A stretch of 64,000 nucleotides of DNA. Source: Kribbella amoyensis (GTDB lineage Bacteria; Actinomycetota; Actinomycetes; Propionibacteriales; Kribbellaceae). Within the stretch, counting starts at the first letter, position 1. Every line of letters starts with the position of its first letter. Of the stretch, positions 1 through 64,000 are shown in pieces. The translations under genes and the position numbers were made by a program. A model generated the notes under the pieces. The model was not told the DNA's origin. It did not search any database and saw only the letters and a list, made by a program, of their open reading frames with translations. The DNA lies in assembly GCF_007828865.1 (NCBI RefSeq), contig NZ_VIVK01000001.1, forward strand, positions 2,914,001-2,978,000, read 5' to 3'.

Positions 1-197
1 TCCACGGCTTGGGCGAGGTGTGTTTGGCGATGCTCGCCGCGTTGTCCCTCGCCCTGGTGGCGGCGCTGGTGTCGCGGTCGCTGGTCGCGGCGTACCCGGT
101 CGAAATGGCGCTGCCGGTGACTCGCCTCGCCATCGACGGGGCCTTGCCGCCGTGGCGTCGACCGTCGTTGTCGAAGCTCTGCGTACTACGGACCTAG
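1..197 (+). CDS. C-terminal part of a small membrane protein, DUF6153-like (5' end outside window)
   Basis: An open frame runs in from the window edge (codons from base 3) and stops at 195-197. The visible residues form one hydrophobic segment rich in Ala/Leu/Val, then a short tail ending PPWRRPSLSKLCVLRT. That Pro-Pro-Trp ... Ser-Leu-x-x-Leu-x-Val-Leu-Arg ending, just upstream of a DUF305 gene, matches my memory of small actinobacterial DUF6153 membrane proteins, whose function is unknown. The true start is upstream of the window. The assignment rests on the tail pattern and the neighbour only. Confidence 0.5.
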   Translation, partial: HGLGEVCLAMLAALSLALVAALVSRSLVAAYPVEMALPVTRLAIDGALPPWRRPSLSKLCVLRT

Positions 198-296
198 GCC
201 GAACTCTGCCCTGAGCCGGGCGGCGGCCGATCGATCTCGGACGCCGCTGCCCGCGTACTCCGTACACACAACGCTTCGAACGACGAGGAATCACTC

Positions 297-920
297 ATGC
301 GACAAAACCTGTGGAAAACGGCTGCCTTCATCGCCTTCACCGGGCTGGTCTTGGCCGGTTGCGGCGGCAACGACAGTGGCTCGATGCCTGGCACGGATCA
401 CAGTCAGCCGTCCAGCAGCCAGACCAGCGCATCGGCTCAGGCCGGTGACTTCAACGATGCTGACGTGACGTTCGCGTCCCGGATGATCCCGCATCATCAG
501 CAGGCCGTTCAGATGGCCGATATGGCGATCCGGAAGGCCACCACGCCGGAGGTCAAGAAACTGGCCGGCGCGATCAAGGCTGCTCAGGATCCGGAGATCA
601 AGACGATGTCGGGCTGGCTGACCGCTTGGGGTAAGCCGGTGCCGGCCCAATCGCACGGTGGTCACAGCGCCGAGGAGATGCCCGGCATGATGACCGACGA
701 CGAGATGTCCGATCTCGGCAACGCGAAGGACGGCATGTTCGACCGGATGTGGACCGAGATGATGATCAAGCACCATCTGGGCGCGGTCGCCATGGCCAAG
801 GCCGAGCAGACCGGCGGCAAGAACGCCGGCGCGACGGCCTTGGCGAAGAAGGTCGAGGCCGACCAGAACCGCGAGATCGCCACCATGCGGCGGCTGCTCC
901 GCCGCCTGCCCGCCAACTGA
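297..920 (+). CDS. DUF305 family lipoprotein
   Basis: 207 residues. The N-terminus is a lipoprotein signal with lipobox LAGC (Cys near residue 22), so the protein is probably anchored outside the membrane. The body has two copies of the four-helix DUF305 signature: MIPHHQQAVQMA near residues 63-74 and MMIKHHLGAVAMA near 157-169, both His- and Met-rich. DUF305 proteins are ferritin-like bundles often found near copper genes; a metal-handling role is an inference. It lies 100 bp after the DUF6153-like gene and is followed by a hairpin, so the two may be co-transcribed. Confidence 0.9.
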   Translation: MRQNLWKTAAFIAFTGLVLAGCGGNDSGSMPGTDHSQPSSSQTSASAQAGDFNDADVTFASRMIPHHQQAVQMADMAIRKATTPEVKKLAGAIKAAQDPEIKTMSGWLTAWGKPVPAQSHGGHSAEEMPGMMTDDEMSDLGNAKDGMFDRMWTEMMIKHHLGAVAMAKAEQTGGKNAGATALAKKVEADQNREIATMRRLLRRLPAN

Positions 921-934
921 CCTTCCGACACCGA

Positions 935-975
935 GGCCGCAGGCACTTCTCCCAGTCGGAGCGGTGCCTGCGGCC
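935..975 (+). terminator. Hairpin after the DUF305 gene
   Basis: Perfect 12-bp inverted repeat: GGCCGCAGGCAC at 935-946 pairs with GTGCCTGCGGCC at 964-975 across a 17-nt loop. It starts 15 bp after the stop codon. There is no T-tract, which is common for hairpin terminators in high-GC actinobacteria. Confidence 0.55.
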
Positions 976-1181
976 GCCCGGATCAGTCAGCACTGATCGA
1001 TGGGTGCCCTGTCAGTACACCTATCGACAGGGACTTCTTCCGCTGCGAGCCACGGGTTTCACTCGAGCTGTGAACCCCGCTCGACAGGGTTTCGATGATG
1101 AGGAGAAGCGCGCAGTGCATCGCCGAGAAGGCGGCTTCGTCACTGTGCAGCTTCGGTCCTGACTCCCCGGGAAGAGGATTG

Positions 1182-2498
1182 ATGCAGCAGGCTCCGTTGC
1201 CCCCGGACGTTTCCTGGGCGGCGCCACCCTTACGGACGTCACGTCGACAGGCGCGGTTGACCGTCGGGCTGGTCGCGACCGTGGTGTTCCTGACCGCGAT
1301 CGCGCCGCTGGCCACTGATATGTACGTCCCGGCGTTCCCGCAGGTCGCCGGGGACCTGTCCACCACCGCGACGCAGGTCCAGTTGACGTTGACGACGTTC
1401 TTCGTCGGGATGGCGCTCGGCCAGCTGATCGGTGGGCCGGTCTCGGATCAGCGCGGCCGGCGGATCCCGCTCCTCGCCGCGCTCGCGATCATGACCGTGG
1501 CCTCGATCGTCTGTGCACTCGCACCGACGATCGAGGTGATGACCGTCGCCCGTTTCGTCCAGGGCTTCGCGGGTGGTTGGGCGATGGTGATCGGCCGAGC
1601 GGTCGTCGTCGACGTGGCCAGGGGCGCTCAGCTCGTCCGCGTGCTGAACATCATCGCCGGCGTCGGCGGCCTCGCCCCGATCGTCGGACCGCTCGTGGGC
1701 GGGCTCATCCTGCAACTGTCCAGCTGGCGGGTCTCCTTCTGGCTCGTCGCGGTACTCGGCGTTGCGATGACCGTCACGACGCTGATCGCGGTCCCCGAAA
1801 CACTCCCGCGTGAGCACCGCCACGCCGGAGGCCTGCGTTCCTTCGTTGGTGCCGGGCGCACCGTTCTGGGCAACCGGGAGTACGTGGGGTACCTGGTGGT
1901 CGCCGGCGCCGCGATGGGGGCGCTGTTCGCCTATGTCGCCACGTCCGCGTTCGTCCTGCAGACCATGAACGGGCTTTCGCCGATCGCCTACTCGATCGAC
2001 TTCGCCGCCAACGCCGCCGGCATGACAGCGGCAGCGCTGATCGCCGCCCGGCTCGCGGGCCGCGTCTCCACTCGCAAGCTCATCCTGACCGGACAGATCG
2101 CCGCACTGGCTGCCGGAATCGCTCTCCTGGTGGGCGCGTTGTGGCTCGGCACACCGCTGCCCCTCGCGCTCGTGAGCTTCTTCGTACTCATGACAGCCCA
2201 AGGCCTCATGATTCCCAACGGCGGCGCCCTCGCATCCGCCGCAGTTCCCGAACACCCCGGTACCGGCTCAGCGCTGCAGGGCTTCGTTCAATGGGTCGCC
2301 GCAGGAACCATCGCACCCATCGCCGGGCTCGGCGGAGACCACACCGCCGTACCGATGGCGGTCCTCGTCACCGCCGGTGCCGTCGTTTCCATGGCCGGTC
2401 TGCTCGCGGCCGCCCGCGCTGCTCGGGGCTCTTCTGGCTGGATGCCTGAGGAGAAATGCTCACCTGGGTCCGATGGCATCGGTAGCCTGTGCCGGTGA
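1182..2498 (+). CDS. Bcr/CflA-type multidrug efflux MFS transporter
   Basis: 438 residues with about 12 membrane segments. The N-terminal TM1 signature APLATDMYVPAFPQ and the loop GGPVSDQRGRR after TM2 are typical of the Bcr/CflA (DHA1) drug:H+ antiporters, which export drugs such as bicyclomycin or chloramphenicol; the substrate cannot be read from the sequence. The frame is open from 1095, but the ATG at 1182 is preceded by GGAAGAGG at good spacing and begins a normal N-terminus, so it was chosen. The 3' end overlaps the next gene by 10 bp. Confidence 0.88.
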   Translation: MQQAPLPPDVSWAAPPLRTSRRQARLTVGLVATVVFLTAIAPLATDMYVPAFPQVAGDLSTTATQVQLTLTTFFVGMALGQLIGGPVSDQRGRRIPLLAALAIMTVASIVCALAPTIEVMTVARFVQGFAGGWAMVIGRAVVVDVARGAQLVRVLNIIAGVGGLAPIVGPLVGGLILQLSSWRVSFWLVAVLGVAMTVTTLIAVPETLPREHRHAGGLRSFVGAGRTVLGNREYVGYLVVAGAAMGALFAYVATSAFVLQTMNGLSPIAYSIDFAANAAGMTAAALIAARLAGRVSTRKLILTGQIAALAAGIALLVGALWLGTPLPLALVSFFVLMTAQGLMIPNGGALASAAVPEHPGTGSALQGFVQWVAAGTIAPIAGLGGDHTAVPMAVLVTAGAVVSMAGLLAAARAARGSSGWMPEEKCSPGSDGIGSLCR

Positions 2499-2911
2499 CC
2501 GCTGCCACCGGCTACGACGGGCTTTCCAGTCGGCTCATTCCTGAGGTCGAGCTGCGGTCGTTCCTGCTGACGTGCTTGGAAGTCGGGGAGGACGAACTCT
2601 TCCTGGCTCACCAGGACGCGGTGCCGGAGACGTTGGCCGGCATGCCTGCGGATCGGGTGTTCGCCGTCTTCTGTACCTGGTGGACGGTGGCCGGGGACTT
2701 TGCCATGGGCTACAGCGTCGGGATCGACGCAGCCGCCGCGGCGCGCGTTACCCGCGAGCAGTTCGTCCGCCGGCTCTCTGCTGCTTTCGACGCTGAGGTC
2801 CTGTCCGGGGATCAGGAGCCGCCTGGCCTCTGGACCTTGACCCGGCCGGACGGTACGAGCCTGCTGGTCCAGCTGGACGAGGAAGACGGCCACTTCCGCC
2901 TCATGCCCTAG
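2489..2911 (+). CDS. Conserved hypothetical protein, 140 aa
   Basis: Soluble, acidic protein with no signal peptide or membrane segment. It has a Trp-Trp pair (CTWWTV, near residue 63) and a C-terminal stretch resembling a small beta-sheet (LWTLTRPDGTSLLVQLDEE). I do not recognise the family. GTG at 2489 and GTG at 2495 are both possible starts; both overlap the efflux pump gene, so translation is probably coupled. The stop codon shares the palindrome CTAG with the stop of the opposing cupin gene. Confidence 0.6.
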   Translation: MPVTAATGYDGLSSRLIPEVELRSFLLTCLEVGEDELFLAHQDAVPETLAGMPADRVFAVFCTWWTVAGDFAMGYSVGIDAAAAARVTREQFVRRLSAAFDAEVLSGDQEPPGLWTLTRPDGTSLLVQLDEEDGHFRLMP

Positions 2912-3255
2912 GCGTGGGCAGGGCCGAAGACGAGGATGCGGACGCCGACATCCGTACTCGGCTGGTGCTTGCTGCCCGCTCGGTAGTGCAGGTAGGTGCC
3001 GGCGGTGTAGTTGCGGCCGTGGTCCTGGAGGGCGCCGGAGATGACGTAGATCAGTTCGTCACGATCGTGGACGTCGACCTCCGGCCAGGTGACGCCGGGT
3101 GCCAGGTCGAAGACGCGGGCCAGTACGTCGCCGCTCGACGGCAGTCCGCGGCGGACGATTCCGGTCGTGACGGTGGTCGGCTCGACGTCATCGATCACCA
3201 CCGCGTCCGGCTCGTTGGAGAGCGGTGGGACGGCATCAGTCGCTGGGTCTGTCAT
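2908..3255 (-). CDS. Cupin domain protein, 115 aa
   Basis: A small single-domain cupin. The conserved first motif is degenerate: the WPEVDVHDRDELIYVISGAL region around residues 58-77 holds the Asp/His/Glu positions expected of a metal-binding jelly roll. The second motif contains HYRAGSKHQPSTDVGVRILVFGP near the C-terminus. Such proteins may bind or isomerise small molecules; the substrate is unknown. It converges on the upstream gene, both stops lying inside CTAG at 2908-2911. Confidence 0.78.
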   Translation of the reverse strand: MTDPATDAVPPLSNEPDAVVIDDVEPTTVTTGIVRRGLPSSGDVLARVFDLAPGVTWPEVDVHDRDELIYVISGALQDHGRNYTAGTYLHYRAGSKHQPSTDVGVRILVFGPAHA

Positions 3256-3489
3256 GGCGTCAACTGTCCGCCGTCCGGGCGCACGACGCCAGGGCCGTCC
3301 CGGCCTGCCTCCGGAACGATCTGGTCATCCCGCCCGGCGGGTTGACGGGGCCGGAAGAGAGCACGCGGGGCACCAGGTCGAGGGTGTCTTGAGGTGACTG
3401 GGTACGATCTTGCGCATGTCTCAGCCTGCCTCTGACGGCTGCTATATCGGGCCGGATCTTGTCCGGCGATCTACTGTTTCGCGGCTGGG

Positions 3490-4848
3490 GTGCGCCGCGT
3501 GTTGATTCTGATCGGTCTCGTCGTGATCCTCGTGCTGACCGCGGCGACGGCCTTCTTCGTGGCTCAGGAGTTCGCCTATGTCGCGGTTGACCGTGGGCGG
3601 CTGCGCACGCTGGCCGATGACGGCCGGCCTGGCGCCGACCGCGCACTGAGGGTGACCTCGCGGCTCTCCTTCATGTTGTCCGGTGCTCAGCTCGGGATCA
3701 CCGTGACCGCCTTGCTGGCCGGTTACGTCGCCGAGCCGTATCTCGGCCAGGGGCTCGCGAACGTGCTGGGGCTGACCGGGTTGTCCGAGTCGGTCAGTCT
3801 GTCGATCGCGGTCGTGCTCGCGCTGATCGTTGCCACCGTCATCCAGATGGTGTTCGGGGAGCTGGCACCCAAGAACCTGGCCATCGCCAAGCCGGAGGCG
3901 CTCGCGTTGGCGCTGGCGCGGCCGACCCTGGCGTACCTGACGGTCACCGGGCCGATCATCAAGGCCTTCGACGCGACCTCCAACAAGCTGCTGCGCCGGG
4001 TCGGTATCGAACCGGTCGAGGAGTTGCCCCAGGGAGCGACCAGGCAGGACCTCGATCGGATCATCGCGACTTCGCGCGAGAAGGGTCTGCTGGACGAGGA
4101 CACCTCCCGCCTGCTGGATCGTGGTCTGGACTTCCGTGATCTCACCGCGGCCCAGGTGATGATGCCCCGCGTGGACGTCGTCACGGTCAGCGCGACCGAT
4201 CCGGTCCATGCCGTGGTCGAGCTGCTCGATTCGGGGCACAGCCGCTTCCCGGTACTGGGTGAGTCGGTCGATGACGTGGTCGGTGTGGTGGCGGTCTCCG
4301 ACTTGGTCGACGTGGCGCCAGCGGATCGGCGGACGACGCCGATCGAGTCCGTTGCGAGCACCCCGGTGTTCGTCCCCGAGACGCTCGTACTGCCCGCCGT
4401 TCTGGAACAGCTCAGGCAGTCCCGGCGCCAGCTGGCGATCGTGGTGGACGAGTTCGGCGGATTCGCCGGCATCATCAGCCTGGAGGACATCGCCGAGGAA
4501 CTCGTCGGCGAGATCCACGACGAGGACGACCTGCCCGAGTCGACAGCGGTACGGCACGAGGACGGCAGCTGGTCGGTCCCGGCACGGTGGCGCCTGGACG
4601 AGGTGGCCGATGCGTCGGGGATCGAGCTTCCGGACAGCGAGGAGTACGAAACGCTGTCCGGGCTGGTGATGCAGGAGCTCGGCCGGATCCCGGTGATCGG
4701 TGACGAGGTGGTCGTGACGCCGCCACCACGACTGGACGATGACGGGCAGCTGCAGCCCCAGCCGCCGGTCGCGTTGAAGGTGGTCGCGATCGAGCGGCAC
4801 GTACCGGCGATCGTCACCATCGGCAGCGTTCTGGAGGTGGCCGAATGA
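3490..4848 (+). CDS. CNNM/HlyC-CorC family membrane protein (first of a tandem pair)
   Basis: 452 residues. Domains in order: CNNM (DUF21) transmembrane domain, about residues 1-190, with the family signature FGELAPKNLAIAKPE; two CBS domains at about 210-335; and a CorC/HlyC C-terminal domain. The family is linked to magnesium/cobalt efflux and, by its old name, 'hemolysin'; transport is the more likely role. The start is a GTG with a weak ribosome site; GTG at 3499 is an alternative. A 6-bp hairpin (3451-3467) sits just upstream. The stop overlaps the next gene by ATGA. Confidence 0.88.
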   Translation: MRRVLILIGLVVILVLTAATAFFVAQEFAYVAVDRGRLRTLADDGRPGADRALRVTSRLSFMLSGAQLGITVTALLAGYVAEPYLGQGLANVLGLTGLSESVSLSIAVVLALIVATVIQMVFGELAPKNLAIAKPEALALALARPTLAYLTVTGPIIKAFDATSNKLLRRVGIEPVEELPQGATRQDLDRIIATSREKGLLDEDTSRLLDRGLDFRDLTAAQVMMPRVDVVTVSATDPVHAVVELLDSGHSRFPVLGESVDDVVGVVAVSDLVDVAPADRRTTPIESVASTPVFVPETLVLPAVLEQLRQSRRQLAIVVDEFGGFAGIISLEDIAEELVGEIHDEDDLPESTAVRHEDGSWSVPARWRLDEVADASGIELPDSEEYETLSGLVMQELGRIPVIGDEVVVTPPPRLDDDGQLQPQPPVALKVVAIERHVPAIVTIGSVLEVAE

Positions 4849-5933
4849 GTGCGACCTGGGCGTTGCTGATCTCGCTGGTTCTGCTGGCCCTGAACGGATT
4901 CTTCGTCGCGGCCGAGTTCGCGCTGGTCGCGTCGAAGCAGCACCGGCTGGAGCAGGCCGCGGCCGACGGGAGCCGGGCTGCTCGCGTCGCCCTGTCCGGT
5001 GTCCGCGATCTGTCGCTGATGCTGGCGGGTGCTCAGCTCGGAATCACCTTGTGCACGTTGGGACTGGGCGCTCTGGCGGAGCCTGCGATCGAGCACTTGC
5101 TCGACCCGGTGTTCCACGCGGTCGGCGTACCGGACGAGGCGTCGCACGTGATCGCGCTGGTCATCGCGATCGGCGTCGTGGGTCTGCTCCACGTCCTGCT
5201 CGGTGAGATGGCTCCGAAGTCGTGGGCCATCAGCAACCCGGAGACTTCCGCGCTGCGGCTCGCGATGCCGTTCGTCCTGTTCACCCGGCTGTTCCGGCCG
5301 GCGTTGCTCGCGCTGAACGCGATCGCGAACGCGTGCCTGCGGCTGGCCAAGGTGACCCCGCAGGACGAACTCGCCCAGGCTCACGGTCCGGAGGAACTGC
5401 GGATCCTGATCGAGTCGTCCGGCGAGCACGGCACGATCGATGCCGCGGAGCACGAGCTGCTGTCCGCGATGTTGAAGGTGCAGGAGACCACGGTCAGCGA
5501 GGTCATGACGCCGGCGACCGATATCGCCGGCGTACCGCCGACCGCCACCGCTCGGGAGATCGAGCTGGCGAGCCGAGCGGCCGGCCGGTCCCGGCTCGCG
5601 GTGGTCGCCGACGGCGGCGTGGCCGGAATCGTGCACGTCCGCGATGCCGTCCGGGCGTCCTCCTTCGAGCAGGACGTCACCGCGGCCGACCTGATGAACG
5701 ATGCAGTGCGGCTGCCGGCGGACAAGCCGGTGGCGACCGCGATCCGGCTGCTGCGGGATGAGCGCAGCCAGCTGGCGATCGTCCACGACGCCGAAGGCCA
5801 CATCGTCGGCCTGGTCGCCCTGGAGGACATGCTCGAGCAGGTCATCGGCGACTTCGACGACGAGACCGACCCGGTCCTGGTCGCGGCCCGCAACCTGGGC
5901 GATCGCCGCCGGGCCGAAAGTACACCGCAGTAG
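4845..5933 (+). CDS. CNNM/CBS membrane protein (second of the pair, short form)
   Basis: 362 residues and clearly paralogous to the preceding gene: a CNNM domain with GEMAPKSWAISNPE near residues 125-138, then two CBS domains ending in LVALEDMLEQVIGDFDDE. It stops soon after the CBS pair and lacks the CorC/HlyC C-terminal domain present in its neighbour. The 4-base overlap implies coupled translation, and a heteromeric membrane complex is plausible. The short form looks natural, since the gene ends cleanly with no remnant downstream. Confidence 0.87.
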   Translation: MSATWALLISLVLLALNGFFVAAEFALVASKQHRLEQAAADGSRAARVALSGVRDLSLMLAGAQLGITLCTLGLGALAEPAIEHLLDPVFHAVGVPDEASHVIALVIAIGVVGLLHVLLGEMAPKSWAISNPETSALRLAMPFVLFTRLFRPALLALNAIANACLRLAKVTPQDELAQAHGPEELRILIESSGEHGTIDAAEHELLSAMLKVQETTVSEVMTPATDIAGVPPTATAREIELASRAAGRSRLAVVADGGVAGIVHVRDAVRASSFEQDVTAADLMNDAVRLPADKPVATAIRLLRDERSQLAIVHDAEGHIVGLVALEDMLEQVIGDFDDETDPVLVAARNLGDRRRAESTPQ

Positions 5934-6025
5934 GCCGAAACTCGTCGCCGGCCGGATGTCGATCCCGGCCGTGACTGACCGACGCAGAGGTTGAAGTGAA
6001 GACCACTGCGGAGGGAAGAGACGAG

Positions 6026-7672
6026 ATGAACGACACCGCAGACAGCGGCGTGAACGGGTCGGAAGATGTGGAGAAGGCGACTGGGCGAGCCTGGGTCGGC
6101 TTGGCCGTGCTGGCTCTGCCCACGCTGCTGCTGTCCCTGGACGTCAGCGTCCTGTACTTGGCATTACCGAGTCTGAGTGCCGACCTCGGCGCCGACAGTA
6201 CTCAGCAGTTGTGGATCTTGGACATCTATTCCTTCCTGCTCGCAGGATTCCTGGTCACGATGGGCACGCTCGGTGATCGGATCGGGCGGCGCAGACTGTT
6301 GCTGATCGGGGCCGCGGCCTTCGGCGCGGCCTCGGTGCTGGCCGCCTCTTCGAGCAGCCCTGAGCAGTTGATCGTCAGCCGTGCGGTGCTCGGGCTCGCT
6401 GGTGCGACGCTGATGCCCTCGACCATGGCCCTGATTCGGAACATGTTTCCGGATCCGGTCCAGATGGGCCGGGCGATCGGCATCTGGTTCAGCTGCTTCA
6501 TGGGCGGTGTGCTGCTGGGTCCGGTGATCGGCGGATTCCTGCTGGAGCACTTCTGGTGGGGGTCCGCGTTTCTCCTCGGTGTGCCTGTGATGGTGCTGCT
6601 GCTGATCACCGGACCGATTCTGCTGCCGGAGTACCGGAACCCGTCCGCGGGGCGGATCGACGCACTGAGTGTGGTGCTTTCGCTGGGCACGATCCTGCCG
6701 GCCGTCTGGGGGCTGAAGGAACTCGCCCGGTCGGGCTGGGCAGTCCCGCCGATGATGGCGCTGGTCGTCGGTGCGGGCCTCGGCGTCGTGTTCGTCCGGA
6801 GGCAGCGGCGGTTGGCAGATCCGTTGCTGGATCTCACGCTGTTCCGGCGACCGAAGTTCGGCGCCGCGCTCGGGGTGATGCTTGCCGGTGGTGTGGTGAT
6901 GGCCGGGATCTCGTTGCAGACAGCACTCTTCTTGCAGGTGGTCGAAGGTCTGTCACCGCTGCGGGCTGGGCTCTGGTTGATTCCGCAGAGCATCGCGATG
7001 GTGGCCGGCCTCAGCGCGTCTCCCGCCATCGCACAGCGGACCGGAACAGCGAAGGCCGTCGCGGCCGGGTTGATCCTGGCGGCGGTCGGACTGCTGGTGG
7101 TGACCGGTGCCGACGGTACTGGTGGTGTCGGCTTCGTGGTAGCCGGGCTCGCGATCACGTCGTTCGGTATGGGGCTTCCGATGGCGCTGACTGCCGGCCT
7201 GATGCTGGCGGCTGCACCACCTGAGCGGGCGGGATCGGCCGCCTCGTTGTCGGAGACGAGCGGTGAAGGCGGCATCGCACTGGGAGTCGCGCTGCTCGGC
7301 AGTCTCGGGACGTTCGTGTACCGGCGTTCCTTCGAGGCTGGACCGCCGGCGGACGTTCCGGCCGAGATCGTTGCTCAGGCACGGCAAAGTGTCACGGCGG
7401 CGATGCTGGTCGCGGAAGAGCTACCGGGCCAGTCTGGTACGGCCTTGGCGACCGCCGCGAAAGCAGCCTTCGCCAGCAGTTTGGACAGCGTCGCCGGCGT
7501 CGGCGCGATCGCGTTTGCCGGATGCGCGATCCTGGCCGCCGTGACCCTTCGCGACCGGGCCGGTCAAGGGCTTCCAGCCACTCGTGGTCAGGACTCGGCC
7601 GACGCCGGCCGACCGATCTCTGGTGGTCACGGTGGACAATCGGTGGACCGATCTGAAGGGATGGACGCATGA
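6026..7672 (+). CDS. DHA2-type (14-TM) MFS drug transporter
   Basis: About 548 residues with 14 predicted membrane segments. The signatures LDVSVLYLALPSLSADLG (TM1) and LGDRIGRRRLLLIG (loop 2-3) place it with SmvA/QacA-like exporters that remove cationic antiseptics and other drugs. The ATG at 6026 has GGAAGAG five bases upstream; a GTG at 5996 in the same frame also has a possible ribosome site and would add 10 residues. It ends in an ATGA overlap with a PPOX gene, so the two are one transcript. Confidence 0.87.
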   Translation: MNDTADSGVNGSEDVEKATGRAWVGLAVLALPTLLLSLDVSVLYLALPSLSADLGADSTQQLWILDIYSFLLAGFLVTMGTLGDRIGRRRLLLIGAAAFGAASVLAASSSSPEQLIVSRAVLGLAGATLMPSTMALIRNMFPDPVQMGRAIGIWFSCFMGGVLLGPVIGGFLLEHFWWGSAFLLGVPVMVLLLITGPILLPEYRNPSAGRIDALSVVLSLGTILPAVWGLKELARSGWAVPPMMALVVGAGLGVVFVRRQRRLADPLLDLTLFRRPKFGAALGVMLAGGVVMAGISLQTALFLQVVEGLSPLRAGLWLIPQSIAMVAGLSASPAIAQRTGTAKAVAAGLILAAVGLLVVTGADGTGGVGFVVAGLAITSFGMGLPMALTAGLMLAAAPPERAGSAASLSETSGEGGIALGVALLGSLGTFVYRRSFEAGPPADVPAEIVAQARQSVTAAMLVAEELPGQSGTALATAAKAAFASSLDSVAGVGAIAFAGCAILAAVTLRDRAGQGLPATRGQDSADAGRPISGGHGGQSVDRSEGMDA

Positions 7673-8115
7673 CGACCGAAGCCGACCGGGGAAGTCGCGA
7701 GAACAGCCGCCTGGAGCTCAGCGATGCGGCACGCAAGCTGATCGACGGAGCCAACCCCGCCGTTCTGGCGACGACGAACCCTGACGGCAGCCCGCAGACC
7801 TCGGTGGTCTGGGTGGGGCGGGACGGCGACGACGTCCTCGTTTCGACCGCGGCCGGGCGCAGGAAGGTGCTGAACCTCCAACGGGATCCGCGGGCCAGTC
7901 TGCTGGTGATCGCCAAGGACGACCCGGACCAGTACGTCGAGATCCGCGGCGCCGCGACCGTGGCCGAGGATGCCGGCCGCGCGTTGGCCGTTCAGTTGGC
8001 CGAGACCTACGAAGGGCCCGGGGCCGGCGACGAGTACCTCGCGCTGCCCGCCGACCACGTCCGCGTGGCCGTTCGCCTCGTCCCGCATCGGCTCACCGGG
8101 CCGGCCGCCGGCTGA
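7669..8115 (+). CDS. PPOX-class (F420/FMN-binding split-barrel) protein
   Basis: 148 residues. The split-barrel core is visible: AVLATTNPDGSPQTSVVWVG (residues about 30-49), then GRRKVLNLQRDPRASLLVI, the standard pattern of pyridoxamine-oxidase-like proteins, many of which in actinobacteria use F420 for reduction. It is coupled to the upstream MFS gene by ATGA. Substrate unknown. A strong hairpin follows at 8139-8169 and probably ends this transcript. Confidence 0.87.
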   Translation: MTTEADRGSRENSRLELSDAARKLIDGANPAVLATTNPDGSPQTSVVWVGRDGDDVLVSTAAGRRKVLNLQRDPRASLLVIAKDDPDQYVEIRGAATVAEDAGRALAVQLAETYEGPGAGDEYLALPADHVRVAVRLVPHRLTGPAAG

Positions 8116-8138
8116 GTCGGTCAGTCAGCCCGGGACGG

Positions 8139-8169
8139 CCCCGAGTGTGACGGCAGGTCACACTCGGGG
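8139..8169 (+). terminator. Hairpin terminator after the PPOX gene
   Basis: Perfect 12-bp stem CCCCGAGTGTGA (8139-8150) / TCACACTCGGGG (8158-8169) with a 7-nt loop. It separates the MFS-PPOX unit from the sigma factor gene. Confidence 0.7.
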
Positions 8170-8215
8170 GCGCTGTGCCGTCAACCTCCGTGACTCGCGA
8201 CGGGAGACGACGGTG

Positions 8216-9097
8216 ATGGCGAACGACGACGACTGGCTGGCCGAGCGGTTCGAGGAGAGGCGGACCCACCTGCGGGCGGTGGCGTACCGGATGCTCGGCT
8301 CCGTCCCCGAGGCCGACGACGCGGTCCGGCAGACCTGGCTCCGGCTCGACCGGGCCGCGGTGGACGGCGTGCAGAACCTCACCGGCTGGATGACGGCCGC
8401 CGTGGCCCGGGTCTGTCTCGGCCTGCTGCGGACCCGGATCGTGCGAGGCGAGGATCCGCTCGCCGTACACCTCCCGGAACCGACGGACGGTCACGCCGAG
8501 GACTCGGAGCAGCAGGCCCTGCTGGCGGAAGCGGTCGGCCTGGGACTGCTGGTGGTGCTCGAATCGCTGACGCCGGCCGAGCGGACGGCGTTCGTCCTGC
8601 ACGACCTGTTCGGCCTGCCGTTCGACGAGATCGCGGCGACGATCGACCGGTCCCCGGCCGTGGCCCGTCAACTCGCGAGCCGGGCCCGCCGGTGCGTCCG
8701 GAGCGGCGCGTCGGTGCCGGATCCCGACCGGCACCGGCAGCGCGAGATCGTCGACGCGTTCTTCGCCGCGGCCCGGGCCGGTGATCTCGACGCACTGGTC
8801 GCCGTGCTCGATCGCGACGTCGTCCTGCGTTCCGACACCGGGACGGCCCGGGCCCGGCGGACCGTCGCCGTGCACGGTCCCGAGCCGGTGGCGGCACAGG
8901 TGGTCATGGTCACCCGGCTCGTGCCGTTCGCGCGTCCCGCTCTGGTCGACGGCGCGGGCGGTGTCGTCGTCGCCGCCACGCCCGGGCGCGCGTTGCCGGT
9001 GCTGGGCTTTACCGTTGCCCGAGGCAAAATTTTCGCGATCGACGTCCTGGGTGATCCGCAGCGTGTCGAGGAACCGTCGGTGGCCACCGCCGAGTGA
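8216..9097 (+). CDS. ECF sigma factor, ECF41/SigJ-like, with C-terminal SnoaL-like domain
   Basis: 293 residues. Region 2 begins FEERRTHLRAVAYRMLGSVPEADD; region 4 contains LTPAERTAFVLHDLFGLPFDEIA. A C-terminal NTF2/SnoaL-like domain (about residues 180-290) follows, typical of ECF41 factors, where this extension senses or controls activity in place of an anti-sigma factor. The usual NPDKL-type closing motif is not evident (GDPQRV instead). The start is the ATG after GGGAGACGACGGTG; an in-frame GTG lies directly before it. The carboxymuconolactone or oxidoreductase partner often found next to ECF41 genes is not adjacent here. Confidence 0.85.
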   Translation: MANDDDWLAERFEERRTHLRAVAYRMLGSVPEADDAVRQTWLRLDRAAVDGVQNLTGWMTAAVARVCLGLLRTRIVRGEDPLAVHLPEPTDGHAEDSEQQALLAEAVGLGLLVVLESLTPAERTAFVLHDLFGLPFDEIAATIDRSPAVARQLASRARRCVRSGASVPDPDRHRQREIVDAFFAAARAGDLDALVAVLDRDVVLRSDTGTARARRTVAVHGPEPVAAQVVMVTRLVPFARPALVDGAGGVVVAATPGRALPVLGFTVARGKIFAIDVLGDPQRVEEPSVATAE

Positions 9098-9182
9098 ACG
9101 ATGTGTACTCAGTTGGACGCGGTCGGTAGGTTGGAGGGACGTTCCGCTCGTCCCTGACCCTCCCCGACCGAAGGATTTCGCG

Positions 9183-9560
9183 ATGGGCATTTTCGATAGT
9201 TTGAAGGACAAGGCTTCCGAGCTGCTGCAGGGCGCCGGTGACAAGGTCACCGAGGCCACCGGGATCGACGTCTCCGGGGTGACCGACCAGCTCAGCGGTT
9301 CCGCCGAAGGCGTGGCCGACCAAGGCCAGGCGGTGGCCGACCAGGGCCAGGAGGTCGCCGACCAGGCGCAGGGCCACGTCGACAACGCGCAGGCCGCCGC
9401 GGAAGGTGCCGTGGGCGATTTCGAGCAGGCCACCGGTGTCGACGTACCGGTGGAAGGCGTCGGCGAGCAGGTCACGCAGGCGACCGACGGTCTGACCGAG
9501 CAGGGCCAGGGGATCGCCGACAACGCGGCCGACCGGCTCAAGGACTTCGGCCAGCAGTAG
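9183..9560 (+). CDS. Small repetitive hydrophilic protein (VADQGQ repeats), 125 aa
   Basis: The N-terminus MGIFDSLKDKASELLQGAGDK is amphipathic and resembles the opening of small actinobacterial stress or antitoxin-like proteins. Residues about 40-60 carry three near-copies of VADQGQ, followed by more Gln/Ala/Asp/Val heptad-like sequence. There is no signal peptide, cysteine or aromatic core, so a coiled-coil or LEA-like disordered protein is likely. The start follows GAAGGATTTCG. It is flanked by the sigma factor gene and a strong bidirectional terminator. Function unknown. Confidence 0.75.
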   Translation: MGIFDSLKDKASELLQGAGDKVTEATGIDVSGVTDQLSGSAEGVADQGQAVADQGQEVADQAQGHVDNAQAAAEGAVGDFEQATGVDVPVEGVGEQVTQATDGLTEQGQGIADNAADRLKDFGQQ

Positions 9561-9570
9561 GCGGGTGCAC

Positions 9571-9599
9571 GCGTGGGGCCGACGTGCTCGGCCCCACGC
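9571..9599. terminator. Bidirectional hairpin terminator
   Basis: Perfect 12-bp stem GCGTGGGGCCGA (9571-9582) / TCGGCCCCACGC (9588-9599) with a 5-nt loop, located exactly between two convergent genes (stops at 9560 and 9605). Confidence 0.8.
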
Positions 9600-9604
9600 A
9601 GTAC

Positions 9605-10516
9605 CTATGCCGGTGGTGAGCTCTGCGCTGCTGCGTGGAGAGCGGCCGTAACAGCTTCTATTGCAGGGGTTTTGCTGGTCCGGGTGAGCAGGAAGACCTC
9701 GCGGCCGAGTTCGCCTTCACTCAGGGGTCTGATCGCGACACCCGGTACTCCGTAGCCGAGGACCAGGTCGGGGAGGAGAGCGCAGGCTCCCGCGGTCCGG
9801 ACCATCTCGACGAGGATGAGGAAGTCGTCCGAGGCGTACCGGAGATCCGGTTCGAACGCGCCGAGATCGCGGCAGGCCCGGACCTGCATCGCGTGGTGGC
9901 CGGTTCCTGGTTGGCACGCGGCCCAGTGTTCGTCGGCCAGCTGCGTCATGCGGACACGGTCGTTGGCCGCCTGCGGGTGCGTTTCGGGGAGGACCAGACG
10001 GACCTGCTCGCGGACCAGGGTCTCGCGGGCGAGGTCGGCGTGGACGGGGCGGGGCTGACCGGAGTACTCGTCACCCACCACCACGTCGAGCCGGCGGAGG
10101 TGGAGCGCCGGTACTGCGGTCTCGACCTCGGTCTCGGTGACTTCGACCCGGATGTCGGGGTGGCTCTCGGCGAGGGCGGCGACCGCGGGGGCGACGATCC
10201 GGAGGAACGCCGACTGGAACGCCGACACCCTGACCACGCCCGCCGGCCGGCCGGCGGCGATCGCGGCCACTTCGGCTTCGGCGGCCTCAAGACCGTCGAG
10301 GAGTACGGCGGTGTGCCGGACCAGGGCCTTCCCCGCCTCGGTGAGCTGCACGTTGCGGCCGGTGCGCTCGAACAGTTTCGCGCCCGCTTCGCGTTCGAGG
10401 ACGGCGAGCTGCTGGGAGATCGCGCTCGGCGTGTACCCGAGGGCGCGGGCGGCGCCGTGCATCGTTCCCCGCGCGTCGAGTTCGCGGAGAAGACGGAGGC
10501 GGCGAAGATCCAGCAT
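9605..10516 (-). CDS. LysR family transcriptional regulator
   Basis: 303 residues. The N-terminal winged helix-turn-helix is clear (LDLRRLRLLRELDARGTMHG ... ALGYTPSAISQQLAVLEREAG), followed by a two-lobed LysR substrate-binding domain. It is divergent from an EamA-type transporter gene with 75 bp between starts, the classic LysR arrangement, so it probably regulates that transporter and itself. The inducer is unknown. Confidence 0.9.
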   Translation of the reverse strand: MLDLRRLRLLRELDARGTMHGAARALGYTPSAISQQLAVLEREAGAKLFERTGRNVQLTEAGKALVRHTAVLLDGLEAAEAEVAAIAAGRPAGVVRVSAFQSAFLRIVAPAVAALAESHPDIRVEVTETEVETAVPALHLRRLDVVVGDEYSGQPRPVHADLARETLVREQVRLVLPETHPQAANDRVRMTQLADEHWAACQPGTGHHAMQVRACRDLGAFEPDLRYASDDFLILVEMVRTAGACALLPDLVLGYGVPGVAIRPLSEGELGREVFLLTRTSKTPAIEAVTAALHAAAQSSPPA

Positions 10517-10591
10517 TGTTCAGTAACGCTACCCGATTCTGTGCAAGAAGCTGAGATAGACCTGAATAGTTGACGATGTCAGCATCTTCCC

Positions 10592-11533
10592 GTGGGTCCG
10601 CTTCTCTGCCTCCTCTCCGCCGTCTGTTTCGGCGCCATGGCCATCTTCGGCAAGCTCGCGTACGACTCGGGGGTCGTGCTCGGCGATCTGCTGCTGTTCC
10701 GGTTCGCGATCGCGGCCGCGCTGCTGCTCGTCATCGCCCGGGCCAGGGGAGTACTGCGGGGTCTGCCGCGTCGCTCGGTCCTGGCCGGTCTCGCGATGGG
10801 CGGGATCGGGTACGCCACGCAGTCCGGCCTCTTCTTCGGGGCGTTGGAGCGGATGGACGCGTCGCTGCTCGCCCTGATCCTCTACGTCTACCCGGTCCTG
10901 GTGATGATCGGCGCGATCGTCCTCGGCCGTGAGCGGGCCTCCGTCCGCCGGATCGCGGCTCTCGTGATCGCGTCCGTCGGCACCGCCCTGGTCCTCGGTG
11001 GCGCGGCGTCCGGAGGCCTGGATCCACTGGGTGCCGCGATGGGATTCGGTGCCGCCGTCGCGTACACGGTCTACATCCTCGCCGGGGATCGCATCGGCGT
11101 CGGTATGCCGCCGCTCGCGTTGTCCGCTCTGGTCTGTACCGGCGCCGCGTTCACCTACTCCCTCGCATCCACCCGGCACGGTGGTCCGCAGCTGGGGTTC
11201 GCCGCCGAAGGGTGGCTCTGGCTTGCCGCGATCGCCGTGGTCAGTACGGTCGCCGCGATCCTGACGTTCTTCGCCGGCCTGGCCCGCGTCGGTCCGTCGG
11301 CCGCGTCGATCCTCTCCACTCTGGAACCGGTCGTCACGGTTGTCCTCGCAGCCGCCGTCGTCGGCGAATCCCTCGGCGTCGTTCAAGCCGTCGGCGGTGC
11401 CGTGGTCCTGAGCGCGGTCCTGGTGATCCAGTGGCCGACTCGGTCGCGCTCGCTCGGTCCACGGATCAGGAAACGGCGCCTCGGCAGGCCGCGGATCGCA
11501 CCCGAGCAGACGGCCGACCACGTCCTGCCCTGA
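10592..11533 (+). CDS. EamA/DMT family transporter
   Basis: 313 residues with about 10 membrane segments arranged as two EamA repeats; the N-terminal repeat begins GPLLCLLSAVCFGAMAIFGKLAYDSG. DMT proteins export amino acids, metabolites or drugs. The start is a GTG. It is divergently paired with the LysR gene, which likely controls it. The C-terminal 25 residues are basic and extend past the last membrane segment. Confidence 0.87.
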   Translation: MGPLLCLLSAVCFGAMAIFGKLAYDSGVVLGDLLLFRFAIAAALLLVIARARGVLRGLPRRSVLAGLAMGGIGYATQSGLFFGALERMDASLLALILYVYPVLVMIGAIVLGRERASVRRIAALVIASVGTALVLGGAASGGLDPLGAAMGFGAAVAYTVYILAGDRIGVGMPPLALSALVCTGAAFTYSLASTRHGGPQLGFAAEGWLWLAAIAVVSTVAAILTFFAGLARVGPSAASILSTLEPVVTVVLAAAVVGESLGVVQAVGGAVVLSAVLVIQWPTRSRSLGPRIRKRRLGRPRIAPEQTADHVLP

Positions 11534-11746
11534 ACCTCGGTACGGACTGCGGTGTCCGCTATTGGGTGATTGTCGGGGTTTTGGAATTGTCCGGAATCTA
11601 CCGGCCGGTCATCGTTCAGGTGACTCGGGAGTAGTTTTCGTTTTCCGGCTTTCGCCGAGCTCCGTCCTGCCGTTTCGCCTTGTGTGCAAGGGGATGCGGT
11701 TCACCTCTTACGCAGAGCCAGGGTGTGGATGCGGAAAGTCAGGGTC

Positions 11747-11771
11747 GTTTGTGGGGGAAATGCGTGGGTAC
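11747..11771 (+). promoter_or_regulatory. SigB/SigF-type stress promoter ahead of the gas vesicle cluster
   Basis: GTTT at 11747-11750 and GGGTAC at 11766-11771 are separated by exactly 15 bp. This matches the actinobacterial SigF/SigB consensus GTTT-N15-17-GGGTA(T/C). A start site near 11778 would place the first coding signals 20-100 bp downstream. The 338-bp stretch 11534-11871 holds this promoter and short leader frames but no other gene that I can support. Confidence 0.65.
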
Positions 11772-11799
11772 CCGCAGGCATCGCTTGTTGGGCACGGGG

Positions 11800-11823
11800 A
11801 TGATCCTGAGGAGGGGCTCGTGA
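11800..11823 (+). CDS. Possible 7-codon leader frame
   Basis: ATG at 11800 opens a seven-codon frame with two consecutive AGG arginine codons, ending in TGA that overlaps the next GTG as GTGA. The AGG AGG stretch is also the ribosome-binding sequence for the following GTG. Coding status is speculative; it is recorded because it lies directly downstream of the predicted stress promoter. Confidence 0.2.
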   Translation: MILRRGS

Positions 11824-11879
11824 GAATCGCTAGACCGGAATTCCGAGGTTCCACGCGGCCGCGGGCACGCCATGGCTGA
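11820..11879 (+). CDS. Possible 19-aa leader peptide before the gas vesicle operon
   Basis: GTG at 11820 follows GAGGAGGGG, one of the strongest ribosome-binding sequences in the region, and encodes a very basic 19-residue peptide (VRIARPEFRGSTRPRARHG). Its TGA (11877-11879) overlaps the ATG (11872) of the next gene, which itself lacks a good ribosome site, so it may act by translational coupling. No homology is claimed. Confidence 0.3.
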   Translation: MRIARPEFRGSTRPRARHG

Positions 11880-12093
11880 GCCGGAGATCGACGTCCGGGA
11901 GCGGCTGGTGGACATCCTGCTGGAGAAGGTCGCGGACGAACGCTTTCCGTCGACGACGACGCTCGATCTGATCGAGTCGCTGCTACGGCCGGACGAGGTT
12001 CCGGTCTACGCGCAGGTCCTGCTGCGGCAGGTCCGGTCCGAGCCGTATCCGAGTCTGGCGATGCTGCGCCGGATCGCGGCGCTGACCAACTGA
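11872..12093 (+). CDS. Small helical protein at the head of the gas vesicle operon, 73 aa
   Basis: Acidic, mostly helical sequence with no signal peptide; it contains VRERLVDILLEKVADERFPS and a second helical half ending MLRRIAALTN. It lies between the stress promoter and the charged-tail gene of the gas vesicle cluster, in the same direction, so it is probably the first structural cistron. I do not recognise a named family; a regulatory or assembly role is inferred only from position. Confidence 0.6.
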   Translation: MAEPEIDVRERLVDILLEKVADERFPSTTTLDLIESLLRPDEVPVYAQVLLRQVRSEPYPSLAMLRRIAALTN

Positions 12094-12180
12094 TCACGTC
12101 CGGACCCGCCGGACCCCGACGGGGCGAAGTCCCTGGGACACGTCTGTCCCGGTGGCTCCCATCACTGTGGAGGAGTTCCC

Positions 12181-13224
12181 ATGAATACCACTGCGAATAC
12201 CACCGCGAAGGTGGCGGCCGCTGTGGCGAGCGGCTACCTGCTCGGCCGGACGAAGAAGCTCCGGCTGGCCATCACGGTCGGCAGTCTGCTGGCCGGCAAG
12301 CGGATCGCGACGGATCCGCGCGCGATCGTGCAACAGCTCGCGACCCTGGTCGAGCAGAACCCCGAGCTGTCCAAGCTGTCCGACCAGGTGCGCGGCAAGT
12401 TGGTCACCGCCGGCCGGGAGGCGGCGGTCGCCGCCGCCAGCAACCGGCTGAACCGGGTGAGCGACGGGATCCGCAGCCGGACCGATCGCATGCTCGACCT
12501 GGGCAGCGGCCTGACCGGCTCCGACGAGTCGGACGACGAGGACGAGGACGACACTCCGCGCGACCGCGCCGAGGACGACGGCGGACGTCGACGGCGGCGG
12601 GGCGGTAGGAGCCGCGGCCGGCGCGATGACGAGGGCAGCGAGAGCCGCGGCCGCGACGACGAGGACGACGACGGCGATGAGGGCGGTAGGAGCCGTAGCC
12701 GTAGCCGTAGCGACGACAAGGACGAGCGCGGCGGTCGCCGCGGCCGTCGCGCCGATGACGAGCGTGGCAGCCGCGGTCGCCGTGGCGGGGACGACGAGGA
12801 CCGCGAGCCCAGCGGTGAGGCCGACGAGGACGAGGTCAGCTCGGCTCGTCGGCGGCGGGCCGGTGGGAGTCGGCGACGCGGTGGTGACGACGACGCCGGC
12901 TCGCGCGACAGCGGACGGCGGAGTGCGAAGCGTACGGCCGCCAAGGCGTCCTCGGACCGGTCCGGTGGTTCGGTGACCGAGCGGACGACCTCGGGGACGG
13001 GGTCGGCGAGCTCGGGGGCCCGGAAGACGGCCGCCAAGAAGACCGCCGCGAAGAAGGCTCCGGCCAAGAAGGCTCCGGCCAAGAAGGCGGCCGCGAAGAA
13101 GTCCGCGCCGCCGCGGAAGGCGGCGGCGAAGAAGACCGCGGCGAAGAAGACGACCGCCAAGAAGACCGCTGCCAAGAAGACGACGGCGAGGTCCGGCGGG
13201 TCCTCGACGCGGAAGCGCGGGTGA
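12181..13224 (+). CDS. Gas-vesicle-cluster protein with lysine-rich histone-like tail (GvpY-like?)
   Basis: 347 residues in three parts. Residues 1-110 are helical and include SGYLLGRTKKLRLAITVGSL. Residues about 115-260 are an Asp/Glu/Arg/Ser-rich low-complexity stretch. Residues about 270-345 are repeats of AAKKTAAKKAPAKK resembling histone H1 or HU-type tails. The start follows GGAGGAGTTCCC. Streptomyces gas vesicle clusters carry accessory genes named gvpY and gvpZ; by neighbour order this could be the gvpY counterpart, but I cannot confirm homology. The stop overlaps the next gene by GTGA. Confidence 0.75.
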   Translation: MNTTANTTAKVAAAVASGYLLGRTKKLRLAITVGSLLAGKRIATDPRAIVQQLATLVEQNPELSKLSDQVRGKLVTAGREAAVAAASNRLNRVSDGIRSRTDRMLDLGSGLTGSDESDDEDEDDTPRDRAEDDGGRRRRRGGRSRGRRDDEGSESRGRDDEDDDGDEGGRSRSRSRSDDKDERGGRRGRRADDERGSRGRRGGDDEDREPSGEADEDEVSSARRRRAGGSRRRGGDDDAGSRDSGRRSAKRTAAKASSDRSGGSVTERTTSGTGSASSGARKTAAKKTAAKKAPAKKAPAKKAAAKKSAPPRKAAAKKTAAKKTTAKKTAAKKTTARSGGSSTRKRG

Positions 13225-14555
13225 CCGAGATGGCCGAGCGGACCGCGAACGGCGGCGGGTTGAAGTCCGTCCTGGACGAGCTGCCCGTCGACCGGTTGAA
13301 GGACGAACTGCAGGAGGCGCTGTCGGTAGCCGCCGAACGGACCACCGAGCTGGCCGGCGACAAGATCTCCGACCTGACCGAACGGCTGGTCGACTTCGCC
13401 GCGAACGGCGGCGTCGGCGGGCGGGCACTGGCCGAGGGCGGTAAGGCGGCCGCGACCGGCGGCTCGCCGGTGCTGGGTGCGTTGAAGGGTGGCGTCATCG
13501 GAGCGAAGGACAAGGTCAAGGACGCGATCACCGGCGGTTCGGCCGGATCGGGCGGCGCGGGTGGCCAGAAGGCGGCGACCAAGTCGACCAACATCATCGA
13601 GCAGATCGATGTCGGGGTGCCGGTGCACGTCGCGTACAACCAGTGGACCCAGTTCCAGGACTTCTCCGGCTTCATGAAGAAGGTCGAGAACGTCGAGCAG
13701 GAGTCCGACGAGAAGGTCAACTTCAAGGCGAAGATCCTCTGGTCGCACCGGACCTGGGAAGCCAGCATCATCGAGCAGACGGCCGACGAGAAGATCGTCT
13801 GGCGGTCGAAGGGCGAGAAGGGGCACGTCGACGGGGCCGTCACGTTCCACTCGCTCGGCCCGAATCTGACCCGGATCCTGGTCGTCCTCGAGTACTACCC
13901 GCAGGGCCTGTTCGAACGGGTCGGCAACATCTGGCGCGCGCAGGGCCGGCGTGCCCGGCTCGAGCTGAAGCACTACCGCCGGCACGTGATGACGAACGTG
14001 ATCCTCGAACCCGACCGGGTCGAGGGCTGGCGCGGCGAGATCTCCGACGGCGAGGTCTCCAAGACCCATGAGGACGCCGTCGCCGAGGAGGATCGCGACG
14101 ACGAGGACCGCGACGAGGACGAGTACGCGGACGAGCACGACGACGAGCGCGACGAGTACGAGGACGAGGGCGGGGACGAAGAGCCCGAGGACGAGTACGA
14201 CGAGCAGGACGAAGACGAGCCGGACGAAGACGAGCCGGACGAAGACGAGGACGAGTACGACGACGAGCCGGCCGACGAGTACGACGACGAGGACGAGTAC
14301 GACGACGAGGGCGAGGACGAAGAGTCCGAGGATGAAGAGCCCGAGGACGAGTACGACGAGCAGGACGAAGACGAGCAGGACGAAGACGAGGACGAGTACG
14401 ACGACGAACCGGTCGACGAGTACGAGGACGAGGAAGACGAGGACTACGACGACGAGCCCGACGAGGACGACGAGGGCGACGCCGACGAGTACGACGAAGA
14501 CGAGTACGAGGACGAGGACGAAGAGGACGACGAGCCGCGCCGACGCGCGAGCTGA
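13221..14555 (+). CDS. SRPBCC (START-like) protein with long acidic tail (GvpZ-like?)
   Basis: 444 residues. Residues 1-118 are helical with Gly/Ala-rich linkers. About 120-270 is an SRPBCC/polyketide-cyclase fold ([20 protein letters not shown] ... [20 protein letters not shown] ... VTFHSL), a hydrophobic-ligand pocket. About 283-444 is almost wholly Asp/Glu with periodic Tyr ([10 protein letters not shown]-type repeats). It is translationally coupled to the preceding Lys-rich protein. SRPBCC proteins recur in actinobacterial gas vesicle clusters; their exact role is not established. A downstream in-frame ATG at 13230 is an alternative start. Confidence 0.82.
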
Positions 14556-14578
14556 ACCGACCGGAAGGGAGGACGACC

Positions 14579-15040
14579 ATGACCGTTGCGGCCAGCGATC
14601 GCCGCCGGGGTGGGGGCTATCTCGAGCGGCCCGCTCCGAGCAGTCTCGCCGACGTGATCGACAGCATCCTCGACAAGGGGCTCGTGATCGACGCCTACGT
14701 GCGCGTCTCGCTCGTCGGCATCGAACTGCTCACCATCGACGCCCGGATCGTCGTCGCCAGTGTGGACACCTACTTGCGGTTCGCCGAGGCGACGAACCGG
14801 CTCGACCTGTACGAGAAGGGCGGCAAGGACCTGCCCGAGCTGATGAGCGACGTCACCGAGAGCGGCGCGCGGGGTAAGACCACGGGCCTGCTCTCCGGTG
14901 CCAAGGAAGCGCTCCTCGGCAGTTCGGACGACAAGAGCGACAAGGACGACGACGAGGACGACGAGCCGGAGTACGAGGAACGGCCACGTCGCCGGCCGGC
15001 CAAGAAGGCCGCCGCGCGCCGCCGGAGGGACGAGGGATGA
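14579..15040 (+). CDS. gvpA: Gas vesicle structural protein GvpA
   Basis: 153 residues. The conserved core (about 20-80) contains [19 protein letters not shown], then [19 protein letters not shown] and [16 protein letters not shown], the hallmark of the amphipathic shell protein that polymerises into the gas vesicle wall. A roughly 70-residue C-terminal extension follows, acidic then basic; Streptomyces GvpA proteins carry similar tails, while cyanobacterial GvpA ends soon after the core. A strong ribosome site (GGGAGG) precedes the ATG. The stop overlaps gvpF by ATGA. Confidence 0.93.
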
Positions 15041-15792
15041 CGATCACGACCGATCGACGGACCGGCTGCTACCTGTACGGGATCGCGGCCGCCGGCCTCG
15101 ACCTTCCCAAGACGCTCACCGGACTCGACGACGAGGCGGTCGAGGTGATCCCGCACGGCGAGGTCGCCGCGATCACGAGTCCGGTGAGCACCACCCGGCC
15201 GTTGACCCGGCGGGCCGACCTGGTCGCGCACGGCCGGGTCCTCGACGCGGCCGCGGCGGCCGGCCCGGTCCTCCCGGTGCGGTTCGGTTCGGTACTCGAG
15301 GACCGGGACCAGTTGCTCGCCGAGGTCCTCGAGCCGGGCGGGGACGAGTTCGCCCCGATGCTGCGCGAGTTGGCGGGGTCGGCGCAGTACACGATCCGGG
15401 TGCGGTACGACGAGGCGCGGGTGCTGGCCGAGGTGGTCGCGGAGAACCCGGAGATCGCGCAACTCAGACTCCGGACCCGCGATCGGCCGGAGCACGCGGC
15501 GTACCACGATCGCGTCCGGCTGGGGGAGCTGGTCGCCCGGGCCCTGGAGGCCAAGCAGGACGAGGATGCCGACGCCGTCCTGGCCGTGTTCGAGCCGCTG
15601 GTCCTCGATGCCCGGGTGCGCGACGGGGCCGGGCTGGACCAGGTGATCGACGTCGCGTACCTCGTCCGGGACGACCAGCGGCCGGTCTTCGAGCAGACGG
15701 CCGAGCAGTTGGCCAAGGAGCTCGCCGGCCGGGCCAGGGTCAAGCTGGTCGGGCCGTCGGCGGCGTACGACTTCGTCGCGGTGGAGGGCTGA
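15037..15792 (+). CDS. gvpF: Gas vesicle protein GvpF (GvpL/GvpF family)
   Basis: 251 residues. The opening [15 protein letters not shown] and the internal [13 protein letters not shown] match the GvpL/F family, a two-domain cytoplasmic protein that contacts GvpA and is needed at the start of vesicle assembly. It is placed directly after gvpA with a 4-base overlap and before gvpG, the usual A-F-G order. A second family member, GvpL, lies further on. Confidence 0.92.
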
Positions 15793-15796
15793 GGCG

Positions 15797-16063
15797 ATGG
15801 GGTTCGTGACCAACCTGCTGACGTTGCCGTTGGCGCCGGTCCGGGCCACGGCGGCGCTCGCCGACCAGATCCGCCGGCAGGCCGAGCAGGAGTTCTACGA
15901 CCCGGCCCGGATCCGGCACCAGCTGGAGCTGATCGGGAACCTCCGCGCCAGCGGGGACCTGACCGAGGACGAGGCGACGGCCGCCGAGGACGTACTGATC
16001 GCCCGGCTGCTGGACGCCGAGGCACAGCGCGAAGGATATGTTGCCAATGACAACTACCCGTAG
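15797..16063 (+). CDS. gvpG: Gas vesicle protein GvpG
   Basis: 88 residues. It matches the short helical GvpG family: NLLTLPLAPVRATAALADQI near the start, then EQEFYDPARIRHQLELI and DLTEDEATAAEDVLIARLL. GvpG works with GvpF/L in nucleation of the vesicle. It starts 4 bp after gvpF, and its 3' end contains the start of gvpO. Confidence 0.9.
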   Translation: MGFVTNLLTLPLAPVRATAALADQIRRQAEQEFYDPARIRHQLELIGNLRASGDLTEDEATAAEDVLIARLLDAEAQREGYVANDNYP

Positions 16064-16430
16064 AACAGGACAGCAGTCCGAGCGGCGCCGGAATACGGCG
16101 AAGAAGGCCACCGCACGACCGGACAGGTCACGGCGTGGAACGGCGGACGAGGACCGGCAGCCCTCGCGGTCCCGGAAGCCGTCGTTGCGATCGGTCGCGC
16201 TGTCCGCGGCGACCGAGTTGTCCGAGTTGATCGGGCACCAGGTCGAGAGCGTCGTGGCGATCGACCGGGACGACGACGGCTGGAAGGTCCAGGTCGAGGT
16301 GGTGGAGTCGCGCCGGGTCCCCGACACGACCGACATCCTCGCGATCTACGAGGTCGAGACCGACGGCGACGGGGCGATGACCGGGTACCGGCGACTCGGC
16401 CGGCACGTCCGCGGCCGCACCCAGGAGTGA
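16047..16430 (+). CDS. gvpO: Gas vesicle protein GvpO
   Basis: 127 residues. The N-terminal 45 residues are basic and disordered. The C-terminal GvpO domain includes AATELSELIGHQVESVVAID and DGWKVQVEVVESRRVPDTTD and YEVETD near the end. GvpO is essential for vesicle formation and binds other Gvp proteins. ATG at 16047 is preferred because GAAGGA lies 10 bases upstream; the in-frame ATG at 16038 is too close to that site. Both starts overlap gvpG. In Streptomyces gvpO heads the cluster, so this internal position is a rearrangement. Confidence 0.9.
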   Translation: MTTTRRTGQQSERRRNTAKKATARPDRSRRGTADEDRQPSRSRKPSLRSVALSAATELSELIGHQVESVVAIDRDDDGWKVQVEVVESRRVPDTTDILAIYEVETDGDGAMTGYRRLGRHVRGRTQE

Positions 16431-16440
16431 TCGGACACCG

Positions 16441-16767
16441 ATGACCGAACCGACGACGAGACCACGGCGCGCACCGATGGACCGGTACGCCTCCGCGGGG
16501 CCACGCCCCGACAACCTCGCCGACGTGCTCGAACGCGTGCTGGACAAGGGCATCATCATCGCCGGCGACATCCGGGTGAACCTGCTCGACATCGAACTGC
16601 TGACGGTCAAGATCCGGCTGCTGGTGGTGTCGGTCGACAAGGCGATGGAGATGGGCATCGACTGGTGGACCCGCGACCCGATGCTGTCCACCGAGGCCCA
16701 GCAGCTCGCCGACGAGAACCGCCGGCTCCGGGAACGGGTCGACGAACTGGAGGACGGTAATGGTTGA
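16441..16767 (+). CDS. gvpJ: Gas vesicle minor shell protein GvpJ (GvpA family)
   Basis: 108 residues. The GvpA-type core DNLADVLERVLDKGIIIAGD, then VNLLDIELLTVKIRLLVV, is followed by a helical tail ENRRLRERVDELEDG typical of GvpJ/GvpM-type minor proteins that shape the vesicle tips. It lies 10 bp after gvpO and overlaps gvpL by 8 bp. Confidence 0.9.
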   Translation: MTEPTTRPRRAPMDRYASAGPRPDNLADVLERVLDKGIIIAGDIRVNLLDIELLTVKIRLLVVSVDKAMEMGIDWWTRDPMLSTEAQQLADENRRLRERVDELEDGNG

Positions 16768-17563
16768 CACCGGCACCTATTTGTACGCCGTCGCGCGGTC
16801 GCTGGACGGGCGGCTGCTGGACGCGGTGACCGGGATGCAGGGGCACCCGGTCCGGACCATCGACGACGGTGAGCTGGTCGCGGTGGTGAGTACGGTCGGC
16901 CTGGACGAGTTCGGCGAGGACGGGCTGCGCCGCAATCTGGAGAACCTACGCTGGCTGGAGGCGACCGCGCGCGGGCACGACGAGGTGGTACGGCGCGCCG
17001 CGGCCGGGACGAGTGCGCTGGCGCCGTTCCGGCTGGCCACGATCTGCCGGTCGGACCAGGGCGTCCTGGAACGCGTCGACGAACTGCGCACCGAGCTCGA
17101 CGAAGCGCTGGACCGGATCGAGGGCCGGAGTGAGTGGAGCATCAAGGCCTATCAACGGAACCTGATCGAGACCACCGGCGAAGCCACGGTCTCGGGCACG
17201 CCGCCGTCGGCGGGGTCCTTGGCGACCGCGGCCCGCGGTACCGGGGTCTCGTACCTCGAACGACGGCGGGCGCAGTTGTCCGCGAACGCGCGAGCCAACG
17301 CGCGGATGACCTCGCAGGCGGATCGGCTGTACCAGGCGATCTCGTCCGCCGCCGACGCGTCCCGGCGGCTGCCGTCCCAGGATCGACGCCTCACCGGGCG
17401 GTCCGAGACGATGACGCTGAACGGCGCGTTCCTCGTCCAGGAAGCCCGGACGAAGCAGTTCCTGCACTTCGTCGCCGACCTCGAACCGCGGTACCCGACG
17501 TTGTGCCTCGAGATCGACGGACCCTGGCCGCCGTACTCCTTCTCCACCCTGGACAGCCCATGA
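16760..17563 (+). CDS. gvpL: Gas vesicle protein GvpL (GvpL/GvpF family)
   Basis: 267 residues. The opening TGTYLYAVARSLDGRLLDAV and the middle LAPFRLATICRSDQGVLERV identify the second GvpL/F member of the cluster. GvpL acts as the hub that binds several other Gvp proteins. A good ribosome site, GGAGGACGGTA, lies within the end of gvpJ. The stop overlaps gvpS by ATGA. Confidence 0.9.
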   Translation: MVDTGTYLYAVARSLDGRLLDAVTGMQGHPVRTIDDGELVAVVSTVGLDEFGEDGLRRNLENLRWLEATARGHDEVVRRAAAGTSALAPFRLATICRSDQGVLERVDELRTELDEALDRIEGRSEWSIKAYQRNLIETTGEATVSGTPPSAGSLATAARGTGVSYLERRRAQLSANARANARMTSQADRLYQAISSAADASRRLPSQDRRLTGRSETMTLNGAFLVQEARTKQFLHFVADLEPRYPTLCLEIDGPWPPYSFSTLDSP

Positions 17564-17751
17564 CGGCCGAGCCTGTCCTCCGGGACGCGGCCGGCCCGAT
17601 CGCGTTGGTGGACCTGCTGGACCGGTTGCTCGGCAACGGCGTCGTGGTGTCGGCCGACGTGCTGATCTCGCTGGCCGGGATCGACCTGGTCGAGGTTCGC
17701 CTCGGGGCCGTGATCCAGTCCGTCCGGGCCGGGAGGGGACTCGATGACTGA
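17560..17751 (+). CDS. gvpS: Short GvpA-family protein (GvpS type)
   Basis: 63 residues. The GvpA-like core ALVDLLDRLLGNGVVVSADV then LISLAGIDLVEVRLGAV is present with almost no tail. Such short paralogues between gvpL and gvpK are called GvpS in Streptomyces and may be minor wall components. It is coupled on both sides: ATGA overlap with gvpL and 8-bp overlap with gvpK. Confidence 0.85.
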   Translation: MTAEPVLRDAAGPIALVDLLDRLLGNGVVVSADVLISLAGIDLVEVRLGAVIQSVRAGRGLDD

Positions 17752-18037
17752 CTTGTTCGCCCCCAGGGTGGAAGCCGACAAGGACACCGTCGAACGCGAG
17801 CTGTTCAAGCTGGTCCTGACGATCGTCGAGCTGATCCGGCAACTGATGGAACGGCAGGCGCTGCGGCGGATCGACGAGGGGGACCTGGCGCCCGAGCAGG
17901 TCGAGGAGCTCGGCCTGGCCCTGTTCCGGCTGGACGAGGCGATGACGACCTTGCGCGACCGCTTCGACCTCACCCCCGACGACCTGAACCTCGATCTCGG
18001 TCCGCTCGGCCCGTTGCTGGCCGACGGACCCCGCTGA
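17744..18037 (+). CDS. gvpK: Gas vesicle protein GvpK
   Basis: 97 residues, all helical. It carries the GvpK family pattern VERELFKLVLTIVELIRQLM and RQALRRIDEGDLAPEQVEEL, then LTPDDLNLDLGPLGPLL. GvpK is required for gas vesicle formation in several hosts. It is the last recognised gvp gene of the operon; a small membrane protein follows 36 bp on. Confidence 0.92.
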   Translation: MTDLFAPRVEADKDTVERELFKLVLTIVELIRQLMERQALRRIDEGDLAPEQVEELGLALFRLDEAMTTLRDRFDLTPDDLNLDLGPLGPLLADGPR

Positions 18038-18073
18038 CCCCGAAGGAACCCGATGACGAGGACGTGATCCGGG

Positions 18074-18412
18074 ATGAGAGTGCTCCGAGGACTGGCCGCG
18101 ATACTGGTCTGGTTGCTGGCGACCGTCGTGATGATCGTCGCGCTGGTGTTGTGCGTGACGCTGATCCTGCTACCGCTCGGCGCCCCGCTGATGGCGCTGG
18201 GCCTCCGGCTCTGGGCGTACGGCGTCCAGCTGATGCTGCCGCGCGGCCAGGAGGTGAAACGCAAGGTGCGCAAACAGGCCGGGCTGAAGCCCCGCGGATC
18301 GACAGCCGGTGATGTCAAACGGGCCAAGAAGCAGGCGACGAAGAAGGGCAAGAAGACGGCGCACCGCTTCCGCAAGGGCCTGCACAAGACCGCGAAGGCG
18401 ATGCCGGGCTGA
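18074..18412 (+). CDS. Small membrane protein with basic tail at the end of the gas vesicle operon
   Basis: 112 residues. One long or two short hydrophobic helices (residues about 5-50; LVWLLATVVMIVALVLCVTL) are followed by a Lys/Arg-rich cytoplasmic tail with KKQATKKGKK-type sequence. It is in the same orientation as gvpK after 36 bp, with no terminator visible between. The family is not recognised; it might tether vesicles or be unrelated. Confidence 0.65.
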   Translation: MRVLRGLAAILVWLLATVVMIVALVLCVTLILLPLGAPLMALGLRLWAYGVQLMLPRGQEVKRKVRKQAGLKPRGSTAGDVKRAKKQATKKGKKTAHRFRKGLHKTAKAMPG

Positions 18413-18428
18413 CCCCTAGGGTGGACGG

Positions 18429-18604
18429 GTGATCAGACTCGGATACCCAGTGGTCGGCGTCGCCGATGTCGCGGCGGCCGCAGCGCTCTGGACAGGGTCG
18501 CGTGGGACCAGTACCCGCCGGAACCGGACTTCGTCGTCCTCACCGACCCGGACCACAACGTCTTCTGCGTCGTGGACCTGAGCAAGGCGCCGTCCGGCTC
18601 GTAG
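18429..18604 (+). pseudogene. VOC/glyoxalase-like gene, internally deleted and frameshifted
   Basis: From GTG at 18429 the frame encodes IRLGYPVVGVADVAAAAALW, the start of a VOC domain. It then goes out of frame; in another frame 18496-18604 encodes RVAWDQYPPEPDFVVLTDPD then HNVFCVVDLS before a stop, which is the usual end of a small VOC protein. The roughly 80 residues expected between these parts are missing. It lies just after the gas vesicle operon. Confidence 0.7.
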
Positions 18605-18683
18605 CCGCGTCCACCGGACGGGGGACGCACGTTCCCTCGTCCGGGCGATGTGGGGTACGCCCGGGGTTGGAAGGGTCCTGGGT

Positions 18684-19229
18684 GTGACGAGCGCAGCGCA
18701 GGTCGAGCCGGTATCCCCCACGCGAGACGGGCGAGCACCGCAGCCTTGGGCCGTGCGGGCCGCGCACCTGGCGGCCTTGACGACGTTGCCCTCCTGCGTC
18801 TGGAGACTCCTGCTCGCCGCCGGATTCTCGATGGGGTATCAGCCCGAATGGATGGCCGCCAACGCGAGCAGCGCGGCCGATCGGGTGTACCTTGTCGCGC
18901 TCAGCCTGGTCACGGAAGGCCTTGCGTTGTTGACGTTGGGCCTCGTGCGGCCATGGGGTGAACGGCTGCCGTCGTGGGTCCCGGCCATCGGCGGGTGGCG
19001 GGTACGGCCGCTGGCGGCGGTGGTCCCGGCATCGATCGGTGCGGTCGCGTTGGTGCTGCTGTGGAGCCTCAATCCGCTGCTGTATACCGACCTGTTCCAC
19101 GATCCGCTCGAACCACAGGGCGGCTGGCAACTGCTGATGGCGACCGCGTACCTCCCCCTCGTCCTCTGGGGTCCGCTGCTCGGCCTCGTCACCTGGGCCT
19201 ACTACCGCCGGCGCTGCACGGACCGCTGA
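18684..19229 (+). CDS. Predicted integral membrane protein, about 181 aa
   Basis: Four hydrophobic segments (about residues 20-45, 65-85, 105-130 and 145-170), a short loop with YTDLFHDPLEPQGGW, and a positively charged end YYRRRCTDR. No family is recognised. The frame is open from 18648, but GTG at 18684 has GGAAGGG upstream at better spacing. It converges with the PRC-barrel gene, stops 4 bp apart. Confidence 0.65.
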   Translation: MTSAAQVEPVSPTRDGRAPQPWAVRAAHLAALTTLPSCVWRLLLAAGFSMGYQPEWMAANASSAADRVYLVALSLVTEGLALLTLGLVRPWGERLPSWVPAIGGWRVRPLAAVVPASIGAVALVLLWSLNPLLYTDLFHDPLEPQGGWQLLMATAYLPLVLWGPLLGLVTWAYYRRRCTDR

Positions 19230-19232
19230 CGG

Positions 19233-19574
19233 TCAGTACCGGGCCAGTTCCTCGAGCGGGCGGAGGTCTTCGCGGCCCGATCGGGTTTGGACGACGTGGT
19301 CGGTGATGCGTTCGACGTCCTCCCACGGCAGGTACCAGACGGCGCCGAGTCGGCGGTGGACGAGCCACCGGAGCAACGCCGGGCCGACGTGCCGTTCGTA
19401 GCCGAAGAGCCTGGTGGACTTGTGTTCCACCACGATCAGGCCGTCGACCCGGAGGGCACTCTGGTTCGACGACAGCAGGGGACCGTCCTGGACCAGGCGG
19501 ACGTCCGCCACTCCGCCGATGTCCTCGCCGGCGCTGTCGTGGACCCGGTGGCCGAGCAGGTCATTCAGTCGCAT
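19233..19574 (-). CDS. PRC-barrel domain protein, 113 aa
   Basis: MRLNDLLGHRVHDSAGEDIG at the start is a typical PRC-barrel opening, followed by GVADVRLVQDGPLL and LIVVEHKSTRLFGYERHVGP. PRC barrels are small beta domains used in ribosome maturation, photosynthesis and, in some actinobacteria, near magnesium transporters. ATG at 19574 has AGGAG upstream; an upstream in-frame start at 19649 would add a poor N-terminus. It is the last gene of a four-gene minus-strand operon and overlaps the previous gene by 14 bp. Confidence 0.78.
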   Translation of the reverse strand: MRLNDLLGHRVHDSAGEDIGGVADVRLVQDGPLLSSNQSALRVDGLIVVEHKSTRLFGYERHVGPALLRWLVHRRLGAVWYLPWEDVERITDHVVQTRSGREDLRPLEELARY

Positions 19575-19857
19575 CGCCGGCTCCTGGGATGTGGTCGATG
19601 ACATGCTGCTCGACCCAGTCGTCCTGGCGATCCAGGTCGAGATCCCCACGCCGGATCTGGATCGCGGTGTCGATCTCGATGACCTGGCTCGCCGGGATCC
19701 GGACCCCGCCGGCGATCAGCGCGGACACCACCGGGACCTCGGCGTCCAGGTCGAGTTCGACGTCGTCCACCTTGCCGAGCAGCCGGCCGTCGCGCTGGTC
19801 GGCCAGCTGCCGGTCCAGCAGGTGGAGCTGGGCATGCAGGACGCGTCCGGCCATCAT
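19561..19857 (-). CDS. Second PRC-barrel-like protein, 98 aa
   Basis: Short soluble protein: RQLADQRDGRLLGKVDDVEL then VPVVSALIAGGVRIPASQVI, resembling the regulatory 'resource of the Mg transporter' type PRC barrel seen with actinobacterial magnesium channels. The end WVEQHVIDHIPGAG is helical. It starts with ATGA overlap with the Nramp gene and ends overlapping the next PRC-barrel gene, so all three are translated together. A regulatory or cytosolic partner role for the transporter is inferred from this arrangement. Confidence 0.7.
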   Translation of the reverse strand: MMAGRVLHAQLHLLDRQLADQRDGRLLGKVDDVELDLDAEVPVVSALIAGGVRIPASQVIEIDTAIQIRRGDLDLDRQDDWVEQHVIDHIPGAGDATE

Positions 19858-21083
19858 TGCCCCGCTTTCGTCACGATCATCAGCGGAATCGCCGCGATCG
19901 ATGCCAGCAGCAACAAGCCGAGGTAGATCAGGGCGAAGAAGTTGAGCACCGGCCCGTTCGTGTGCCGGCCCATGTAGTCCGGGTCGTTCGCGATGATCAG
20001 GATCGGCAGGTACGTCAGCGGCAGCGCCATCGCGGCGAACACCACGGAGTACTCGGTCACCTTCACCGGGTCGACCGCGGTCAGCAGGGTGAGGATCGCC
20101 AGCACCAGGCAGATGATGATCACCAGGTGGAACCGCGACGCCTCCCGTGGCCGGACCAGCTTGCCCCACTGCCAGCCGCGGTACTGCGCGATCGTGTACC
20201 CGCACGAGAGCGCCGTCTCCAGCGCGGCCCCGAAGGTCGCCGCGAACACTCCGACCAGGACGACCGCCAGACCGAGCTGACCCAGCGCCATGGCGGTCGG
20301 CAGCGTCACCTGGCCGAGCGTGCCGACCTCGATCCCGGCCGGCAGGTACACCACGGCGGCACACCCCGCGATCGCGAGCGACAGCAGCCCACCGAGCGGG
20401 AACCCGATGAACACGTTCGACCGGGCCGTCACCAGGTCCCGCCGGTTCCACTTCTCCTCGACCCCGCCGGAGGAGAAGAAGAACACCTCGTACGGGGTCA
20501 TCGCCGCGCCGAACAACGCGATCGCGTAGTACGCGTAGGTCAGCCAGGACTCGTTCCCCGTCGGCCGCGGAGTGGTTGCCTGATGCATCAGGTCGCCCCA
20601 GTCCGGGCCGAGCTGCCAGAGCGCGACCGCGAACCCGATCAGCAGCAGTCCGAGCAGGCCGAACACCTGCTCCAGCCGGGAGAACTTCACCCGCCAGATC
20701 ACCAGCCAGACCGCGATCGCGGCGAGCGGTACCCAGAGCAGGTACTGCACGCCACTGGCCAGTTCGAGCGCGAGCGCGACGCCGCCGATCTCGGCGATCA
20801 ACGTCAGCAGGGTGACCAGGAACGACGCGATCAGGGTGACCAGCCCGGTCCGCCGGCCGAGCCGTTCCCGGATCAGGTCGAACACCGGCCGCCCGGACAA
20901 CGCGACCACGCGGCCCGCCATCTCGGCGTACAGGCAGATGCCGATCACGCCGACGACCACCACCCAGGCGAGCCGCATCCCGAACCGGGAGCCGACCAGC
21001 GCGTTGGTGACCAGGTCACCGATGTCGACGAAGCCGCCGATCGCGGTGAGGATCCCGAGCGTGACCCCGACGAGGCGTTTCAC
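19854..21083 (-). CDS. Nramp (SLC11)-related divalent metal transporter with non-standard metal site
   Basis: 409 residues, about 11 membrane segments. TM1 reads GGFVDIGDLVTNAL: the usual Asp-Pro-Gly-Asn is DIGD (D20, D23), so Asn is replaced by Asp. TM6 reads GAAMTPYEVFFFSSG instead of the ATVMPHN type: the metal-binding Met position holds Thr196, and His-Asn is Tyr-Glu. These changes remove the soft sulfur ligand that favours Mn/Fe, so another ion such as Mg2+ is plausible (inference). The GTG start overlaps the lipoprotein stop as GTGA; much longer frames upstream are antisense shadow. It is coupled to two PRC-barrel genes. Confidence 0.82.
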   Translation of the reverse strand: MKRLVGVTLGILTAIGGFVDIGDLVTNALVGSRFGMRLAWVVVVGVIGICLYAEMAGRVVALSGRPVFDLIRERLGRRTGLVTLIASFLVTLLTLIAEIGGVALALELASGVQYLLWVPLAAIAVWLVIWRVKFSRLEQVFGLLGLLLIGFAVALWQLGPDWGDLMHQATTPRPTGNESWLTYAYYAIALFGAAMTPYEVFFFSSGGVEEKWNRRDLVTARSNVFIGFPLGGLLSLAIAGCAAVVYLPAGIEVGTLGQVTLPTAMALGQLGLAVVLVGVFAATFGAALETALSCGYTIAQYRGWQWGKLVRPREASRFHLVIIICLVLAILTLLTAVDPVKVTEYSVVFAAMALPLTYLPILIIANDPDYMGRHTNGPVLNFFALIYLGLLLLASIAAIPLMIVTKAGQ

Positions 21084-21502
21084 CCGGCCAGCTCCCGTAA
21101 CCGGGCGGCGCTCCGATCGAGGACGCCGAGTTGCCGGGCGGCCGTGGCCAGGTCGTCGTTGCCGAGCGCGATCCGGGTCGCGGTGACCGCGGCCGCCGCG
21201 TCGTCCAGGGCCCGGCTGACCTCGTCGTACGTCCGGCGGGACTCCGCGGACGCGGGTTGCTCGGCGTCGAACCCGGTGACGACCTTGCCGATCGCCTTCT
21301 CGGCGTCTTCGACCAGTTGGCCGGCGGGCTGCTGCCAGAGGTTGTGGTCGAGCAACTGGCGAACGGCGAGGCTGGTGGTACCCACCTCCGACGCGCCGTT
21401 CGCGGCGGCCTGTTCGGCGGCGTCCTGGAGTTGCTGGTCCGGGCCGGCACAACCAGCCAGCAGTACCGCGGCCAGTAACGGCGCCGCGATCACCCGTCTC
21501 AT
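21080..21502 (-). CDS. Small lipoprotein, helical, 140 aa
   Basis: The signal peptide ends with the lipobox LLAGC (Cys near 18), followed by an Ala/Gln-rich helical domain (about residues 25-140) with no cysteines and an acidic profile. ATG at 21502 has GGAGG five bases upstream; GTG at 21508 is an alternative. It is the first gene of the operon with the Nramp-like transporter and PRC-barrel proteins, overlapping the transporter start. No family recognised; a periplasm-side accessory is possible. Confidence 0.75.
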   Translation of the reverse strand: MRRVIAAPLLAAVLLAGCAGPDQQLQDAAEQAAANGASEVGTTSLAVRQLLDHNLWQQPAGQLVEDAEKAIGKVVTGFDAEQPASAESRRTYDEVSRALDDAAAAVTATRIALGNDDLATAARQLGVLDRSAARLRELAG

Positions 21503-21604
21503 CCACACCTCCCGGGAGTCCGATAGCCGGTGCGTCCGGCCCGGTACCCAGGCGTCGGGCCGGACGAAACCCGCCCGGCGACCGTACTGAAGCGCTGAAC
21601 CCGA

Positions 21605-21661
21605 CTTTGTGCGCAGTTCGGTCGGGTTGTGGGCGCTCGAACGGCTGATGCGTGCACAAAG
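21605..21661. repeat. 57-bp repeat element, copy at 21.6 kb
   Basis: It begins CTTTGTGCGCA and ends TGCGTGCACAAAG, so the ends are inverted repeats. ACGGCTG occurs at element positions 37-43 and CGG at 15-17, the same offsets as in the copy at 56874. It lies in the 232-bp gap between two divergent genes (lipoprotein and LCP). Confidence 0.6.
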
Positions 21662-21734
21662 ACAACCGTGTCAACCGGTGAGGGGAGCAGCGCGTCGGTA
21701 GTTCGGCAGGTGGCGGACTACGAGGGCTGGAGAG

Positions 21735-23324
21735 ATGTCGCGCAGTAGACGCGCAGCGGGACGGCGAGCGACGCCCGCGGCTGGACGGCGGGTCCGGCGG
21801 CGGGGTCATCGGGCCCGGACGGCGACGCGGGCGATCGGGCTCACGCTGGTGAGCGCGCTGGTCCCCGGGTCCGGGCTGGTGATCGGTGGCCGGCGGAAGC
21901 TCGGTGCGGTCGTGCTGACGATCAGCCTCGGGTTGCTGGCGGCCGGGGCGTACTTCGGGCTGACCCAGCGGGACGCGATCGTCGCGCTCGCCGTCTCGCC
22001 CACCCGGTTGCTGGTCGTGACCACCGCGTTGGTGCTGCTCGCGGCCGGGTGGATCTGGGTCGTCGTGGCGTCGCACAAACTGCTGCGCCCGGTCAGCCTG
22101 TCGATGACCGGGCGGCTGGCGGGGTCGATGGTGGTCGGGCTGCTGTGCTTCGGCATCGTGGTCCCGACCACCGTCGCCGCGCAGACCGTGATGGCGCAGC
22201 GCGACCTGGTCGGCAGCGTGTTCGCCTCCGAGGGGAACTCCAAGAGCGCCACCCGGCCGAAGGTGGACAAGAAGGACCCGTGGGCCGGGACGCCCCGGCT
22301 GAACCTGCTGCTGCTCGGGGCCGACGACGGCGACGGCCGGACCGGGACCCGGACCGACACCGTGATCGTCGCGAGTATCGACACCCGGACCGGCGACACC
22401 GCGCTGATCTCGCTGAGCCGGAACTGGATGCGGATGCCGTTCCCGGCCGACTCGCCGCTGCACACCGAGTACCCGGACGGGTACTGGGATCCGAAGCTGG
22501 GCAACGTCGAGCAGCCGGAGTACTACCTGGACTCGATGTACGACAACGTGCCCAAGGCGCATCCCGGCATCCTCGGCCAGACCGACAACCCAGGCGCCGA
22601 CGTGGTGAAGCTGGCGGCCGGGGCGGCACTCGGCCTGGACATCGACTACTACCTGCAGGTGAACCTCCAGGGATTCGAGTCGATCATCGACGCGCTCGGC
22701 GGGATCACGGTCAACATCAACTACAAGGTCCCGGTCGGCGGCGACTACGGCGTCGGGCCCGGGACGAACGGGCACAAGCTGCCGTCCCGGTACCTGCAAC
22801 CGGGTCCGGACCAGAAGCTGAACGGGCCGGACGCGCTCTGGTTCGCCCGCGGCCGGTACGGGCTGAGCGACCCGTCCCGGCAGGAGCGGCAGCGCTGCAC
22901 GATCCACGCCCTGGTGAACAGCGTCAACCCGGCCACGCTGGTGACGAAGTACCAGCAGATCGCCGCGGCCGGCAAGCAGTTGCTGCGGACCGACATCCCG
23001 CAGGAGATCCTGCCCGCGTTCGTCGAGCTCGGGCTCAAGGTGAAGGGCGCGAAGGTGTCCAACGTCGACCTGGACAAGGACAAGAACTTCCCCAACGGCC
23101 GGAAGCCGGACTACCCGGCGATGCGCAAGCTGGTCCGGACCGCGATCACGCCGAAGTCCACCACCCCGCCGATCACCCCGCCGACAAGTCCCGCGACGCC
23201 TGGTACCACCAAGACCCCGAGGCTGCCGCAGACCTCCAAGCCCCCGAAGACCTCCGAGACGCCGGGCACGCCGCAGAACCTCGACGACGCCTGCGCGTAC
23301 CAGCCGGCGGCCGGCTCCTCGTGA
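21735..23324 (+). CDS. LytR-CpsA-Psr (LCP) family glycopolymer transferase
   Basis: 529 residues. Basic N-terminus (about 35 residues), several membrane segments (about 36-160), then an extracellular LCP domain (about 190-390): LNLLLLGADDGDGRTGTRTD at its start and TVIVASIDTRTGDTALISLS following, with conserved Arg/Asp residues that hold the lipid pyrophosphate, and LQGFESIIDALGGI later. LCP enzymes attach teichoic-acid-like or arabinogalactan polymers to peptidoglycan. The last 50 residues are Pro/Thr/Lys-rich, as in wall-spanning linkers. The several-TM N-terminus is longer than the usual single TM. Confidence 0.85.
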   Translation: MSRSRRAAGRRATPAAGRRVRRRGHRARTATRAIGLTLVSALVPGSGLVIGGRRKLGAVVLTISLGLLAAGAYFGLTQRDAIVALAVSPTRLLVVTTALVLLAAGWIWVVVASHKLLRPVSLSMTGRLAGSMVVGLLCFGIVVPTTVAAQTVMAQRDLVGSVFASEGNSKSATRPKVDKKDPWAGTPRLNLLLLGADDGDGRTGTRTDTVIVASIDTRTGDTALISLSRNWMRMPFPADSPLHTEYPDGYWDPKLGNVEQPEYYLDSMYDNVPKAHPGILGQTDNPGADVVKLAAGAALGLDIDYYLQVNLQGFESIIDALGGITVNINYKVPVGGDYGVGPGTNGHKLPSRYLQPGPDQKLNGPDALWFARGRYGLSDPSRQERQRCTIHALVNSVNPATLVTKYQQIAAAGKQLLRTDIPQEILPAFVELGLKVKGAKVSNVDLDKDKNFPNGRKPDYPAMRKLVRTAITPKSTTPPITPPTSPATPGTTKTPRLPQTSKPPKTSETPGTPQNLDDACAYQPAAGSS

Positions 23325-23379
23325 GCGTGGACCGCCGACCTACGCTGGAAGTAGAGCAAGAGTTGGGAAGTGGTGCCCC

Positions 23380-23601
23380 GTGACCGGTCTGATCGCCCTG
23401 CCCGAAGGTGGCGAATGGCTCGTCGTCCTCGCCATCGTCGTCCTGCTGTTCGGCCCCGCCAAGCTGCCCGGCCTGGTCCGTCAACTGGCCCGCTCGAAGA
23501 AGGTCTGGGACGACGAGACCAAGCCCGCGCGGAAGCTGCCGCAGGAGCATCCGCAGGAAGAGCAGCCGCCGGCGGACTCCAAGAACGAAACTCCGCAGTA
23601 G
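23380..23601 (+). CDS. TatA/TatE-like subunit of the twin-arginine translocase
   Basis: 73 residues: a short periplasmic start, one membrane segment (EWLVVLAIVVLLFGPAKLPG), then an amphipathic helix LVRQLARSKKVWDDE and an acidic/Pro tail, the standard TatA layout with the FG-x-x-K-L-P hinge. The start is GTG. It follows the LCP gene by 55 bp. Most actinobacteria have several TatA-type proteins, so this may be an extra paralogue. Confidence 0.83.
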   Translation: MTGLIALPEGGEWLVVLAIVVLLFGPAKLPGLVRQLARSKKVWDDETKPARKLPQEHPQEEQPPADSKNETPQ

Positions 23602-23602
23602 T

Positions 23603-24586
23603 TCAGTCCGGCGGGGGTGCTGTCGACTCGCGGAAGACCAGTTGGTTGAGGTCTCGGGGGGATTTGGCGGGCGCCGGTTCGCCGCGGATCGTCGCGATCA
23701 GGTGGAGGATCGCTTCGCGGCCTTGGGCTTCGCGGTCGACGGCGACGGTGGAGAGGGCCGGGGTGGCGAAGCGGCCGAGCTCCTCGTCGTCCCAGCCGAA
23801 CACGCTCACGTCCTCGGGGACGCGCAGGCCGCGGTCGGTGGTGGCCCGGATCGCGCCCATCGCCAGGCCGTCGTTCGCGGCGATGATCGCGGTGACGCCG
23901 CTGTCCGCGGGCAGGGCGGCGATCGCGTCGTACCCCGCCTGGGCGGACCAGTTGGTGTCGGCGACGCCGTACGAGCGCAGGCCGAGGCGGGCGATCGTCT
24001 CCAGGTAGACGAGTTTGCGGTTGCGCGCGGAGGTGTAGTTCGGCGGTCCGGCGAGGTGGAAGAAGGTCCGGTGACCGAGGCCGGCCAGGTGCTCGACGAT
24101 CTCGCTCACCGCGGAGCCGTCGGCCAGTTCGCCGGCGCCGTGCATCTCCTGGTCGTACGTGCCGCTGACCAGGATCGGGATCCGCGTGTCCGGTGGGCTG
24201 TCCACCGGCGCGAGCGACAGGATGCCGTCGACCTGCCCGGAGTCGGCCAGCTCGGCGATCCGCTCCTCGGTACTCCCCTCGGCGCTGACCACGTCGAGCT
24301 GGTACCCGGCCGCGTGCGCGGTGGCCGAGGCGGCGATCATCAGCCGGACCGGGAACCAGTGCGGCGAGGGCAGGACGACGGCGAGCCGGTCCGTCCGCCG
24401 GGTCCGCATCGACCGGGCCACCAGGTTCGGCCGGTAGTCGAGCGCCTTGACCGCGGCGTCGACCCGCTGCCGGGTGTCCGGCTTCATCCCGGCGTCGTGG
24501 CGCAGGTAGCGCGAGACGGTCTGGTGCGAGACACCGGCCAGCCTCGCCACCTGGTGAATGGTCGCCCGGCGCGGTTCGTCGGTCAC
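23603..24586 (-). CDS. LacI family transcriptional regulator
   Basis: 327 residues. N-terminal helix-turn-helix ATIHQVARLAGVSHQTVSRY with hinge DYRPNLVARSMRTRRT, then a periplasmic-binding-protein-like sugar sensor. It is divergent from a Gfo/Idh/MocA dehydrogenase gene. Two copies of the palindrome GTGATCGATCAC lie in the intergenic region, one near its own start and one inside the promoter of the divergent operon, so it most likely represses both. The effector is probably a sugar or sugar derivative. Confidence 0.9.
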   Translation of the reverse strand: MTDEPRRATIHQVARLAGVSHQTVSRYLRHDAGMKPDTRQRVDAAVKALDYRPNLVARSMRTRRTDRLAVVLPSPHWFPVRLMIAASATAHAAGYQLDVVSAEGSTEERIAELADSGQVDGILSLAPVDSPPDTRIPILVSGTYDQEMHGAGELADGSAVSEIVEHLAGLGHRTFFHLAGPPNYTSARNRKLVYLETIARLGLRSYGVADTNWSAQAGYDAIAALPADSGVTAIIAANDGLAMGAIRATTDRGLRVPEDVSVFGWDDEELGRFATPALSTVAVDREAQGREAILHLIATIRGEPAPAKSPRDLNQLVFRESTAPPPD

Positions 24587-24627
24587 AGGCCCCTCCTCCT
24601 CGCACCGACCGCTCCCGCGAATGGTGC

Positions 24628-24639
24628 GTGATCGATCAC
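24628..24639. promoter_or_regulatory. LacI operator, site 1
   Basis: Perfect palindrome GTGATCGATCAC (14-bp if the flanking C and G are counted), 42 bp upstream of the LacI start codon; likely autoregulation. The centre is 56 bp from that of site 2. Confidence 0.75.
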
Positions 24640-24672
24640 GACTCTACGGCCGGGACTGGCCGTGGCCGCCTC

Positions 24673-24701
24673 TTGACACGAATGTGATCGATCACTAATT
24701 T
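24673..24701 (+). promoter_or_regulatory. Promoter with LacI operator filling the spacer (site 2)
   Basis: TTGACA (24673-24678), exactly 17 bp, then TAATTT (24696-24701). The second GTGATCGATCAC occupies 24684-24695, ending at the base before the -10 element. A bound LacI protein would block RNA polymerase directly. It drives the gene starting at 24752. Confidence 0.75.
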
Positions 24702-24751
24702 CGTGGAACGGCCCGGAAAACGCATACCCCCTCAGCTGGAGGAGAGCGCGC

Positions 24752-25879
24752 ATGTCACCCACCGCAGACCGGACCGAATCCACCTCGCCGGGACCGCCGT
24801 ACGGCGTCGCGATCGTCGGGACCGGCGGGATCGCCAACGCCCACGCCGACGCGCTGTCCACCTTCGCCGAGCAGGTCCGCCTGGTCGCCTGTGCCGACCT
24901 CGACCCGGACCGCGCGAAGGCCTTCGCCGACCGTCGGCCAGGACTGCGGACCGGGACCTCGCTGGCCGAGATCCTGGCGCCCGGGGACATCGACACCGTC
25001 GTCGTCTGTACGCCACCGGCCAGCCACGTCCCGCTCGCGATCGAGGCACTCGAGGCCGGCGTGAACGTGGTCGTCGAGAAGCCGCCGACGTTGTCGCTGC
25101 GTCAGTTGCGCGAGCTCGCCGAGGTCGAGGAGCGGTCACCGGGCACGGTCAGCTGCATCTTCCAGCACCGGTTCGGACCGGGCGCCGAGCAACTCCGGCA
25201 ACTGCACCGCGACGGTTCGCTCGGCCGTCCGCTGGTGGGCGTCTGCAACACCCTCTGGTGCCGCGACCAGCCGTACTTCGACGTGCCCTGGCGCGGCAAG
25301 TGGGACATCGAAGGCGGCGGACCCACGATGGGTCACGGCATCCACCAGTTCGACCTCCTGCTCGACCTGTGGGGACCGTGGTCCGAGGTCACCGCGTACG
25401 CCGGGAAGCTGGCTCGCCGGACCGCGACCGAGGACGTGTCCTGCGCGATCGTGCGGTTCGAGTCCGGCGCGGTCGCGACGATCACGAACTCGCTGGTCTC
25501 GCCTCGCCAGGACTCCTACCTCCGCTTCGACTACGAACGCGCGACCGTCGAGCTGGACCACCTGTACGGGTACACCGGTGACGACTGGACCTTCACGGCC
25601 GCACCGGGCGCCGACGAGCTGACCTGGACCCCGGTCGAGGGCGGTCGCAGCGGCCACCGATCGCAGTACGCGGCCTGGTTGCGGGCGCGATCGGAGGGCA
25701 CGACGCCACCCGTGTCGCTGCAGCAGGCGGCCGTGACGATGGAGCTGATCGCCGCGATCTACCGGTCCGCGATCACCGAGCGACCGGTCGGCCGCGCCGA
25801 GATCCAGCAGGGCGGGGTGTTCGCGGATCGGATGGACGGATTCAACGAACCGTGGAACGAAGGGAAGACCGTCGCATGA
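24752..25879 (+). CDS. Gfo/Idh/MocA family oxidoreductase
   Basis: 375 residues. The Rossmann motif VAIVGTGGIANAHADAL is near residues 18-34; the family EKPPTLS motif (about 110-116) carries the catalytic-site lysine. The C-terminal half (about 135-360) is the substrate-binding beta sheet, with GHGIHQFDLLLDLWGPW. These enzymes oxidise or reduce sugars and inositols with NAD(P). The strong ribosome site is GGAGGAG. It is transcribed from the LacI-controlled promoter and coupled to a DUF6807 gene by ATGA. Confidence 0.9.
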   Translation: MSPTADRTESTSPGPPYGVAIVGTGGIANAHADALSTFAEQVRLVACADLDPDRAKAFADRRPGLRTGTSLAEILAPGDIDTVVVCTPPASHVPLAIEALEAGVNVVVEKPPTLSLRQLRELAEVEERSPGTVSCIFQHRFGPGAEQLRQLHRDGSLGRPLVGVCNTLWCRDQPYFDVPWRGKWDIEGGGPTMGHGIHQFDLLLDLWGPWSEVTAYAGKLARRTATEDVSCAIVRFESGAVATITNSLVSPRQDSYLRFDYERATVELDHLYGYTGDDWTFTAAPGADELTWTPVEGGRSGHRSQYAAWLRARSEGTTPPVSLQQAAVTMELIAAIYRSAITERPVGRAEIQQGGVFADRMDGFNEPWNEGKTVA

Positions 25880-26784
25880 GCGACCTGACCTACCAGGACG
25901 ACGGGACCAGCAGCGTCTCCGTGGCGGCCGCCGGGACCGAGCTGTTCACCTACGTCTACCAGTCCGGCGCGGCGCAGTACGAGTCGCCGCGGCCGTACTT
26001 GCATCCGCTGCGGACCCCGAGTGGCCGGCTGGTCAGCATCTACCGGCCGCACGACCACTACTGGCATGTCGGGATCGCCTGGTCGTTGCCGCACTTCGGG
26101 GCCGACAACTTCTGGGGCGGACCCAGCTTCCGCAACGGCCGCGGGTACGTCCAGCTCGACAACAACGGCTCGGCGCGGCACCGCCGGACCGACCGGGCCG
26201 AGATCGTCGAAGGCGTGTTCCACTTCGGCCACGAGCTGGAGTGGTTCCGCCAGGACGGCACCGAGGTGGTCCAGGAGAGCCGGCAGCTCACCGCGCGCCT
26301 GGCGGCCGAGCAGTCCGCCTGGACGCTGACCTTCGAGACGTCGATGCGGAACGTCAGCGGCGAGGACATCGTGATCGGTTCGCCGACGACCGAGGGGCGG
26401 CCGGACGCGGGGTACGGCGGGCTGTTCTGGCGTGGACCGCGGTCGTTCACGGGCGGTACCGTCCTCGGTCCGGACGGCGCGACCGGGGAGGAGCTGCGAG
26501 GACAGCGCGCGCCGTGGATGGCCTTCACCGGCAAGCACGACGAGGTCGAGGGCACGTCGTCGGTCGTGATGGTGGACGCGCCGTCGAACGCGCAGCACCC
26601 GCCGCAGTGGTTCGCCCGGTCCCAGCCGTTCGGCTGCCTCGGCCCGGCCCCGTTCTTCAGCGAAGAGGTCACGTTCGGCCGCGACACCACGATGACCAAC
26701 CGGTACGCCGTCGTGATCGCGGACGGCGCCGTCGACCTGGACCGGGCCAAACGCCTGGCCGACGTCGGCAGCTCGGCGCTCTAG
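25876..26784 (+). CDS. DUF6807 ('PmoA'-labelled) family protein
   Basis: 302 residues. The family pattern is clear: ESPRPYLHPLRTPSGRLVSI, then RPHDHYWHVGIAWSLPHFGA and NFWGG. Database labels call this family PmoA, but the protein is soluble and sugar-cluster-associated; a role on carbohydrate derivatives is more likely and no methane oxidation is implied. It overlaps the dehydrogenase gene by ATGA and converges, with 4-bp overlap, with an MFS gene. Confidence 0.82.
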   Translation: MSDLTYQDDGTSSVSVAAAGTELFTYVYQSGAAQYESPRPYLHPLRTPSGRLVSIYRPHDHYWHVGIAWSLPHFGADNFWGGPSFRNGRGYVQLDNNGSARHRRTDRAEIVEGVFHFGHELEWFRQDGTEVVQESRQLTARLAAEQSAWTLTFETSMRNVSGEDIVIGSPTTEGRPDAGYGGLFWRGPRSFTGGTVLGPDGATGEELRGQRAPWMAFTGKHDEVEGTSSVVMVDAPSNAQHPPQWFARSQPFGCLGPAPFFSEEVTFGRDTTMTNRYAVVIADGAVDLDRAKRLADVGSSAL

Positions 26785-28037
26785 TTGCGCTGAGCAACGG
26801 CCTGGTCGGACCTCGCGACCAGGCCATGCAGGGCGAGGGTGACCGCGAGCACGGCGGCCGCGACGTACAGCAGGCCGGGCGGTGGGACGCCGGCGGTCAA
26901 CGCGAGTCCGCCGAGACCACCACCGAGCGCGGAGCCCAAGGAGATCGCGCTGCCGTTCAACGCCATCACGATCGCCACCGAGGTCGGCGCCATCGCGGCG
27001 AGGCGGGCCTGTTGCGGGACCGCGGCGCCGCCGTTGCCGATCCCGGCGGCGAAGAACCAGACCAGGCCGAGGACCGCGATCACGCCGGGCGCGGCGACCG
27101 AGAACGCGATCGCGCCCACGGTGGCGTCGACGAACAGGCCGACGAGGAGCACGGTCAGCACCCGGAGCGGGGTGAAGCGGTCCGCGAGCCGCCCGGTGAC
27201 GGCGTTGCCGAGCATGCTGGCCACGCCGTAGCCGAACATGATGACGATCATCATCCAGCCGGCCTGGTGGGTCGGACCGAGGATGAGCACCGCATAGGTG
27301 AAGCAGGTGTAGCTGGCGCACAGGATGCCCGTGGTCACCAGCAACCCGGCCACCAACCGGGGCTGGCGGAGCGGCCGGAGCCGGTCGGCGAGCGAGCCGG
27401 CCGGCAGGTGCAGCCGCGGCAGCTTGAGCAGGATGCCGGCCAGCGCGACCGTCCCGGTCACGGCGACCATGATCAAGGGGAAACGCCAGCTGGACTGCCC
27501 GAGCACCAGGCCGACCGGGACGCCGAGAGCGGTCGCGGTCATCCATCCACCGAGCACGAACGACAACGCCTTGCCGCGATGCTCGGGTGGCGCCAGGTGG
27601 ATGACGTACCCGGTGATCGCAGCGGTCAGCAGGCTCCCGCCGAGGGCCGCGACGACCCGGCCGCCGAGCGCGACCGCGTATGTCGGGGCCACGGCGACGA
27701 GCAGGTTCCCGACGATGAACACGGCCAGCGCCAGCGTGATCGTGCGCCGTCGTTCCCACCCGCTGGTGACCGTACCGAGCAGTGGTGCCGCCAGCGCGGA
27801 GGTCAGGGCGAACACCGAGACGAGCTGGCCGGCCAGCGCCTCGGTCACCTGGAGATCCGTGGCGATCGAGGGCAGCAGGCCGGCCAGCACGTAGCCGTCG
27901 ATCCCGGTGGAGAACGTCCCCACGGCCAGCCAGATCAGCGCCCGGTACGGCAGAACCGGTGCGGGGCGGACCGTCGACGGCGGGGCGGGGGAAGTGTTCA
28001 CCGGGTGGCCGCTCTCCTCACGGACGGACGAAGGCAT
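26781..28037 (-). CDS. MFS transporter (12-TM, DHA1/AraJ-like)
   Basis: 418 residues. TM1 region ALIWLAVGTFSTGIDGYVLA and GTVTSGWERRRTITLALAVF fit sugar or drug exporters of the DHA1 group, similar to chloramphenicol-resistance-type pumps. It is on the strand opposite the LacI-controlled operon and tail-to-tail with it. The ATG at 28037 is used; an internal GTG at 28001 preceded by GGAGAG may be the real start, which would drop 12 hydrophilic residues. Confidence 0.85.
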   Translation of the reverse strand: MPSSVREESGHPVNTSPAPPSTVRPAPVLPYRALIWLAVGTFSTGIDGYVLAGLLPSIATDLQVTEALAGQLVSVFALTSALAAPLLGTVTSGWERRRTITLALAVFIVGNLLVAVAPTYAVALGGRVVAALGGSLLTAAITGYVIHLAPPEHRGKALSFVLGGWMTATALGVPVGLVLGQSSWRFPLIMVAVTGTVALAGILLKLPRLHLPAGSLADRLRPLRQPRLVAGLLVTTGILCASYTCFTYAVLILGPTHQAGWMMIVIMFGYGVASMLGNAVTGRLADRFTPLRVLTVLLVGLFVDATVGAIAFSVAAPGVIAVLGLVWFFAAGIGNGGAAVPQQARLAAMAPTSVAIVMALNGSAISLGSALGGGLGGLALTAGVPPPGLLYVAAAVLAVTLALHGLVARSDQAVAQRN

Positions 28038-28074
28038 CGATCCGTACCGAGCCCAGGCGGCCCAGGTTATCCGG

Positions 28075-30081
28075 TCAGCGGCGGGCGCCCGCCTCGGTCA
28101 TCACCCGCTGGGCCTCCGGTGGGAAGACGCCGTCGGTGACCTGGGTGTTGCCGACCAGCCGGTTGTTGTAGCCCGGTCCCTCGGGATTACGGGCCGGGCC
28201 GACGTCCCACCAGTTGCCGGTGATCAGGTTGTCCTTGGTGTTGAAGGTCTCCGGGTCCTTGTCGTCGGCGTTGACGTAGACCCAGCGGCTGCTGCCGAGG
28301 AACACGTTCTCGCGCATCACGACGTACCGGGTGCCCTGGTCGATCAGGGCGCCGAACGTCTCCCGGCTGTCGTAGACGTAGTTGCGCTCGATCACGGTGC
28401 CGGGGCTCGAGGACAGCGTGTAGATGCTGCCGCCGTCGTGCATCGCCTGCTTGGTGTCGTGGATGAGGTTGTGGCTGACGGCGTTCTCCCGGAACGTGGT
28501 CGGCGTGGTGTAGATCGGCTGGTACTCGTAGAGGCCGGCCTTCAGGTAGTACTCGTTGCCGCCCGGGTCGTTGATGCCCCAGCCCCAGCCGATGTCGATG
28601 CCGTCGTACGGCAGGTCGGTGAGGGTGTTGTGCGAGATCGTCGCGCGGGTCACGTAGGTGGCCAGGATGCCGGCGTTGTCGCGGTAGTTCTTCGAGACGC
28701 CGCTGATCGTGTTGTCGACGATCCGGACGTCGTGGTTCGTCATCCGCGGGTCGCGCGGGTGGTGGGCGTCCGGCTGGACCCCACCGACCACGATCGCGGA
28801 CGCCGCGCTGTCGGTAAAGCGGTTGCCCTGGACATCGATCTCGCCGGCGCCGTACCCGGGTCCGGAGGCGTGGGCGTTCGGGTCCATGCCGAGACCGAGG
28901 CCGACCTGGCCGAGCCGGGTGAAGACGTTGCCGTCGAAGGTGATGTGCGAGGCCGCCGAGACCTGGACCGCGGCCGGGATCTGGTGCCACTCGTTCCGGG
29001 TCGCCTCGAACTCGGGGCAGCCGTCCTGGCAGCTGGTCAGGTAGTCGGCCGGCGGGTTGTACTTGCCGACGATGTGCGCGCCGCTCTGCTGGTCGGCGTA
29101 CCCCTGCGGTCCGCTCGGGAAGCGCCAGGTGGTGTCGGAGAACTGCAGCCCGGAGAAGGTCAGGTCGCGGACCGGCTCCGCGTAGCTGCCGCCGATCTGG
29201 ATCAGCGACTCCAGCCGCGGCAACCGGATCTCGGAGTCACCGGCCGACCGGCCGTCGGCGGGCTTGTAGAAGAGCTTGCCCGCCTTCGAGTCCAGCGCCC
29301 ACTGGTTCGGGCTGTCGATGAACTCGTAGGCGTTGTTCAGGTACAGCGCGCCCCGGTTGTACGGCGACTTGAGCGTGTCGTACCCGAAGTTGTTGTTCTC
29401 CCAGGCCGGCTGGGTCATCACCAGCTCGTTGCCCTCGATCGAGCTGACCGGGGAGTACCGGTCGGTGAAGGAGCCGAGTTCCTCCAGCTCCAGGCCGGAC
29501 GTGTCCCGGAGCGCGGCGAACTTGGCGGCCAGGGCTGGGTCGTTCACGGTCAGGCCGCGAGGACTGAACGACAGGTGGGCGCGGTTCTTCTTGTCGGGGG
29601 CGAGCATCAACCGCGGGCGCTCGGCGAGCTTGCCGTCGGCGTACAGCTGGCGGGTCGTGGTCCCGGCCGGGACCTTCGCGACCCAGATGTTCTTCGCGGG
29701 ATCGGCCAGGGTCCAGCCGGTGACCCGGGATCCGCCGGACAGGACCGCGCGCTCGCCAGGGGCGCTGGTCCAGGTGACCCGGTGTCCGTTCCGGCCGCCG
29801 TCCCGGGCGTCGAAACGCAGCGGCCGGGCGAGTTCGTGGATGCCGCCGGCCACGATCACCCGGACGTCGCGGCGGGCCGAGTGGGCCCGGACGAGTCCTT
29901 GGGCGGCTTCGAAGGTGCGGACGACGTGGTCGGCGCCGGCCGCCTGACCGGTCGGGGACACCGCGATGGTGACCGGACCGGCGGCGTACGCGGTGCCGTC
30001 GAGGCCGAGCACGGAGAGTCCGAGCGCGGCGGCGAGCAAGGTGGCGAGGACGGGGAGGGGGCGACTTCGTCTACGACCCAT
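28075..30081 (-). CDS. Secreted right-handed parallel beta-helix protein (putative polysaccharide-active)
   Basis: 668 residues. Sec-type signal peptide: basic MGRRRSRP, hydrophobic core, cleavage near YAAG (about residue 34). The body shows pectin-lyase-like beta-helix repeats, for example VSAASHITFDGNVFTRLG, then GEIDVQGNRFTDSAASAIVV and TISGVSKNYRDNAGILA and GTVIERNYVYDSRETFG. Such proteins cleave or bind uronic-acid-rich polysaccharides; catalytic residues cannot be assigned. The promoter carries the same CAGACAAC octamer as the divergent regulator/ABC region, linking it to that regulon. Confidence 0.85.
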   Translation of the reverse strand: MGRRRSRPLPVLATLLAAALGLSVLGLDGTAYAAGPVTIAVSPTGQAAGADHVVRTFEAAQGLVRAHSARRDVRVIVAGGIHELARPLRFDARDGGRNGHRVTWTSAPGERAVLSGGSRVTGWTLADPAKNIWVAKVPAGTTTRQLYADGKLAERPRLMLAPDKKNRAHLSFSPRGLTVNDPALAAKFAALRDTSGLELEELGSFTDRYSPVSSIEGNELVMTQPAWENNNFGYDTLKSPYNRGALYLNNAYEFIDSPNQWALDSKAGKLFYKPADGRSAGDSEIRLPRLESLIQIGGSYAEPVRDLTFSGLQFSDTTWRFPSGPQGYADQQSGAHIVGKYNPPADYLTSCQDGCPEFEATRNEWHQIPAAVQVSAASHITFDGNVFTRLGQVGLGLGMDPNAHASGPGYGAGEIDVQGNRFTDSAASAIVVGGVQPDAHHPRDPRMTNHDVRIVDNTISGVSKNYRDNAGILATYVTRATISHNTLTDLPYDGIDIGWGWGINDPGGNEYYLKAGLYEYQPIYTTPTTFRENAVSHNLIHDTKQAMHDGGSIYTLSSSPGTVIERNYVYDSRETFGALIDQGTRYVVMRENVFLGSSRWVYVNADDKDPETFNTKDNLITGNWWDVGPARNPEGPGYNNRLVGNTQVTDGVFPPEAQRVMTEAGARR

Positions 30082-30103
30082 CGGGGTGACTCCTCAGTCG
30101 TCT

Positions 30104-30156
30104 GTTGTCTGTCAGGTATGACGTCTGAACGTAGACGGGCCGCAACGGAGGGTCAA
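30104..30156 (-). promoter_or_regulatory. Promoter and operator of the beta-helix gene
   Basis: On the minus strand, TTGACC (30156-30151), a 17-bp spacer and TACGTT (30133-30128) form a sigma-70-like promoter. About 10 bp downstream of the expected start site lies CAGACAAC (30111-30104), the octamer repeated twice before the ABC operon. A repressor bound here would block elongation. Confidence 0.6.
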
Positions 30157-30177
30157 GAGTTCGGGCACATCGAAAAG

Positions 30178-30208
30178 GAGGCTCGATACATCGGATGTAT
30201 CGAGCCTC
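30178..30208 (-). terminator. Strong hairpin terminator of the FCD regulator gene
   Basis: 14-bp perfect stem with a 3-nt loop (GAGGCTCGATACAT, CGG, ATGTATCGAGCCTC on the plus strand). Read on the minus strand it is followed by CTTTTCG, giving a short U-tract. It begins 16 bp after the stop of the regulator gene. Confidence 0.75.
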
Positions 30209-30223
30209 AGGGGTGGTGCGGAA

Positions 30224-30982
30224 TCAGTCGCCCGAGCGGGCGGGCGGGCGGCGGCGCTCCCAGGCGGAGCGGATGTGGTCGGTCATCGCCTGGGCGGCCC
30301 CGGCGGCGTCCCGGTCCAGGATCCGGTCCAGGATCCGCCAGTGCTCCTCGTTGCTGATGGCAACGTCCTCGACGCCGGGGTGACCCTGGTAGCGCAGGCT
30401 GGTGCGGGCCTGGCTGTGCACGGTGCTGACGATCGACCGGGCCAGCCGGTTGCCGGACGCGGCCATGATCCGGTCGTGGAACTCGACGTCGGTCTCGATG
30501 AAGACCGCCGGGGTCCGGACGTCGGCCTCGAGCCGGTGGAAGATCGCCTGCAGCTCGGCGAGGTCCTCGTCGGTGGCGTGGCCGGCGGCCTCGGCGGCGA
30601 GGCTCGACTCGAGCGCGATCCGGACCTGGACCAGCTCGTCCAGGATGGTCAGGTTCGCGTCGTGCTTCACCGCGGCGGCGAGCACGGCCGCGTCGAGCAG
30701 GTTCCACCTGGTGTCGTCGGTGACCACGGCGCCGACGCCCTGCCGGACCGCGACCAGGCCCTTCGCCTCCAGCGCCTTGACGGCCTCACGCACCGTGATC
30801 CGGCTGACCTGGAAGGTCTCCGACAGCGCGGATTCCGGCGGCAGTGCCGAGCCCGGCCGGAGCTCGCCGGACAGGATCGCGTCAACGATCGACTCCACCA
30901 CCAGGTCGGCCAGCCGGGCGGGCCGGCGGGCGCGCGCGGCCGGACCCAGCGTCACGGCCGGCTGCTCGGAACCCGATGCCAC
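30224..30982 (-). CDS. GntR/FadR-type transcriptional regulator with FCD domain (first)
   Basis: 252 residues. Winged helix-turn-helix at about 20-85 (LRPGSALPPESALSETFQVS, then RITVREAVKALEAKGLVAVR), then an FCD ligand domain with the metal-site pattern DVEFHDRIMAASGN and ISNEEHWRILDRILDRDAAG. FCD regulators usually sense organic or sugar acids. GTG at 30982 has GGGGAGG upstream and is preferred to the ATG at 31039. It is divergent from the ABC operon; the octamer CAGACAAC occurs twice between them and once before the beta-helix gene. Confidence 0.88.
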   Translation of the reverse strand: MASGSEQPAVTLGPAARARRPARLADLVVESIVDAILSGELRPGSALPPESALSETFQVSRITVREAVKALEAKGLVAVRQGVGAVVTDDTRWNLLDAAVLAAAVKHDANLTILDELVQVRIALESSLAAEAAGHATDEDLAELQAIFHRLEADVRTPAVFIETDVEFHDRIMAASGNRLARSIVSTVHSQARTSLRYQGHPGVEDVAISNEEHWRILDRILDRDAAGAAQAMTDHIRSAWERRRPPARSGD

Positions 30983-31039
30983 CGTGGCCTCCCCGAAGAG
31001 TTGTGAACGATCGGTTTCGATTCTGCCGCACCGAGTCAC

Positions 31040-31082
31040 CAGACAACAAGCCGTTGACAGCAGTCAACAGACAACTGACAAT
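31040..31082 (+). promoter_or_regulatory. Promoter and FCD operator region of the ABC operon
   Basis: TTGACA (31054-31059), 17-bp spacer, GACAAT (31077-31082). CAGACAAC occurs at 31040-31047 and 31068-31075, the second lying inside the promoter spacer. GTTGAC-AGCA-GTCAAC (31053-31068) is an inverted repeat overlapping the -35 element. The match to the octamer at the beta-helix promoter suggests one regulator for all three units. Confidence 0.65.
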
Positions 31083-31136
31083 CGCTGAAGCGGTGGCTGT
31101 CCTGGTGGAGCCGCCGATCGACTTCAGGAGGGCGTC

Positions 31137-32456
31137 ATGCCGACCGCGTCAGATCAGACCCCGAGGTGGTTCCGTCAGCCGAGGCGTAGCTGGGTGCTCG
31201 CCGCCCTGGCGCCGCTGCTGGCCGTGACGGCCGGCGCCTGCGGTGCCGCCGCACCGGAGGCGAGCGGGGGATCCCAGGGCGCCGCCGAGTCCGGCAAGCT
31301 GGTCGTCTGGGACTGGCACTCGGGCGACGCGAAGACCAAGGCGTACTACGACAAGGCCAAGACCGACTTCGAGGGCAAGCACCCCGGCGTCGAGGTCGAG
31401 TTCGTCGCCCAGCCGTACGACCAGTACTACACACTGCTCGGCACGGCGATCCAGGCCGGCAAGGGACCGGATCTGGCGATGTTCAACGGCGGCGCCCAGC
31501 TGCGCGAGCGGGCCGCGTCGCTGATCCCGCTGGACGAGAAGACCAAGGACCTGAGCGAGCGGCTGACCGGCTGGGACGCGTTCAAGGACAAGGGCACGAC
31601 GTATGCCGTCCCGATCACGCTGCAGGGTTTCCCCTTCTACTACAACAAGAGCGTCTACAAGAAGGCCGGCCTGGACCCGGAGAAGCCGCCGGCCTCGCTG
31701 GCCGAGCTGAAGGCCGACTGCGCCGCGATCAAGAAGGCGGGCACGGCCTGCTTCAACCTCGGCAACAAGGAGGGCCTCGGGATCGAGTTCTTCCTGTCCG
31801 GCTTCGCGCCCGGCGTGTTCAGCCCGCAGCAGTACGACGCCTGGCTCGCCGGCAAGCGGGACTGGTCCTCTCCTGAGGTCAAGCAGATCTTCCAGTTGTG
31901 GAAGTCCAGCAACGACGAGGGCTGGTACAACCAGGGCGTCAACTCGACCGCGATGTTCATGGACCAGTTCACGATGTTCTCCGGTGGCAAGGGCGGCAAC
32001 GTGATCGGGCTGATCTCCGACACCGCGCACTGGAAGGACTTCGACGAGTTCCTCGGCCCCGACCTCGGGGTGTACCAGCCGCCGGTGCTGAACCCGGCGA
32101 ACGCGACCAAGACCTACCTGCCGGCCGAGGGCGGCATCGGGTACGGCGTGATGAAGTGGACCAAGAACCAGGAGCTGGCCGTCGACCTGGTCAAGAGCCT
32201 GGCGAGCACGGACGCGCTCAAGCTCTTCTACGGCAACGCCGGCGCGATCGCGGCGGACACCACCATCGACACCTCGGACGCGACCGTGCCGGCGGTGAAG
32301 TCGATCGTGTCCTGGCTGCCGGACAGCAAGCCGTTGCTGCACACCGCGCTCTCGGCCAAGACGCTGGACCTGATCCACCGGTTGTCGCAGCAGCTGATCA
32401 ACGGTGACGTCACGGTGGACCAGGCCCTCACGCAGCTGGCGGCGTCGGACAAGTGA
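31137..32456 (+). CDS. Sugar ABC transporter substrate-binding lipoprotein
   Basis: 439 residues. Long signal peptide ending at lipobox TAGAC (Cys near 38), then a Gly/Ser linker. The family-1 binding-protein fold is recognisable: KLVVWDWHSGDAKTKAYYDK, VEVEFVAQPYDQYYTLLGTA and GKGPDLAMFNGGAQL. It captures a carbohydrate for the permeases that follow; the substrate is likely an oligosaccharide or sugar acid. A strong AGGAGG site precedes the ATG. No ATPase gene is in the operon, as is common where a shared MsiK-type ATPase is used. Confidence 0.9.
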   Translation: MPTASDQTPRWFRQPRRSWVLAALAPLLAVTAGACGAAAPEASGGSQGAAESGKLVVWDWHSGDAKTKAYYDKAKTDFEGKHPGVEVEFVAQPYDQYYTLLGTAIQAGKGPDLAMFNGGAQLRERAASLIPLDEKTKDLSERLTGWDAFKDKGTTYAVPITLQGFPFYYNKSVYKKAGLDPEKPPASLAELKADCAAIKKAGTACFNLGNKEGLGIEFFLSGFAPGVFSPQQYDAWLAGKRDWSSPEVKQIFQLWKSSNDEGWYNQGVNSTAMFMDQFTMFSGGKGGNVIGLISDTAHWKDFDEFLGPDLGVYQPPVLNPANATKTYLPAEGGIGYGVMKWTKNQELAVDLVKSLASTDALKLFYGNAGAIAADTTIDTSDATVPAVKSIVSWLPDSKPLLHTALSAKTLDLIHRLSQQLINGDVTVDQALTQLAASDK

Positions 32457-33370
32457 CTTCGCAGGCAGTGGCCGCACCGCGGCGGGCGACCGCGGTCCGG
32501 CGGTTCCGGATCGCCGAGCACAAGCTCGCGCCGTGGATCCTGCTCGCCCCGTCGGTGCTGGTGATCGTCGCGCTGCGGGTGATCCCGTTGTTCCTCGGCG
32601 CGCAGTACTCGCTCACCGGCGACGGCGAGCGGAACGGCGTGTTCGTCGGGCTGGACAACTACCGGGCGCTGCTGCACGACCGGGTGTTCGGGATCGCGCT
32701 GAAGAACGTCGGCCTGCTGTTCCTGGCCCTGCCGGTGGCGGTCGCGATCCCGGGGATCCTGGCGACCTTCCTGTTCCTCAAGGTCCCCGGGCACCGGTTC
32801 TACCGCAGCGTGTACTTCTTCCCGGTGGTGCTGTCGCCGGTGATCATCGGCGCGATCTTCAACATCCTGCTGTCCTTCGACGGTCCGGTGAACCAGCTGC
32901 TCGGCCGGGCCGGACTGGGTCCGGTCGACTGGCTGGGCAACGGCAAGGTGGCGATCTTCTCGGTGATCGCGGTGCACATCTGGGCCACCTTCGGGATGGC
33001 GCTGGTGATCTTCCTGGCCGGGTTCGCGACGCTGGACCAGTCGTTGCTGGACGCGGCCCGGTGCGACGGCGCGAACCTGGCCCAGACCGTCCGGCACGTG
33101 GTGATCCCCGAGCTCAGCCGGACCATCCAGTTCGTCTTCGTGACCACGATGATCGGTCTGCTGACCGGGATGTTCGGCCTGCTCTACGTGATGACCGCGG
33201 GCGGTCCGGGCGGCGCGACGTACCTGCCGGAGCTCTACATCTGGATCACCCAGGGGCAGATGAACAGCCCGGCGCTCGCCTCGGCGGCGTCGATGGTGCT
33301 GTTCGTGCTGATGCTCTTCGTCGGGTTCGCGCAACTGCGGCTGATCAAGCGCGCCACCAAGGAGGCCTGA
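32453..33370 (+). CDS. Sugar ABC transporter permease (MalF-type)
   Basis: 305 residues, six membrane segments. N-terminus EHKLAPWILLAPSVLVIVAL; the conserved EAA-like loop is LDQSLLDAARCDGANLAQTV, then RHVVIPELSRTIQ, which docks the ATPase. It overlaps the binding-protein gene by 4 bp (GTGA) and is followed immediately by its partner permease. Confidence 0.92.
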   Translation: MTSQAVAAPRRATAVRRFRIAEHKLAPWILLAPSVLVIVALRVIPLFLGAQYSLTGDGERNGVFVGLDNYRALLHDRVFGIALKNVGLLFLALPVAVAIPGILATFLFLKVPGHRFYRSVYFFPVVLSPVIIGAIFNILLSFDGPVNQLLGRAGLGPVDWLGNGKVAIFSVIAVHIWATFGMALVIFLAGFATLDQSLLDAARCDGANLAQTVRHVVIPELSRTIQFVFVTTMIGLLTGMFGLLYVMTAGGPGGATYLPELYIWITQGQMNSPALASAASMVLFVLMLFVGFAQLRLIKRATKEA

Positions 33371-33371
33371 G

Positions 33372-34199
33372 ATGAGGGAACGCGGCGTCGCCCGCTGGGT
33401 GATCGCGGTACCGATGCTCCTGCTCGCGCTGGCCACGGTGTACCCGATGCTGTTCACGCTCAACGTGGCGATGAAGTCGCGCCGGGAGTACGTGCTGGAC
33501 CGGTTCGCGCCGGCCGAGCACGTGAGCTTCGCCAACTTCGCCGAGGCGTGGAACAGCTCGGGACTCGGCCGGTACACGCTGAACTCGGTGATCGTCACGG
33601 CCGGTGCGGTGGCATTGTTGCTGCTGCTCGGGTCGATGGCCGGGTTCGCGTTCAGCCAGCTGAACTTCCGCGGCCGCAAGTCGTTGTTCCTGCTCTGCCT
33701 GGGTGCGTTGATGATTCCGTTCCAGGTGATCATGGTGCCGTTCTTCCGGGTGCTCGGGCAGGCCGGGTTGCTGGACACGCACCTGGGCCTGGTGCTCGCC
33801 TACACCGGGCAGTTCCTGCCGTTCACGATCTTCCTGATGACGAGCTTCTACGCCCGCGTCCCGCAGGAGGTGATCGAGGCGGCCCGGGTGGACGGCAGCA
33901 GCACGCTCGGGATCTACCGGCGGATCATGGTCCCGATCGGCCGGCCGGCGTTGTTGTCGGTGGGCATCCTGAACGCGTTGTTCTGCTGGAACGACGTGCT
34001 GATCTCCCTGCTCGTCCTGCAGTCCGAGCGCAACCGCACCCTGATGGTCGGGGTGACGGCGCTGCGCGGGCAGTACTCCGACAACATCCCGTTGTTCGCG
34101 GGCGGCGTCCTGGTCGCGGTCTTCCCCGTGATCCTCGTCTACCTGTTCTTCCAGCGGCAGATCACCGACGGCGTCACCGCCGGGGCGACGAAGGGATAG
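33372..34199 (+). CDS. Sugar ABC transporter permease (MalG-type)
   Basis: 275 residues, six membrane segments. The EAA loop reads VPQEVIEAARVDGSSTLGIY then RRIMVPIGRPAL. It pairs with the MalF-type permease one base upstream to form the transmembrane channel. The next gene, an enolase-superfamily enzyme, begins 9 bp after its stop, so import and metabolism are on one transcript. Confidence 0.92.
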   Translation: MRERGVARWVIAVPMLLLALATVYPMLFTLNVAMKSRREYVLDRFAPAEHVSFANFAEAWNSSGLGRYTLNSVIVTAGAVALLLLLGSMAGFAFSQLNFRGRKSLFLLCLGALMIPFQVIMVPFFRVLGQAGLLDTHLGLVLAYTGQFLPFTIFLMTSFYARVPQEVIEAARVDGSSTLGIYRRIMVPIGRPALLSVGILNALFCWNDVLISLLVLQSERNRTLMVGVTALRGQYSDNIPLFAGGVLVAVFPVILVYLFFQRQITDGVTAGATKG

Positions 34200-34207
34200 C
34201 GCCGGAC

Positions 34208-35359
34208 ATGCGTATCACTGGATTCCGCACGCTCACCACCGTGCACGACTGGGGCCGCCCGATCGGCGACGTGAACGGGGCGGTCGGATCGGGCAAGACC
34301 TCGGTCCCGGTCGTCGTGCTCGAGACCGACACCGGCCTGGAGGGGATCGGCCTGGGCTCGCACGCCGGGGTCGAGAGCCTGTTCGGTGCGCTCGACGGCC
34401 AGGACCCGCGTTCCGTGGTCGCGCTGTACGACCGGATGCTCGCCTGGGTGTTCAAGAGCGGCCACGGCGGTGCCGTCTTCGGCACGATCGGCGCGCTCGA
34501 CCTGGCCCTGTGGGACTTGAAGGCGAAGGCGGCCGGCGAACCGTTGTGGCGGACGCTCGGTGCCCGCGACCACGTCGTCCCGGCGTACGCGTCCGGGCTG
34601 GACGGGCCGCTCCCGGACGAGGAACTCGTTGCCCTGCACAAGCGGTTCGCGGACCGCGGCCTGCGCGCGGTGAAGCTGAAGGGCGGCCTCGACGTCGGGA
34701 CCGACCTGCGCCGGCTCGACCTGGTCAGCGACCTGTACCGCGACGCGACCGGGCAGGTCCCGGCGCTGATGCTGGACGCGAACGAGTCCTGGTCGCGCAA
34801 GGAGGCGGTCCGGCACATCGGCCGGATCGAGGAGCGGCACGACCTCGCCTGGATCGAGGAGCCGGTCCGTCGCTGGGACGTCGACGGCCTCGCCCTCGTC
34901 ACCCGGTCGGTCAAGGCAGCCGTGGCCACGGGGGAGAACCTGACCGGGCTCGAGCAGTTCCGGCCGCTCGTCCAGGCGAACGCGGTGGACGTGGTGCAGA
35001 CCGGGAGCGTCTGGGGCATCACCCACTTCCTCCGGGTCGCGGCGCTGGCGCACGCGTTCGACCTGCCGGTCAGCCCGGTCGCGTACTCCGCGAACCCGCT
35101 CGGCCACGCGGCGGCCTCGGTCCCGAACCATCTGTCGATCGAGCTGCAGGACTTCGGCCACCCGATCGGGATCAGCGCCGACCAGGTGATCGCCGACGGG
35201 CACCTGGTCCTCGGTTCGGCGCCCGGCCTCGGCCTGACCCTTGACGAGGCCGCCATCGCCGACCTCGGTGACGCCGCCGACTGGGGACATCAGGCCGGCC
35301 CGCACGTCCGTCCCGACCGAGCCGGCCGCCGGCTGGTCGGCAAGCCCGCCTTCGACTGA
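34208..35359 (+). CDS. Enolase-superfamily (mandelate racemase/muconate lactonizing) enzyme, sugar-acid dehydratase-like
   Basis: 383 residues. N-terminal capping domain, then a TIM barrel with the full set of residues: K156-L-K158 (KLKGG), metal ligands D190 (LDANES), E217 (WIEEPV) and E243 (TGENL), and a likely general-base His300 (NPLGH). This is the mandelate racemase subgroup pattern, which abstracts a proton alpha to a carboxylate; acid-sugar dehydratases have it. The specific substrate is unknown. It is shorter than L-fuconate dehydratase (about 430 aa). Confidence 0.88.
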   Translation: MRITGFRTLTTVHDWGRPIGDVNGAVGSGKTSVPVVVLETDTGLEGIGLGSHAGVESLFGALDGQDPRSVVALYDRMLAWVFKSGHGGAVFGTIGALDLALWDLKAKAAGEPLWRTLGARDHVVPAYASGLDGPLPDEELVALHKRFADRGLRAVKLKGGLDVGTDLRRLDLVSDLYRDATGQVPALMLDANESWSRKEAVRHIGRIEERHDLAWIEEPVRRWDVDGLALVTRSVKAAVATGENLTGLEQFRPLVQANAVDVVQTGSVWGITHFLRVAALAHAFDLPVSPVAYSANPLGHAAASVPNHLSIELQDFGHPIGISADQVIADGHLVLGSAPGLGLTLDEAAIADLGDAADWGHQAGPHVRPDRAGRRLVGKPAFD

Positions 35360-35371
35360 GAGGACCACTCG

Positions 35372-36127
35372 ATGTCCACGGACACAGCACCACGCAGTGT
35401 CGTCGTGACCGGTGCCGCCGGTGCCCTGGGTCGCGCGACCGCACTTCGCCTGGCCACCGACGGGTACGCCGTCGCCCTGCTGGACCTCCCCGTTGAGGAG
35501 CTCGACGCATCCGCGGCCGCCTTGAAGGAAGCGGGCGCGGAGTACGCCGTCCTGCCGGTCGATCTGCGGGACACCGCGGCGTTGACGGGCGCGATCGAGG
35601 AGACCGAGCGCCGGCTCGGTGCGCTGGCCGGATTGGTGAACAACGCCGCGATCTACCCGGCCACGCCGTTCCTGGACGTCCCGGTCGAGGAGTACGAGGA
35701 CGTGGTCGCCGTGAACCAGCGGGCCTCCTTCGTCGCGGCGCAGGCGGCGGCCCGGCTGATGGTGCCGCGGCGGTCGGGCGGGATCGTCAACGTCGCCTCG
35801 ATCACCTGGCACGGTGGCTGGGAACGGCTGGCCAGCTACGTGAGTACCAAGGGCGCCGCGGTCGCGCTGACCAGGGCACTCGCCCGCGAACTCGGGCCGC
35901 ACGGCCTCCGGGTGAACGCGGTGTCGCCGGGCGCGTTCCCGACCAGGGCCGAGGCGATCCACGAGAACCCGGAGGCGTACACCGCGTTCGTGCTGGAGCA
36001 CCAGGCGATCAAGCGCCGTGGTGCCGCCGACGAGGTGGCGTCGGTGGTGTCGTTCCTGCTCGGTGCCGACTCGTCGTTCGTGACCGGGCAGACGGTCAAC
36101 GTCGACGGCGGCTGGATCATGGAGTGA
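35372..36127 (+). CDS. SDR family oxidoreductase
   Basis: 251 residues. Cofactor motif TGAAGALG at about 11-18; NNAAIYP near 88; catalytic Ser (VASITWHGG), Tyr and Lys (SYVSTKG) all present; PGAFPTRAEA and FVTGQTVNVDGGWIME at the C-terminus. It is a classical NAD(P) dehydrogenase, plausibly oxidising the imported sugar or its derivative. It starts 12 bp after the enolase gene and overlaps the DUF4432 gene by GTGA. Confidence 0.9.
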   Translation: MSTDTAPRSVVVTGAAGALGRATALRLATDGYAVALLDLPVEELDASAAALKEAGAEYAVLPVDLRDTAALTGAIEETERRLGALAGLVNNAAIYPATPFLDVPVEEYEDVVAVNQRASFVAAQAAARLMVPRRSGGIVNVASITWHGGWERLASYVSTKGAAVALTRALARELGPHGLRVNAVSPGAFPTRAEAIHENPEAYTAFVLEHQAIKRRGAADEVASVVSFLLGADSSFVTGQTVNVDGGWIME

Positions 36128-37263
36128 GTGGCTTGCGGATCTTCGGACAGGACCTGACGGCCCGCGAACTGCGGGAGCGGACCGGTGACCCCGACAGCGT
36201 GGCCGGCATCCGGCAGATCGAGCTGAGCAACGGCGTGGAACGCGGGGTCCGGGCGGTCCAGCTCCGCAGCGCGGCCGGGTTCGAGGTGGACGTGCTCGTC
36301 GACCGGGCGATGGACCTCGGCGCCGCCCGGTACCGGGGTGTGCCGGTCGGCTGGCGGTCGGGCAACGGCTTCCGGCATCCGGGGCTGCACGAGCACAACG
36401 ACGAGGGTGGGCTGTCCTGGTTGCGTGCGCTCGACGGCCTGCTGGTGTCGGGCGGTCTCGACCACACGTTGTTCGGCGGCGAGGTCGACGCGACCGGGTA
36501 CGGCTACCCGCCGAAGCCGGCCGTCACGCACGGGTTGCACGGCCGGCTCACCGCGATCCCCGCTCGGTTGCTGGAGGCAACGGAAGTGTGGGACGGCGAC
36601 CGGTGCGTCCTGCGGGTCCGCGGCGAGGTGATCCAGGCGACCTCGTTCGGCGAGCACCTGCGACTGACCCGGACCGTGGAGCTCGACTTCGACGGCCTGG
36701 AGCTGCGGCTGCACGACGTGGTGGACAACCTCGGCTTCGAGCGGACCCCGCACATGTTCCTGTACCACCTGAACTTCGGCTGGCCGCTGGTCGACGAGGG
36801 CACCGAGTTCGTCGCGCCGATCACGGCCACGACCTGGTGCAGCGACTCGGTGGCCGAGCAGGGCGTCTCGTACCGGACCTTGCCGGGACCGCAGCCGGGG
36901 TTCGTCGAGCAGGTCTTCGAGCACCAGGTGGTCGCCGACGAGTCCGGCCGTTCGCGGGTCGCGCTGATCCGCGCGGACGGTTCGCTCGGAGTGGAGGTCG
37001 CCTGGGACGCGGCCACGATGCCGGCGTTCTTCGAGTGGCAGAACCTGCGCAGCGGCCAGTACGCGATCGGCCTGGAGCCGTCCACGCACGCGGTCGCCGG
37101 GGACGCCGCGGCCCGGGCGGACGGGTCGATGACCTGGCTCGAACACGGTGAGTCGCGGACGTACCGGACCACGATCAGAGTGCTGGACGGCCCGGAGGCG
37201 ACCGAGTCGGTCCGGGCCACGATCCGCCGTACCGGCGGCCAACCCGAGGAGAATCCCCGATGA
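36124..37263 (+). CDS. DUF4432 (aldose-1-epimerase-like) protein
   Basis: 379 residues. GVRAVQLRSAAGFEVDVLVD then RAMDLGAARYRGVPVGWRSG is the DUF4432 opening, and GYPPKPAVTHGLHGRLTAIP and LYHLNFGWPLVDEGTEFVAP are typical of this galactose-mutarotase-fold family. Mutarotases interconvert sugar anomers, fitting a sugar catabolic operon. GTG start at 36124 overlapping the SDR stop; it overlaps the CoA-transferase gene by ATGA. Confidence 0.87.
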   Translation: MSGLRIFGQDLTARELRERTGDPDSVAGIRQIELSNGVERGVRAVQLRSAAGFEVDVLVDRAMDLGAARYRGVPVGWRSGNGFRHPGLHEHNDEGGLSWLRALDGLLVSGGLDHTLFGGEVDATGYGYPPKPAVTHGLHGRLTAIPARLLEATEVWDGDRCVLRVRGEVIQATSFGEHLRLTRTVELDFDGLELRLHDVVDNLGFERTPHMFLYHLNFGWPLVDEGTEFVAPITATTWCSDSVAEQGVSYRTLPGPQPGFVEQVFEHQVVADESGRSRVALIRADGSLGVEVAWDAATMPAFFEWQNLRSGQYAIGLEPSTHAVAGDAAARADGSMTWLEHGESRTYRTTIRVLDGPEATESVRATIRRTGGQPEENPR

Positions 37264-38501
37264 CCGAGACCGCCGGAATCCTCGACGGGTACCGCGTCCT
37301 GGACTGCTCGATCGCGATGGCCGGCCCGTTCGCGGCGCAACGGCTCGGTGATCTCGGTGCGGACGTGGTGAAGGTCGAACCGGTCACCGGTGAGTGGCAA
37401 CGGCACGCCGCGGCCGGTGGGGCCCAGGGCAACGCGATCAACGTGTCGTTCCTCTCCCTCAACCGGAACAAGCGATCGCTCGCCGTCGACCTCAAGTCGG
37501 CGGCCGGCAAGGACGTGCTGCTCCGGCTGGTCGAACGCGCCGACGTCTTCCTGCAGAACTACCGTCCGGGCGTGGCCGAGCGGCTCGGCGTCGACTACGC
37601 GACGTTGTCGGCGATCAACCCGTCGCTGGTCTACGTGTCGATGTCCGGGTACGGCGAGGACGGGCCGCACCGGAACCTGCCCGGCCAGGACCTGTTGCTG
37701 CAGGCAAGATCCGGCGCGATGCTGTCGACCGGTCGGCACGGCGAACCACCGCAGCCGGCCGGCCAGTACCTGGTGGACGCGGTGACCGCGTCGACGGCGT
37801 TCGAGGCCGTGCTCGCCGCCCTGCTGCATCGGGAGCGTACCGGCGAGGGACAGCTCGTCCAGGTGAACATGCTGGACGCGATCACCACCCTGCAGATGCA
37901 GGAGTTGTCGGTCTTCACGGCCGGCGGCGTTCCGCAGCAGCGTGGGAGCGAGCCGCACGCGCACGTGTACATCCGCTCGCCGTACGGGACCTTCAGGACG
38001 GCGGACGGGTTCCTCGCGCTGGCGATGCCCGACCTGCCGACGCTGGGCCGGGTGATCGGCGAGGACACCTTCCTGGCGATGGACTCGGAGGTGCACGGCT
38101 GGACGCACCGGGACGAGATCTTCCGGCGGACCGCCGACCGGCTGGTGACCCGGCCGACCGAGGAGTGGCTGGCGGAGTTGTCGGCCGCGGGGATCTGGGC
38201 CGGGCCGGTGTACGACTACCAGGACCTGGTCGACGATCCGCAGATCGCCTTCAACGGGACCTTCGTGGAGTACGACCATCCGACCGAGGGCCGGGTGAAG
38301 ACGCCGGGCTTCCCGTACAAGTTCGCGCGGACGCCGGCCCGGATCGAGCGAGGCGCGCCCCTGGTCGGTGAGCACAGCGCGGAGGTACTGGCGGAGGCCG
38401 GGTTCGGTCCCGAGGAGATCGCGGAGCTGCTCGGGTCGGGTGCGGTCGCCGAGACCCGGCTCGAAGGGGCCACGGCCGATCGATCCGCGCAGGCGTCGTG
38501 A
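37260..38501 (+). CDS. CaiB/BaiF-type (family III) CoA-transferase
   Basis: 413 residues. LDGYRVLDCSIAMAGPFAAQ, LGDLGADVVKVEP and LNRNKRSLAVDLKSAAGKD are family signatures; the catalytic aspartate is D144 (PGQDLLLQA). It moves CoA between carboxylic acids, forming acyl-CoA and so preparing an acid for hydration or beta-oxidation-like steps. Within a sugar ABC operon this is unusual. It is coupled to the genes on both sides. Confidence 0.92.
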   Translation: MTETAGILDGYRVLDCSIAMAGPFAAQRLGDLGADVVKVEPVTGEWQRHAAAGGAQGNAINVSFLSLNRNKRSLAVDLKSAAGKDVLLRLVERADVFLQNYRPGVAERLGVDYATLSAINPSLVYVSMSGYGEDGPHRNLPGQDLLLQARSGAMLSTGRHGEPPQPAGQYLVDAVTASTAFEAVLAALLHRERTGEGQLVQVNMLDAITTLQMQELSVFTAGGVPQQRGSEPHAHVYIRSPYGTFRTADGFLALAMPDLPTLGRVIGEDTFLAMDSEVHGWTHRDEIFRRTADRLVTRPTEEWLAELSAAGIWAGPVYDYQDLVDDPQIAFNGTFVEYDHPTEGRVKTPGFPYKFARTPARIERGAPLVGEHSAEVLAEAGFGPEEIAELLGSGAVAETRLEGATADRSAQAS

Positions 38502-39631
38502 CCGGCGCGTACCGCGGTCTCACCTGGGACCATCCGCGCGGCCGGGACGCGCTGGTCGCGGCGTCCGGGACGATGCCGGGGGCAACGATCGACTGGGACA
38601 CGCATCCGCTCAGCGGGTTCGAGTCCACCCCGATCGCGGACCTGGCGAGCCGGTACGACGTGATCGTGCTCGACCATCCGCATCTCGGCGAGGCGCTGGC
38701 CCACGACTGTCTCCGGCCGCTCGACGAGGTCTTCGATCCCGGGGACCTGCGGCGCTGGGCGACCGAGACGGCCGGCCCGAGCTTCGCGTCGTACACGCTC
38801 GACGGGCACGTCTGGGCGCTCCCGCTGGACGCGGCCACGCAGGTCGCGGCGACCAGGGTCGACCTGGCCGGCGAAATGCCGGTGCTCTGGTCCGACGTCG
38901 TCGCGCTGTCGCAGCGGGTACCGGTAGCGCTCTCCGTGGCCGGACCGCATGCGCTGTTGACGTTCGCGTCGATCTGCGTGGCGTTGGGCGAGGAGCCGGG
39001 TGGGTCCGAGGGGTTCGTGGCTGCGGCGACCGGCACGCGGGCGCTGGAGTTGATGACCGACCTGGTCGCGCGGGCGCCGCGGTACACGGTCGAGCTCGAT
39101 CCGATCGGGCTGCTCGAGGACATGGTGCACGGGGACTCGGTCGCGCACTGCCCGTTGGTCTACGGGTACGTGAACTACTCGGCCACGACGCTCGATCGGC
39201 GGGTCAGTTTCACCGACGCGCCGAGTTCGGTACCGGGTGGCCGAGTGGGATCGACGCTCGGTGGGACCGGGCTCGCGGTGACGCGGCGCTGTGAGGTGAC
39301 GCCGGAGTTGGTGGAGCACCTCGGGTGGTTGCTGTCGCGGGATGCGCAGGAGGCCTTCATTCCGGCGCATTCCGGGCAGCCGTCGTTGCGGAGTGCGTGG
39401 CTCGCCGACTCGGTGAACGACCCGGTGGGCGGCTTCTACCGGGACACCTTGCGCTCTGTGACGCAGGCGTGGGTGCGGCCGCGGTACGACGGGTACATCG
39501 CGTTCCAGACCGAGGCCGCCGAGGTGGTCCGGTCGGTCGTCACGGGCGGTTCGTCGATCGCGGCCGGGTCGAGCGAGCTGGACACCCTTTATCTGAACGG
39601 CATTCGCCCGACGGAAGGAAGTACACGATGA
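38498..39631 (+). CDS. Solute-binding-protein-like protein without signal peptide
   Basis: 377 residues. The fold resembles family-1 ABC solute-binding proteins: RGLTWDHPRGRDALVAASG at the start, DVIVLDHPHLGEALAHDCLR and LGGTGLAVTRRCEVTPEL. The N-terminus is hydrophilic, with no signal peptide, lipobox or membrane anchor, so it is predicted to stay in the cytoplasm. GTG start overlapping the CoA-transferase stop; ATGA overlap with the hydratase. It could be a soluble ligand carrier or sensor, or a repurposed binding domain. Confidence 0.82.
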   Translation: MTGAYRGLTWDHPRGRDALVAASGTMPGATIDWDTHPLSGFESTPIADLASRYDVIVLDHPHLGEALAHDCLRPLDEVFDPGDLRRWATETAGPSFASYTLDGHVWALPLDAATQVAATRVDLAGEMPVLWSDVVALSQRVPVALSVAGPHALLTFASICVALGEEPGGSEGFVAAATGTRALELMTDLVARAPRYTVELDPIGLLEDMVHGDSVAHCPLVYGYVNYSATTLDRRVSFTDAPSSVPGGRVGSTLGGTGLAVTRRCEVTPELVEHLGWLLSRDAQEAFIPAHSGQPSLRSAWLADSVNDPVGGFYRDTLRSVTQAWVRPRYDGYIAFQTEAAEVVRSVVTGGSSIAAGSSELDTLYLNGIRPTEGSTR

Positions 39632-40398
39632 CGGACGACGTGCGGTTCGACCTGGACGGCCAGGTCGCCGTCATCACCCTGAACCGGCCGGCGAAACTCA
39701 ACGCGGTCACGCAGGCGATGTCGGACCGGCTGGTCGAGCTGGCGCAACGCTGCAACGAGGACGACGAGGTCCGCGCGGTCGTCCTGACGGGTGCGGGTGA
39801 TCGGGCGTTCTGCGCGGGCTCGGACATCGGTGAGCTGGCGAAGTACCGGACCCCGTGGGAGTTCCGGAACCGGGCCGACTACTGCGACTCGCTGAAGCTG
39901 CTCCGGAAGCCGATCGTTGCCGCGATCAACGGGTACGCGCTGGGCGGCGGACTGGAGACCGCGTTGATCTGCGACGTCCGGCTCGCCTCGGCGACGGCGA
40001 AGCTGGCCGCGCCGGAGGTCAAGCTGGGCTGGATCGGCGGCGGTGGCATGTCGGCCCTGCTGGAGCGGTCGATCGGCAGCAGCAACGCCGCGCTGATGCT
40101 GATGACCGGTGATCCGATCGACGCACAACGGGCCCTCGCGTGGGGCCTGGTCAGCGAGGTCCTCGCACCGGACGACCTGGTACCACGGGCGCTGGAGGTG
40201 GCGGCCACGATCGCGAGCCGGGCACCGATCGCGGTGGAGACGGCGAAGGCGAACCTGGCCGCGGCCGCCTCGATGCCGCTGGAGCAGGCGGTCCGCTACG
40301 AGCGCGACCTGCAGACTGTCTGTTTCGCGACCCAGGACGCGGCCGAGGGGCGAGCCGCCTTCGCCGAGAAGCGGGCGCCGACGTTCATTCGGGCGTGA
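39628..40398 (+). CDS. Enoyl-CoA hydratase/isomerase family protein
   Basis: 256 residues. The crotonase core is present: RAFCAGSDIGEL (oxyanion hole), NGYALGGGLETALICDVRLA with Glu110 and AAPEVKLGWIGGG with Glu130, matching the two catalytic glutamates of true hydratases. It is the last gene of the operon and would act on the acyl-CoA made by the CoA-transferase. Its 3' end overlaps the second FCD regulator gene by 14 bp, tail to tail. Confidence 0.92.
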   Translation: MTDDVRFDLDGQVAVITLNRPAKLNAVTQAMSDRLVELAQRCNEDDEVRAVVLTGAGDRAFCAGSDIGELAKYRTPWEFRNRADYCDSLKLLRKPIVAAINGYALGGGLETALICDVRLASATAKLAAPEVKLGWIGGGGMSALLERSIGSSNAALMLMTGDPIDAQRALAWGLVSEVLAPDDLVPRALEVAATIASRAPIAVETAKANLAAAASMPLEQAVRYERDLQTVCFATQDAAEGRAAFAEKRAPTFIRA

Positions 40399-41074
40399 GG
40401 TCGGTGAGGTGACGGCGGATCCAGTTCTCGATCCCGGCCACGTGCGACAGCGAGTGGGCGGCCGCGATACTCGGCTGCCGGTCGGCGATGGCCAGCGCGA
40501 TCGCGCGGTGCTCCCGCCGGGTCTGGTCGAACGAGTCCTGCTGGGTCACGCCACGCCAGAGCCGGGCCCGGTGGGTCCGGCCGGCCACCCCGTCGATGAA
40601 CGAGCACAGCACCGCGTTCCCGGAGGCCTCGGCGATCCGGTGGTGGAACTCCAGGTCGTTCGCGACCACCTCGTCGACCGGCGCGTCGGCGGTGATCGAG
40701 TCGACCAGTGCGAGCAGCCCGGCCGCGTCCGCGTCGGACATCAGCCGGGCGGCCTTCTCGGCGGCCATCGGTTCGAGCGCGCGCCGGACCTCGAACAGGT
40801 CGAGCACACTGGAGTCCTGGTGGACGTCGATGATGAAGCCCATCGTCTCCAGCAGGATCTCCGGCGTCAGGCTGGTCACGTAGGTGCCGTCACCGCGCCG
40901 GACGTCGAGGATCCGGATCATCGCCAGCGCCTTGACCGCCTCGCGCAGCGAACTGCGCGAGATCCGCAGTTGCTCGGCCAGGTCGGCCTCGCGCGGCAGC
41001 CGGTCACCCGGCTTCAGGCTGCCGTCGAGGATCATCGCCTTGATCCGCTCGATGGCCACGTCGGTCAGGGCCAT
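40385..41074 (-). CDS. GntR/FadR-type transcriptional regulator with FCD domain (second)
   Basis: 229 residues. Helix-turn-helix LKPGDRLPREADLAEQLRIS then RSSLREAVKALAMIRILDVR, and FCD domain with NDLEFHHRIAEASGNAVLCS. ATG with GGAG upstream. It lies 90 bp after the SDR gene on the same strand, probably the last cistron of the FAH-SDR unit, and likely controls it through the TCTGATGT sites before the FAH gene. Its ligand is probably a sugar-acid intermediate. Confidence 0.87.
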   Translation of the reverse strand: MALTDVAIERIKAMILDGSLKPGDRLPREADLAEQLRISRSSLREAVKALAMIRILDVRRGDGTYVTSLTPEILLETMGFIIDVHQDSSVLDLFEVRRALEPMAAEKAARLMSDADAAGLLALVDSITADAPVDEVVANDLEFHHRIAEASGNAVLCSFIDGVAGRTHRARLWRGVTQQDSFDQTRREHRAIALAIADRQPSIAAAHSLSHVAGIENWIRRHLTDLTPE

Positions 41075-41164
41075 GGGACTCCACTCTGCGCGCGAGAACT
41101 GCCGGGTCGGGCTCGCAGTCTAGGGCGCGGCCGACGGTTCATCGCGGGTTGCGCGGACTCGGGG

Positions 41165-41920
41165 TCAGCCGACCGGGCGGAGCCGTAGACCGGCCATACC
41201 GCCGTCGACCGCGAGGGCGGCGCCGACGGTCGAGCCCGAGTTGGGGCCGCCGAGGTACGCGACCGCGAGCGCGACCTCCTGCGCCGTGACCAGGCGTCCG
41301 TGCGGCTGTCGGGCATCCAAGGCGGCCCGCTCGGCCTGCGGATCGGGGGCGGAGTCGAGCAGCCGCTGGACCCACGGCGTCTCGGCCGTTCCCGGGTTCA
41401 CGCAGTTGACCCGGATGCCTTCCCGGACGTGGTCCGCGGCCATCGCCATCGTGAGCGACTGCAGGGCGCCCTTGGTGGCCGAGTACAACGCGCGCTGCGG
41501 CAGCCCGGCCGTCGCGGCGACCGAGGCGACGTTGACGATCGCGGCCGCGGGCGACTTCCGCAGATGCGGCAGGGCGGCCCGGCTGACCCGGACCGCGCCG
41601 ACCACGTTCACGTCGTACACCTGGTGCCACTGCTCGTCGGAGTTGTCGGAAACGGTGCCCTGGGCACCGATTCCGGCGTTGTTGACCACCACGTCCAGCC
41701 GGCCCCAGGTCGCGATCACCTGGTCCACCGCCTGCCGCACGCTCTCGTCGTTCGTCACGTCGGCCTTCAGCCCGAGCACGCCGTCCGGGACGCCGGCCGG
41801 GTCCAGGTCCAGGGCGGCGACCTGGGCACCGCGACTCGCGAGCTCGGCGGCGACGGCCGCGCCGATCCCGGACGCGCCCCCGGTGACGAGCGCGACCAGC
41901 CCCTCGTACTCGCCGCTCAT
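41165..41920 (-). CDS. SDR oxidoreductase, 2-keto-3-deoxy-L-fuconate dehydrogenase-like
   Basis: 251 residues. TGGASGIG cofactor motif, NNAG, VASVAATAGLP and YSATK active-site elements. The C-terminal region LLDSAPDPQAERAALDARQP then HGRLVTAQEV and VDGGMAGLRLR resembles, from memory, the 2-keto-3-deoxy-L-fuconate 4-dehydrogenases found beside FAH hydrolases in actinobacteria. It overlaps the FAH gene by 4 bp. The product would be a 2,4-diketo acid, the substrate of the FAH enzyme. Confidence 0.82.
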   Translation of the reverse strand: MSGEYEGLVALVTGGASGIGAAVAAELASRGAQVAALDLDPAGVPDGVLGLKADVTNDESVRQAVDQVIATWGRLDVVVNNAGIGAQGTVSDNSDEQWHQVYDVNVVGAVRVSRAALPHLRKSPAAAIVNVASVAATAGLPQRALYSATKGALQSLTMAMAADHVREGIRVNCVNPGTAETPWVQRLLDSAPDPQAERAALDARQPHGRLVTAQEVALAVAYLGGPNSGSTVGAALAVDGGMAGLRLRPVG

Positions 41921-42777
41921 CGGCCCGCTCCGAACGCGACGTACTCCTGCCGCTGGCGGCCGAGGCCGTCGATCTCCAGCTCGACCACGTCACCCGGCGC
42001 GAGGTACGGGAACCGGCCGGACAGCGCGACGCCCTCGGGCGTCCCGGTCAGCACCAGGTCGCCCGGATCGAGCACCATGTACTGGCTCAGGTGGTGGATG
42101 ATGTGCGCGACGTCGAAGATCAGGTCGGCGGTGCTGGAGTCCTGCCGGGGCTCGCCGTTGACGAAGCTGCGCAGCCCGAGCTTGCCGGCCTCGATCTCGT
42201 CCGGGGTGACCAGCCACGGGCCGACGGGGCTGAACCCGGCGGCGATCTTGCCCTTGCTCCACTGGCCGCCGGAGACCTCGAGCTGGAACTCCCGCTCGGA
42301 CAGGTCGTTGGCGACCACGAAGCCGGCCACGTGGTCGAGGCTCTCGGCCGGCGAGTCGAGGTACGACGCGCGCTTGCCGATCACGACACCGAGCTCGACC
42401 TCCCAGTCCGTCTTCACGCTGTTGCGCGGGATCGTGACCGGGTCGTTCGGACCGGCCAACGTGTTGGGGGCCTTGAAGAACAGCACCGGGACGGTGGGCG
42501 GCTGGGCACCGGACTCGGCCGCGTGGGCCGCGTAGTTCATCCCGATGCAGACGATCGCGCCGGGCTTGGTGATCGGGGCGCCGATCCGGAGGCTGTCGGC
42601 ACCGTCGAGCAGCGGGAGGTCCCCGGCCGCGAGCGCGGTGGCGACCCGGGCCGGACCACCGGACGCCCAGAACTCGCCGTCGAGGTCGCGGGTGAGCCCT
42701 CGGAGGTCGTAGGTCCGGTCGTCGGCGATCACCACGGGCTGTTCCTGGCCGACCGCTCCCAGACGCGCGAACTTCAT
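41917..42777 (-). CDS. Fumarylacetoacetate hydrolase family, 2,4-diketo-3-deoxy-sugar-acid hydrolase-like
   Basis: 286 residues. FAH-fold motifs: CIGMNYAAHAAESG, IPRNSVKTDWEVELGVVIGK (metal Glu residues), NDLSEREFQLEVSGGQWSKG and LTGTPEGVALS. The NDLSERxFQ...GQWSKGK pattern is that of hydrolases cutting 2,4-diketo-3-deoxy-L-fuconate or -rhamnonate into pyruvate and L-lactate. The start at 42777 follows GGAGGAAG; upstream frame is noise. It heads an operon with the SDR dehydrogenase and an FCD regulator. Confidence 0.87.
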   Translation of the reverse strand: MKFARLGAVGQEQPVVIADDRTYDLRGLTRDLDGEFWASGGPARVATALAAGDLPLLDGADSLRIGAPITKPGAIVCIGMNYAAHAAESGAQPPTVPVLFFKAPNTLAGPNDPVTIPRNSVKTDWEVELGVVIGKRASYLDSPAESLDHVAGFVVANDLSEREFQLEVSGGQWSKGKIAAGFSPVGPWLVTPDEIEAGKLGLRSFVNGEPRQDSSTADLIFDVAHIIHHLSQYMVLDPGDLVLTGTPEGVALSGRFPYLAPGDVVELEIDGLGRQRQEYVAFGAGR

Positions 42778-42795
42778 AGCTACTTCCTCCAGAGG

Positions 42796-42869
42796 TCTGA
42801 TGTTAGCTCCGACTCTCGCGGCGAGCCGAGCGGATCGTCCTCCACTTTGGCAGGCGAAACATCTGATGT
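42796..42869. promoter_or_regulatory. Paired FCD-regulator operator candidates before the FAH gene
   Basis: TCTGATGT occurs at 42796-42803 and 42862-42869; the second is inside the near-palindrome ACATCTGATGT (42859-42869). The centres are 66 bp apart, upstream of the FAH operon start at 42777 and the lipoate ligase start at 42940. The sequence style fits FadR/FCD operators. Confidence 0.5.
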
Positions 42870-42939
42870 CTACCCGACGTCCATCGCTGGTGCCGGTCAG
42901 TTGCCGCCGAGTGCGGGCGCGGCGTGGCACGATGCCGGT

Positions 42940-43719
42940 GTGCGGGTCTATCGCGGCGGATCGGGTGGTGGGGGCGAGGCGCTGGAGCTGGCCGTCGCCC
43001 ATGCGCTGGTGCGGCGCGTTGCTGCCGGCGAAGTGGGTGAGGCGCTGCGGATCTACCGGCCGTCCGCGCCGGTCGTGGTCTTCGGTCGCCGGGACACGCG
43101 GCTGCCCGGGTTCGGCGCCGCGGTGGAGGCGGCCCGGTCGGCCGGCTTCGAGTCACTGGTCCGGGCGGTCGGCGGGCGCCCGGTCGCGTACACGCCGGAC
43201 GCACTGGTGATCGACCACGTGAACTACGAACAGCTCGCGCCGGACGGGATGGAGACACGCTTCAAGGAGTTCGGCACCCTGTACGCCGACGTGCTGCGGG
43301 ACGTCGGTATCGATGCCCGCGTCGGCGCGGTCCCCGGTGAGTACTGCCCGGGTGCGCACAGCGTCAACGCTCGTGGAGTCGTCAAGCTGGTCGGCACCGG
43401 GCAGCGGATCGTCCGCAACGGCTGGTTGTTCAGCGCGTTGGTCGTGGTCGGTGGTGACGAGGTCCTGCGGCCCTTGCTGACCGAGGTCTATCGCCACCTG
43501 GACCTGCCGTTCGACGCCGCGTCGGTCGGGTCGGTGTCGACCGAGGTCCCGGGCCTCACCGCCGAAGCCGTCGAGCGCCGCGTCCTCGCCGCGTACGCCG
43601 CGCAGAGCGACCTCGAACCGGCCGACCTGGACACCGCGACCCTCGAACTGGCTTCATCGTTGGCAGCGGATCACCGCGCCGAGGTCACGTCGGCCGACGG
43701 GGAGTACTCGCGGAGCTGA
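42940..43719 (+). CDS. Lipoate-protein ligase A family (BPL/LPL catalytic domain)
   Basis: 259 residues. RIYRPSAPVVVFGRRDTRLP, AVGGRPVAYTPDALVIDHV (replacing the usual RR-x-GGG-x-V), CPGAHSVNARGVVKLVGTGQ with the catalytic-type lysine K, and a C-terminal helical tail. These enzymes attach lipoyl or octanoyl groups, or biotin, to carrier domains. The start is GTG at 42940 with no strong ribosome site. It is divergent from the FAH operon; a link to it is not evident. Confidence 0.85.
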   Translation: MRVYRGGSGGGGEALELAVAHALVRRVAAGEVGEALRIYRPSAPVVVFGRRDTRLPGFGAAVEAARSAGFESLVRAVGGRPVAYTPDALVIDHVNYEQLAPDGMETRFKEFGTLYADVLRDVGIDARVGAVPGEYCPGAHSVNARGVVKLVGTGQRIVRNGWLFSALVVVGGDEVLRPLLTEVYRHLDLPFDAASVGSVSTEVPGLTAEAVERRVLAAYAAQSDLEPADLDTATLELASSLAADHRAEVTSADGEYSRS

Positions 43720-43744
43720 AGGGACAGGCGGTGAAGGGTCCGAG

Positions 43745-44839
43745 ATGAGTGTCGAGGTCGTCTTCTGGGGCGTGGTCCTGGCCCGGTTCGGGCTGCCGCT
43801 GCTGATTCCGCGCTTCCCGCTGCCCGCCATCCTCGGGTGCCTTGTGCTGGACGCGGCCGACCAGTCGATCTTCCAGGCGTTCGGCCACGACCCGCCGTTC
43901 TACCAGAGCTACGACAAGGCGATGGACGTGTTCTACCTGTCCATCGCGTACCTGGCCGGGCTGCGGAACTGGACCAACCGGGCGGCCGGTGAGGTCAACC
44001 GGTTCCTGTTCTTCTACCGGCAGGCCGGGGTGGTGCTGTTCGAGCTGACCGGGTTGCGCTGGGTGCTGCTCGTCTTCCCGAACACCTTCGAGTACTACTT
44101 CATCGCGTACGAGGCGATCCGGACCCGGTGGAACGCGGTCCGGTACTCGCTGAAGTTCTGGGTGCTGCTGGCCGCCGGGATCTGGATCGTGATCAAGCTG
44201 CCGCAGGAGTACTGGGTGCACGTGGCCCAGCTCGACTTCACCGAGACGGTCGCCGACGTGCCGTGGTTCGGCCCGGTGGTCCTGGCCGGCCTGCTCGGGC
44301 TCGCCGCGGTCCTGTACTTCGTGGTGCGGCCGCGGTTGCGTCCGGCCGACTGGTCGTTGCGGCTGCGCGCGGATCCGCTGCCGGCCGGGATCGACGAGGC
44401 GCACGAGCGGGCGGCGTACCAGGCGGCCCATCGCAAGGTGCTCGACTCGGCCGCGGTCGAGAAGATCTTCCTGATCGGGTTGATCAGCGTGATCTTCGGT
44501 CAGCTGCTGCCCGGGGTCGAGGCGAGCGAGCTCGAGGTGTTCACCGGGATCGCGATCTTCGTGGTGATCAACTCCGCGATCGGGCTGTGGTCGGCGCGCC
44601 GGGGGTACGGGTGGGACTCGGCGCTGGTCTCGTTCGGGGTCGTGTTCGCGACCAACGTCGGGCTGGTGTTCCTGGCCGATGTGGTGCTGCGGCGCCGCCG
44701 GGAGGACCTGTCCCTGGACGACACGCTGTTCTTCGTCTTCCTGGTCAGCATCCTGACCATGTTGTACGACCGGTACCGGCCCATCCACGACTACCGGATG
44801 GCCGAGGAGGCGAAGGTGATGGCCGATGGCGGCAAGTGA
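43745..44839 (+). CDS. Integral membrane protein of unknown function, 364 aa
   Basis: About eight membrane segments. Recognisable stretches include PAILGCLVLDAADQSIFQAF and YDKAMDVFYLSIAYLAGLRN near the N-terminus and DDTLFFVFLVSILTMLYDRY close to the end; a hydrophilic region (about 205-240) separates two membrane halves. Acidic residues lie in the first segments. No family is recognised. Its end overlaps a methyltransferase gene by 14 bp, implying coupled expression. Confidence 0.75.
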   Translation: MSVEVVFWGVVLARFGLPLLIPRFPLPAILGCLVLDAADQSIFQAFGHDPPFYQSYDKAMDVFYLSIAYLAGLRNWTNRAAGEVNRFLFFYRQAGVVLFELTGLRWVLLVFPNTFEYYFIAYEAIRTRWNAVRYSLKFWVLLAAGIWIVIKLPQEYWVHVAQLDFTETVADVPWFGPVVLAGLLGLAAVLYFVVRPRLRPADWSLRLRADPLPAGIDEAHERAAYQAAHRKVLDSAAVEKIFLIGLISVIFGQLLPGVEASELEVFTGIAIFVVINSAIGLWSARRGYGWDSALVSFGVVFATNVGLVFLADVVLRRRREDLSLDDTLFFVFLVSILTMLYDRYRPIHDYRMAEEAKVMADGGK

Positions 44840-45473
44840 TCCGTACGGTGGCCGGCCGCCGACCAGCCACGAACGGATGGCCGGTCAGCCCTGGGACGCG
44901 TCGTACACCGACGGCCCGGCGCCGTGGGACTTCGGCGGGCCGCAGCCGGCGGTCGTCGAGGTCGCGGCCGCGGGCGGCTTCGCCGGGGACGTCCTCGACG
45001 CGGGCTGCGGGAGCGGCGAGAACGCGCTGCACCTCGCGGCGTCGGGATTGCGGGTGCTCGGCGTCGACGTGGCCGAGACGGCACTCGCGATGGCGCGGGA
45101 GAAGGCGAAGGCCCGCGGGATCGAGGCCGAGTTCGCGACCGCGGACGCGTTGCACCTGCAGCGATTGGGACGCCGGTTCGACTCGGTGCTGGACAGCGCG
45201 TTGTTCCACAGCTTCGACACCGGGGAGCGACCGGCGTACGTCGCGGGGCTGGCCCAGGTTCTCGTACCAGAAGGCGTGGTGCAGCTGTTCTGCTTCAGCG
45301 ACCGGGGACCGGGGACCGGCCCGCACCCCGTCGGCGAGGACGAGCTGCGGGCGGCCTTCGATCCCGCGGCCGGCTGGACCGTCGAGGTCGTCGAGCCGGT
45401 CCGGATCCGGACCAGGTTTCACGACGAGCACGGCGCGCCGGGATGGCACGCGACGATCCGCCGGCGCGGCTGA
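44826..45473 (+). CDS. Class I SAM-dependent methyltransferase
   Basis: 215 residues. Motif I is VLDAGCGSGENALHLAA (about 51-67), followed by LGVDVAETALAMAREKA and ATADALHL. It resembles thiopurine/TehB-type small methyltransferases (SYTDGPAPWDFGGPQP near the start). The acceptor is unknown. It starts within the end of the membrane protein gene and is followed by a convergent SRPBCC gene. Confidence 0.85.
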   Translation: MAASDPYGGRPPTSHERMAGQPWDASYTDGPAPWDFGGPQPAVVEVAAAGGFAGDVLDAGCGSGENALHLAASGLRVLGVDVAETALAMAREKAKARGIEAEFATADALHLQRLGRRFDSVLDSALFHSFDTGERPAYVAGLAQVLVPEGVVQLFCFSDRGPGTGPHPVGEDELRAAFDPAAGWTVEVVEPVRIRTRFHDEHGAPGWHATIRRRG

Positions 45474-45489
45474 CCGGCCACGGGACGAA

Positions 45490-45885
45490 CTACCGGGTGC
45501 AGAGGTCCCGGACGGTCCGGAGCTCCGCCTCGACGATCTTCAGCTGATCCTCGACGGCCGCCTCGGGCGTGTCCGCGGGGAAGAACAGCGTGAACTGGTA
45601 CTCGCTGCCGTCGCCGTTCGGCAGGACCCGGGTGAAGACCCCGGCGCCCGGGCCGGTCAGCAGGTCGACCGTGCCGTGCCGGAGGGACGTGCGCGGCGTG
45701 ATCCGGACCTCGGTCTCGCCGTTGTCGAGGAGCCAGTCGTCGCCGTCCACCCGGACGGACTTCGCCACGCCGGGAGCCCAGCGGGGCAGGTTCCGCGGGT
45801 CGGCGAGGAAGTCGAGGACGGTGGCCGGCGGGGCGTCGATCGCGAGGCTGCGGGTCTCGGCGCGCAGCAAAGAGTTAGTAGGCAT
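45490..45885 (-). CDS. SRPBCC family protein, 131 aa
   Basis: START-like single domain: SLAIDAPPATVLDFLADPRN then LPRWAPGVAKSVRVDGDDWL, with the C-terminal helix AAVEDQLKIVEAELRTV. Members bind hydrophobic ligands or act in polyketide-like chemistry. It is divergent from a MarR gene with 50 bp between starts; the inverted repeat TTAGTAGGCA/TGCTTACTAA overlaps its own start codon, so it is probably repressed by that MarR protein. Confidence 0.82.
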   Translation of the reverse strand: MPTNSLLRAETRSLAIDAPPATVLDFLADPRNLPRWAPGVAKSVRVDGDDWLLDNGETEVRITPRTSLRHGTVDLLTGPGAGVFTRVLPNGDGSEYQFTLFFPADTPEAAVEDQLKIVEAELRTVRDLCTR

Positions 45886-45913
45886 GTGTAGATCATACGC
45901 ACTTGCTTACTAA
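45875..45913. promoter_or_regulatory. MarR operator between the SRPBCC and MarR genes
   Basis: TTAGTAGGCA (45875-45884) and TGCTTACTAA (45904-45913) are inverted repeats matching at 9 of 10 positions, with 19 bp between the arms. The left arm covers the SRPBCC start codon. Confidence 0.55.
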
Positions 45914-45935
45914 TTTCCATCCCTAGGATGCAGCC

Positions 45936-46349
45936 ATGGAGAGCGAGGATCTCGGCGCCCTGTTCGGGCTGATCGCCCGCCGGCTGATGCTCGCCGAGAA
46001 ACCGCTGCTGACCGGCCACGGGCTGTCGATGTGGGGGTACGCGGTGCTCACCCGGCTCGCCGAGCGGCCGGCCGAGACCCAGCAGGCGCTGGCCCAGGCG
46101 ATCGGCTACGACAAGACCCGCCTGATCGCGCTGCTCGACACCCTCGAGGCCGACGGTCTCGTCATCCGGACGCCCGATCCGGCGGACCGGCGGGCCCGTA
46201 CCGTCGGTCTGACCCGCGCCGGACAGGACCGGTTCCGGGCCGCCCGGGCCGCCGTCCGGGCGATGGAGCAGGAGTTCCTCGGCGACCTCACCGCCGCCGA
46301 GAAACGGGCCCTGCTCGCCGTCCTGCCTCGCCTCGCTCACGGGAGTTGA
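45936..46349 (+). CDS. MarR family transcriptional regulator
   Basis: 137 residues. Winged-helix core RPAETQQALAQAIGYDKTRL then IALLDTLEADGLVIRTPDPA and DRRARTVGLTRAG. It likely responds to phenolic or oxidative signals. A PPOX gene follows 5 bp after its stop, so they form an operon, and the SRPBCC gene is divergent. Confidence 0.9.
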   Translation: MESEDLGALFGLIARRLMLAEKPLLTGHGLSMWGYAVLTRLAERPAETQQALAQAIGYDKTRLIALLDTLEADGLVIRTPDPADRRARTVGLTRAGQDRFRAARAAVRAMEQEFLGDLTAAEKRALLAVLPRLAHGS

Positions 46350-46354
46350 CGTAG

Positions 46355-46756
46355 ATGGAGATTCCGCCGGTGTTCCACGACCTGCTCGCCTCCCGGGCGG
46401 TCGCGTTCGTGTCCACGATCGGCAAACGCGGTGAGCCGCAGACGACGCCGTTGTGGTTCCTCTTCGACGGCGAGCGGGTCCGGATCAGCCTGGTCGACGG
46501 CCGGCAGAAGCTGCGCAACCTGCGCCGGGACCCGCGCATCTCCGTCGTGGTCGTGGAACCGGACCGCCCCACCTACTACCTGGAACTGCGCGGCCGGATC
46601 AGCGAGCTGGTCGCCGATCCCGGCCTCGAACTGGAACGCGCGATCGCGACCAAGTACACCGGCGGCTGGAGCGACGTCGAACCCCCGGGCACCACCCGGT
46701 ACGCGACCAGCATCGTCGTCGAGCGCACCACCCAGCAGCTCGGCGAGCCGGGCTGA
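46355..46756 (+). CDS. PPOX-class F420-dependent protein
   Basis: 133 residues. The split-barrel pattern is clear: [20 protein letters not shown] then [20 protein letters not shown] and [20 protein letters not shown]. The family includes F420-dependent reductases and related enzymes. It is downstream of and probably co-transcribed with the MarR regulator, which suggests an inducible detoxification enzyme. Confidence 0.88.
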
Positions 46757-46797
46757 GTTCGGCCGCCCGAAGCGCGGCGGCTTCTATGATGCGGGGC

Positions 46798-47424
46798 ATG
46801 CCCACGTCCCCGGTGGCCCGCCTGCTGATCTCGGTCGTGGCCGGGGCGATCGTCGGGGCGATCGTCGGGCTGGGTTGGACCGCCGCGCTCGGCGTGCTGT
46901 CCGGGATCGCGGTGCTGGCGGCGTTGTTCGTCCTCAGCGGGGTGGTCGTGCTCTGGCCGATGACGGCCGACGCGACCCGGCGGAACGCGCGCCGCGAGGA
47001 CTTCCGGCCCGTCGTCGAGGAGCTCTTCGTGGTCGCGGCCACGATCGGCAGCCTGACCGCGATCGTCTTCGTGCTGATCCTGGACCGCTCCGGCACCAGG
47101 AACACGGCCGCCGCGATCGGCCTGGCCGGTGTTTTTCTGAACTGGGCCGTGCTGCACCTGATGTACGCCGCCCGGTACGCGCACCTCTACTACGGCGACC
47201 CGCTCGGCGGGATCGACTTCAACACCACCGAAGAGCCGCCGTCGTACCGGGACTTCTTCTACTTCAGCTACAACCTCGGGATGACCTACCAGGTGTCGGA
47301 CACGGACGTGGGGAGCACCGCGATCCGCGCGGTGGTGCTGCGTCACTGTCTGCTCTCGTACGTCTTCGGAACGGTCATCCTGGCCGCGACGATCAACCTG
47401 GTCGCGGGGATCGTCACCGGCTGA
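46798..47424 (+). CDS. DUF1345 family membrane protein
   Basis: 208 residues, about five membrane segments. [20 protein letters not shown] then [20 protein letters not shown] is the DUF1345 signature region. Two in-frame ATG codons lie just upstream (46786 and 46789); the chosen ATG is the one before [10 protein letters not shown], without a strong ribosome site in any case. Function unknown. Confidence 0.8.
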
Positions 47425-47544
47425 GACAGCAGAATCTCGTGGTAGCCAGGCCGCCGAAGGCACGCCTAACCTGGGGAGGTTGCTGCTCGGCGGGGGACCT
47501 GCCGGCACGGATCCTTTCACCGCTTGGTCGGAGGCGGATGTCTG

Positions 47545-50316
47545 GTGGAGACACGCGGGGACCCGTCCGTCTGGGGTGGGCCGGGGAGGTTGCGCGGACG
47601 GCGGACCGAGTGTGCCGTCCTCGACGAGACGGTCGCCGCGGTGCGGGCCGGGGCCGGCCGCTCTTTGGTGCTGCGCGGTGACGCCGGCGTCGGCAAGACG
47701 GCCCTGCTCGAGTACGCCGTGCACGGCGCGACCGGGCTCCGGGTACTGCACGCGGTCGGCGTCGAGTCCGAGATGGAGCTGGCGTTCTCGGCCCTGCACC
47801 AGCTGTGTACACCGATGCTGGACCGGCTGGATCGGCTCCCGGATCCGCAACGAGACGCCCTGGGTACGGTCTTCGGCCTGAGCAACGGGGGACCGCCGGA
47901 TCGCTTCCTGGTCGGGCTGGCCGTTCTCAGCCTGCTGTCCGAGCTGGCCGCGGACGGGCCGCTCGTCTGCGTGGTGGACGACGCGCAATGGCTGGACCGG
48001 GCATCCGCGCAGGTCCTCGGAGTGGTCGCGCGCCGGTTGGTGGTCGAGCCGGTCGGGATGCTGTTCGGCACGCGGCGGCCGACCGCCGAGTTGCACGCGC
48101 TCCCGGAGCTGGAGATCACCGGCCTGCGGATCGGCGACGCGCGAGCGCTGCTGGATTCGGCGGTCCGGTTCGTCCTGGACGAGCGGGTCCGGGACCGGAT
48201 CGTGGCCGAGACCGGTGGGAATCCGCTGGCCCTGCTCGAACTGCCGCGGGGACTGACGGTGGCGCAGCTGGCCGGCGGATTCGGGCTGCCGGGGACGCAG
48301 GAGCTGCCGCGGCGGATCGAGTCGAGCTTCCTGGCCCGGATCGGCGAGCTCCCCGAGCAGACCCGGTTGCTCCTGCTGATCGCGGCGGCGGAGTCGGTGG
48401 GTGATCCGTTGCTGGTCCGGCGGGCGGCCGAACGGCTGGGTGTCGGGCCGGAGGCGGTGACCGGCGCCGAGACCGAAGGCCTGCTGGCGATCGGGGAGCG
48501 GGTGACGTTCCGCCATCCGCTCGTCCGGTCGGCCGTGTACCGGGCCGCCTCGGCCCAGGACCGCCGGGCCGCGCACCTGGCGCTGGCCGAGGTGACCGAC
48601 GCGAAGGCGGATCCCGATCGGCGGGTGTGGCATCTGGCCGCGGCCGCGCCGGGACCCGACGAGCACGTCGCGGCCGCCCTCGAGCGGTCCTCCGGCCGGG
48701 CCCAGGCCCGCGGAGGGCTGGCGGCCGCGGCGGCGTTCCTGCAACGGTCGGTCGCCCTGACCGACGACTTCGCGCGGCGGGCGGACCGCGCGCTGGGAGC
48801 GGCCCAGGTCAGTCTGCTGGCCGGGGAGTTCGACTCCGCGCTCGGGCTGCTCGCGACGGCCGAGGTCGGGGTGCTCGACGAGTACCAGCGGGCCCGGACC
48901 AACCTGTTGCGCGGCCAGATCGCCTTCGCGTCGGGGCACGGCAGCGATGCGCCGCCCCTGCTGCTCAAGGCGGCGAAGCAGTGGGAACTCCTCGACCTCG
49001 ACCTCGCCCGGGAGACGTACCTGGACGCCTGGGGCGCGGCGCTGTTCGCCGGCCGGCTGGCGACCGCCGGCAGTCTGCGGGAAGCGTCCCGGGCCGCGCT
49101 GGCGCTGCCGCGGGCGGAGTCGCCGCGGCCGTCCGACCTGTTGCTGGAAGGACTGGCGACGCTGGTGATGGCGGGGCGGGCCGCGGCCGCGCCGATCCTC
49201 CGGCGGGCGACCGGTGCGTTCGCCGCGCGGGACGTGTCGATCGAGGACAACTTCCGCTGGGGCTGGCTGACCACGGTGCCGTCCAACGTGCTCTGGGACG
49301 ACGGCGCCTGGCACGGGATCAACGTCCGGCAGCTCCGGCTGGCCCGCAGGTCGGGTGCCCTGGCCCGGCTGCCGATCGACCTGACCGCGCACGCGATCCT
49401 GGTCGCGTGGCGCGGCGACTTCCCCGAGGCGGAGGCCGCGATCGCCGAGATCCACGCCGTCGTCGACGCCACCGAGACCCGGATCGCGCCGTACGCGGCG
49501 ATGCTGCTGGCCGCGATGAAGGGTCGTCCGGCCGAGGCGACCCCGTTGATCACGGCCGCCGCCAAGGACGCCGCCGCCGGGGGCCAGGGCATCGGTGTGC
49601 AGTACGGACAGTGGGTCTCCGCGATCCTGGCCAACGGCCTCGGCCGGTACGACGAGGCGCTGACCGCTGCCGAGCAGGCGAGCCAGGAGACGCCCGAGCT
49701 GTTCCTGTCCGCGTGGGCGTTGCCCGAGCTTGTGGAGGCCGCTGTCCGGAGCGGGAAACCGCACGTCGCCGCGGCCGGACTCGAACGGTTGCAGGAGGCA
49801 ACGAGCGCCGCCGGTACCGACTGGGCGCTCGGCGTCGAGGCGAGGTCACGGGCCCTGGTCGGCGAGGGCAAGGTCGCCGAGCAGTCGTACCGGGACGCGA
49901 TCGAGCGGTTGGAGCGGACGCTGATCGGGCCTGAGCTGGCTCGCGCGCATCTGCTGTACGGGGAGTGGTTGCGCCGGCAGAGTCGCCGCGTCGACGCGCG
50001 AGGCCAGCTGCGGACCGCGCACGAGATGCTCACCTCGATCGGAATGGAGGCGTTCGCCGAGCGCGCTCGCCGGGAGTTGTTGTCGACGGGTGAGACCGTG
50101 CGGAAGCGGTCCGCGGGAGCGACCCGGGACGAGCTGACCCCGCAGGAGAAGCAGATCGCGTTGCTCGCCCGGGACGGGTTGTCGAATCCCGAGGTCGGCG
50201 CCCGGCTGTTCCTCAGCCCGCGGACGGTCGAGTGGCACCTGCGGAAGATCTTCACCAAGCTCGCGATCAGCTCCCGCAAGGACCTCCGCGACGCGCTCCG
50301 CTCCGCCGGGGACTGA
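47545..50316 (+). CDS. LuxR family (LAL-type) ATP-binding transcriptional regulator
   Basis: About 923 residues. Walker A GDAGVGKT near residues 45-52 and Walker B-like LVCVVDDAQWLD near 140 define an N-terminal AAA-type NTPase; a long helical (TPR-like) middle follows; the C-terminal LuxR helix-turn-helix is LTPQEKQIALLARDGLSNPE then VGARLFLSPRTVEWHLRKIF. LAL regulators are large pathway switches, often activating secondary metabolism or sugar genes. GTG at 47545 after CGGAGG is preferred. The target is unclear; the VOC and MFS genes downstream are candidates. Confidence 0.9.
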   Translation: METRGDPSVWGGPGRLRGRRTECAVLDETVAAVRAGAGRSLVLRGDAGVGKTALLEYAVHGATGLRVLHAVGVESEMELAFSALHQLCTPMLDRLDRLPDPQRDALGTVFGLSNGGPPDRFLVGLAVLSLLSELAADGPLVCVVDDAQWLDRASAQVLGVVARRLVVEPVGMLFGTRRPTAELHALPELEITGLRIGDARALLDSAVRFVLDERVRDRIVAETGGNPLALLELPRGLTVAQLAGGFGLPGTQELPRRIESSFLARIGELPEQTRLLLLIAAAESVGDPLLVRRAAERLGVGPEAVTGAETEGLLAIGERVTFRHPLVRSAVYRAASAQDRRAAHLALAEVTDAKADPDRRVWHLAAAAPGPDEHVAAALERSSGRAQARGGLAAAAAFLQRSVALTDDFARRADRALGAAQVSLLAGEFDSALGLLATAEVGVLDEYQRARTNLLRGQIAFASGHGSDAPPLLLKAAKQWELLDLDLARETYLDAWGAALFAGRLATAGSLREASRAALALPRAESPRPSDLLLEGLATLVMAGRAAAAPILRRATGAFAARDVSIEDNFRWGWLTTVPSNVLWDDGAWHGINVRQLRLARRSGALARLPIDLTAHAILVAWRGDFPEAEAAIAEIHAVVDATETRIAPYAAMLLAAMKGRPAEATPLITAAAKDAAAGGQGIGVQYGQWVSAILANGLGRYDEALTAAEQASQETPELFLSAWALPELVEAAVRSGKPHVAAAGLERLQEATSAAGTDWALGVEARSRALVGEGKVAEQSYRDAIERLERTLIGPELARAHLLYGEWLRRQSRRVDARGQLRTAHEMLTSIGMEAFAERARRELLSTGETVRKRSAGATRDELTPQEKQIALLARDGLSNPEVGARLFLSPRTVEWHLRKIFTKLAISSRKDLRDALRSAGD

Positions 50317-50427
50317 GACCCGGGCCGCCCGCCCTGGCCAGGGATCGACCAGGGAGTACCACGGGCGCGAGGCGGCCGGGCCAGGGGCGAGGGTCGGGCT
50401 CAGGCCCAACGACCCTTGGAGGCAGCC

Positions 50428-51099
50428 ATGAGCAGTACCGAACTCCGGCCTGACGGCACCACCGGCGCGAGAGCGGGCAGGTCCGACTACAAGCTCGAGG
50501 TCATCGTCATCCCGGTGTCCGACGTCGACCGCGCGGCCGAGTTCTACGACCGGCTCGGCTGGCGGGTGGACGCGGACTTCCGCAACGGCGACGCCCGCCT
50601 ACTCCAGTTCACCCCGCCGGGGTCGCCGTGCTCGGTGATCTTCGGGACCGGGGTGTCCCCGTCCACGCCGGGGTCGTCGCAGTTCATGGTGCTGGCCGTC
50701 ACCGACATCGAGGCGGCGCGGCAGGAACTGGTGGACAAGGGCGTCGACGCGAGCGAGGTGTACCACGACGGCACCGGCGGCTACGCGTTCTTCGACCCCG
50801 ACGTGCGGGCCCCCGGGCCGGATCCGGACCGCCGCAGCTACGCGTCGTACGTGACCTTCAACGACCCGGACGGCAACGGCTGGATGCTGCAGGAGCTGAC
50901 CACGCGGCTGCCGGGCCGGATCGACAGCGGCGTGACCGGGTACGCCTCGACGTCGGACCTGGCCGGAGCGCTCCGGCGAGCGGCCGCCGCGCACGGCGAG
51001 CACGAGAAGCGTTCCGGCGGCGAGTACGACGAGAACTGGCCCGACTGGTACGCCGCGTACCTGGTGGCGGAGCAGTCCGGCGCGGACCTGCCGCAGTGA
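50428..51099 (+). CDS. VOC (glyoxalase/bleomycin-resistance-like) protein
   Basis: 223 residues. The VOC beta-alpha-beta modules appear at LEVIVIPVSDVDRAAEFYDR then LGWRVDADF and at SYVTFNDPDGNGWMLQELTT. A C-terminal extra of about 60 residues ends with YDENWPDWYAAYLVAEQSG, common in actinobacterial members. The ATG at 50428 follows TTGGAGGCAGCC. It is followed by an MFS pump 10 bp on and an SDR, so these three probably form one unit. Confidence 0.87.
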   Translation: MSSTELRPDGTTGARAGRSDYKLEVIVIPVSDVDRAAEFYDRLGWRVDADFRNGDARLLQFTPPGSPCSVIFGTGVSPSTPGSSQFMVLAVTDIEAARQELVDKGVDASEVYHDGTGGYAFFDPDVRAPGPDPDRRSYASYVTFNDPDGNGWMLQELTTRLPGRIDSGVTGYASTSDLAGALRRAAAAHGEHEKRSGGEYDENWPDWYAAYLVAEQSGADLPQ

Positions 51100-51109
51100 G
51101 CGGATCGCG

Positions 51110-52597
51110 ATGAGCGAGCTCGCCGCCGGATCGCCGGCCCGTGCGGAGGCGCTGGTCCCGCTGCGCAGCCGGGCCGGCGCCGCACTGATCGCCGCGACGG
51201 TGCTGGCGTCCGGCGTCGCCTGGTACGACGCGTACGTCGTCAACGTCGCGGTGCCGGCCCTCGGTACGCACTTCGGCGCGAGCGTCACCGCGGTCCAGTG
51301 GACGCTGACGAGTTACCTGCTGGCGGTCGCGGCGTTGCTCCTGCTGGCCGGGGCGCTCGCCGATCGGTTCGGCCGCCGGCGGATCCTCGTGATCGGCCTG
51401 GGCGTGATGCTCGCCGGCTCGGTGCTCTGCGCGACCGCACCCTCGATCGAGTGGCTGATCGGCGCCCGGGCCGTCCAGGGTGTCGGCGCCGCCCTCGTCG
51501 TCCCGATCAGCCTGGCCCTGTTGAACGGCACCCTGCGCGTCTCCGACCGGGCGCGCGGGATCGGGATCTGGGCCGGGCTCTCCACCTTGATGACCACCGT
51601 CGGCCCGTACGCCGGTGGCTGGCTCATCGACCACGCGTCCTGGCACTGGGTGTTCCTGGTACCGATCCCGTTGATCCTGGTCGTCTTCGTGGTCCTGCGG
51701 GCCGTCCCGGACCCGAGTCAGGCGAGCCGGTCGCTCTCGGTCGACGTGGTCGGCGCGGTCCTCGGCGCCCTCGGTCTGGGCGGCGTGGTGTACGCGTTGT
51801 CGGAGGGCGCCGCGTCGGGGTGGTCGAGTCCACGGGTCCTCGTTGCCGGGGTGGTCGGGGTGGTGTCGTTGGTGGTACTGCTGCCGTACGAACGACGTCA
51901 GCGGGCCCCGATGCTGAAGTTGTCGCTGTTCGGTTCGCGGCAGTTCGACGCCATCAACGTCGTGACCGTGCTGCTGTACGGCGCGTTGGCGGCGGCCGGG
52001 TACCTCTTCGTGGTGATGTGCCAGCTGAAGCTCGGGTACACGGCCGCGCAGTCCGGGGCGGCGCTCATTCCCGCGTCCGTGGTGTTCCTGATCCTCTCGC
52101 CGTTCAGCGGCTCCCTCGTGTCCCGGGTGGGACCACGGTGGCTGATGGTCGCGGGGATCGTGCTGATCGCGCTCGCGCAGGTGCTGCTGGCTCAGGTCGA
52201 ACCAGGGTCCGGGTACCTCACCGCGATCCTGCCGGCGGCCCTCGTCCAGGGTGCCGGGCTCGGTCTGACCGTGACGCCGCTGACGGCCGCCGTACTCGCT
52301 GCCGTGAGCGACGCCGATCTCGGTGAGGCCTCGGCGGTGAACGACGCGGCGGCCCGGGTCGGTGCCGTGGCCGCGATCGCCCTGGTCCCGGTTCTCCTCG
52401 GTGTCGGTGCGGGCAGCAGCCTGGCCGAGTCCCTCACCGACGGGTACCGGCCTGCGATGATCGTCCTCGGAGCGGTCTGCGCCGGCGCGGCGATCGTGGC
52501 CGGCCTCTTCGTCTCGAACGAACGCGCCGACGCCCCGCGCCTCGCCCCGCCGGCTCCGCACCACGGGTGCGCCCTGCCGGTGACCAGCTCGCACTGA
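51110..52597 (+). CDS. DHA2-type MFS drug transporter
   Basis: 495 residues, about 14 membrane segments. WYDAYVVNVAVPALGTHFGA (TM1 motif) and LADRFGRRRILVIGLGVMLA (loop 2-3) identify an EmrB/QacA-like exporter. It lies between a VOC gene and an SDR gene, all in the same direction with small gaps. The substrate is unknown. Confidence 0.88.
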   Translation: MSELAAGSPARAEALVPLRSRAGAALIAATVLASGVAWYDAYVVNVAVPALGTHFGASVTAVQWTLTSYLLAVAALLLLAGALADRFGRRRILVIGLGVMLAGSVLCATAPSIEWLIGARAVQGVGAALVVPISLALLNGTLRVSDRARGIGIWAGLSTLMTTVGPYAGGWLIDHASWHWVFLVPIPLILVVFVVLRAVPDPSQASRSLSVDVVGAVLGALGLGGVVYALSEGAASGWSSPRVLVAGVVGVVSLVVLLPYERRQRAPMLKLSLFGSRQFDAINVVTVLLYGALAAAGYLFVVMCQLKLGYTAAQSGAALIPASVVFLILSPFSGSLVSRVGPRWLMVAGIVLIALAQVLLAQVEPGSGYLTAILPAALVQGAGLGLTVTPLTAAVLAAVSDADLGEASAVNDAAARVGAVAAIALVPVLLGVGAGSSLAESLTDGYRPAMIVLGAVCAGAAIVAGLFVSNERADAPRLAPPAPHHGCALPVTSSH

Positions 52598-52617
52598 CGC
52601 ACCGACTGGAGGAGAAA

Positions 52618-53352
52618 ATGGCATCCACTGTGCCTTCGCTGACCGGACAGACGGTCGTCGTGATCGGTGGGAGTCTGGGCATCGGTCTGGAGACGGCCCG
52701 ACTGGCCCGCGCGGAGGGCGCCGAGGTGATCGTCACGGCCCGGTCCGCGGACCGCCTGCAGGAGGTCGGCCGCGAACTCGGGGCCACGACCGCCGCGTTC
52801 GACGCCCTCGACTTCGCCGCGCTGCACAGGTTCTTCGACGACCTGCCCGACCAGGTGGACCACGTCCTGATCACCGGCCCCGGCCCGTACTACGCGCCGC
52901 TGGCCGACCTCGATCCGGCCGAGGTCCGCCGGGACGTCGAGTCGCACCTGCTGCTGCCGATCGAGGTGGCCCGGCACGCCACCAAGAAGGTCCGGCCGGG
53001 CGGCACCCTGCTCTTCATGGGCGGTACCGGCGGCCGCCGGGTCGCGGAGGGCCTGTCGATCATCGGCGCGCTCACCGCCGCGATGCCCGCCTTGACCCGC
53101 AACCTCGCCCTGGAGCTCGCCCCGGTCCGCGCCAACCTCATCGCGGCCGGCTTCGTCGACACCCCGCTGTCCGCCACCCTGCTCGGCGACCAGCTCGAAG
53201 CCCGCCGCGACCAGCTCCGCACGACCCTCCCGATCCGCCGCGTCGTCGGCCCCGAGGACATCGCCGCCCTGGCCGTCCACCTGATGACGAACACCGCGAT
53301 CACCGGCGCCACCCTCGACATCGACGGCGGCCAGCAACTCGTCCAGGGCTGA
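52618..53352 (+). CDS. SDR family protein lacking the usual Tyr-Lys pair
   Basis: 244 residues. The cofactor loop VVVIGGSLGIGLETARLARA is intact and the C-terminus GATLDIDGGQQLVQG is typical of SDRs. The expected Tyr-x-x-x-Lys of the active site is absent: the segment is GLSIIGALTAAMPALTRNLA. It may be an atypical SDR subclass rather than a damaged one, as the frame is intact and the ribosome site (GGAGGAG) is strong. Substrate unknown. Confidence 0.85.
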   Translation: MASTVPSLTGQTVVVIGGSLGIGLETARLARAEGAEVIVTARSADRLQEVGRELGATTAAFDALDFAALHRFFDDLPDQVDHVLITGPGPYYAPLADLDPAEVRRDVESHLLLPIEVARHATKKVRPGGTLLFMGGTGGRRVAEGLSIIGALTAAMPALTRNLALELAPVRANLIAAGFVDTPLSATLLGDQLEARRDQLRTTLPIRRVVGPEDIAALAVHLMTNTAITGATLDIDGGQQLVQG

Positions 53353-53355
53353 AGC

Positions 53356-54348
53356 TCAGCCGCGTTCGGGGCCGGCGATCCGGGGGGATTCGTGGACCGG
53401 TCTCCGGTCGGGATCGGCGGTGGAACCGGGCGGCAGCGGTCTGAGGGTACGGAGCGGACTGATGCCCGTGGTCGCCGCGGCGATCTCCTTCGACATGGTC
53501 TGAGGCGGGGCGAACCGGCGGCCGATCTCGCCGGCGACCGCCTGGCCGGCCGCGAACGCCTGCCGGCCGGCCTCGGCGGAGCTGCCGCGCACCTCCGCCA
53601 GCTCACCCTTCAGGGTGGTCAGCCCGGCGAAATGGCTCTGCATGGCCGTCACGATCCGGGCCTTGGCGGCCGGGAGCTCGGCGGAGGGCACCACCTCGTG
53701 CAACTGGTTCGCCTCGAGCACGAGGTCGGCGACGACCGGCCACTTCTCGGCGGGATTCACGACGGTCAACCGGCGTAGCACCTCGTTGGTGTCCAGGCCG
53801 GTCGCCGCCCCGAGTTGGTCGGCCAGGTGCAAGGCGGCCGGAGCGTACTTCGGGTACGTGCTCCGGCCGGCCAGGTCCTTGAGGCCCGGGGCGACTTCCT
53901 CCAGCCCCAGCTCGTCGATGTAGTCGTCCAGGTGGCGGACGCTGTACGCCTCGGCGACGCCTTCCTCCAGTGCGTGGACCGCGTGGTTCCGGTACGCCTC
54001 GCGGGCGTCGCGGAAGGTCGTTCCGTGGCGGGCGAGCAGGTGCGAGTTCTCGTGCAGGACCGACTTCAACGCGTTGCGATACCACAGCAGCTTCTGGTCA
54101 CTGGGCCGGACGCCGCTGTGCTCGTACATGTCCTCGAGCGCCCGGAGCACGCGCTTGTCGTCGTAGCGGAGCTTGTGCTTCCAAGTGGCGGTGCCGAGGA
54201 CGACGACCTTGTCGTCGGCAGGCTTCCTGGTCTTTCCGACCTCGCCGTTCCAGCACGAGTGGTCGGCGCCGGAGAGGGCGACGGCCGCGTCGGCCTGGAC
54301 CGCTAGCAGCTCTTCGAAGGTTTTCGGTGGCCTCCCCACCGGGGTCAC
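53356..54348 (-). CDS. HExxH zincin-like protein of unknown family
   Basis: 330 residues, soluble, no signal peptide. H99-E100-N101-S102-H103 (VLHENSHLLARHG) is an HExxH metal-binding motif, and EEGVAEAYS about 26 residues later (E129, E133) could give the third ligand, as in gluzincins. The C-terminal 60 residues are Pro/Arg/Ser-rich and probably disordered. GTG start overlapping the stop of a small helical gene (GTGA). Upstream frame to 54582 is noise. No named family is recognised; a metalloprotease-like activity is inferred. Confidence 0.7.
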   Translation of the reverse strand: MTPVGRPPKTFEELLAVQADAAVALSGADHSCWNGEVGKTRKPADDKVVVLGTATWKHKLRYDDKRVLRALEDMYEHSGVRPSDQKLLWYRNALKSVLHENSHLLARHGTTFRDAREAYRNHAVHALEEGVAEAYSVRHLDDYIDELGLEEVAPGLKDLAGRSTYPKYAPAALHLADQLGAATGLDTNEVLRRLTVVNPAEKWPVVADLVLEANQLHEVVPSAELPAAKARIVTAMQSHFAGLTTLKGELAEVRGSSAEAGRQAFAAGQAVAGEIGRRFAPPQTMSKEIAAATTGISPLRTLRPLPPGSTADPDRRPVHESPRIAGPERG

Positions 54349-54740
54349 GGTTCGGCTCGCCAGCTGTCGACCAGGAGCGCGAGCGGCTCGTTCAGGGCGA
54401 GCAGGGTGTACTGCTCGGACTCGTCCGTGGTCTCCTGCGCGATCGCGGTGACCTGCCGCATGGCCGCCTCGGCCTGCTCGATCCGCTCCTCGGTACTGCC
54501 GGACGCTCCCTGCGCGTCCGCGACGACGGCCGATGCCCGGGACATCCGCTCCTGCGTCTCCGGTGACAGCTCCGCCTCCCACTCACCGAGCAGGAAGATC
54601 GCGGTCTGCTGCCGATCGGGATCGTCGATCTGCGGCACGAGCTCCGCCAGGGCGGTCAGCGCGGTCCGCGGATCGCCGGTGCCCAGCTCCCACGCGCCGT
54701 ACGCGTCCTTGTACCGGGACAGGAACTCCTCGTAGCGCAC
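54345..54740 (-). CDS. Small helical partner of the zincin-like protein, 131 aa
   Basis: Acidic, all-helical protein (YEEFLSRYKDAYGAWELGTG at the start; LGEWEAELSPETQERMSRAS in the middle). No signal peptide. GTG at 54740 follows GGAGGTGGCCGA; the upstream start at 54764 would add eight Gly-rich residues. Tightly coupled to the HExxH gene, so it may be an inhibitor, chaperone or substrate; this is inference only. Confidence 0.65.
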   Translation of the reverse strand: MRYEEFLSRYKDAYGAWELGTGDPRTALTALAELVPQIDDPDRQQTAIFLLGEWEAELSPETQERMSRASAVVADAQGASGSTEERIEQAEAAMRQVTAIAQETTDESEQYTLLALNEPLALLVDSWRAEP

Positions 54741-54791
54741 TCGGCCACCTCCACTGACCCGCACTCTAATCCGTCGGCGGGCCGACCCCGG

Positions 54792-54941
54792 TCAGTCCAG
54801 GTAGGTGCTGCCGAGCAGGCCGAGAAGCAGGCCGCCGAGGATCAGCGCGGAGCCCCGGATCAGCTGGTACCGCACGGCCGCGACGACACCCCAGACGCTG
54901 ATGGCCAGGCCGACGATCGTGAGCAGGGAATCCCAAGGCAT
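54792..54941 (-). CDS. Very small membrane protein, 49 aa
   Basis: MPWDSLLTIVGLAISVWGVV, then RYQLIRGSALILGGLLLGLL: two hydrophobic stretches separated by a basic turn. The longer frame starting at 54986 adds an Arg-rich leader; the ATG at 54941 gives a normal membrane protein. Small two-segment proteins of this type occur in many actinobacteria; no function known. Confidence 0.5.
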   Translation of the reverse strand: MPWDSLLTIVGLAISVWGVVAAVRYQLIRGSALILGGLLLGLLGSTYLD

Positions 54942-54992
54942 CGGGCGACCGTAGCGCCCGAACCGCCGGAGTTCCTGACTTCTCACAGATCT

Positions 54993-55910
54993 CTAACACC
55001 GATCGCCGGCACCGATCCGGGTCGGCGACGGTTGCGTACGGCCCGGGACCGGGGTGCGTGGTCCCCGGCGGCTGAGCAGGATCCCGCCGAGGATCAACGC
55101 CATGCCGAGGAGTTGCCGGAGCGACAGCCGATCGCCGGACAGCGTGGTCCCGAGCAGGACGCCGGTGACCGGGTTGAGCAGGCCGATGAGCCCGACGGAC
55201 GCCGCGTTCAGGTACCGCAGTCCGGCGAACCAGGCGAGGTACGCGCCGGCCGTGGCGACCAGGACGACGTACGTGAATCCGCCGACGGCCGGGAGGTCGA
55301 GGGACGGGGGCGCGCCTTCGACGAGGATCGCGACCGGGATCATGACGGCGCCGCCCGCGACCAGTTGCCACGAGGTGGTCGCGAGGAGGTCGCCCGGCCG
55401 GCCCCACTTCTTGGCCAGCGCGTAGCCGCAGGACGACATCGTCACCGCCGCCAGCGATGCCGCGACGCCGCGGAGATCCACCGCCGAGTGGGCCGTGCCG
55501 AGCATCAGGAGGACCCCGCCGATCCCCAGGATCGCGCCCGCGACGACGGGCAGGGTGAGGCGTTCGGAGAGCAGGGCCCACGCGAACAGGCCCATCGCGA
55601 GCGGGGACGTCGACATGATCGTGGCGGCCAGGCTGACCGGGAGCAGCTTGGACGCCAGGTAGATCAGGGCGAAGAAGGCCCCCACGTTGCAGATTCCGAG
55701 CACGGTGGCCTTCCACCACCAGTCGCCGGTCGGCCGCCGGCGGGCCAGCGCGAGCAGCAACAGCCCGGCGGGCAGCGCACGGATCACGGCGCCGTACAAC
55801 GGGTGGCCGTCCGGCAGGTACTCGTGCGTCACGTAGTAGTTGGTGCCCCAGGCCACCGGGGCGATCGCGGTGACGGCGGCCCACCGCAAACTGTTTTCCA
55901 TGGAAGACAT
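54993..55910 (-). CDS. EamA/DMT family transporter (second)
   Basis: 305 residues, about 10 membrane segments in two EamA repeats: AVTAIAPVAWGTNYYVTHEY at the start, GAYLAWFAGLRYLNAASVGL in the second. Three ATG codons compete (55922, 55910, 55901); 55910 has GGAAGA upstream. It is divergent from a MarR gene, and two TTCCATGGAA palindromes lie around its start, so MarR control is likely. Confidence 0.85.
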   Translation of the reverse strand: MSSMENSLRWAAVTAIAPVAWGTNYYVTHEYLPDGHPLYGAVIRALPAGLLLLALARRRPTGDWWWKATVLGICNVGAFFALIYLASKLLPVSLAATIMSTSPLAMGLFAWALLSERLTLPVVAGAILGIGGVLLMLGTAHSAVDLRGVAASLAAVTMSSCGYALAKKWGRPGDLLATTSWQLVAGGAVMIPVAILVEGAPPSLDLPAVGGFTYVVLVATAGAYLAWFAGLRYLNAASVGLIGLLNPVTGVLLGTTLSGDRLSLRQLLGMALILGGILLSRRGPRTPVPGRTQPSPTRIGAGDRC

Positions 55911-55927
55911 TGTATCTTCCATGGAAG
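55896..55927. promoter_or_regulatory. Tandem MarR operators, 21 bp apart
   Basis: TTCCATGGAA occurs at 55896-55905 and 55917-55926 (the latter extending to CTTCCATGGAAG, 55916-55927). The 21-bp centre spacing equals two helical turns, so two dimers would sit on the same face. The sites overlap the EamA start region and lie 14 bp before the MarR start. Confidence 0.72.
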
Positions 55928-55940
55928 TTATAGTGACGGG

Positions 55941-56444
55941 GTGACCGAAGAACTGGACCACGTCGGCCGGATCCAGGCGGCCTGGGCGACCGAGCGGCCC
56001 GACCTCGACGTCCGCCCGCAGGGGGTGATCGGCCGGCTGCACCGGATCGCGCTGCGGCTGACCGGCGAGCTCAACCTCGTCTACGCGCAGTACGGGCTGT
56101 CCGAGGGCGAGTTCGACGTCCTGGCCGCGTTGCGTCGCGCGGGGACGCCGTACGAGCGGGCGCCGGGCGAGATCGCGCTGCACACGATGGTGACGACAGG
56201 GGCCGTGAGCAAACGGGTCGATCGGCTGGAGGAGGCCGGCCTGGTCCGTCGCCGGCGCAGCGACGCCGACGGACGCGGCCGGATGGTCCGCCTGACCCCG
56301 GCCGGGAAACGCCTGATCGACAAGGCGTTCACGGCCCACATCGCCAACGAACAACGCCTCCTGGACCTGCTGACCCCGGCCGAGGCCGCCCGCCTCGAAC
56401 GCCTCCTCACCACCTGGCTCGCCCGCATCGAGCCCACCGACTGA
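55941..56444 (+). CDS. MarR family transcriptional regulator (EamA-linked)
   Basis: 167 residues. Helical dimer region, then winged helix YERAPGEIALHTMVTTGAVS then KRVDRLEEAGLVRRRRSDAD and GRGRMVRLTPAGK. GTG start at 55941; the longer frame upstream is antisense to the EamA gene. It is divergent from the exporter; the tandem palindromes between them fit autoregulation. Confidence 0.88.
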   Translation: MTEELDHVGRIQAAWATERPDLDVRPQGVIGRLHRIALRLTGELNLVYAQYGLSEGEFDVLAALRRAGTPYERAPGEIALHTMVTTGAVSKRVDRLEEAGLVRRRRSDADGRGRMVRLTPAGKRLIDKAFTAHIANEQRLLDLLTPAEAARLERLLTTWLARIEPTD

Positions 56445-56610
56445 AACGGTCCAGCCGCCACCCCGCACCGCCACACACGACCAACCCCCGCATCAGTCAG
56501 CCCAAACAATCCGCACCCCACCGCACCAAGACCACGAGCCCTGACCCACCTCCCAGGACCCGCACCCTTACCCGCACGCCATCCCCCGGCAACACCACAC
56601 GCCAGCGTGC

Positions 56611-56784
56611 CGCGTACTCGCGTACTCGCGTACTCGCGTACCCGCGTACCGCGTACCCGCGTACCGCGTACCCGCGTACCGCGTACCCGCGTACCCGCGT
56701 ACCCGCGTACCCGCGTACCGCGTACCCGCGTACCCGCGTACCGCGTACCCGCGTACCCGCGTACCCGCGTACCGCGTACCCGCG
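56611..56784. repeat. GCGTACCC/GCGTACC minisatellite
   Basis: About 174 bp of tandem 8-mers GCGTACCC mixed with 7-mers GCGTACC, and GCGTACTC at the left end. The mixed length shifts the reading frame repeatedly, so it is not likely to be coding despite open frames on both strands. It lies in a 900-bp gene-free region (56445-57344). Confidence 0.9.
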
Positions 56785-56800
56785 GCAGGCGCCCCGCCCC

Positions 56801-56815
56801 ATGCGCGCACAAGCG
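56801..56815. repeat. Probable truncated right end of the 57-bp element
   Basis: ATGCGCGCACAAGCG matches the right end of the copy at 21605-21661 (ATGCGTGCACAAAG), but the rest of the element is replaced by the minisatellite. Confidence 0.35.
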
Positions 56816-56831
56816 CTGACCCGCCATGCCG

Positions 56832-56933
56832 GCCAGGCCGCGCTTTGTGCACCGGTCAGCCAGGCCCGGCCTGCTTTGTGCACTCACCGGCCACCCTGGA
56901 CTGCGAGAAACGGCTGGCCCGCGCACAACGTGG
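56832..56933. repeat. Diverged direct repeat, copy 1, containing a 57-bp element (56874-56930)
   Basis: This ~102-bp stretch is similar in layout to 57135-57236: CTTTGTGC left end, a middle GTGCACT-ACCGGCC, then ACGGCTGGC and CGCGCACAA at the right. The inner part 56874-56930 is exactly 57 bp from CTTTGTGC to GCACAACG, with ACGGCTG at positions 37-43. Confidence 0.6.
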
Positions 56934-56940
56934 CGTCCTT

Positions 56941-57030
56941 CGGCGGCGGCACTAGCAGCGGCGGAGACAGCGGCGGCGGCACTAGCAGCGGCGGAGACAG
57001 CGGCGGCGGCACTAGCAGCGGCGGAGACAG
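56941..57030. repeat. Three perfect 30-bp tandem repeats
   Basis: Three identical copies of a 30-bp unit made of CGGCGGCGGC, ACTAGCAGCG and GCGGAGACAG, followed by a partial copy. The 30-bp period keeps reading frames open on both strands, but no gene with start signal and neighbour support uses it; there are no spacers, so it is not a CRISPR array. Confidence 0.92.
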
Positions 57031-57134
57031 CGGCGGCGGCGGAGGCGGCGGGCGGGGGTGATGGTGGCGGTGTGTGGGTGGTGAGGTGTGGGCTGGCTGT
57101 GCCTCGCCGTGGGCGGCCTCGGCGTTCCTGCCCC

Positions 57135-57236
57135 GCTGGGCAGGTCTTTGTGCGCGCGTCAGCTACCTGCGGCGCACGTTGTGCACTTACCGGCCGCCCC
57201 GGGCCGGGGGGATACGGCTGGCTCGCGCACAAAGTG
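57135..57236. repeat. Diverged direct repeat, copy 2, containing a 58-bp element (57177-57234)
   Basis: Second copy of the 102-bp arrangement. The inner element runs from CGTTGTGC to GCACAAAG, with ACGGCTG at positions 38-44. Substitutions are frequent relative to copy 1, so the duplication is old or the copies arrived separately. Confidence 0.6.
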
Positions 57237-57239
57237 CTG

Positions 57240-57342
57240 CGGTGCGGTGCGGTGGGGTGCGTGCGGTGGGGTGCGTGCGGTGGGGTGCGGGGGTGGGGTG
57301 GGGTGTGTGGGGTGGGGTGTGTGGGATGTGGCGGGGATGGGT
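57240..57342 (+). repeat. G-rich simple repeat with possible G-quadruplexes
   Basis: Runs of GGTGGGGTGCGTGC type, then GGGGTGGGGTGTGTGGGG, on the plus strand directly after the stop of the hydrolase gene (which reads on the minus strand). Many runs of three or four G with short loops are present. It could act as a structure at the 3' end of that transcript, on the opposite strand. Confidence 0.75.
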
Positions 57343-57344
57343 GG

Positions 57345-58169
57345 TTAGGGAGAGGTGGCGAGGGCCTCGCGGAGGCGTTCGGCGTACGCCTTCGGGTGGC
57401 TGGTGTTGCCGTTGTGGCCGCCCGGGAACTCCACGACCGGGTGGCCGACGAGCTCGGCGAGGGCGACGGCGCACTGGCGGTCGAAGACGGTGGCCGGGGT
57501 GCTGCGGCCCGCGGCCGGGACGATGCGAAGCCCGCTGGTGGCCAGGTCGGTGTAGTCGAAGTCGTCGGCGAGGACGGCGGGGAAGTCGTGCCGGAGGAAG
57601 TGGTCGAAGTTGCCGAGCCGGCGCTCGGTCATCGGCTGGGGCGTGAGATCCGGTTCGGCGTCGGCATGGGTCGGGTCGATCCCGAGGGTGCGGGCGATCT
57701 CGGGCACGGTGGCGGCCAGGCCGTCGCGGAGATAGCGAGCGCGAAGATCTGCGAGCTCTTGGCGGTGGCGGATCCGGGTGCCCTCGGCGAGCAGGCCGGG
57801 CGCGATGGGCTCGTGGGCGATCAGGGTGCTGAGCTGCTCGGGATGCAGACGGGCCAGCCGCAGGCCGATGACGGCGCCGAGGCTGCAGCCGAGCATCAGG
57901 GCGGGCGCGTCGGTGACGGCCGCCAGGACCCGGTGGGCGTCATCGGTGTGCTCCGCCAGGGTGACGCCGCGTCCGGGATCCGCGAGCCGGCTTCGGGAGA
58001 GGCCGCGGCGGTCGTACGTCACCACGGTGTACGCATCGGTGAGCTGGGCAACGAGATCCGTACTGCGGTCGGCGTCGCCCTCTCCGCTCTGCGCGATCAG
58101 CAGGACCGGGCCGGTGCCGCGGACCTGGTAGTGCAGGACCGCTCCGGGGACTACGAGTGACTCTGGCAT
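57345..58169 (-). CDS. Alpha/beta fold hydrolase
   Basis: 274 residues. TYDRRGLSRSRLADPGRG, nucleophile elbow LMLGCSLGAVIGL (Ser of GCSLG), and a late catalytic His in FPGGHNGNTSHPKAYAERLR fit a serine hydrolase. ATG at 58169; the longer frame upstream is antisense to a MarR gene. Substrate unknown. It is divergent from a MarR-type regulator with an inverted repeat between them. Confidence 0.87.
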   Translation of the reverse strand: MPESLVVPGAVLHYQVRGTGPVLLIAQSGEGDADRSTDLVAQLTDAYTVVTYDRRGLSRSRLADPGRGVTLAEHTDDAHRVLAAVTDAPALMLGCSLGAVIGLRLARLHPEQLSTLIAHEPIAPGLLAEGTRIRHRQELADLRARYLRDGLAATVPEIARTLGIDPTHADAEPDLTPQPMTERRLGNFDHFLRHDFPAVLADDFDYTDLATSGLRIVPAAGRSTPATVFDRQCAVALAELVGHPVVEFPGGHNGNTSHPKAYAERLREALATSP

Positions 58170-58181
58170 GCGGTTCAGACT

Positions 58182-58216
58182 ATTCCATCGATTTGGATAC
58201 ATCAAGATCGATGAAT
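58182..58216. promoter_or_regulatory. Inverted repeat between hydrolase and MarR-like genes
   Basis: ATTCCATCGAT (58182-58192) and ATCGATGAAT (58207-58216) form an inverted repeat with one extra C in the left arm, 14 bp apart. The AT-rich 70-bp gap holds both divergent promoters, so this is the likely operator of the regulator. Confidence 0.45.
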
Positions 58217-58239
58217 CGAAACAGATGTAGTCTGCCGGC

Positions 58240-58692
58240 GTGAACGGAGTCGAGCTCTTCCTGCTGGGCCGGACCCTGATGAAGGTCGGCGAGGAGGCCC
58301 TGCCGGAACCACCGGGCGGCGCCGGCAAGTACGCCGGCAGCGCGCGGACCGTGCTGATCGTGGCCAGCGACATCGCGACGCACCCGGACAGTTCGGTCGG
58401 CGAGATCGCGAGTCGCACGGGTCTGCCGCAGAGCCAGGTCTCGACCGCCGTCGCCCGGTTGAAGGAGGCCGGCTCGGTCCGGGCGGTCGAGGACCCCACC
58501 GACCGCCGCCGGGTCCGGGTCCGCCAGGCCGACAAGGTGTCCGCCCGGGTCGCCGAGGTCCGGGCGACCGACATCGGGCCGGCGCTGGCCGAGGCGCTCG
58601 GCACCGACGACCCGGAGCGGCTCCGGGAAGTCACCGAGGCGCTGGAACTCCTCGCCGGCCACTTCGGGGCGAACTCGATCGACAGGTCGTGA
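58240..58692 (+). CDS. MarR-like winged-helix regulator, 150 aa
   Basis: DNA-binding part: SSVGEIASRTGLPQSQVSTA then VARLKEAGSVRAVEDPTDRR and RVRVRQADK. It lacks the long N-terminal helix of classical MarR proteins and has VLIVASDIATHPDSSVGEIA ahead of the wing. GTG start. It is divergent from the alpha/beta hydrolase, which is the likely target. Confidence 0.82.
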   Translation: MNGVELFLLGRTLMKVGEEALPEPPGGAGKYAGSARTVLIVASDIATHPDSSVGEIASRTGLPQSQVSTAVARLKEAGSVRAVEDPTDRRRVRVRQADKVSARVAEVRATDIGPALAEALGTDDPERLREVTEALELLAGHFGANSIDRS

Positions 58693-58761
58693 GATCGGGC
58701 CGGGTGAGGGCGGCCCGAGTGGGCATACTCGGCAGCACTGTCGCTCGGACGAAGGAGATCG

Positions 58762-59841
58762 ATGGCTCTCTCGGAGCACGTCGTCAGCGGGATTTCCACA
58801 GCCCAGGTCGGGGCCGAGTACGTCCGCGAGGTCGGGCGGAACTCGTTCCGGGGCCACCACGGCCGGGGTGGGACCGAGACCGTGTACGTGGTCGAGACGG
58901 ATCGCGGGGTCACCGGCTGGGGGTTGCCGCTCGGGCCTGGTGACCCAGCGGCGCTGATCGGGCGGAACCTGGCCGAGCTGATCGACCCGGCCGTCGGGGT
59001 GGTCGACCCGGGGGCGGTGTTCCTCGACTATCCGCTGCACGACCTGGCCGCGCGGGTGCTCGGTGTCCCGGTGTACGCGATGCTCGGTGCGACCGGTGAT
59101 CCGCGGGTGCGCGCGTACAGCGGCGGGATCTACCTCGACGATCTCGACCCGGCCGACGCGCCGGCCGGGCTGACCGCGATCAAGGCGAACCTGGCCCAGG
59201 ACCACGAGCTCGGGTTCCGCGACTTCAAGCTGAAGCTGGGCCGCGGGTACCGGTGGATGCCGTCCCAGGCCGGGCTCGAGCGGGACATCGAGGTGACCCG
59301 GCTGACCCGGGAGCTGTACCCGGACGCCGAGATCCTGGTCGACCCGAACGACGGGTTCACCGTGAACGCCCTGGTCGAGTACCTGGCCGCGGTGACCGAC
59401 TGCCGGCTGTACTGGCTGGAGGAGGTGTTCGCCGAGCGGTACGAGGACTACCGGTTCCTGCGTGAGCACCTCGGCACGCTGTCCTGGCAGCCGAAGATCG
59501 CCGACGGCGAGTTCGACCCGGACGACGCGTACATCCTCCGGCTCGCCCAGGACGGGCTGCTCGACATCGCGCTGATGGACGTGACCGGGTACGGCCTCAC
59601 CGCGTGGCGCCACCTCATGCCGAAGCTCGTCGAGGCGTCCACCGAGGCGTCACCGCACGCTTGGGGCTTCCCGCTGAAGTCCTTGTACGCCGCGCATCTG
59701 GCAGCCGGGCTCGGCAACATCCCGCTGGTCGAGGGCGTTCCCGGCCACACCCTCGGGACGGACGGCGACGGGTACGAGCTGGCCGACGGGCACTTCACCC
59801 TCTCCGACCGCCCCGGCTTCGGGATCGAGCTGGCCGGCTGA
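58762..59841 (+). CDS. Enolase-superfamily enzyme (second), acid-sugar dehydratase-like
   Basis: 359 residues. K156-L-K158 (FKLKLG), D194/D197 (LVDPNDG), E220-E221 (WLEEVF), E250 (ADGEF) and H299 (SPHAWG) give a near-complete mandelate-racemase-type set. The segment before the barrel, DPAGLTAIKANLAQ-like, differs from the first enolase in this window, and the two are not close paralogues by eye. It is a single gene followed by a convergent nuclease gene. The substrate is probably a sugar acid. Confidence 0.83.
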   Translation: MALSEHVVSGISTAQVGAEYVREVGRNSFRGHHGRGGTETVYVVETDRGVTGWGLPLGPGDPAALIGRNLAELIDPAVGVVDPGAVFLDYPLHDLAARVLGVPVYAMLGATGDPRVRAYSGGIYLDDLDPADAPAGLTAIKANLAQDHELGFRDFKLKLGRGYRWMPSQAGLERDIEVTRLTRELYPDAEILVDPNDGFTVNALVEYLAAVTDCRLYWLEEVFAERYEDYRFLREHLGTLSWQPKIADGEFDPDDAYILRLAQDGLLDIALMDVTGYGLTAWRHLMPKLVEASTEASPHAWGFPLKSLYAAHLAAGLGNIPLVEGVPGHTLGTDGDGYELADGHFTLSDRPGFGIELAG

Positions 59842-60576
59842 TCACGGGCAGGTGTTCGTGATCGCGAGTGCGGCCGTCCGGTCGTCGGTGGTGATCGGGA
59901 GGCCGTACTTGCGGGCCACCTGCAGGTACCGCAGGACGTAGGTACAGCGGTAGCCACGGTTGATCGGCAGCCACTCGCCCGGACCGTTGTCGCCCTTGCT
60001 CGCGTTGGCCGGACCGTCGACGGCCAGCAGGTTCGCCGTGTGGTCGTTGGCGAAGTCCACCCGGCGTTGCTGCGGCCAGCGGGACGCGCCCATGTCCCAG
60101 GCCCGGGCGAGCGGGTACAGGTGGTCGATCTGGACCGCCGTCGCGGCCGCCTTCCTGAAGTCGATCCGGCGACCGGTGTACGGGTCGGCGAGCGTCCCGG
60201 CGACCACCACGCACTTGGAGCGCTCGCGGTACTGCACCTCGGTCAGCTGGGTGGCGAGGATGTCGTTCCTCGTGTCGCACCCGTTGTGTCCCCCGGCGCC
60301 GGTGTGGTCGTCGGTCCAGGTCTGCCCGAACTTGTCCCGCTTGTACCCGGCGACGTCGGGCCGGGATCGGACCTTCGCCTGCCCGAGCTCGGCCCGGATC
60401 AGCTTCGCCGTCCCGGCCACCGGCGGCGAACCGCTCGGCCGAGGCGCCGGGCTCGTGGTGCCGCCGATCGGATCGGCGCCGGCCTCCAGGTACTCGCATC
60501 CGGTCAGCGGCAGCACGGCAAGCACGACCGCCAGGACGGCGGCGAGAGTGCGAGCCCGGGTCGGTGCGGCGCTCAC
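59842..60576 (-). CDS. Exported HNH-type (DUF1524-like) nuclease lipoprotein
   Basis: 244 residues. Signal peptide with lipobox LTGC (about residue 24), Pro/Ser linker, then the nuclease core: QIDHLYPLARAWDMGASRWP and FANDHTANLLAVDGPANASK carry the Asp-His and Asn-His residues of the beta-beta-alpha metal fold (GmrSD C-terminal/HNH type). Secreted nucleases may scavenge DNA or act on competitors. GTG start overlapping the lactonase gene stop by GTGA. Confidence 0.87.
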   Translation of the reverse strand: MSAAPTRARTLAAVLAVVLAVLPLTGCEYLEAGADPIGGTTSPAPRPSGSPPVAGTAKLIRAELGQAKVRSRPDVAGYKRDKFGQTWTDDHTGAGGHNGCDTRNDILATQLTEVQYRERSKCVVVAGTLADPYTGRRIDFRKAAATAVQIDHLYPLARAWDMGASRWPQQRRVDFANDHTANLLAVDGPANASKGDNGPGEWLPINRGYRCTYVLRYLQVARKYGLPITTDDRTAALAITNTCP

Positions 60577-61424
60577 CCGGCGTACGGCAGGGTCGGCAGG
60601 CCGCGGACGCCCGGTTCGACGGCGAACACGGCGCCCGCCGACGGGACCGGTGAGGTCTCGCCGTGGCGCGAAGTGGTGATGTACAGCCGGTCGAGCTGGT
60701 CGCCGCCGAAGGTGCAAGCGGTCACCTTGGCCGCCGGGAGCTCGACGACCTGGTCCAGCTCACCGGCCGGGGAGTACCGATGCACGGCGCCGCCCTCCCA
60801 GAGCGCGGCCCAGATCCCTCCTTCGGCGTCGACGGTGAGGCCGTCGGGCACACCTTGCTCCGCCGGGATCCGGACGAACGTCTTGCGATCGTGCAGCCCG
60901 GCGTCCTCGTCGTAGGCGAACGAGTCGATCTGGTGCGTCGTCGAGTCCGCGTAGTACGCCCGGCTCCCGTCGGGACTCCAGGCCAGGCCGTTCGAGATGG
61001 TGACCCCGGTGAGGACGGTCTCCACCTGGTGGTCCTGGTCCACGCGGAGCAGGACGCCACGGCCCGGCGACTCGTCGTACGCCATCGAGCCGACGTAGAA
61101 CCGCCCGTGCGGATCGCAGCCGCCTTCGTTGAACCGCACCGCGGGATCGCTCAGCGGGGTGGCGATCGTGGTCGCCGGGCCGGCCGGCTCGTCGGTGACC
61201 TGGATCGTGTGTTCGCCGGCCAGGATCATCCCGCCGGACGCGCGCGGCCGGATCATCGCGGCGACCTTGCCGACGTGGTGCCGCGCGACCTCGCCGGTCC
61301 GCTCGTCCAGGTGCAGCAGGTCGCCCACGAGCATGTCGACCCAGCGCAGTCCACCCCAGCCCGGCCACCAGACCGGTCCCTCGCCGTGGGCGGCATCGGC
61401 GGCGGTGATCTGCTCTGCTCTCAC
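60573..61424 (-). CDS. SMP-30/gluconolactonase family protein
   Basis: 283 residues. Beta-propeller motifs: HGEGPVWWPGWGGLRWVDM (metal Glu), FNEGGCDPHGRFYVGSMAYD, SNGLAWSPDGSRAYYADSTT (metal Asn) and PDGLTVDAEGGIW (metal Asp). These enzymes open sugar lactones to acids with a divalent metal. GTG start after AAGGAGACCTA. It would suit the non-phosphorylating sugar route elsewhere in the window, but it is 18 kb away. Confidence 0.9.
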   Translation of the reverse strand: MRAEQITAADAAHGEGPVWWPGWGGLRWVDMLVGDLLHLDERTGEVARHHVGKVAAMIRPRASGGMILAGEHTIQVTDEPAGPATTIATPLSDPAVRFNEGGCDPHGRFYVGSMAYDESPGRGVLLRVDQDHQVETVLTGVTISNGLAWSPDGSRAYYADSTTHQIDSFAYDEDAGLHDRKTFVRIPAEQGVPDGLTVDAEGGIWAALWEGGAVHRYSPAGELDQVVELPAAKVTACTFGGDQLDRLYITTSRHGETSPVPSAGAVFAVEPGVRGLPTLPYAG

Positions 61425-61485
61425 TAGGTCTCCTTGCTCGGTTCGTCGGCGCCGTCAAAGCCTATGCCCGCCGAGTCGGCCGGCA

Positions 61486-61899
61486 TCAGGTCTGGTGCGC
61501 GTAGGCCGCGGCGAACTCGGGGGAGGGCGGGATGGGCGTGATGACGTCGATGAGGGTGCCGCTCGGGTCGACCGTCATGAAGTGGCGCTGGCCGAAGTCC
61601 TCGCTGCGGAGTGCGAGCGCGACGGTGTGACCGGCGGCCGACGCGCGCTCGTGCACGGCGTCCACGTCGTCCACCTCGATCGCGATCAGCACGCCCGCGG
61701 GCCGGCGGCGGAAGCTCTCCGGCACGCTCTCGTGCTCGCGTTCGACGATGCCCAGCTGGGGCCGGTGTCCGTCCGGGCTCTCGAGCTGGGCGTACCAGCC
61801 GCTGTCGAAGACGACCCGGAAGCCGAGCAGCTCGACGTAGAAGTCACAGGTCGCCGCGACGTCGTCGGCGCAGATGGTCGGAAAGATGCTGGTGATCAC
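61486..61899 (-). CDS. VOC family protein, 137 aa
   Basis: Two VOC modules: SIFPTICADDVAATCDFYVE, LLGFRVVFDSGWYAQLESPD and later LRSEDFGQRHFMTVDPSGTL. Similar to glyoxalase-like proteins whose metal site or ligand is variable. GTG start with AAGGGAAA upstream. It is alone, between the lactonase gene and a gap with a strong hairpin. Confidence 0.86.
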   Translation of the reverse strand: MITSIFPTICADDVAATCDFYVELLGFRVVFDSGWYAQLESPDGHRPQLGIVEREHESVPESFRRRPAGVLIAIEVDDVDAVHERASAAGHTVALALRSEDFGQRHFMTVDPSGTLIDVITPIPPSPEFAAAYAHQT

Positions 61900-61993
61900 G
61901 GGAGTTTCCCTTCGCTGGTTGACCTTGTGATCACGTTGCGGCCTCCGGTCACCGGAGGGTCAAGCTGCTGAGCCGTCAGTGGCCGGACAGCAG

Positions 61994-62039
61994 GCAGGGC
62001 ACCGGGGTGACGAATCCTGTATGGACCCCGGTGCCCTGC
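61994..62039. terminator. 15-bp perfect inverted repeat in a 331-bp gap
   Basis: GCAGGGCACCGGGGT (61994-62008) pairs with ACCCCGGTGCCCTGC (62025-62039), loop of 16 nt. It lies between the VOC start (minus strand) and the flavoprotein gene (plus). It could be an intrinsic hairpin of a short upstream transcript or part of the flavoprotein leader. The rest of 61900-62230 shows no gene I can support. Confidence 0.5.
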
Positions 62040-62230
62040 GGTCTGAGAAGCCGTGACTCCGCCACGTTACCGGACCCGCACCTTACGTGCTCGGCGTGCC
62101 GTGGGAGTGGTCGGCTTGTGAGTGCGCTCACGAAACGCCTTACAGGGCAGGATTTCTGTCACGAATCAGGAGGCCGATCTGTCAGCCTGGTAAGGCCCCT
62201 TGTGGGTGTGGCTGGAGACGGGAGCTTGTG

Positions 62231-63964
62231 GTGGAGATTTCGGAGCAGCGGATCGCGACCTCGGTGCTGGTGATCGGGACCGGCGGGGCCGGATTGCGGG
62301 CCGCCATCGAGCTGGCCGAGCGGGGCGTCGATGTGATTGCTCTGGGCAAGCGTCCTCGGTCCGACGCGCACACCGCGCTGGCTGCCGGCGGGATCAACGC
62401 CGCGCTCGCCACGATGGACGAGGAGGACAGCTGGCAACAGCACGCGGCCGACACGTTGCAGGAGAGCTACCTGCTCGCCAACCCGGAGATCGTGCGGATC
62501 GTGACCGAGGGGGCGGCGCGGGGGATCGCGGACCTGGAGCGGTACGGGATGCCGTTCGCGCGGGAGGCGGACGGGCGGATCTCGCAGCGGTTCTTCGGCG
62601 CGCACACGTACCGGCGGACCGCGTTCGCGGGGGACTACACCGGCCTGGAGATCCAACGGACCCTGGTGAACCGGGCGGTCCAGCTGGACGTACCGATCCT
62701 GGACAGCGTGTACGTCACCCGGCTGCTGGTCCGCGACAACACCGTCTTCGGGGCGTACGGGTTCGACCTGACCACCGGGCGGCGGTACGTCATCCATGCG
62801 GACGCGGTGATTCTCGCGGCCGGCGGGCATACCCGGATCTGGCGGCGGACGTCGTCGCGGCGGGACGAGAACACCGGTGACTCGTTCCGGCTCGCGGTGC
62901 TGGCCGGTGGGCGGATCCGCGATCCCGAGCTGGTCCAGTTCCATCCGTCCGGGTTGATCGAACCCGAGAACGCGGCCGGCACCCTGGTGTCCGAGGCGGC
63001 CCGGGGCGAAGGCGGTCAGCTGCGGAACGCACTCGGCGAGCGGTTCATGGAGCGGTACGACCCGGAGCGGATGGAGCTGTCCACACGGGACCGGGTCGCG
63101 CTCGCGGCGTACACGGAGATCATGGCGGGCCGCGGGACGCCGAACGGTGGGGTCTGGCTCGACGTGTCGCATCTGCCGCGGCAGACGATCATGCAGCGGC
63201 TGCCCCGGGTGTACCAGACCCTGCTGGAGCTGCAGATGCTCGACATCACCCAGCAGCCGATCGAGATCGCGCCGACGGCGCACTACTCGATGGGCGGGGT
63301 CTGGGTCCGGCCCGAGGACCACGGCACCGGCGTCGACGGACTGTACGCGATCGGCGAGGCGTCCAGCGGTCTGCACGGGGCGAACCGGCTCGGCGGCAAC
63401 TCGCTGATCGAGCTGCTCGTCTTCGGCCGGATCGTCGGCGAGGCGGCGGCGAAGTACTCGGTCGAGCGGCAGGCACAGTACCGATCGGCCGAGGCGGTCG
63501 CCGAAGCTCGCGGCGAGGTGGACGCGCTGCTCGCCTCCGACGGCCAGGAGAACGTCCGCGCCCTCCAGCGGGCCCTGCGGGACACGATGACGGCGCGGGC
63601 CGGCGTGGTCCGCGACGAAGCCGGGCTGCTGGCCGGGGTGAAGGAGCTGACCGAGCTCGAAGGCCGGATGGAGCAGGTCGGCGTGCACCCGGACATCGCC
63701 GGGTTCCAGGACCTGGCGCACGCGTTCGACCTGAAGTCCTCCGCGCTGGCGGCCCGGGCGACGCTGGACGCGGCCCTCGAACGTCGCGAGACCCGGGGCT
63801 GCCACAACCGCTCCGACTTCCCCGACCTGGACGAGTCGCTGCAGGTGAACCTGGTCTGGTCCGGCCCCGGCTCGGTCGAACGGGAGCAGATCCCCGCTAT
63901 CCCGGAGGAGTTCCGCCGGCTGATGCGCGACGACATCTCGACGGAGGGCAAGTTGGTCGAGTAA
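62231..63964 (+). CDS. Succinate dehydrogenase/fumarate reductase-type flavoprotein subunit
   Basis: 577 residues. FAD site VLVIGTGGAGLRAAIELAER near the start; the AHTALAAGGINAAL segment holds a His in the place where SdhA/FrdA attach FAD covalently (L-aspartate oxidases lack it). ELVQFHPSGLIEPE, ERFMERYDPERMELSTRDRV and HYSMGGVW are catalytic-site blocks, and SGLHGANRLGGNSLIELLVF closes the FAD fold. GTG at 62231 has GGGAG six bases upstream. The iron-sulfur subunit would be expected beyond the window. Confidence 0.85.
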   Translation: MEISEQRIATSVLVIGTGGAGLRAAIELAERGVDVIALGKRPRSDAHTALAAGGINAALATMDEEDSWQQHAADTLQESYLLANPEIVRIVTEGAARGIADLERYGMPFAREADGRISQRFFGAHTYRRTAFAGDYTGLEIQRTLVNRAVQLDVPILDSVYVTRLLVRDNTVFGAYGFDLTTGRRYVIHADAVILAAGGHTRIWRRTSSRRDENTGDSFRLAVLAGGRIRDPELVQFHPSGLIEPENAAGTLVSEAARGEGGQLRNALGERFMERYDPERMELSTRDRVALAAYTEIMAGRGTPNGGVWLDVSHLPRQTIMQRLPRVYQTLLELQMLDITQQPIEIAPTAHYSMGGVWVRPEDHGTGVDGLYAIGEASSGLHGANRLGGNSLIELLVFGRIVGEAAAKYSVERQAQYRSAEAVAEARGEVDALLASDGQENVRALQRALRDTMTARAGVVRDEAGLLAGVKELTELEGRMEQVGVHPDIAGFQDLAHAFDLKSSALAARATLDAALERRETRGCHNRSDFPDLDESLQVNLVWSGPGSVEREQIPAIPEEFRRLMRDDISTEGKLVE

Positions 63965-64000
63965 CGCCTAATCCCAACTGGCTGTGGCCGGGTCGACGCC

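Follow-up and report, generated by a model that had tools for sequence, protein, structure and literature searches.

The analysed window is a 64,000-nucleotide stretch of the Kribbella amoyensis genome. It contains nine plus-strand genes at positions 31137–40398, a regulatory gene that diverges from them and a convergent operon directly downstream (40385–42777). The genes and features of the locus are:

30224–31039, minus strand: FadR1, a FadR/GntR regulator divergent from the operon (FCD, 96 bits; GntR, 73 bits)
about 31041–31082, no strand assigned: conserved element with TTGACAGCAGTCAA (31054), promoter/operator-like by phylogenetic footprinting
31137–32456, plus strand: sugar-binding lipoprotein, extracytoplasmic, of a putative CUT1-type ABC importer (SBP_bac_1, 93 bits)
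32453–33370, plus strand: ABC permease 1, GTG start (BPD_transp_1)
33372–34199, plus strand: ABC permease 2 (BPD_transp_1)
34208–35359, plus strand: enolase-superfamily (MR/MLE) protein (MR_MLE_C, 154 bits)
35372–36127, plus strand: SDR dehydrogenase, putative aldose 1-dehydrogenase (adh_short_C2, 186 bits)
36124–37263, plus strand: DUF4432 protein, aldose-1-epimerase-like (DUF4432, 306 bits)
37260–38501, plus strand: CaiB, a family III (CaiB/BaiF) CoA-transferase (CoA_transf_3, 361 bits)
38498–39631, plus strand: cSBP, a cytosolic protein with a sugar solute-binding protein (SBP) fold and no signal peptide (AF2 model, Foldseek)
39628–40398, plus strand: crotonase-family protein (ECH_1, 213 bits)
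40385–41074, minus strand: FadR2, a second FadR/GntR regulator, convergent (FCD, 84 bits)
41165–41920, minus strand: second SDR, putative 2-keto-3-deoxy-aldonate 4-dehydrogenase (adh_short_C2, 185 bits)
41917–42777, minus strand: FAH-family hydrolase, putative 2,4-diketo-3-deoxy-aldonate hydrolase (FAA_hydrolase, 221 bits)

Organization and conservation of the operon

The nine genes are as tightly packed as the initial annotation had stated, with junctions that overlap or leave less than 13 bp: there are five 4-bp overlaps (32456/32453, 36127/36124, 37263/37260, 38501/38498 and 39631/39628) and gaps of 1 bp (33370/33372), 8 bp (34199/34208) and 12 bp (35359/35372). Domain searches returned the gene content it had listed, namely SBP_bac_1, two BPD_transp_1 proteins, MR_MLE_N with MR_MLE_C, adh_short_C2, DUF4432, CoA_transf_3, a sub-threshold SBP_bac_8 and ECH_1. 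The putative CUT1 importer is represented by its SBP and two permeases, and no ATPase gene lies within the nine-gene operon. The closest solved structures to the importer SBP are sugar-oligosaccharide SBPs, which are weak matches; prediction of the imported substrate from the PDB relatives of the binding proteins was rejected because these relatives are too distant. The operon SDR reaches no NCBIfam equivalog cut-off, and the only PDB relative of the DUF4432 protein is 3ty1, a 'hypothetical aldose 1-epimerase' (E 2e-28).

Nine of 38 congeneric genomes carry the block, in each case intact; they are all of those with the clade A form of the cSBP gene, and the gene order is identical in all nine (in one of them the SDR was recovered by six-frame search and not by gene calling). 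Since the same genes stand in the same order in the nine clade A congeners, the block did not come together by chance. The junctions DUF4432-CaiB, CaiB-cSBP and cSBP-crotonase range from -8 to +44 bp in clade A relatives. The proposed single unit of nine genes is conserved as such in the congeners, and a break between the DUF4432 and CoA-transferase genes, the observation that had been named as speaking against it, occurs in none of the nine with the block.

In clade A relatives, FadR1 lies beside the operon in every examined stretch long enough to include it. Footprinting of seven clade A intergenic regions between FadR1 and the SBP gene revealed strong conservation of the element at about 31041–31082, which could function as a promoter or operator.

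In the convergent FadR-SDR-FAH operon, FadR2 is conserved in clade A, and the second SDR is paired with the FAH-family protein in clade A relatives as well as at fuconolactonase/AKR loci. The best NCBIfam match of the FAH-family protein is 2,4-didehydro-3-deoxy-L-rhamnonate hydrolase, at 274 bits under a cut-off of 500. The SDR and FAH genes at 41165–42777 are candidates for the 4-dehydrogenase and the hydrolase of non-phosphorylative Route III (2,4-diketo-3-deoxy acid hydrolysis), with the FAH match below cut-off. The extent originally given to the system is right as to the nine genes and their conservation as a unit, and it left out this SDR/FAH pair.

Enzymes of the operon and a cytosolic binding protein

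CaiB belongs to the family III CoA-transferases by its PF02515 match (361 bits, cut-off 23.3) and by the catalytic aspartate D173, located by alignment to SUGCT and invariant in 86 homologs. Assignment as L-carnitine CoA-transferase (NF002914) was rejected at 144 bits against an equivalog cut-off of 413, and with it carnitine metabolism proper as the role of the operon. All other NCBIfam CoA-transferase equivalogs also gave scores below cut-off.

The crotonase-family protein matches PF00378 with 213 bits, and the two catalytic glutamates noted initially are E110 and E130, both invariant in 90 homologs. The same 90 homologs also share, without variation, an unusual polar stretch (R80, N81, R82, Y85, C86 and D87); where these invariant charged residues stand, ordinary hydratases typically have a greasy acyl pocket. 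The polar stretch and the gene context indirectly suggest that the crotonase may act on aldonyl-CoA.

The AlphaFold (AF2) model of cSBP has a pLDDT of 95 and its first strand at residues 3–10. Its best Foldseek matches are the CUT1 sugar-binding proteins MalE3 and SmoF (TM about 0.78–0.80, E 1e-20); cSBP has the type-II SBP fold of the maltose- and sulfoquinovose-binding proteins, with the Pfam match to SBP_bac_8 remaining under threshold. Unlike MalE3 and SmoF, it lacks a signal peptide, and its gene lies next to that of CaiB and not next to permease genes. Neither an export signal nor a lipoprotein anchor is found in cSBP: the N-terminus, MTGAYRGLTWDHPRG, lacks a hydrophobic stretch and is structured from residue 3. 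The protein is therefore assigned to the cytosol. About 60 of its residues are invariant across phyla.

The enolase-superfamily protein retains the KxK base and three metal ligands, and K156, K158, D190, E217 and E243 are invariant in 24 homologs. The canonical His-Asp dyad is absent, with T or a gap and V at the positions occupied by D and H in 2og9 and 2ovl. L-talarate/galactarate dehydratase (NF047820) was rejected as its identity (173 bits against a cut-off of 500, dyad missing).

The CaiB-cSBP-crotonase cassette in other bacteria

Among the best 80 cSBP matches in 85,000 species genomes, CaiB, cSBP and crotonase genes are adjacent and on one strand in 75 loci. Six-frame searches replaced the gene caller, which fails on lower-GC loci, and loci were counted without an overlap filter. 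For two loci that lack CaiB, a CaiB of 73% identity is encoded elsewhere in the genome. From locus to locus, the identities of the three proteins rise and fall together (r 0.81–0.86). The cassette occurs beside sugar-oxidation genes in Actinobacteria, Proteobacteria and Acidobacteria, and also at a second sugar locus of the K. amoyensis genome. Its neighbours are genes of non-phosphorylative sugar catabolism: DUF4432, SDR and often XylX-like KDP dehydratase and aldehyde dehydrogenase. The connection of CoA-transferase and crotonase with sugar catabolism that had been proposed is seen here and in many other lineages. The nine genes do form a conserved unit, as was claimed for one operon; the functional core is instead CaiB, the cytosolic SBP-like protein and crotonase. 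This cassette probably performs an uncharacterised CoA-dependent step, and perhaps that step is sugar-acid dehydration. A literature search of open-licence PMC papers found no description of the cassette.

The XylX-like proteins, homologous to 2-keto-3-deoxyarabinonate dehydratase (2q18), are encoded in 45 of the 80 cassette loci, 28 of which have no enolase-superfamily gene; altogether that gene is absent from 57 of the 80. XylX is also absent from the window's own operon. No IlvD/EDD or UxaA dehydratase was found at any of 41 XylX loci with the cassette, compared with 8 of 13 sampled XylX loci without it (Fisher p 1e-6), the latter set being small, plasmid-borne and not independent. The same comparison at the genome level was uninformative and was replaced by the locus-level one, as IlvD/EDD is present in 12/12 cassette genomes tested and 14/14 controls; because all 12 genomes have IlvD/EDD elsewhere, a locus without such a gene does not imply a cell without one. 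In Azospirillum (L108), the order SDR-CaiB-cSBP-crotonase-XylX-aldehyde dehydrogenase-sugar importer lacks only a sugar-acid dehydratase. Sphingomonad loci additionally encode a glyoxylate-reductase-like 2-hydroxyacid dehydrogenase and a P-loop kinase.

A possible CoA-dependent route of sugar-acid dehydration

Sugar acids are classically dehydrated by iron-sulfur IlvD/EDD, UxaA or enolase-type enzymes. In carnitine metabolism by CaiB/CaiD, CoA moves between substrate and product, and the crotonase eliminates water from a beta-hydroxy acyl-CoA. The K. amoyensis operon likewise combines a family III CoA-transferase with a crotonase, but in a sugar context, without a carnitine transporter or ligase and with an additional cytosolic SBP-like protein. 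The non-phosphorylative pathways for pentoses and 6-deoxyhexoses, namely Weimberg (Route II) and Route III (Watanabe 2019, PMC6336799), share with the cassette loci the importer, SDRs and FAH-family enzymes and, in relatives, XylX-like KDP dehydratase and aldehyde dehydrogenase; the difference is that many loci have no sugar-acid dehydratase of the IlvD/EDD, UxaA or enolase type, and CaiB-cSBP-crotonase is found in its place.

We tentatively propose that the cassette removes water from the CoA ester of an aldonate, in the way CaiB/CaiD work on carnitine, within a non-phosphorylative sugar operon. The operon would import a sugar or sugar-acid glycoside for non-phosphorylative catabolism with one step on CoA thioesters. 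The sugar could be mutarotated by the DUF4432 protein and oxidised at C1 by the SDR to an aldonate, onto which CaiB would move CoA from the product thioester. The crotonase could then eliminate water across C2–C3 of the aldonyl-CoA by means of its two glutamates, and the enol would tautomerise to 2-keto-3-deoxy-aldonyl-CoA, whose CoA would be handed by CaiB to the next aldonate as in the carnitine system. The released 2-keto-3-deoxy acid may be finished by the downstream SDR and FAH hydrolase to pyruvate and a hydroxy acid, or in other bacteria by XylX-like KDP dehydratase and aldehyde dehydrogenase. As a guess, cSBP could bind the sugar acid or its CoA ester in the cytosol and either present or retain it. 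No acyl-CoA ligase that would prime the CoA cycle is present, which counts against this scheme. A more specific and more doubtful version is that CaiB-cSBP-crotonase constitutes an undescribed CoA-dependent aldonate dehydratase, non-homologous to the IlvD/EDD, UxaA and enolase types, with cSBP as an obligatory substrate-binding subunit.

The initial annotation had suggested, as an unproven reading, dehydration, then activation, then hydration. Activation followed by CoA-dependent dehydration is the likelier order because the enolase-superfamily protein is without the His-Asp dyad and is missing from most cassette relatives. That protein could nevertheless be the dehydratase, which would speak against CoA-dependent dehydration; the cassette would then act on a later or different acid by C–C cleavage or CoA-ester hydrolysis, giving glyceryl-CoA- or glycolyl-CoA-like products in the manner of deoxyribonate catabolism. 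We consider this unlikely. Its gene does lie inside the operon and retains the KxK base and metal ligands, but the missing dyad is that of the mandelate-racemase-type dehydratases, and many of the cassette loci without it have XylX and aldehyde dehydrogenase, which need a 2-keto-3-deoxy acid. Deoxyribonate catabolism has been proposed, with genetic evidence (PMC6365646), to proceed via glyceryl-CoA, and in Klebsiella via deoxyribonyl-CoA and glyceryl-CoA, with a CoA-transferase and glycerate kinase in the cluster. By this precedent, the earlier statement that known non-phosphorylating sugar routes use no CoA-thioesters was too strong. The passages of PMC6365646 on which this comparison rests assign to that route a CoA-synthetase or beta-keto-acid cleavage enzyme, a hydroxyacyl-CoA dehydrogenase and a thiolase, and report neither a crotonase nor an SBP-like protein. 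In the K. amoyensis operon, no gene was recognised as encoding a thiolase or a beta-keto-acid cleavage enzyme. The glyoxylate/hydroxypyruvate-reductase-like protein and small P-loop kinase that follow the cassette in sphingomonad and Azospirillales loci fit a late-acting cassette. They hint at a C3 or C2 product, which dehydration of the CoA ester does not explain.

CaiB enzymes and crotonases commonly process acyl or phenylpropanoid-type acids. The cassette might accordingly degrade an acyl or phenylpropanoid substituent or an acidic aglycone of the imported glycoside, with crotonase as a hydratase-lyase and the other genes handling the sugar. Secreted beta-helix enzymes or GH78-like proteins at many loci and AMP-ligase genes at some are compatible with such a role. 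It is made improbable by the invariant polar, charged stretch on the substrate side of the crotonase, by the sugar-binder fold of cSBP and by the conserved companions, which are DUF4432, SDR and XylX, with no esterase, vanillin-type dehydrogenase or ring-cleavage gene conserved with the cassette. That ordinary acyl-CoA and transport genes lie downstream of a sugar operon by chance is very improbable: both enzyme families are large and common and the SBP-like protein is under the Pfam threshold, but the arrangement recurs in three phyla and at the second sugar locus, and the orthologs are retained in trans when not adjacent.

Dehydration of sugar acids as CoA esters is open to direct test in soil bacteria that can be cultured, for example Azospirillum brasilense or Sinorhizobium. 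If true, it would be a further, iron-free way to dehydrate sugar acids, spread over Actinobacteria, Proteobacteria and Acidobacteria. It would also account for hundreds of operons whose genes are at present labelled one by one as 'CoA transferase', 'carbohydrate ABC transporter substrate-binding protein' and 'enoyl-CoA hydratase', and a family of intracellular proteins with binding-protein folds would acquire a function.

The nine-gene operon and its conservation

All nine genes that the initial annotation placed in one operon are present as it claimed. Five of their junctions are 4-bp overlaps of the ATGA/GTGA type, and at the remaining three the genes lie 1, 8 and 12 bp apart. Domain assignments were confirmed by Pfam and NCBIfam for all but the eighth gene, cSBP, which encodes a signal-less binding-protein-like protein; it scores 20.9 bits against SBP_bac_8 in Pfam, below the cut-off of 27, and has no match in NCBIfam. 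The operon and other loci of the window, which is part of an 8.1-Mb genome, are as follows.

14579-18037: gas-vesicle cluster (two GvpA/J-type proteins, two GvpL/F, GvpK)
23603-26784: small carbohydrate locus of its own, in which a LacI regulator is transcribed divergently from a Gfo/Idh oxidoreductase and a DUF6807 protein
26781-28037: MFS transporter
28075-30081 (-): secreted right-handed beta-helix protein adjoining the transporter, with a weak match to the GH141 insertion domain
31137-40398 (+): operon of a substrate-binding protein (SBP), two permeases, an enolase-superfamily protein, SDR, DUF4432, CaiB (family III CoA-transferase), cSBP and crotonase (ECH)
40385-42777: convergent operon of FadR2, SDR (41165-41920) and FAH hydrolase (41917-42777)

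A search of 38 genomes of the family with cSBP as the query revealed three clades: clade A (65-69% identity, nine genomes including that of the window), clade B (about 40%) and clade C (about 35%). In the 19-kb neighbourhoods retrieved around the cSBP genes, the order of the nine genes is identical throughout clade A, where FadR2, the second SDR, FAH and an aldo-keto reductase are also present in every case; FadR1, the divergent upstream regulator, and the secreted beta-helix protein were found wherever the fetched stretch reaches far enough. The same block occurs in Kribbella sindirgiensis. The FadR1-SBP intergenic region contains a conserved element, which in the window includes the palindrome TTGAC-AGCA-GTCAA. 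Junctions in relatives span -4 to +21 bp for DUF4432-CaiB, mostly -1 bp for CaiB-cSBP and -4 to -8 bp for cSBP-ECH. Since gene order is kept and junctions are short in clade A, a break between DUF4432 and the CoA-transferase, previously named as a sign against a conserved unit, is absent within the genus. Most clade A relatives have a homolog of the beta-helix protein flanking the operon, and further homologs are found at cassette loci elsewhere.

A three-gene cassette across phyla

The real core of the operon is the cassette CaiB-cSBP-crotonase. When 84,980 species genomes were scanned with a cSBP alignment, at least 583 relatives came up; the 80 best of them belong to Actinobacteria, α- and β-Proteobacteria, Acidobacteria MAGs and others. 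The three genes are same-strand neighbours in 75 of these 80 best loci. Two of the five exceptions are Rhizobium loci without a local CaiB, whose genomes encode one elsewhere (73% identical to that of the window); in two others the nearby crotonase is more divergent, and adjacent in one of these; and in one locus crotonase was not detected. Between loci, the pairwise identities of CaiB, cSBP and crotonase rise and fall together (Pearson 0.81-0.86). DUF4432 and the SDR track each other more closely (0.90) than they track CaiB (0.55, 0.62); of the 80 loci, 56 contain DUF4432 and 62 an SDR of this family. The cassette is therefore a tight unit, and DUF4432-SDR a second, frequent sub-module. The system is patchy, as cSBP was found at E<1e-20 in only 3 of 397 sampled genomes of the phylum.

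The source genome has a second cassette on contig C2 (592382-595520; 9383-12520 in the fetched neighbourhood L006), with identities to the window of 64% for CaiB, 38-40% for cSBP and 60% for crotonase. This locus also encodes permeases, an RraA-like protein, two GH141-like beta-helix proteins, an SDR and a metallo-beta-lactamase-fold protein, and its cassette is kept in five congeners. Clade C loci (L040, L086-L089) have two CaiB genes and a MaoC hydratase in place of crotonase, several with 6-deoxyhexose genes (fuconolactonase-like, FAH, AKR, enolase). A second signal-less SBP_bac_1 family, apparently another cytosolic binding-protein fold, occurs near a Gfo/Idh oxidoreductase at clade C/MaoC-type loci (L086, 13570-14763; L079, 8991-10226). 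One locus (L076, 10853-13179) contains enolase and cSBP without CaiB or crotonase, and a CaiB-crotonase pair lies elsewhere in that genome. In Asticcacaulis (L121, 13675-14826) an LldD L-lactate dehydrogenase shortly follows the cassette, a hint that the 6-deoxysugar route found alongside may end in lactate, among other products.

Conserved residues and predicted fold

CaiB D173, which aligns with the aspartate of the corresponding SUGCT motif, is invariant in 86 homologs, and crotonase E110 and E130 in 90. Ahead of its GGG-L-E motif the crotonase has an invariant stretch, W77-F79-R80-N81-R82-Y85-C86-D87; judging from sequence, this charged stretch probably occupies the place where ordinary hydratases typically have a hydrophobic acyl pocket. 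The predicted cSBP structure, based on 47 sequences (mean pLDDT 95, pTM 0.93), has residues 3-10 as its first strand and is closest to the sugar-binding proteins MalE3 and SmoF (TM 0.78-0.80). Lacking a signal peptide, cSBP is expected to remain cytosolic. Among the 47 sequences, which come from several phyla, about 60 positions are invariant, more than we would expect for transport SBPs with varied ligands.

Possible function of the cassette

At 45 of the 80 loci the cassette has a XylX-like companion of the FAA-hydrolase family that is homologous to 2q18, a 2-keto-3-deoxy-D-arabinonate dehydratase, and strongly so to 9kkt; at some of them an aldehyde dehydrogenase (1eyy/3v4c type) is present too. 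In the Weimberg route (Watanabe et al., PMC6336799), KDP dehydratase and aldehyde dehydrogenase catalyse the final two steps. No enolase-type dehydratase was found within ~10 kb at 28 of these 45 loci. IlvD/EDD or UxaA is present at none of 41 loci with XylX and the full cassette versus 8 of 13 cassette-less XylX loci on annotated plasmids (Fisher p = 1.2e-6, in a small sample that is not phylogenetically independent). At XylX loci the direction is clear: the cassette is present where the classical dehydratase is absent. The Azospirillum locus combines SDR, CaiB, cSBP, crotonase, XylX, aldehyde dehydrogenase and a sugar ABC importer, and a sugar-acid dehydratase is exactly the piece missing from it.

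The most economical reading, which we hold tentatively and at somewhat less than even chances, is that the cassette dehydrates an aldonate through a CoA cycle like that of the carnitine system. In the window, the downstream SDR and FAH hydrolase would then provide the tail of the pathway, a Route III type ending; the best match of the hydrolase is 2,4-didehydro-3-deoxy-L-rhamnonate hydrolase, below cut-off. We give less weight, though still an appreciable one, to a cassette that instead acts later or cleaves its substrate. The operon itself encodes an enolase-superfamily protein, and if this were a dehydratase the cassette must have another job; it retains K156xK158 and D190/E217/E243 but lacks the His-Asp dyad, with T/gap and V where its dehydratase relatives 2og9 and 2ovl have Asp and His. 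The absence of an acyl-CoA ligase from the window's operon counts against dehydration. Sphingomonad and Azospirillales loci carry an additional glyoxylate-reductase-like dehydrogenase and a P-loop kinase, resembling the glycerate-producing deoxyribonate route, which is proposed to involve CoA esters of sugar acids together with a CoA-transferase and glycerate kinase (PMC6365646). The operon enolase, the absent ligase and these additions set the weight given here to both readings, that is, to aldonate dehydration and to a later-acting or cleaving cassette. Given the deoxyribonate precedent, the earlier statement that such routes use no CoA thioesters was too strong.

No description of the cassette was found in open-licence full texts, where absence is no proof. 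Annotated records name its products 'CoA transferase', 'carbohydrate ABC transporter substrate-binding protein' and 'enoyl-CoA hydratase/isomerase family protein', names that assign them no specific function. In our reading the cassette adds a new form to non-phosphorylative oxidation of sugars by way of CoA thioesters, while something categorically new keeps some probability.
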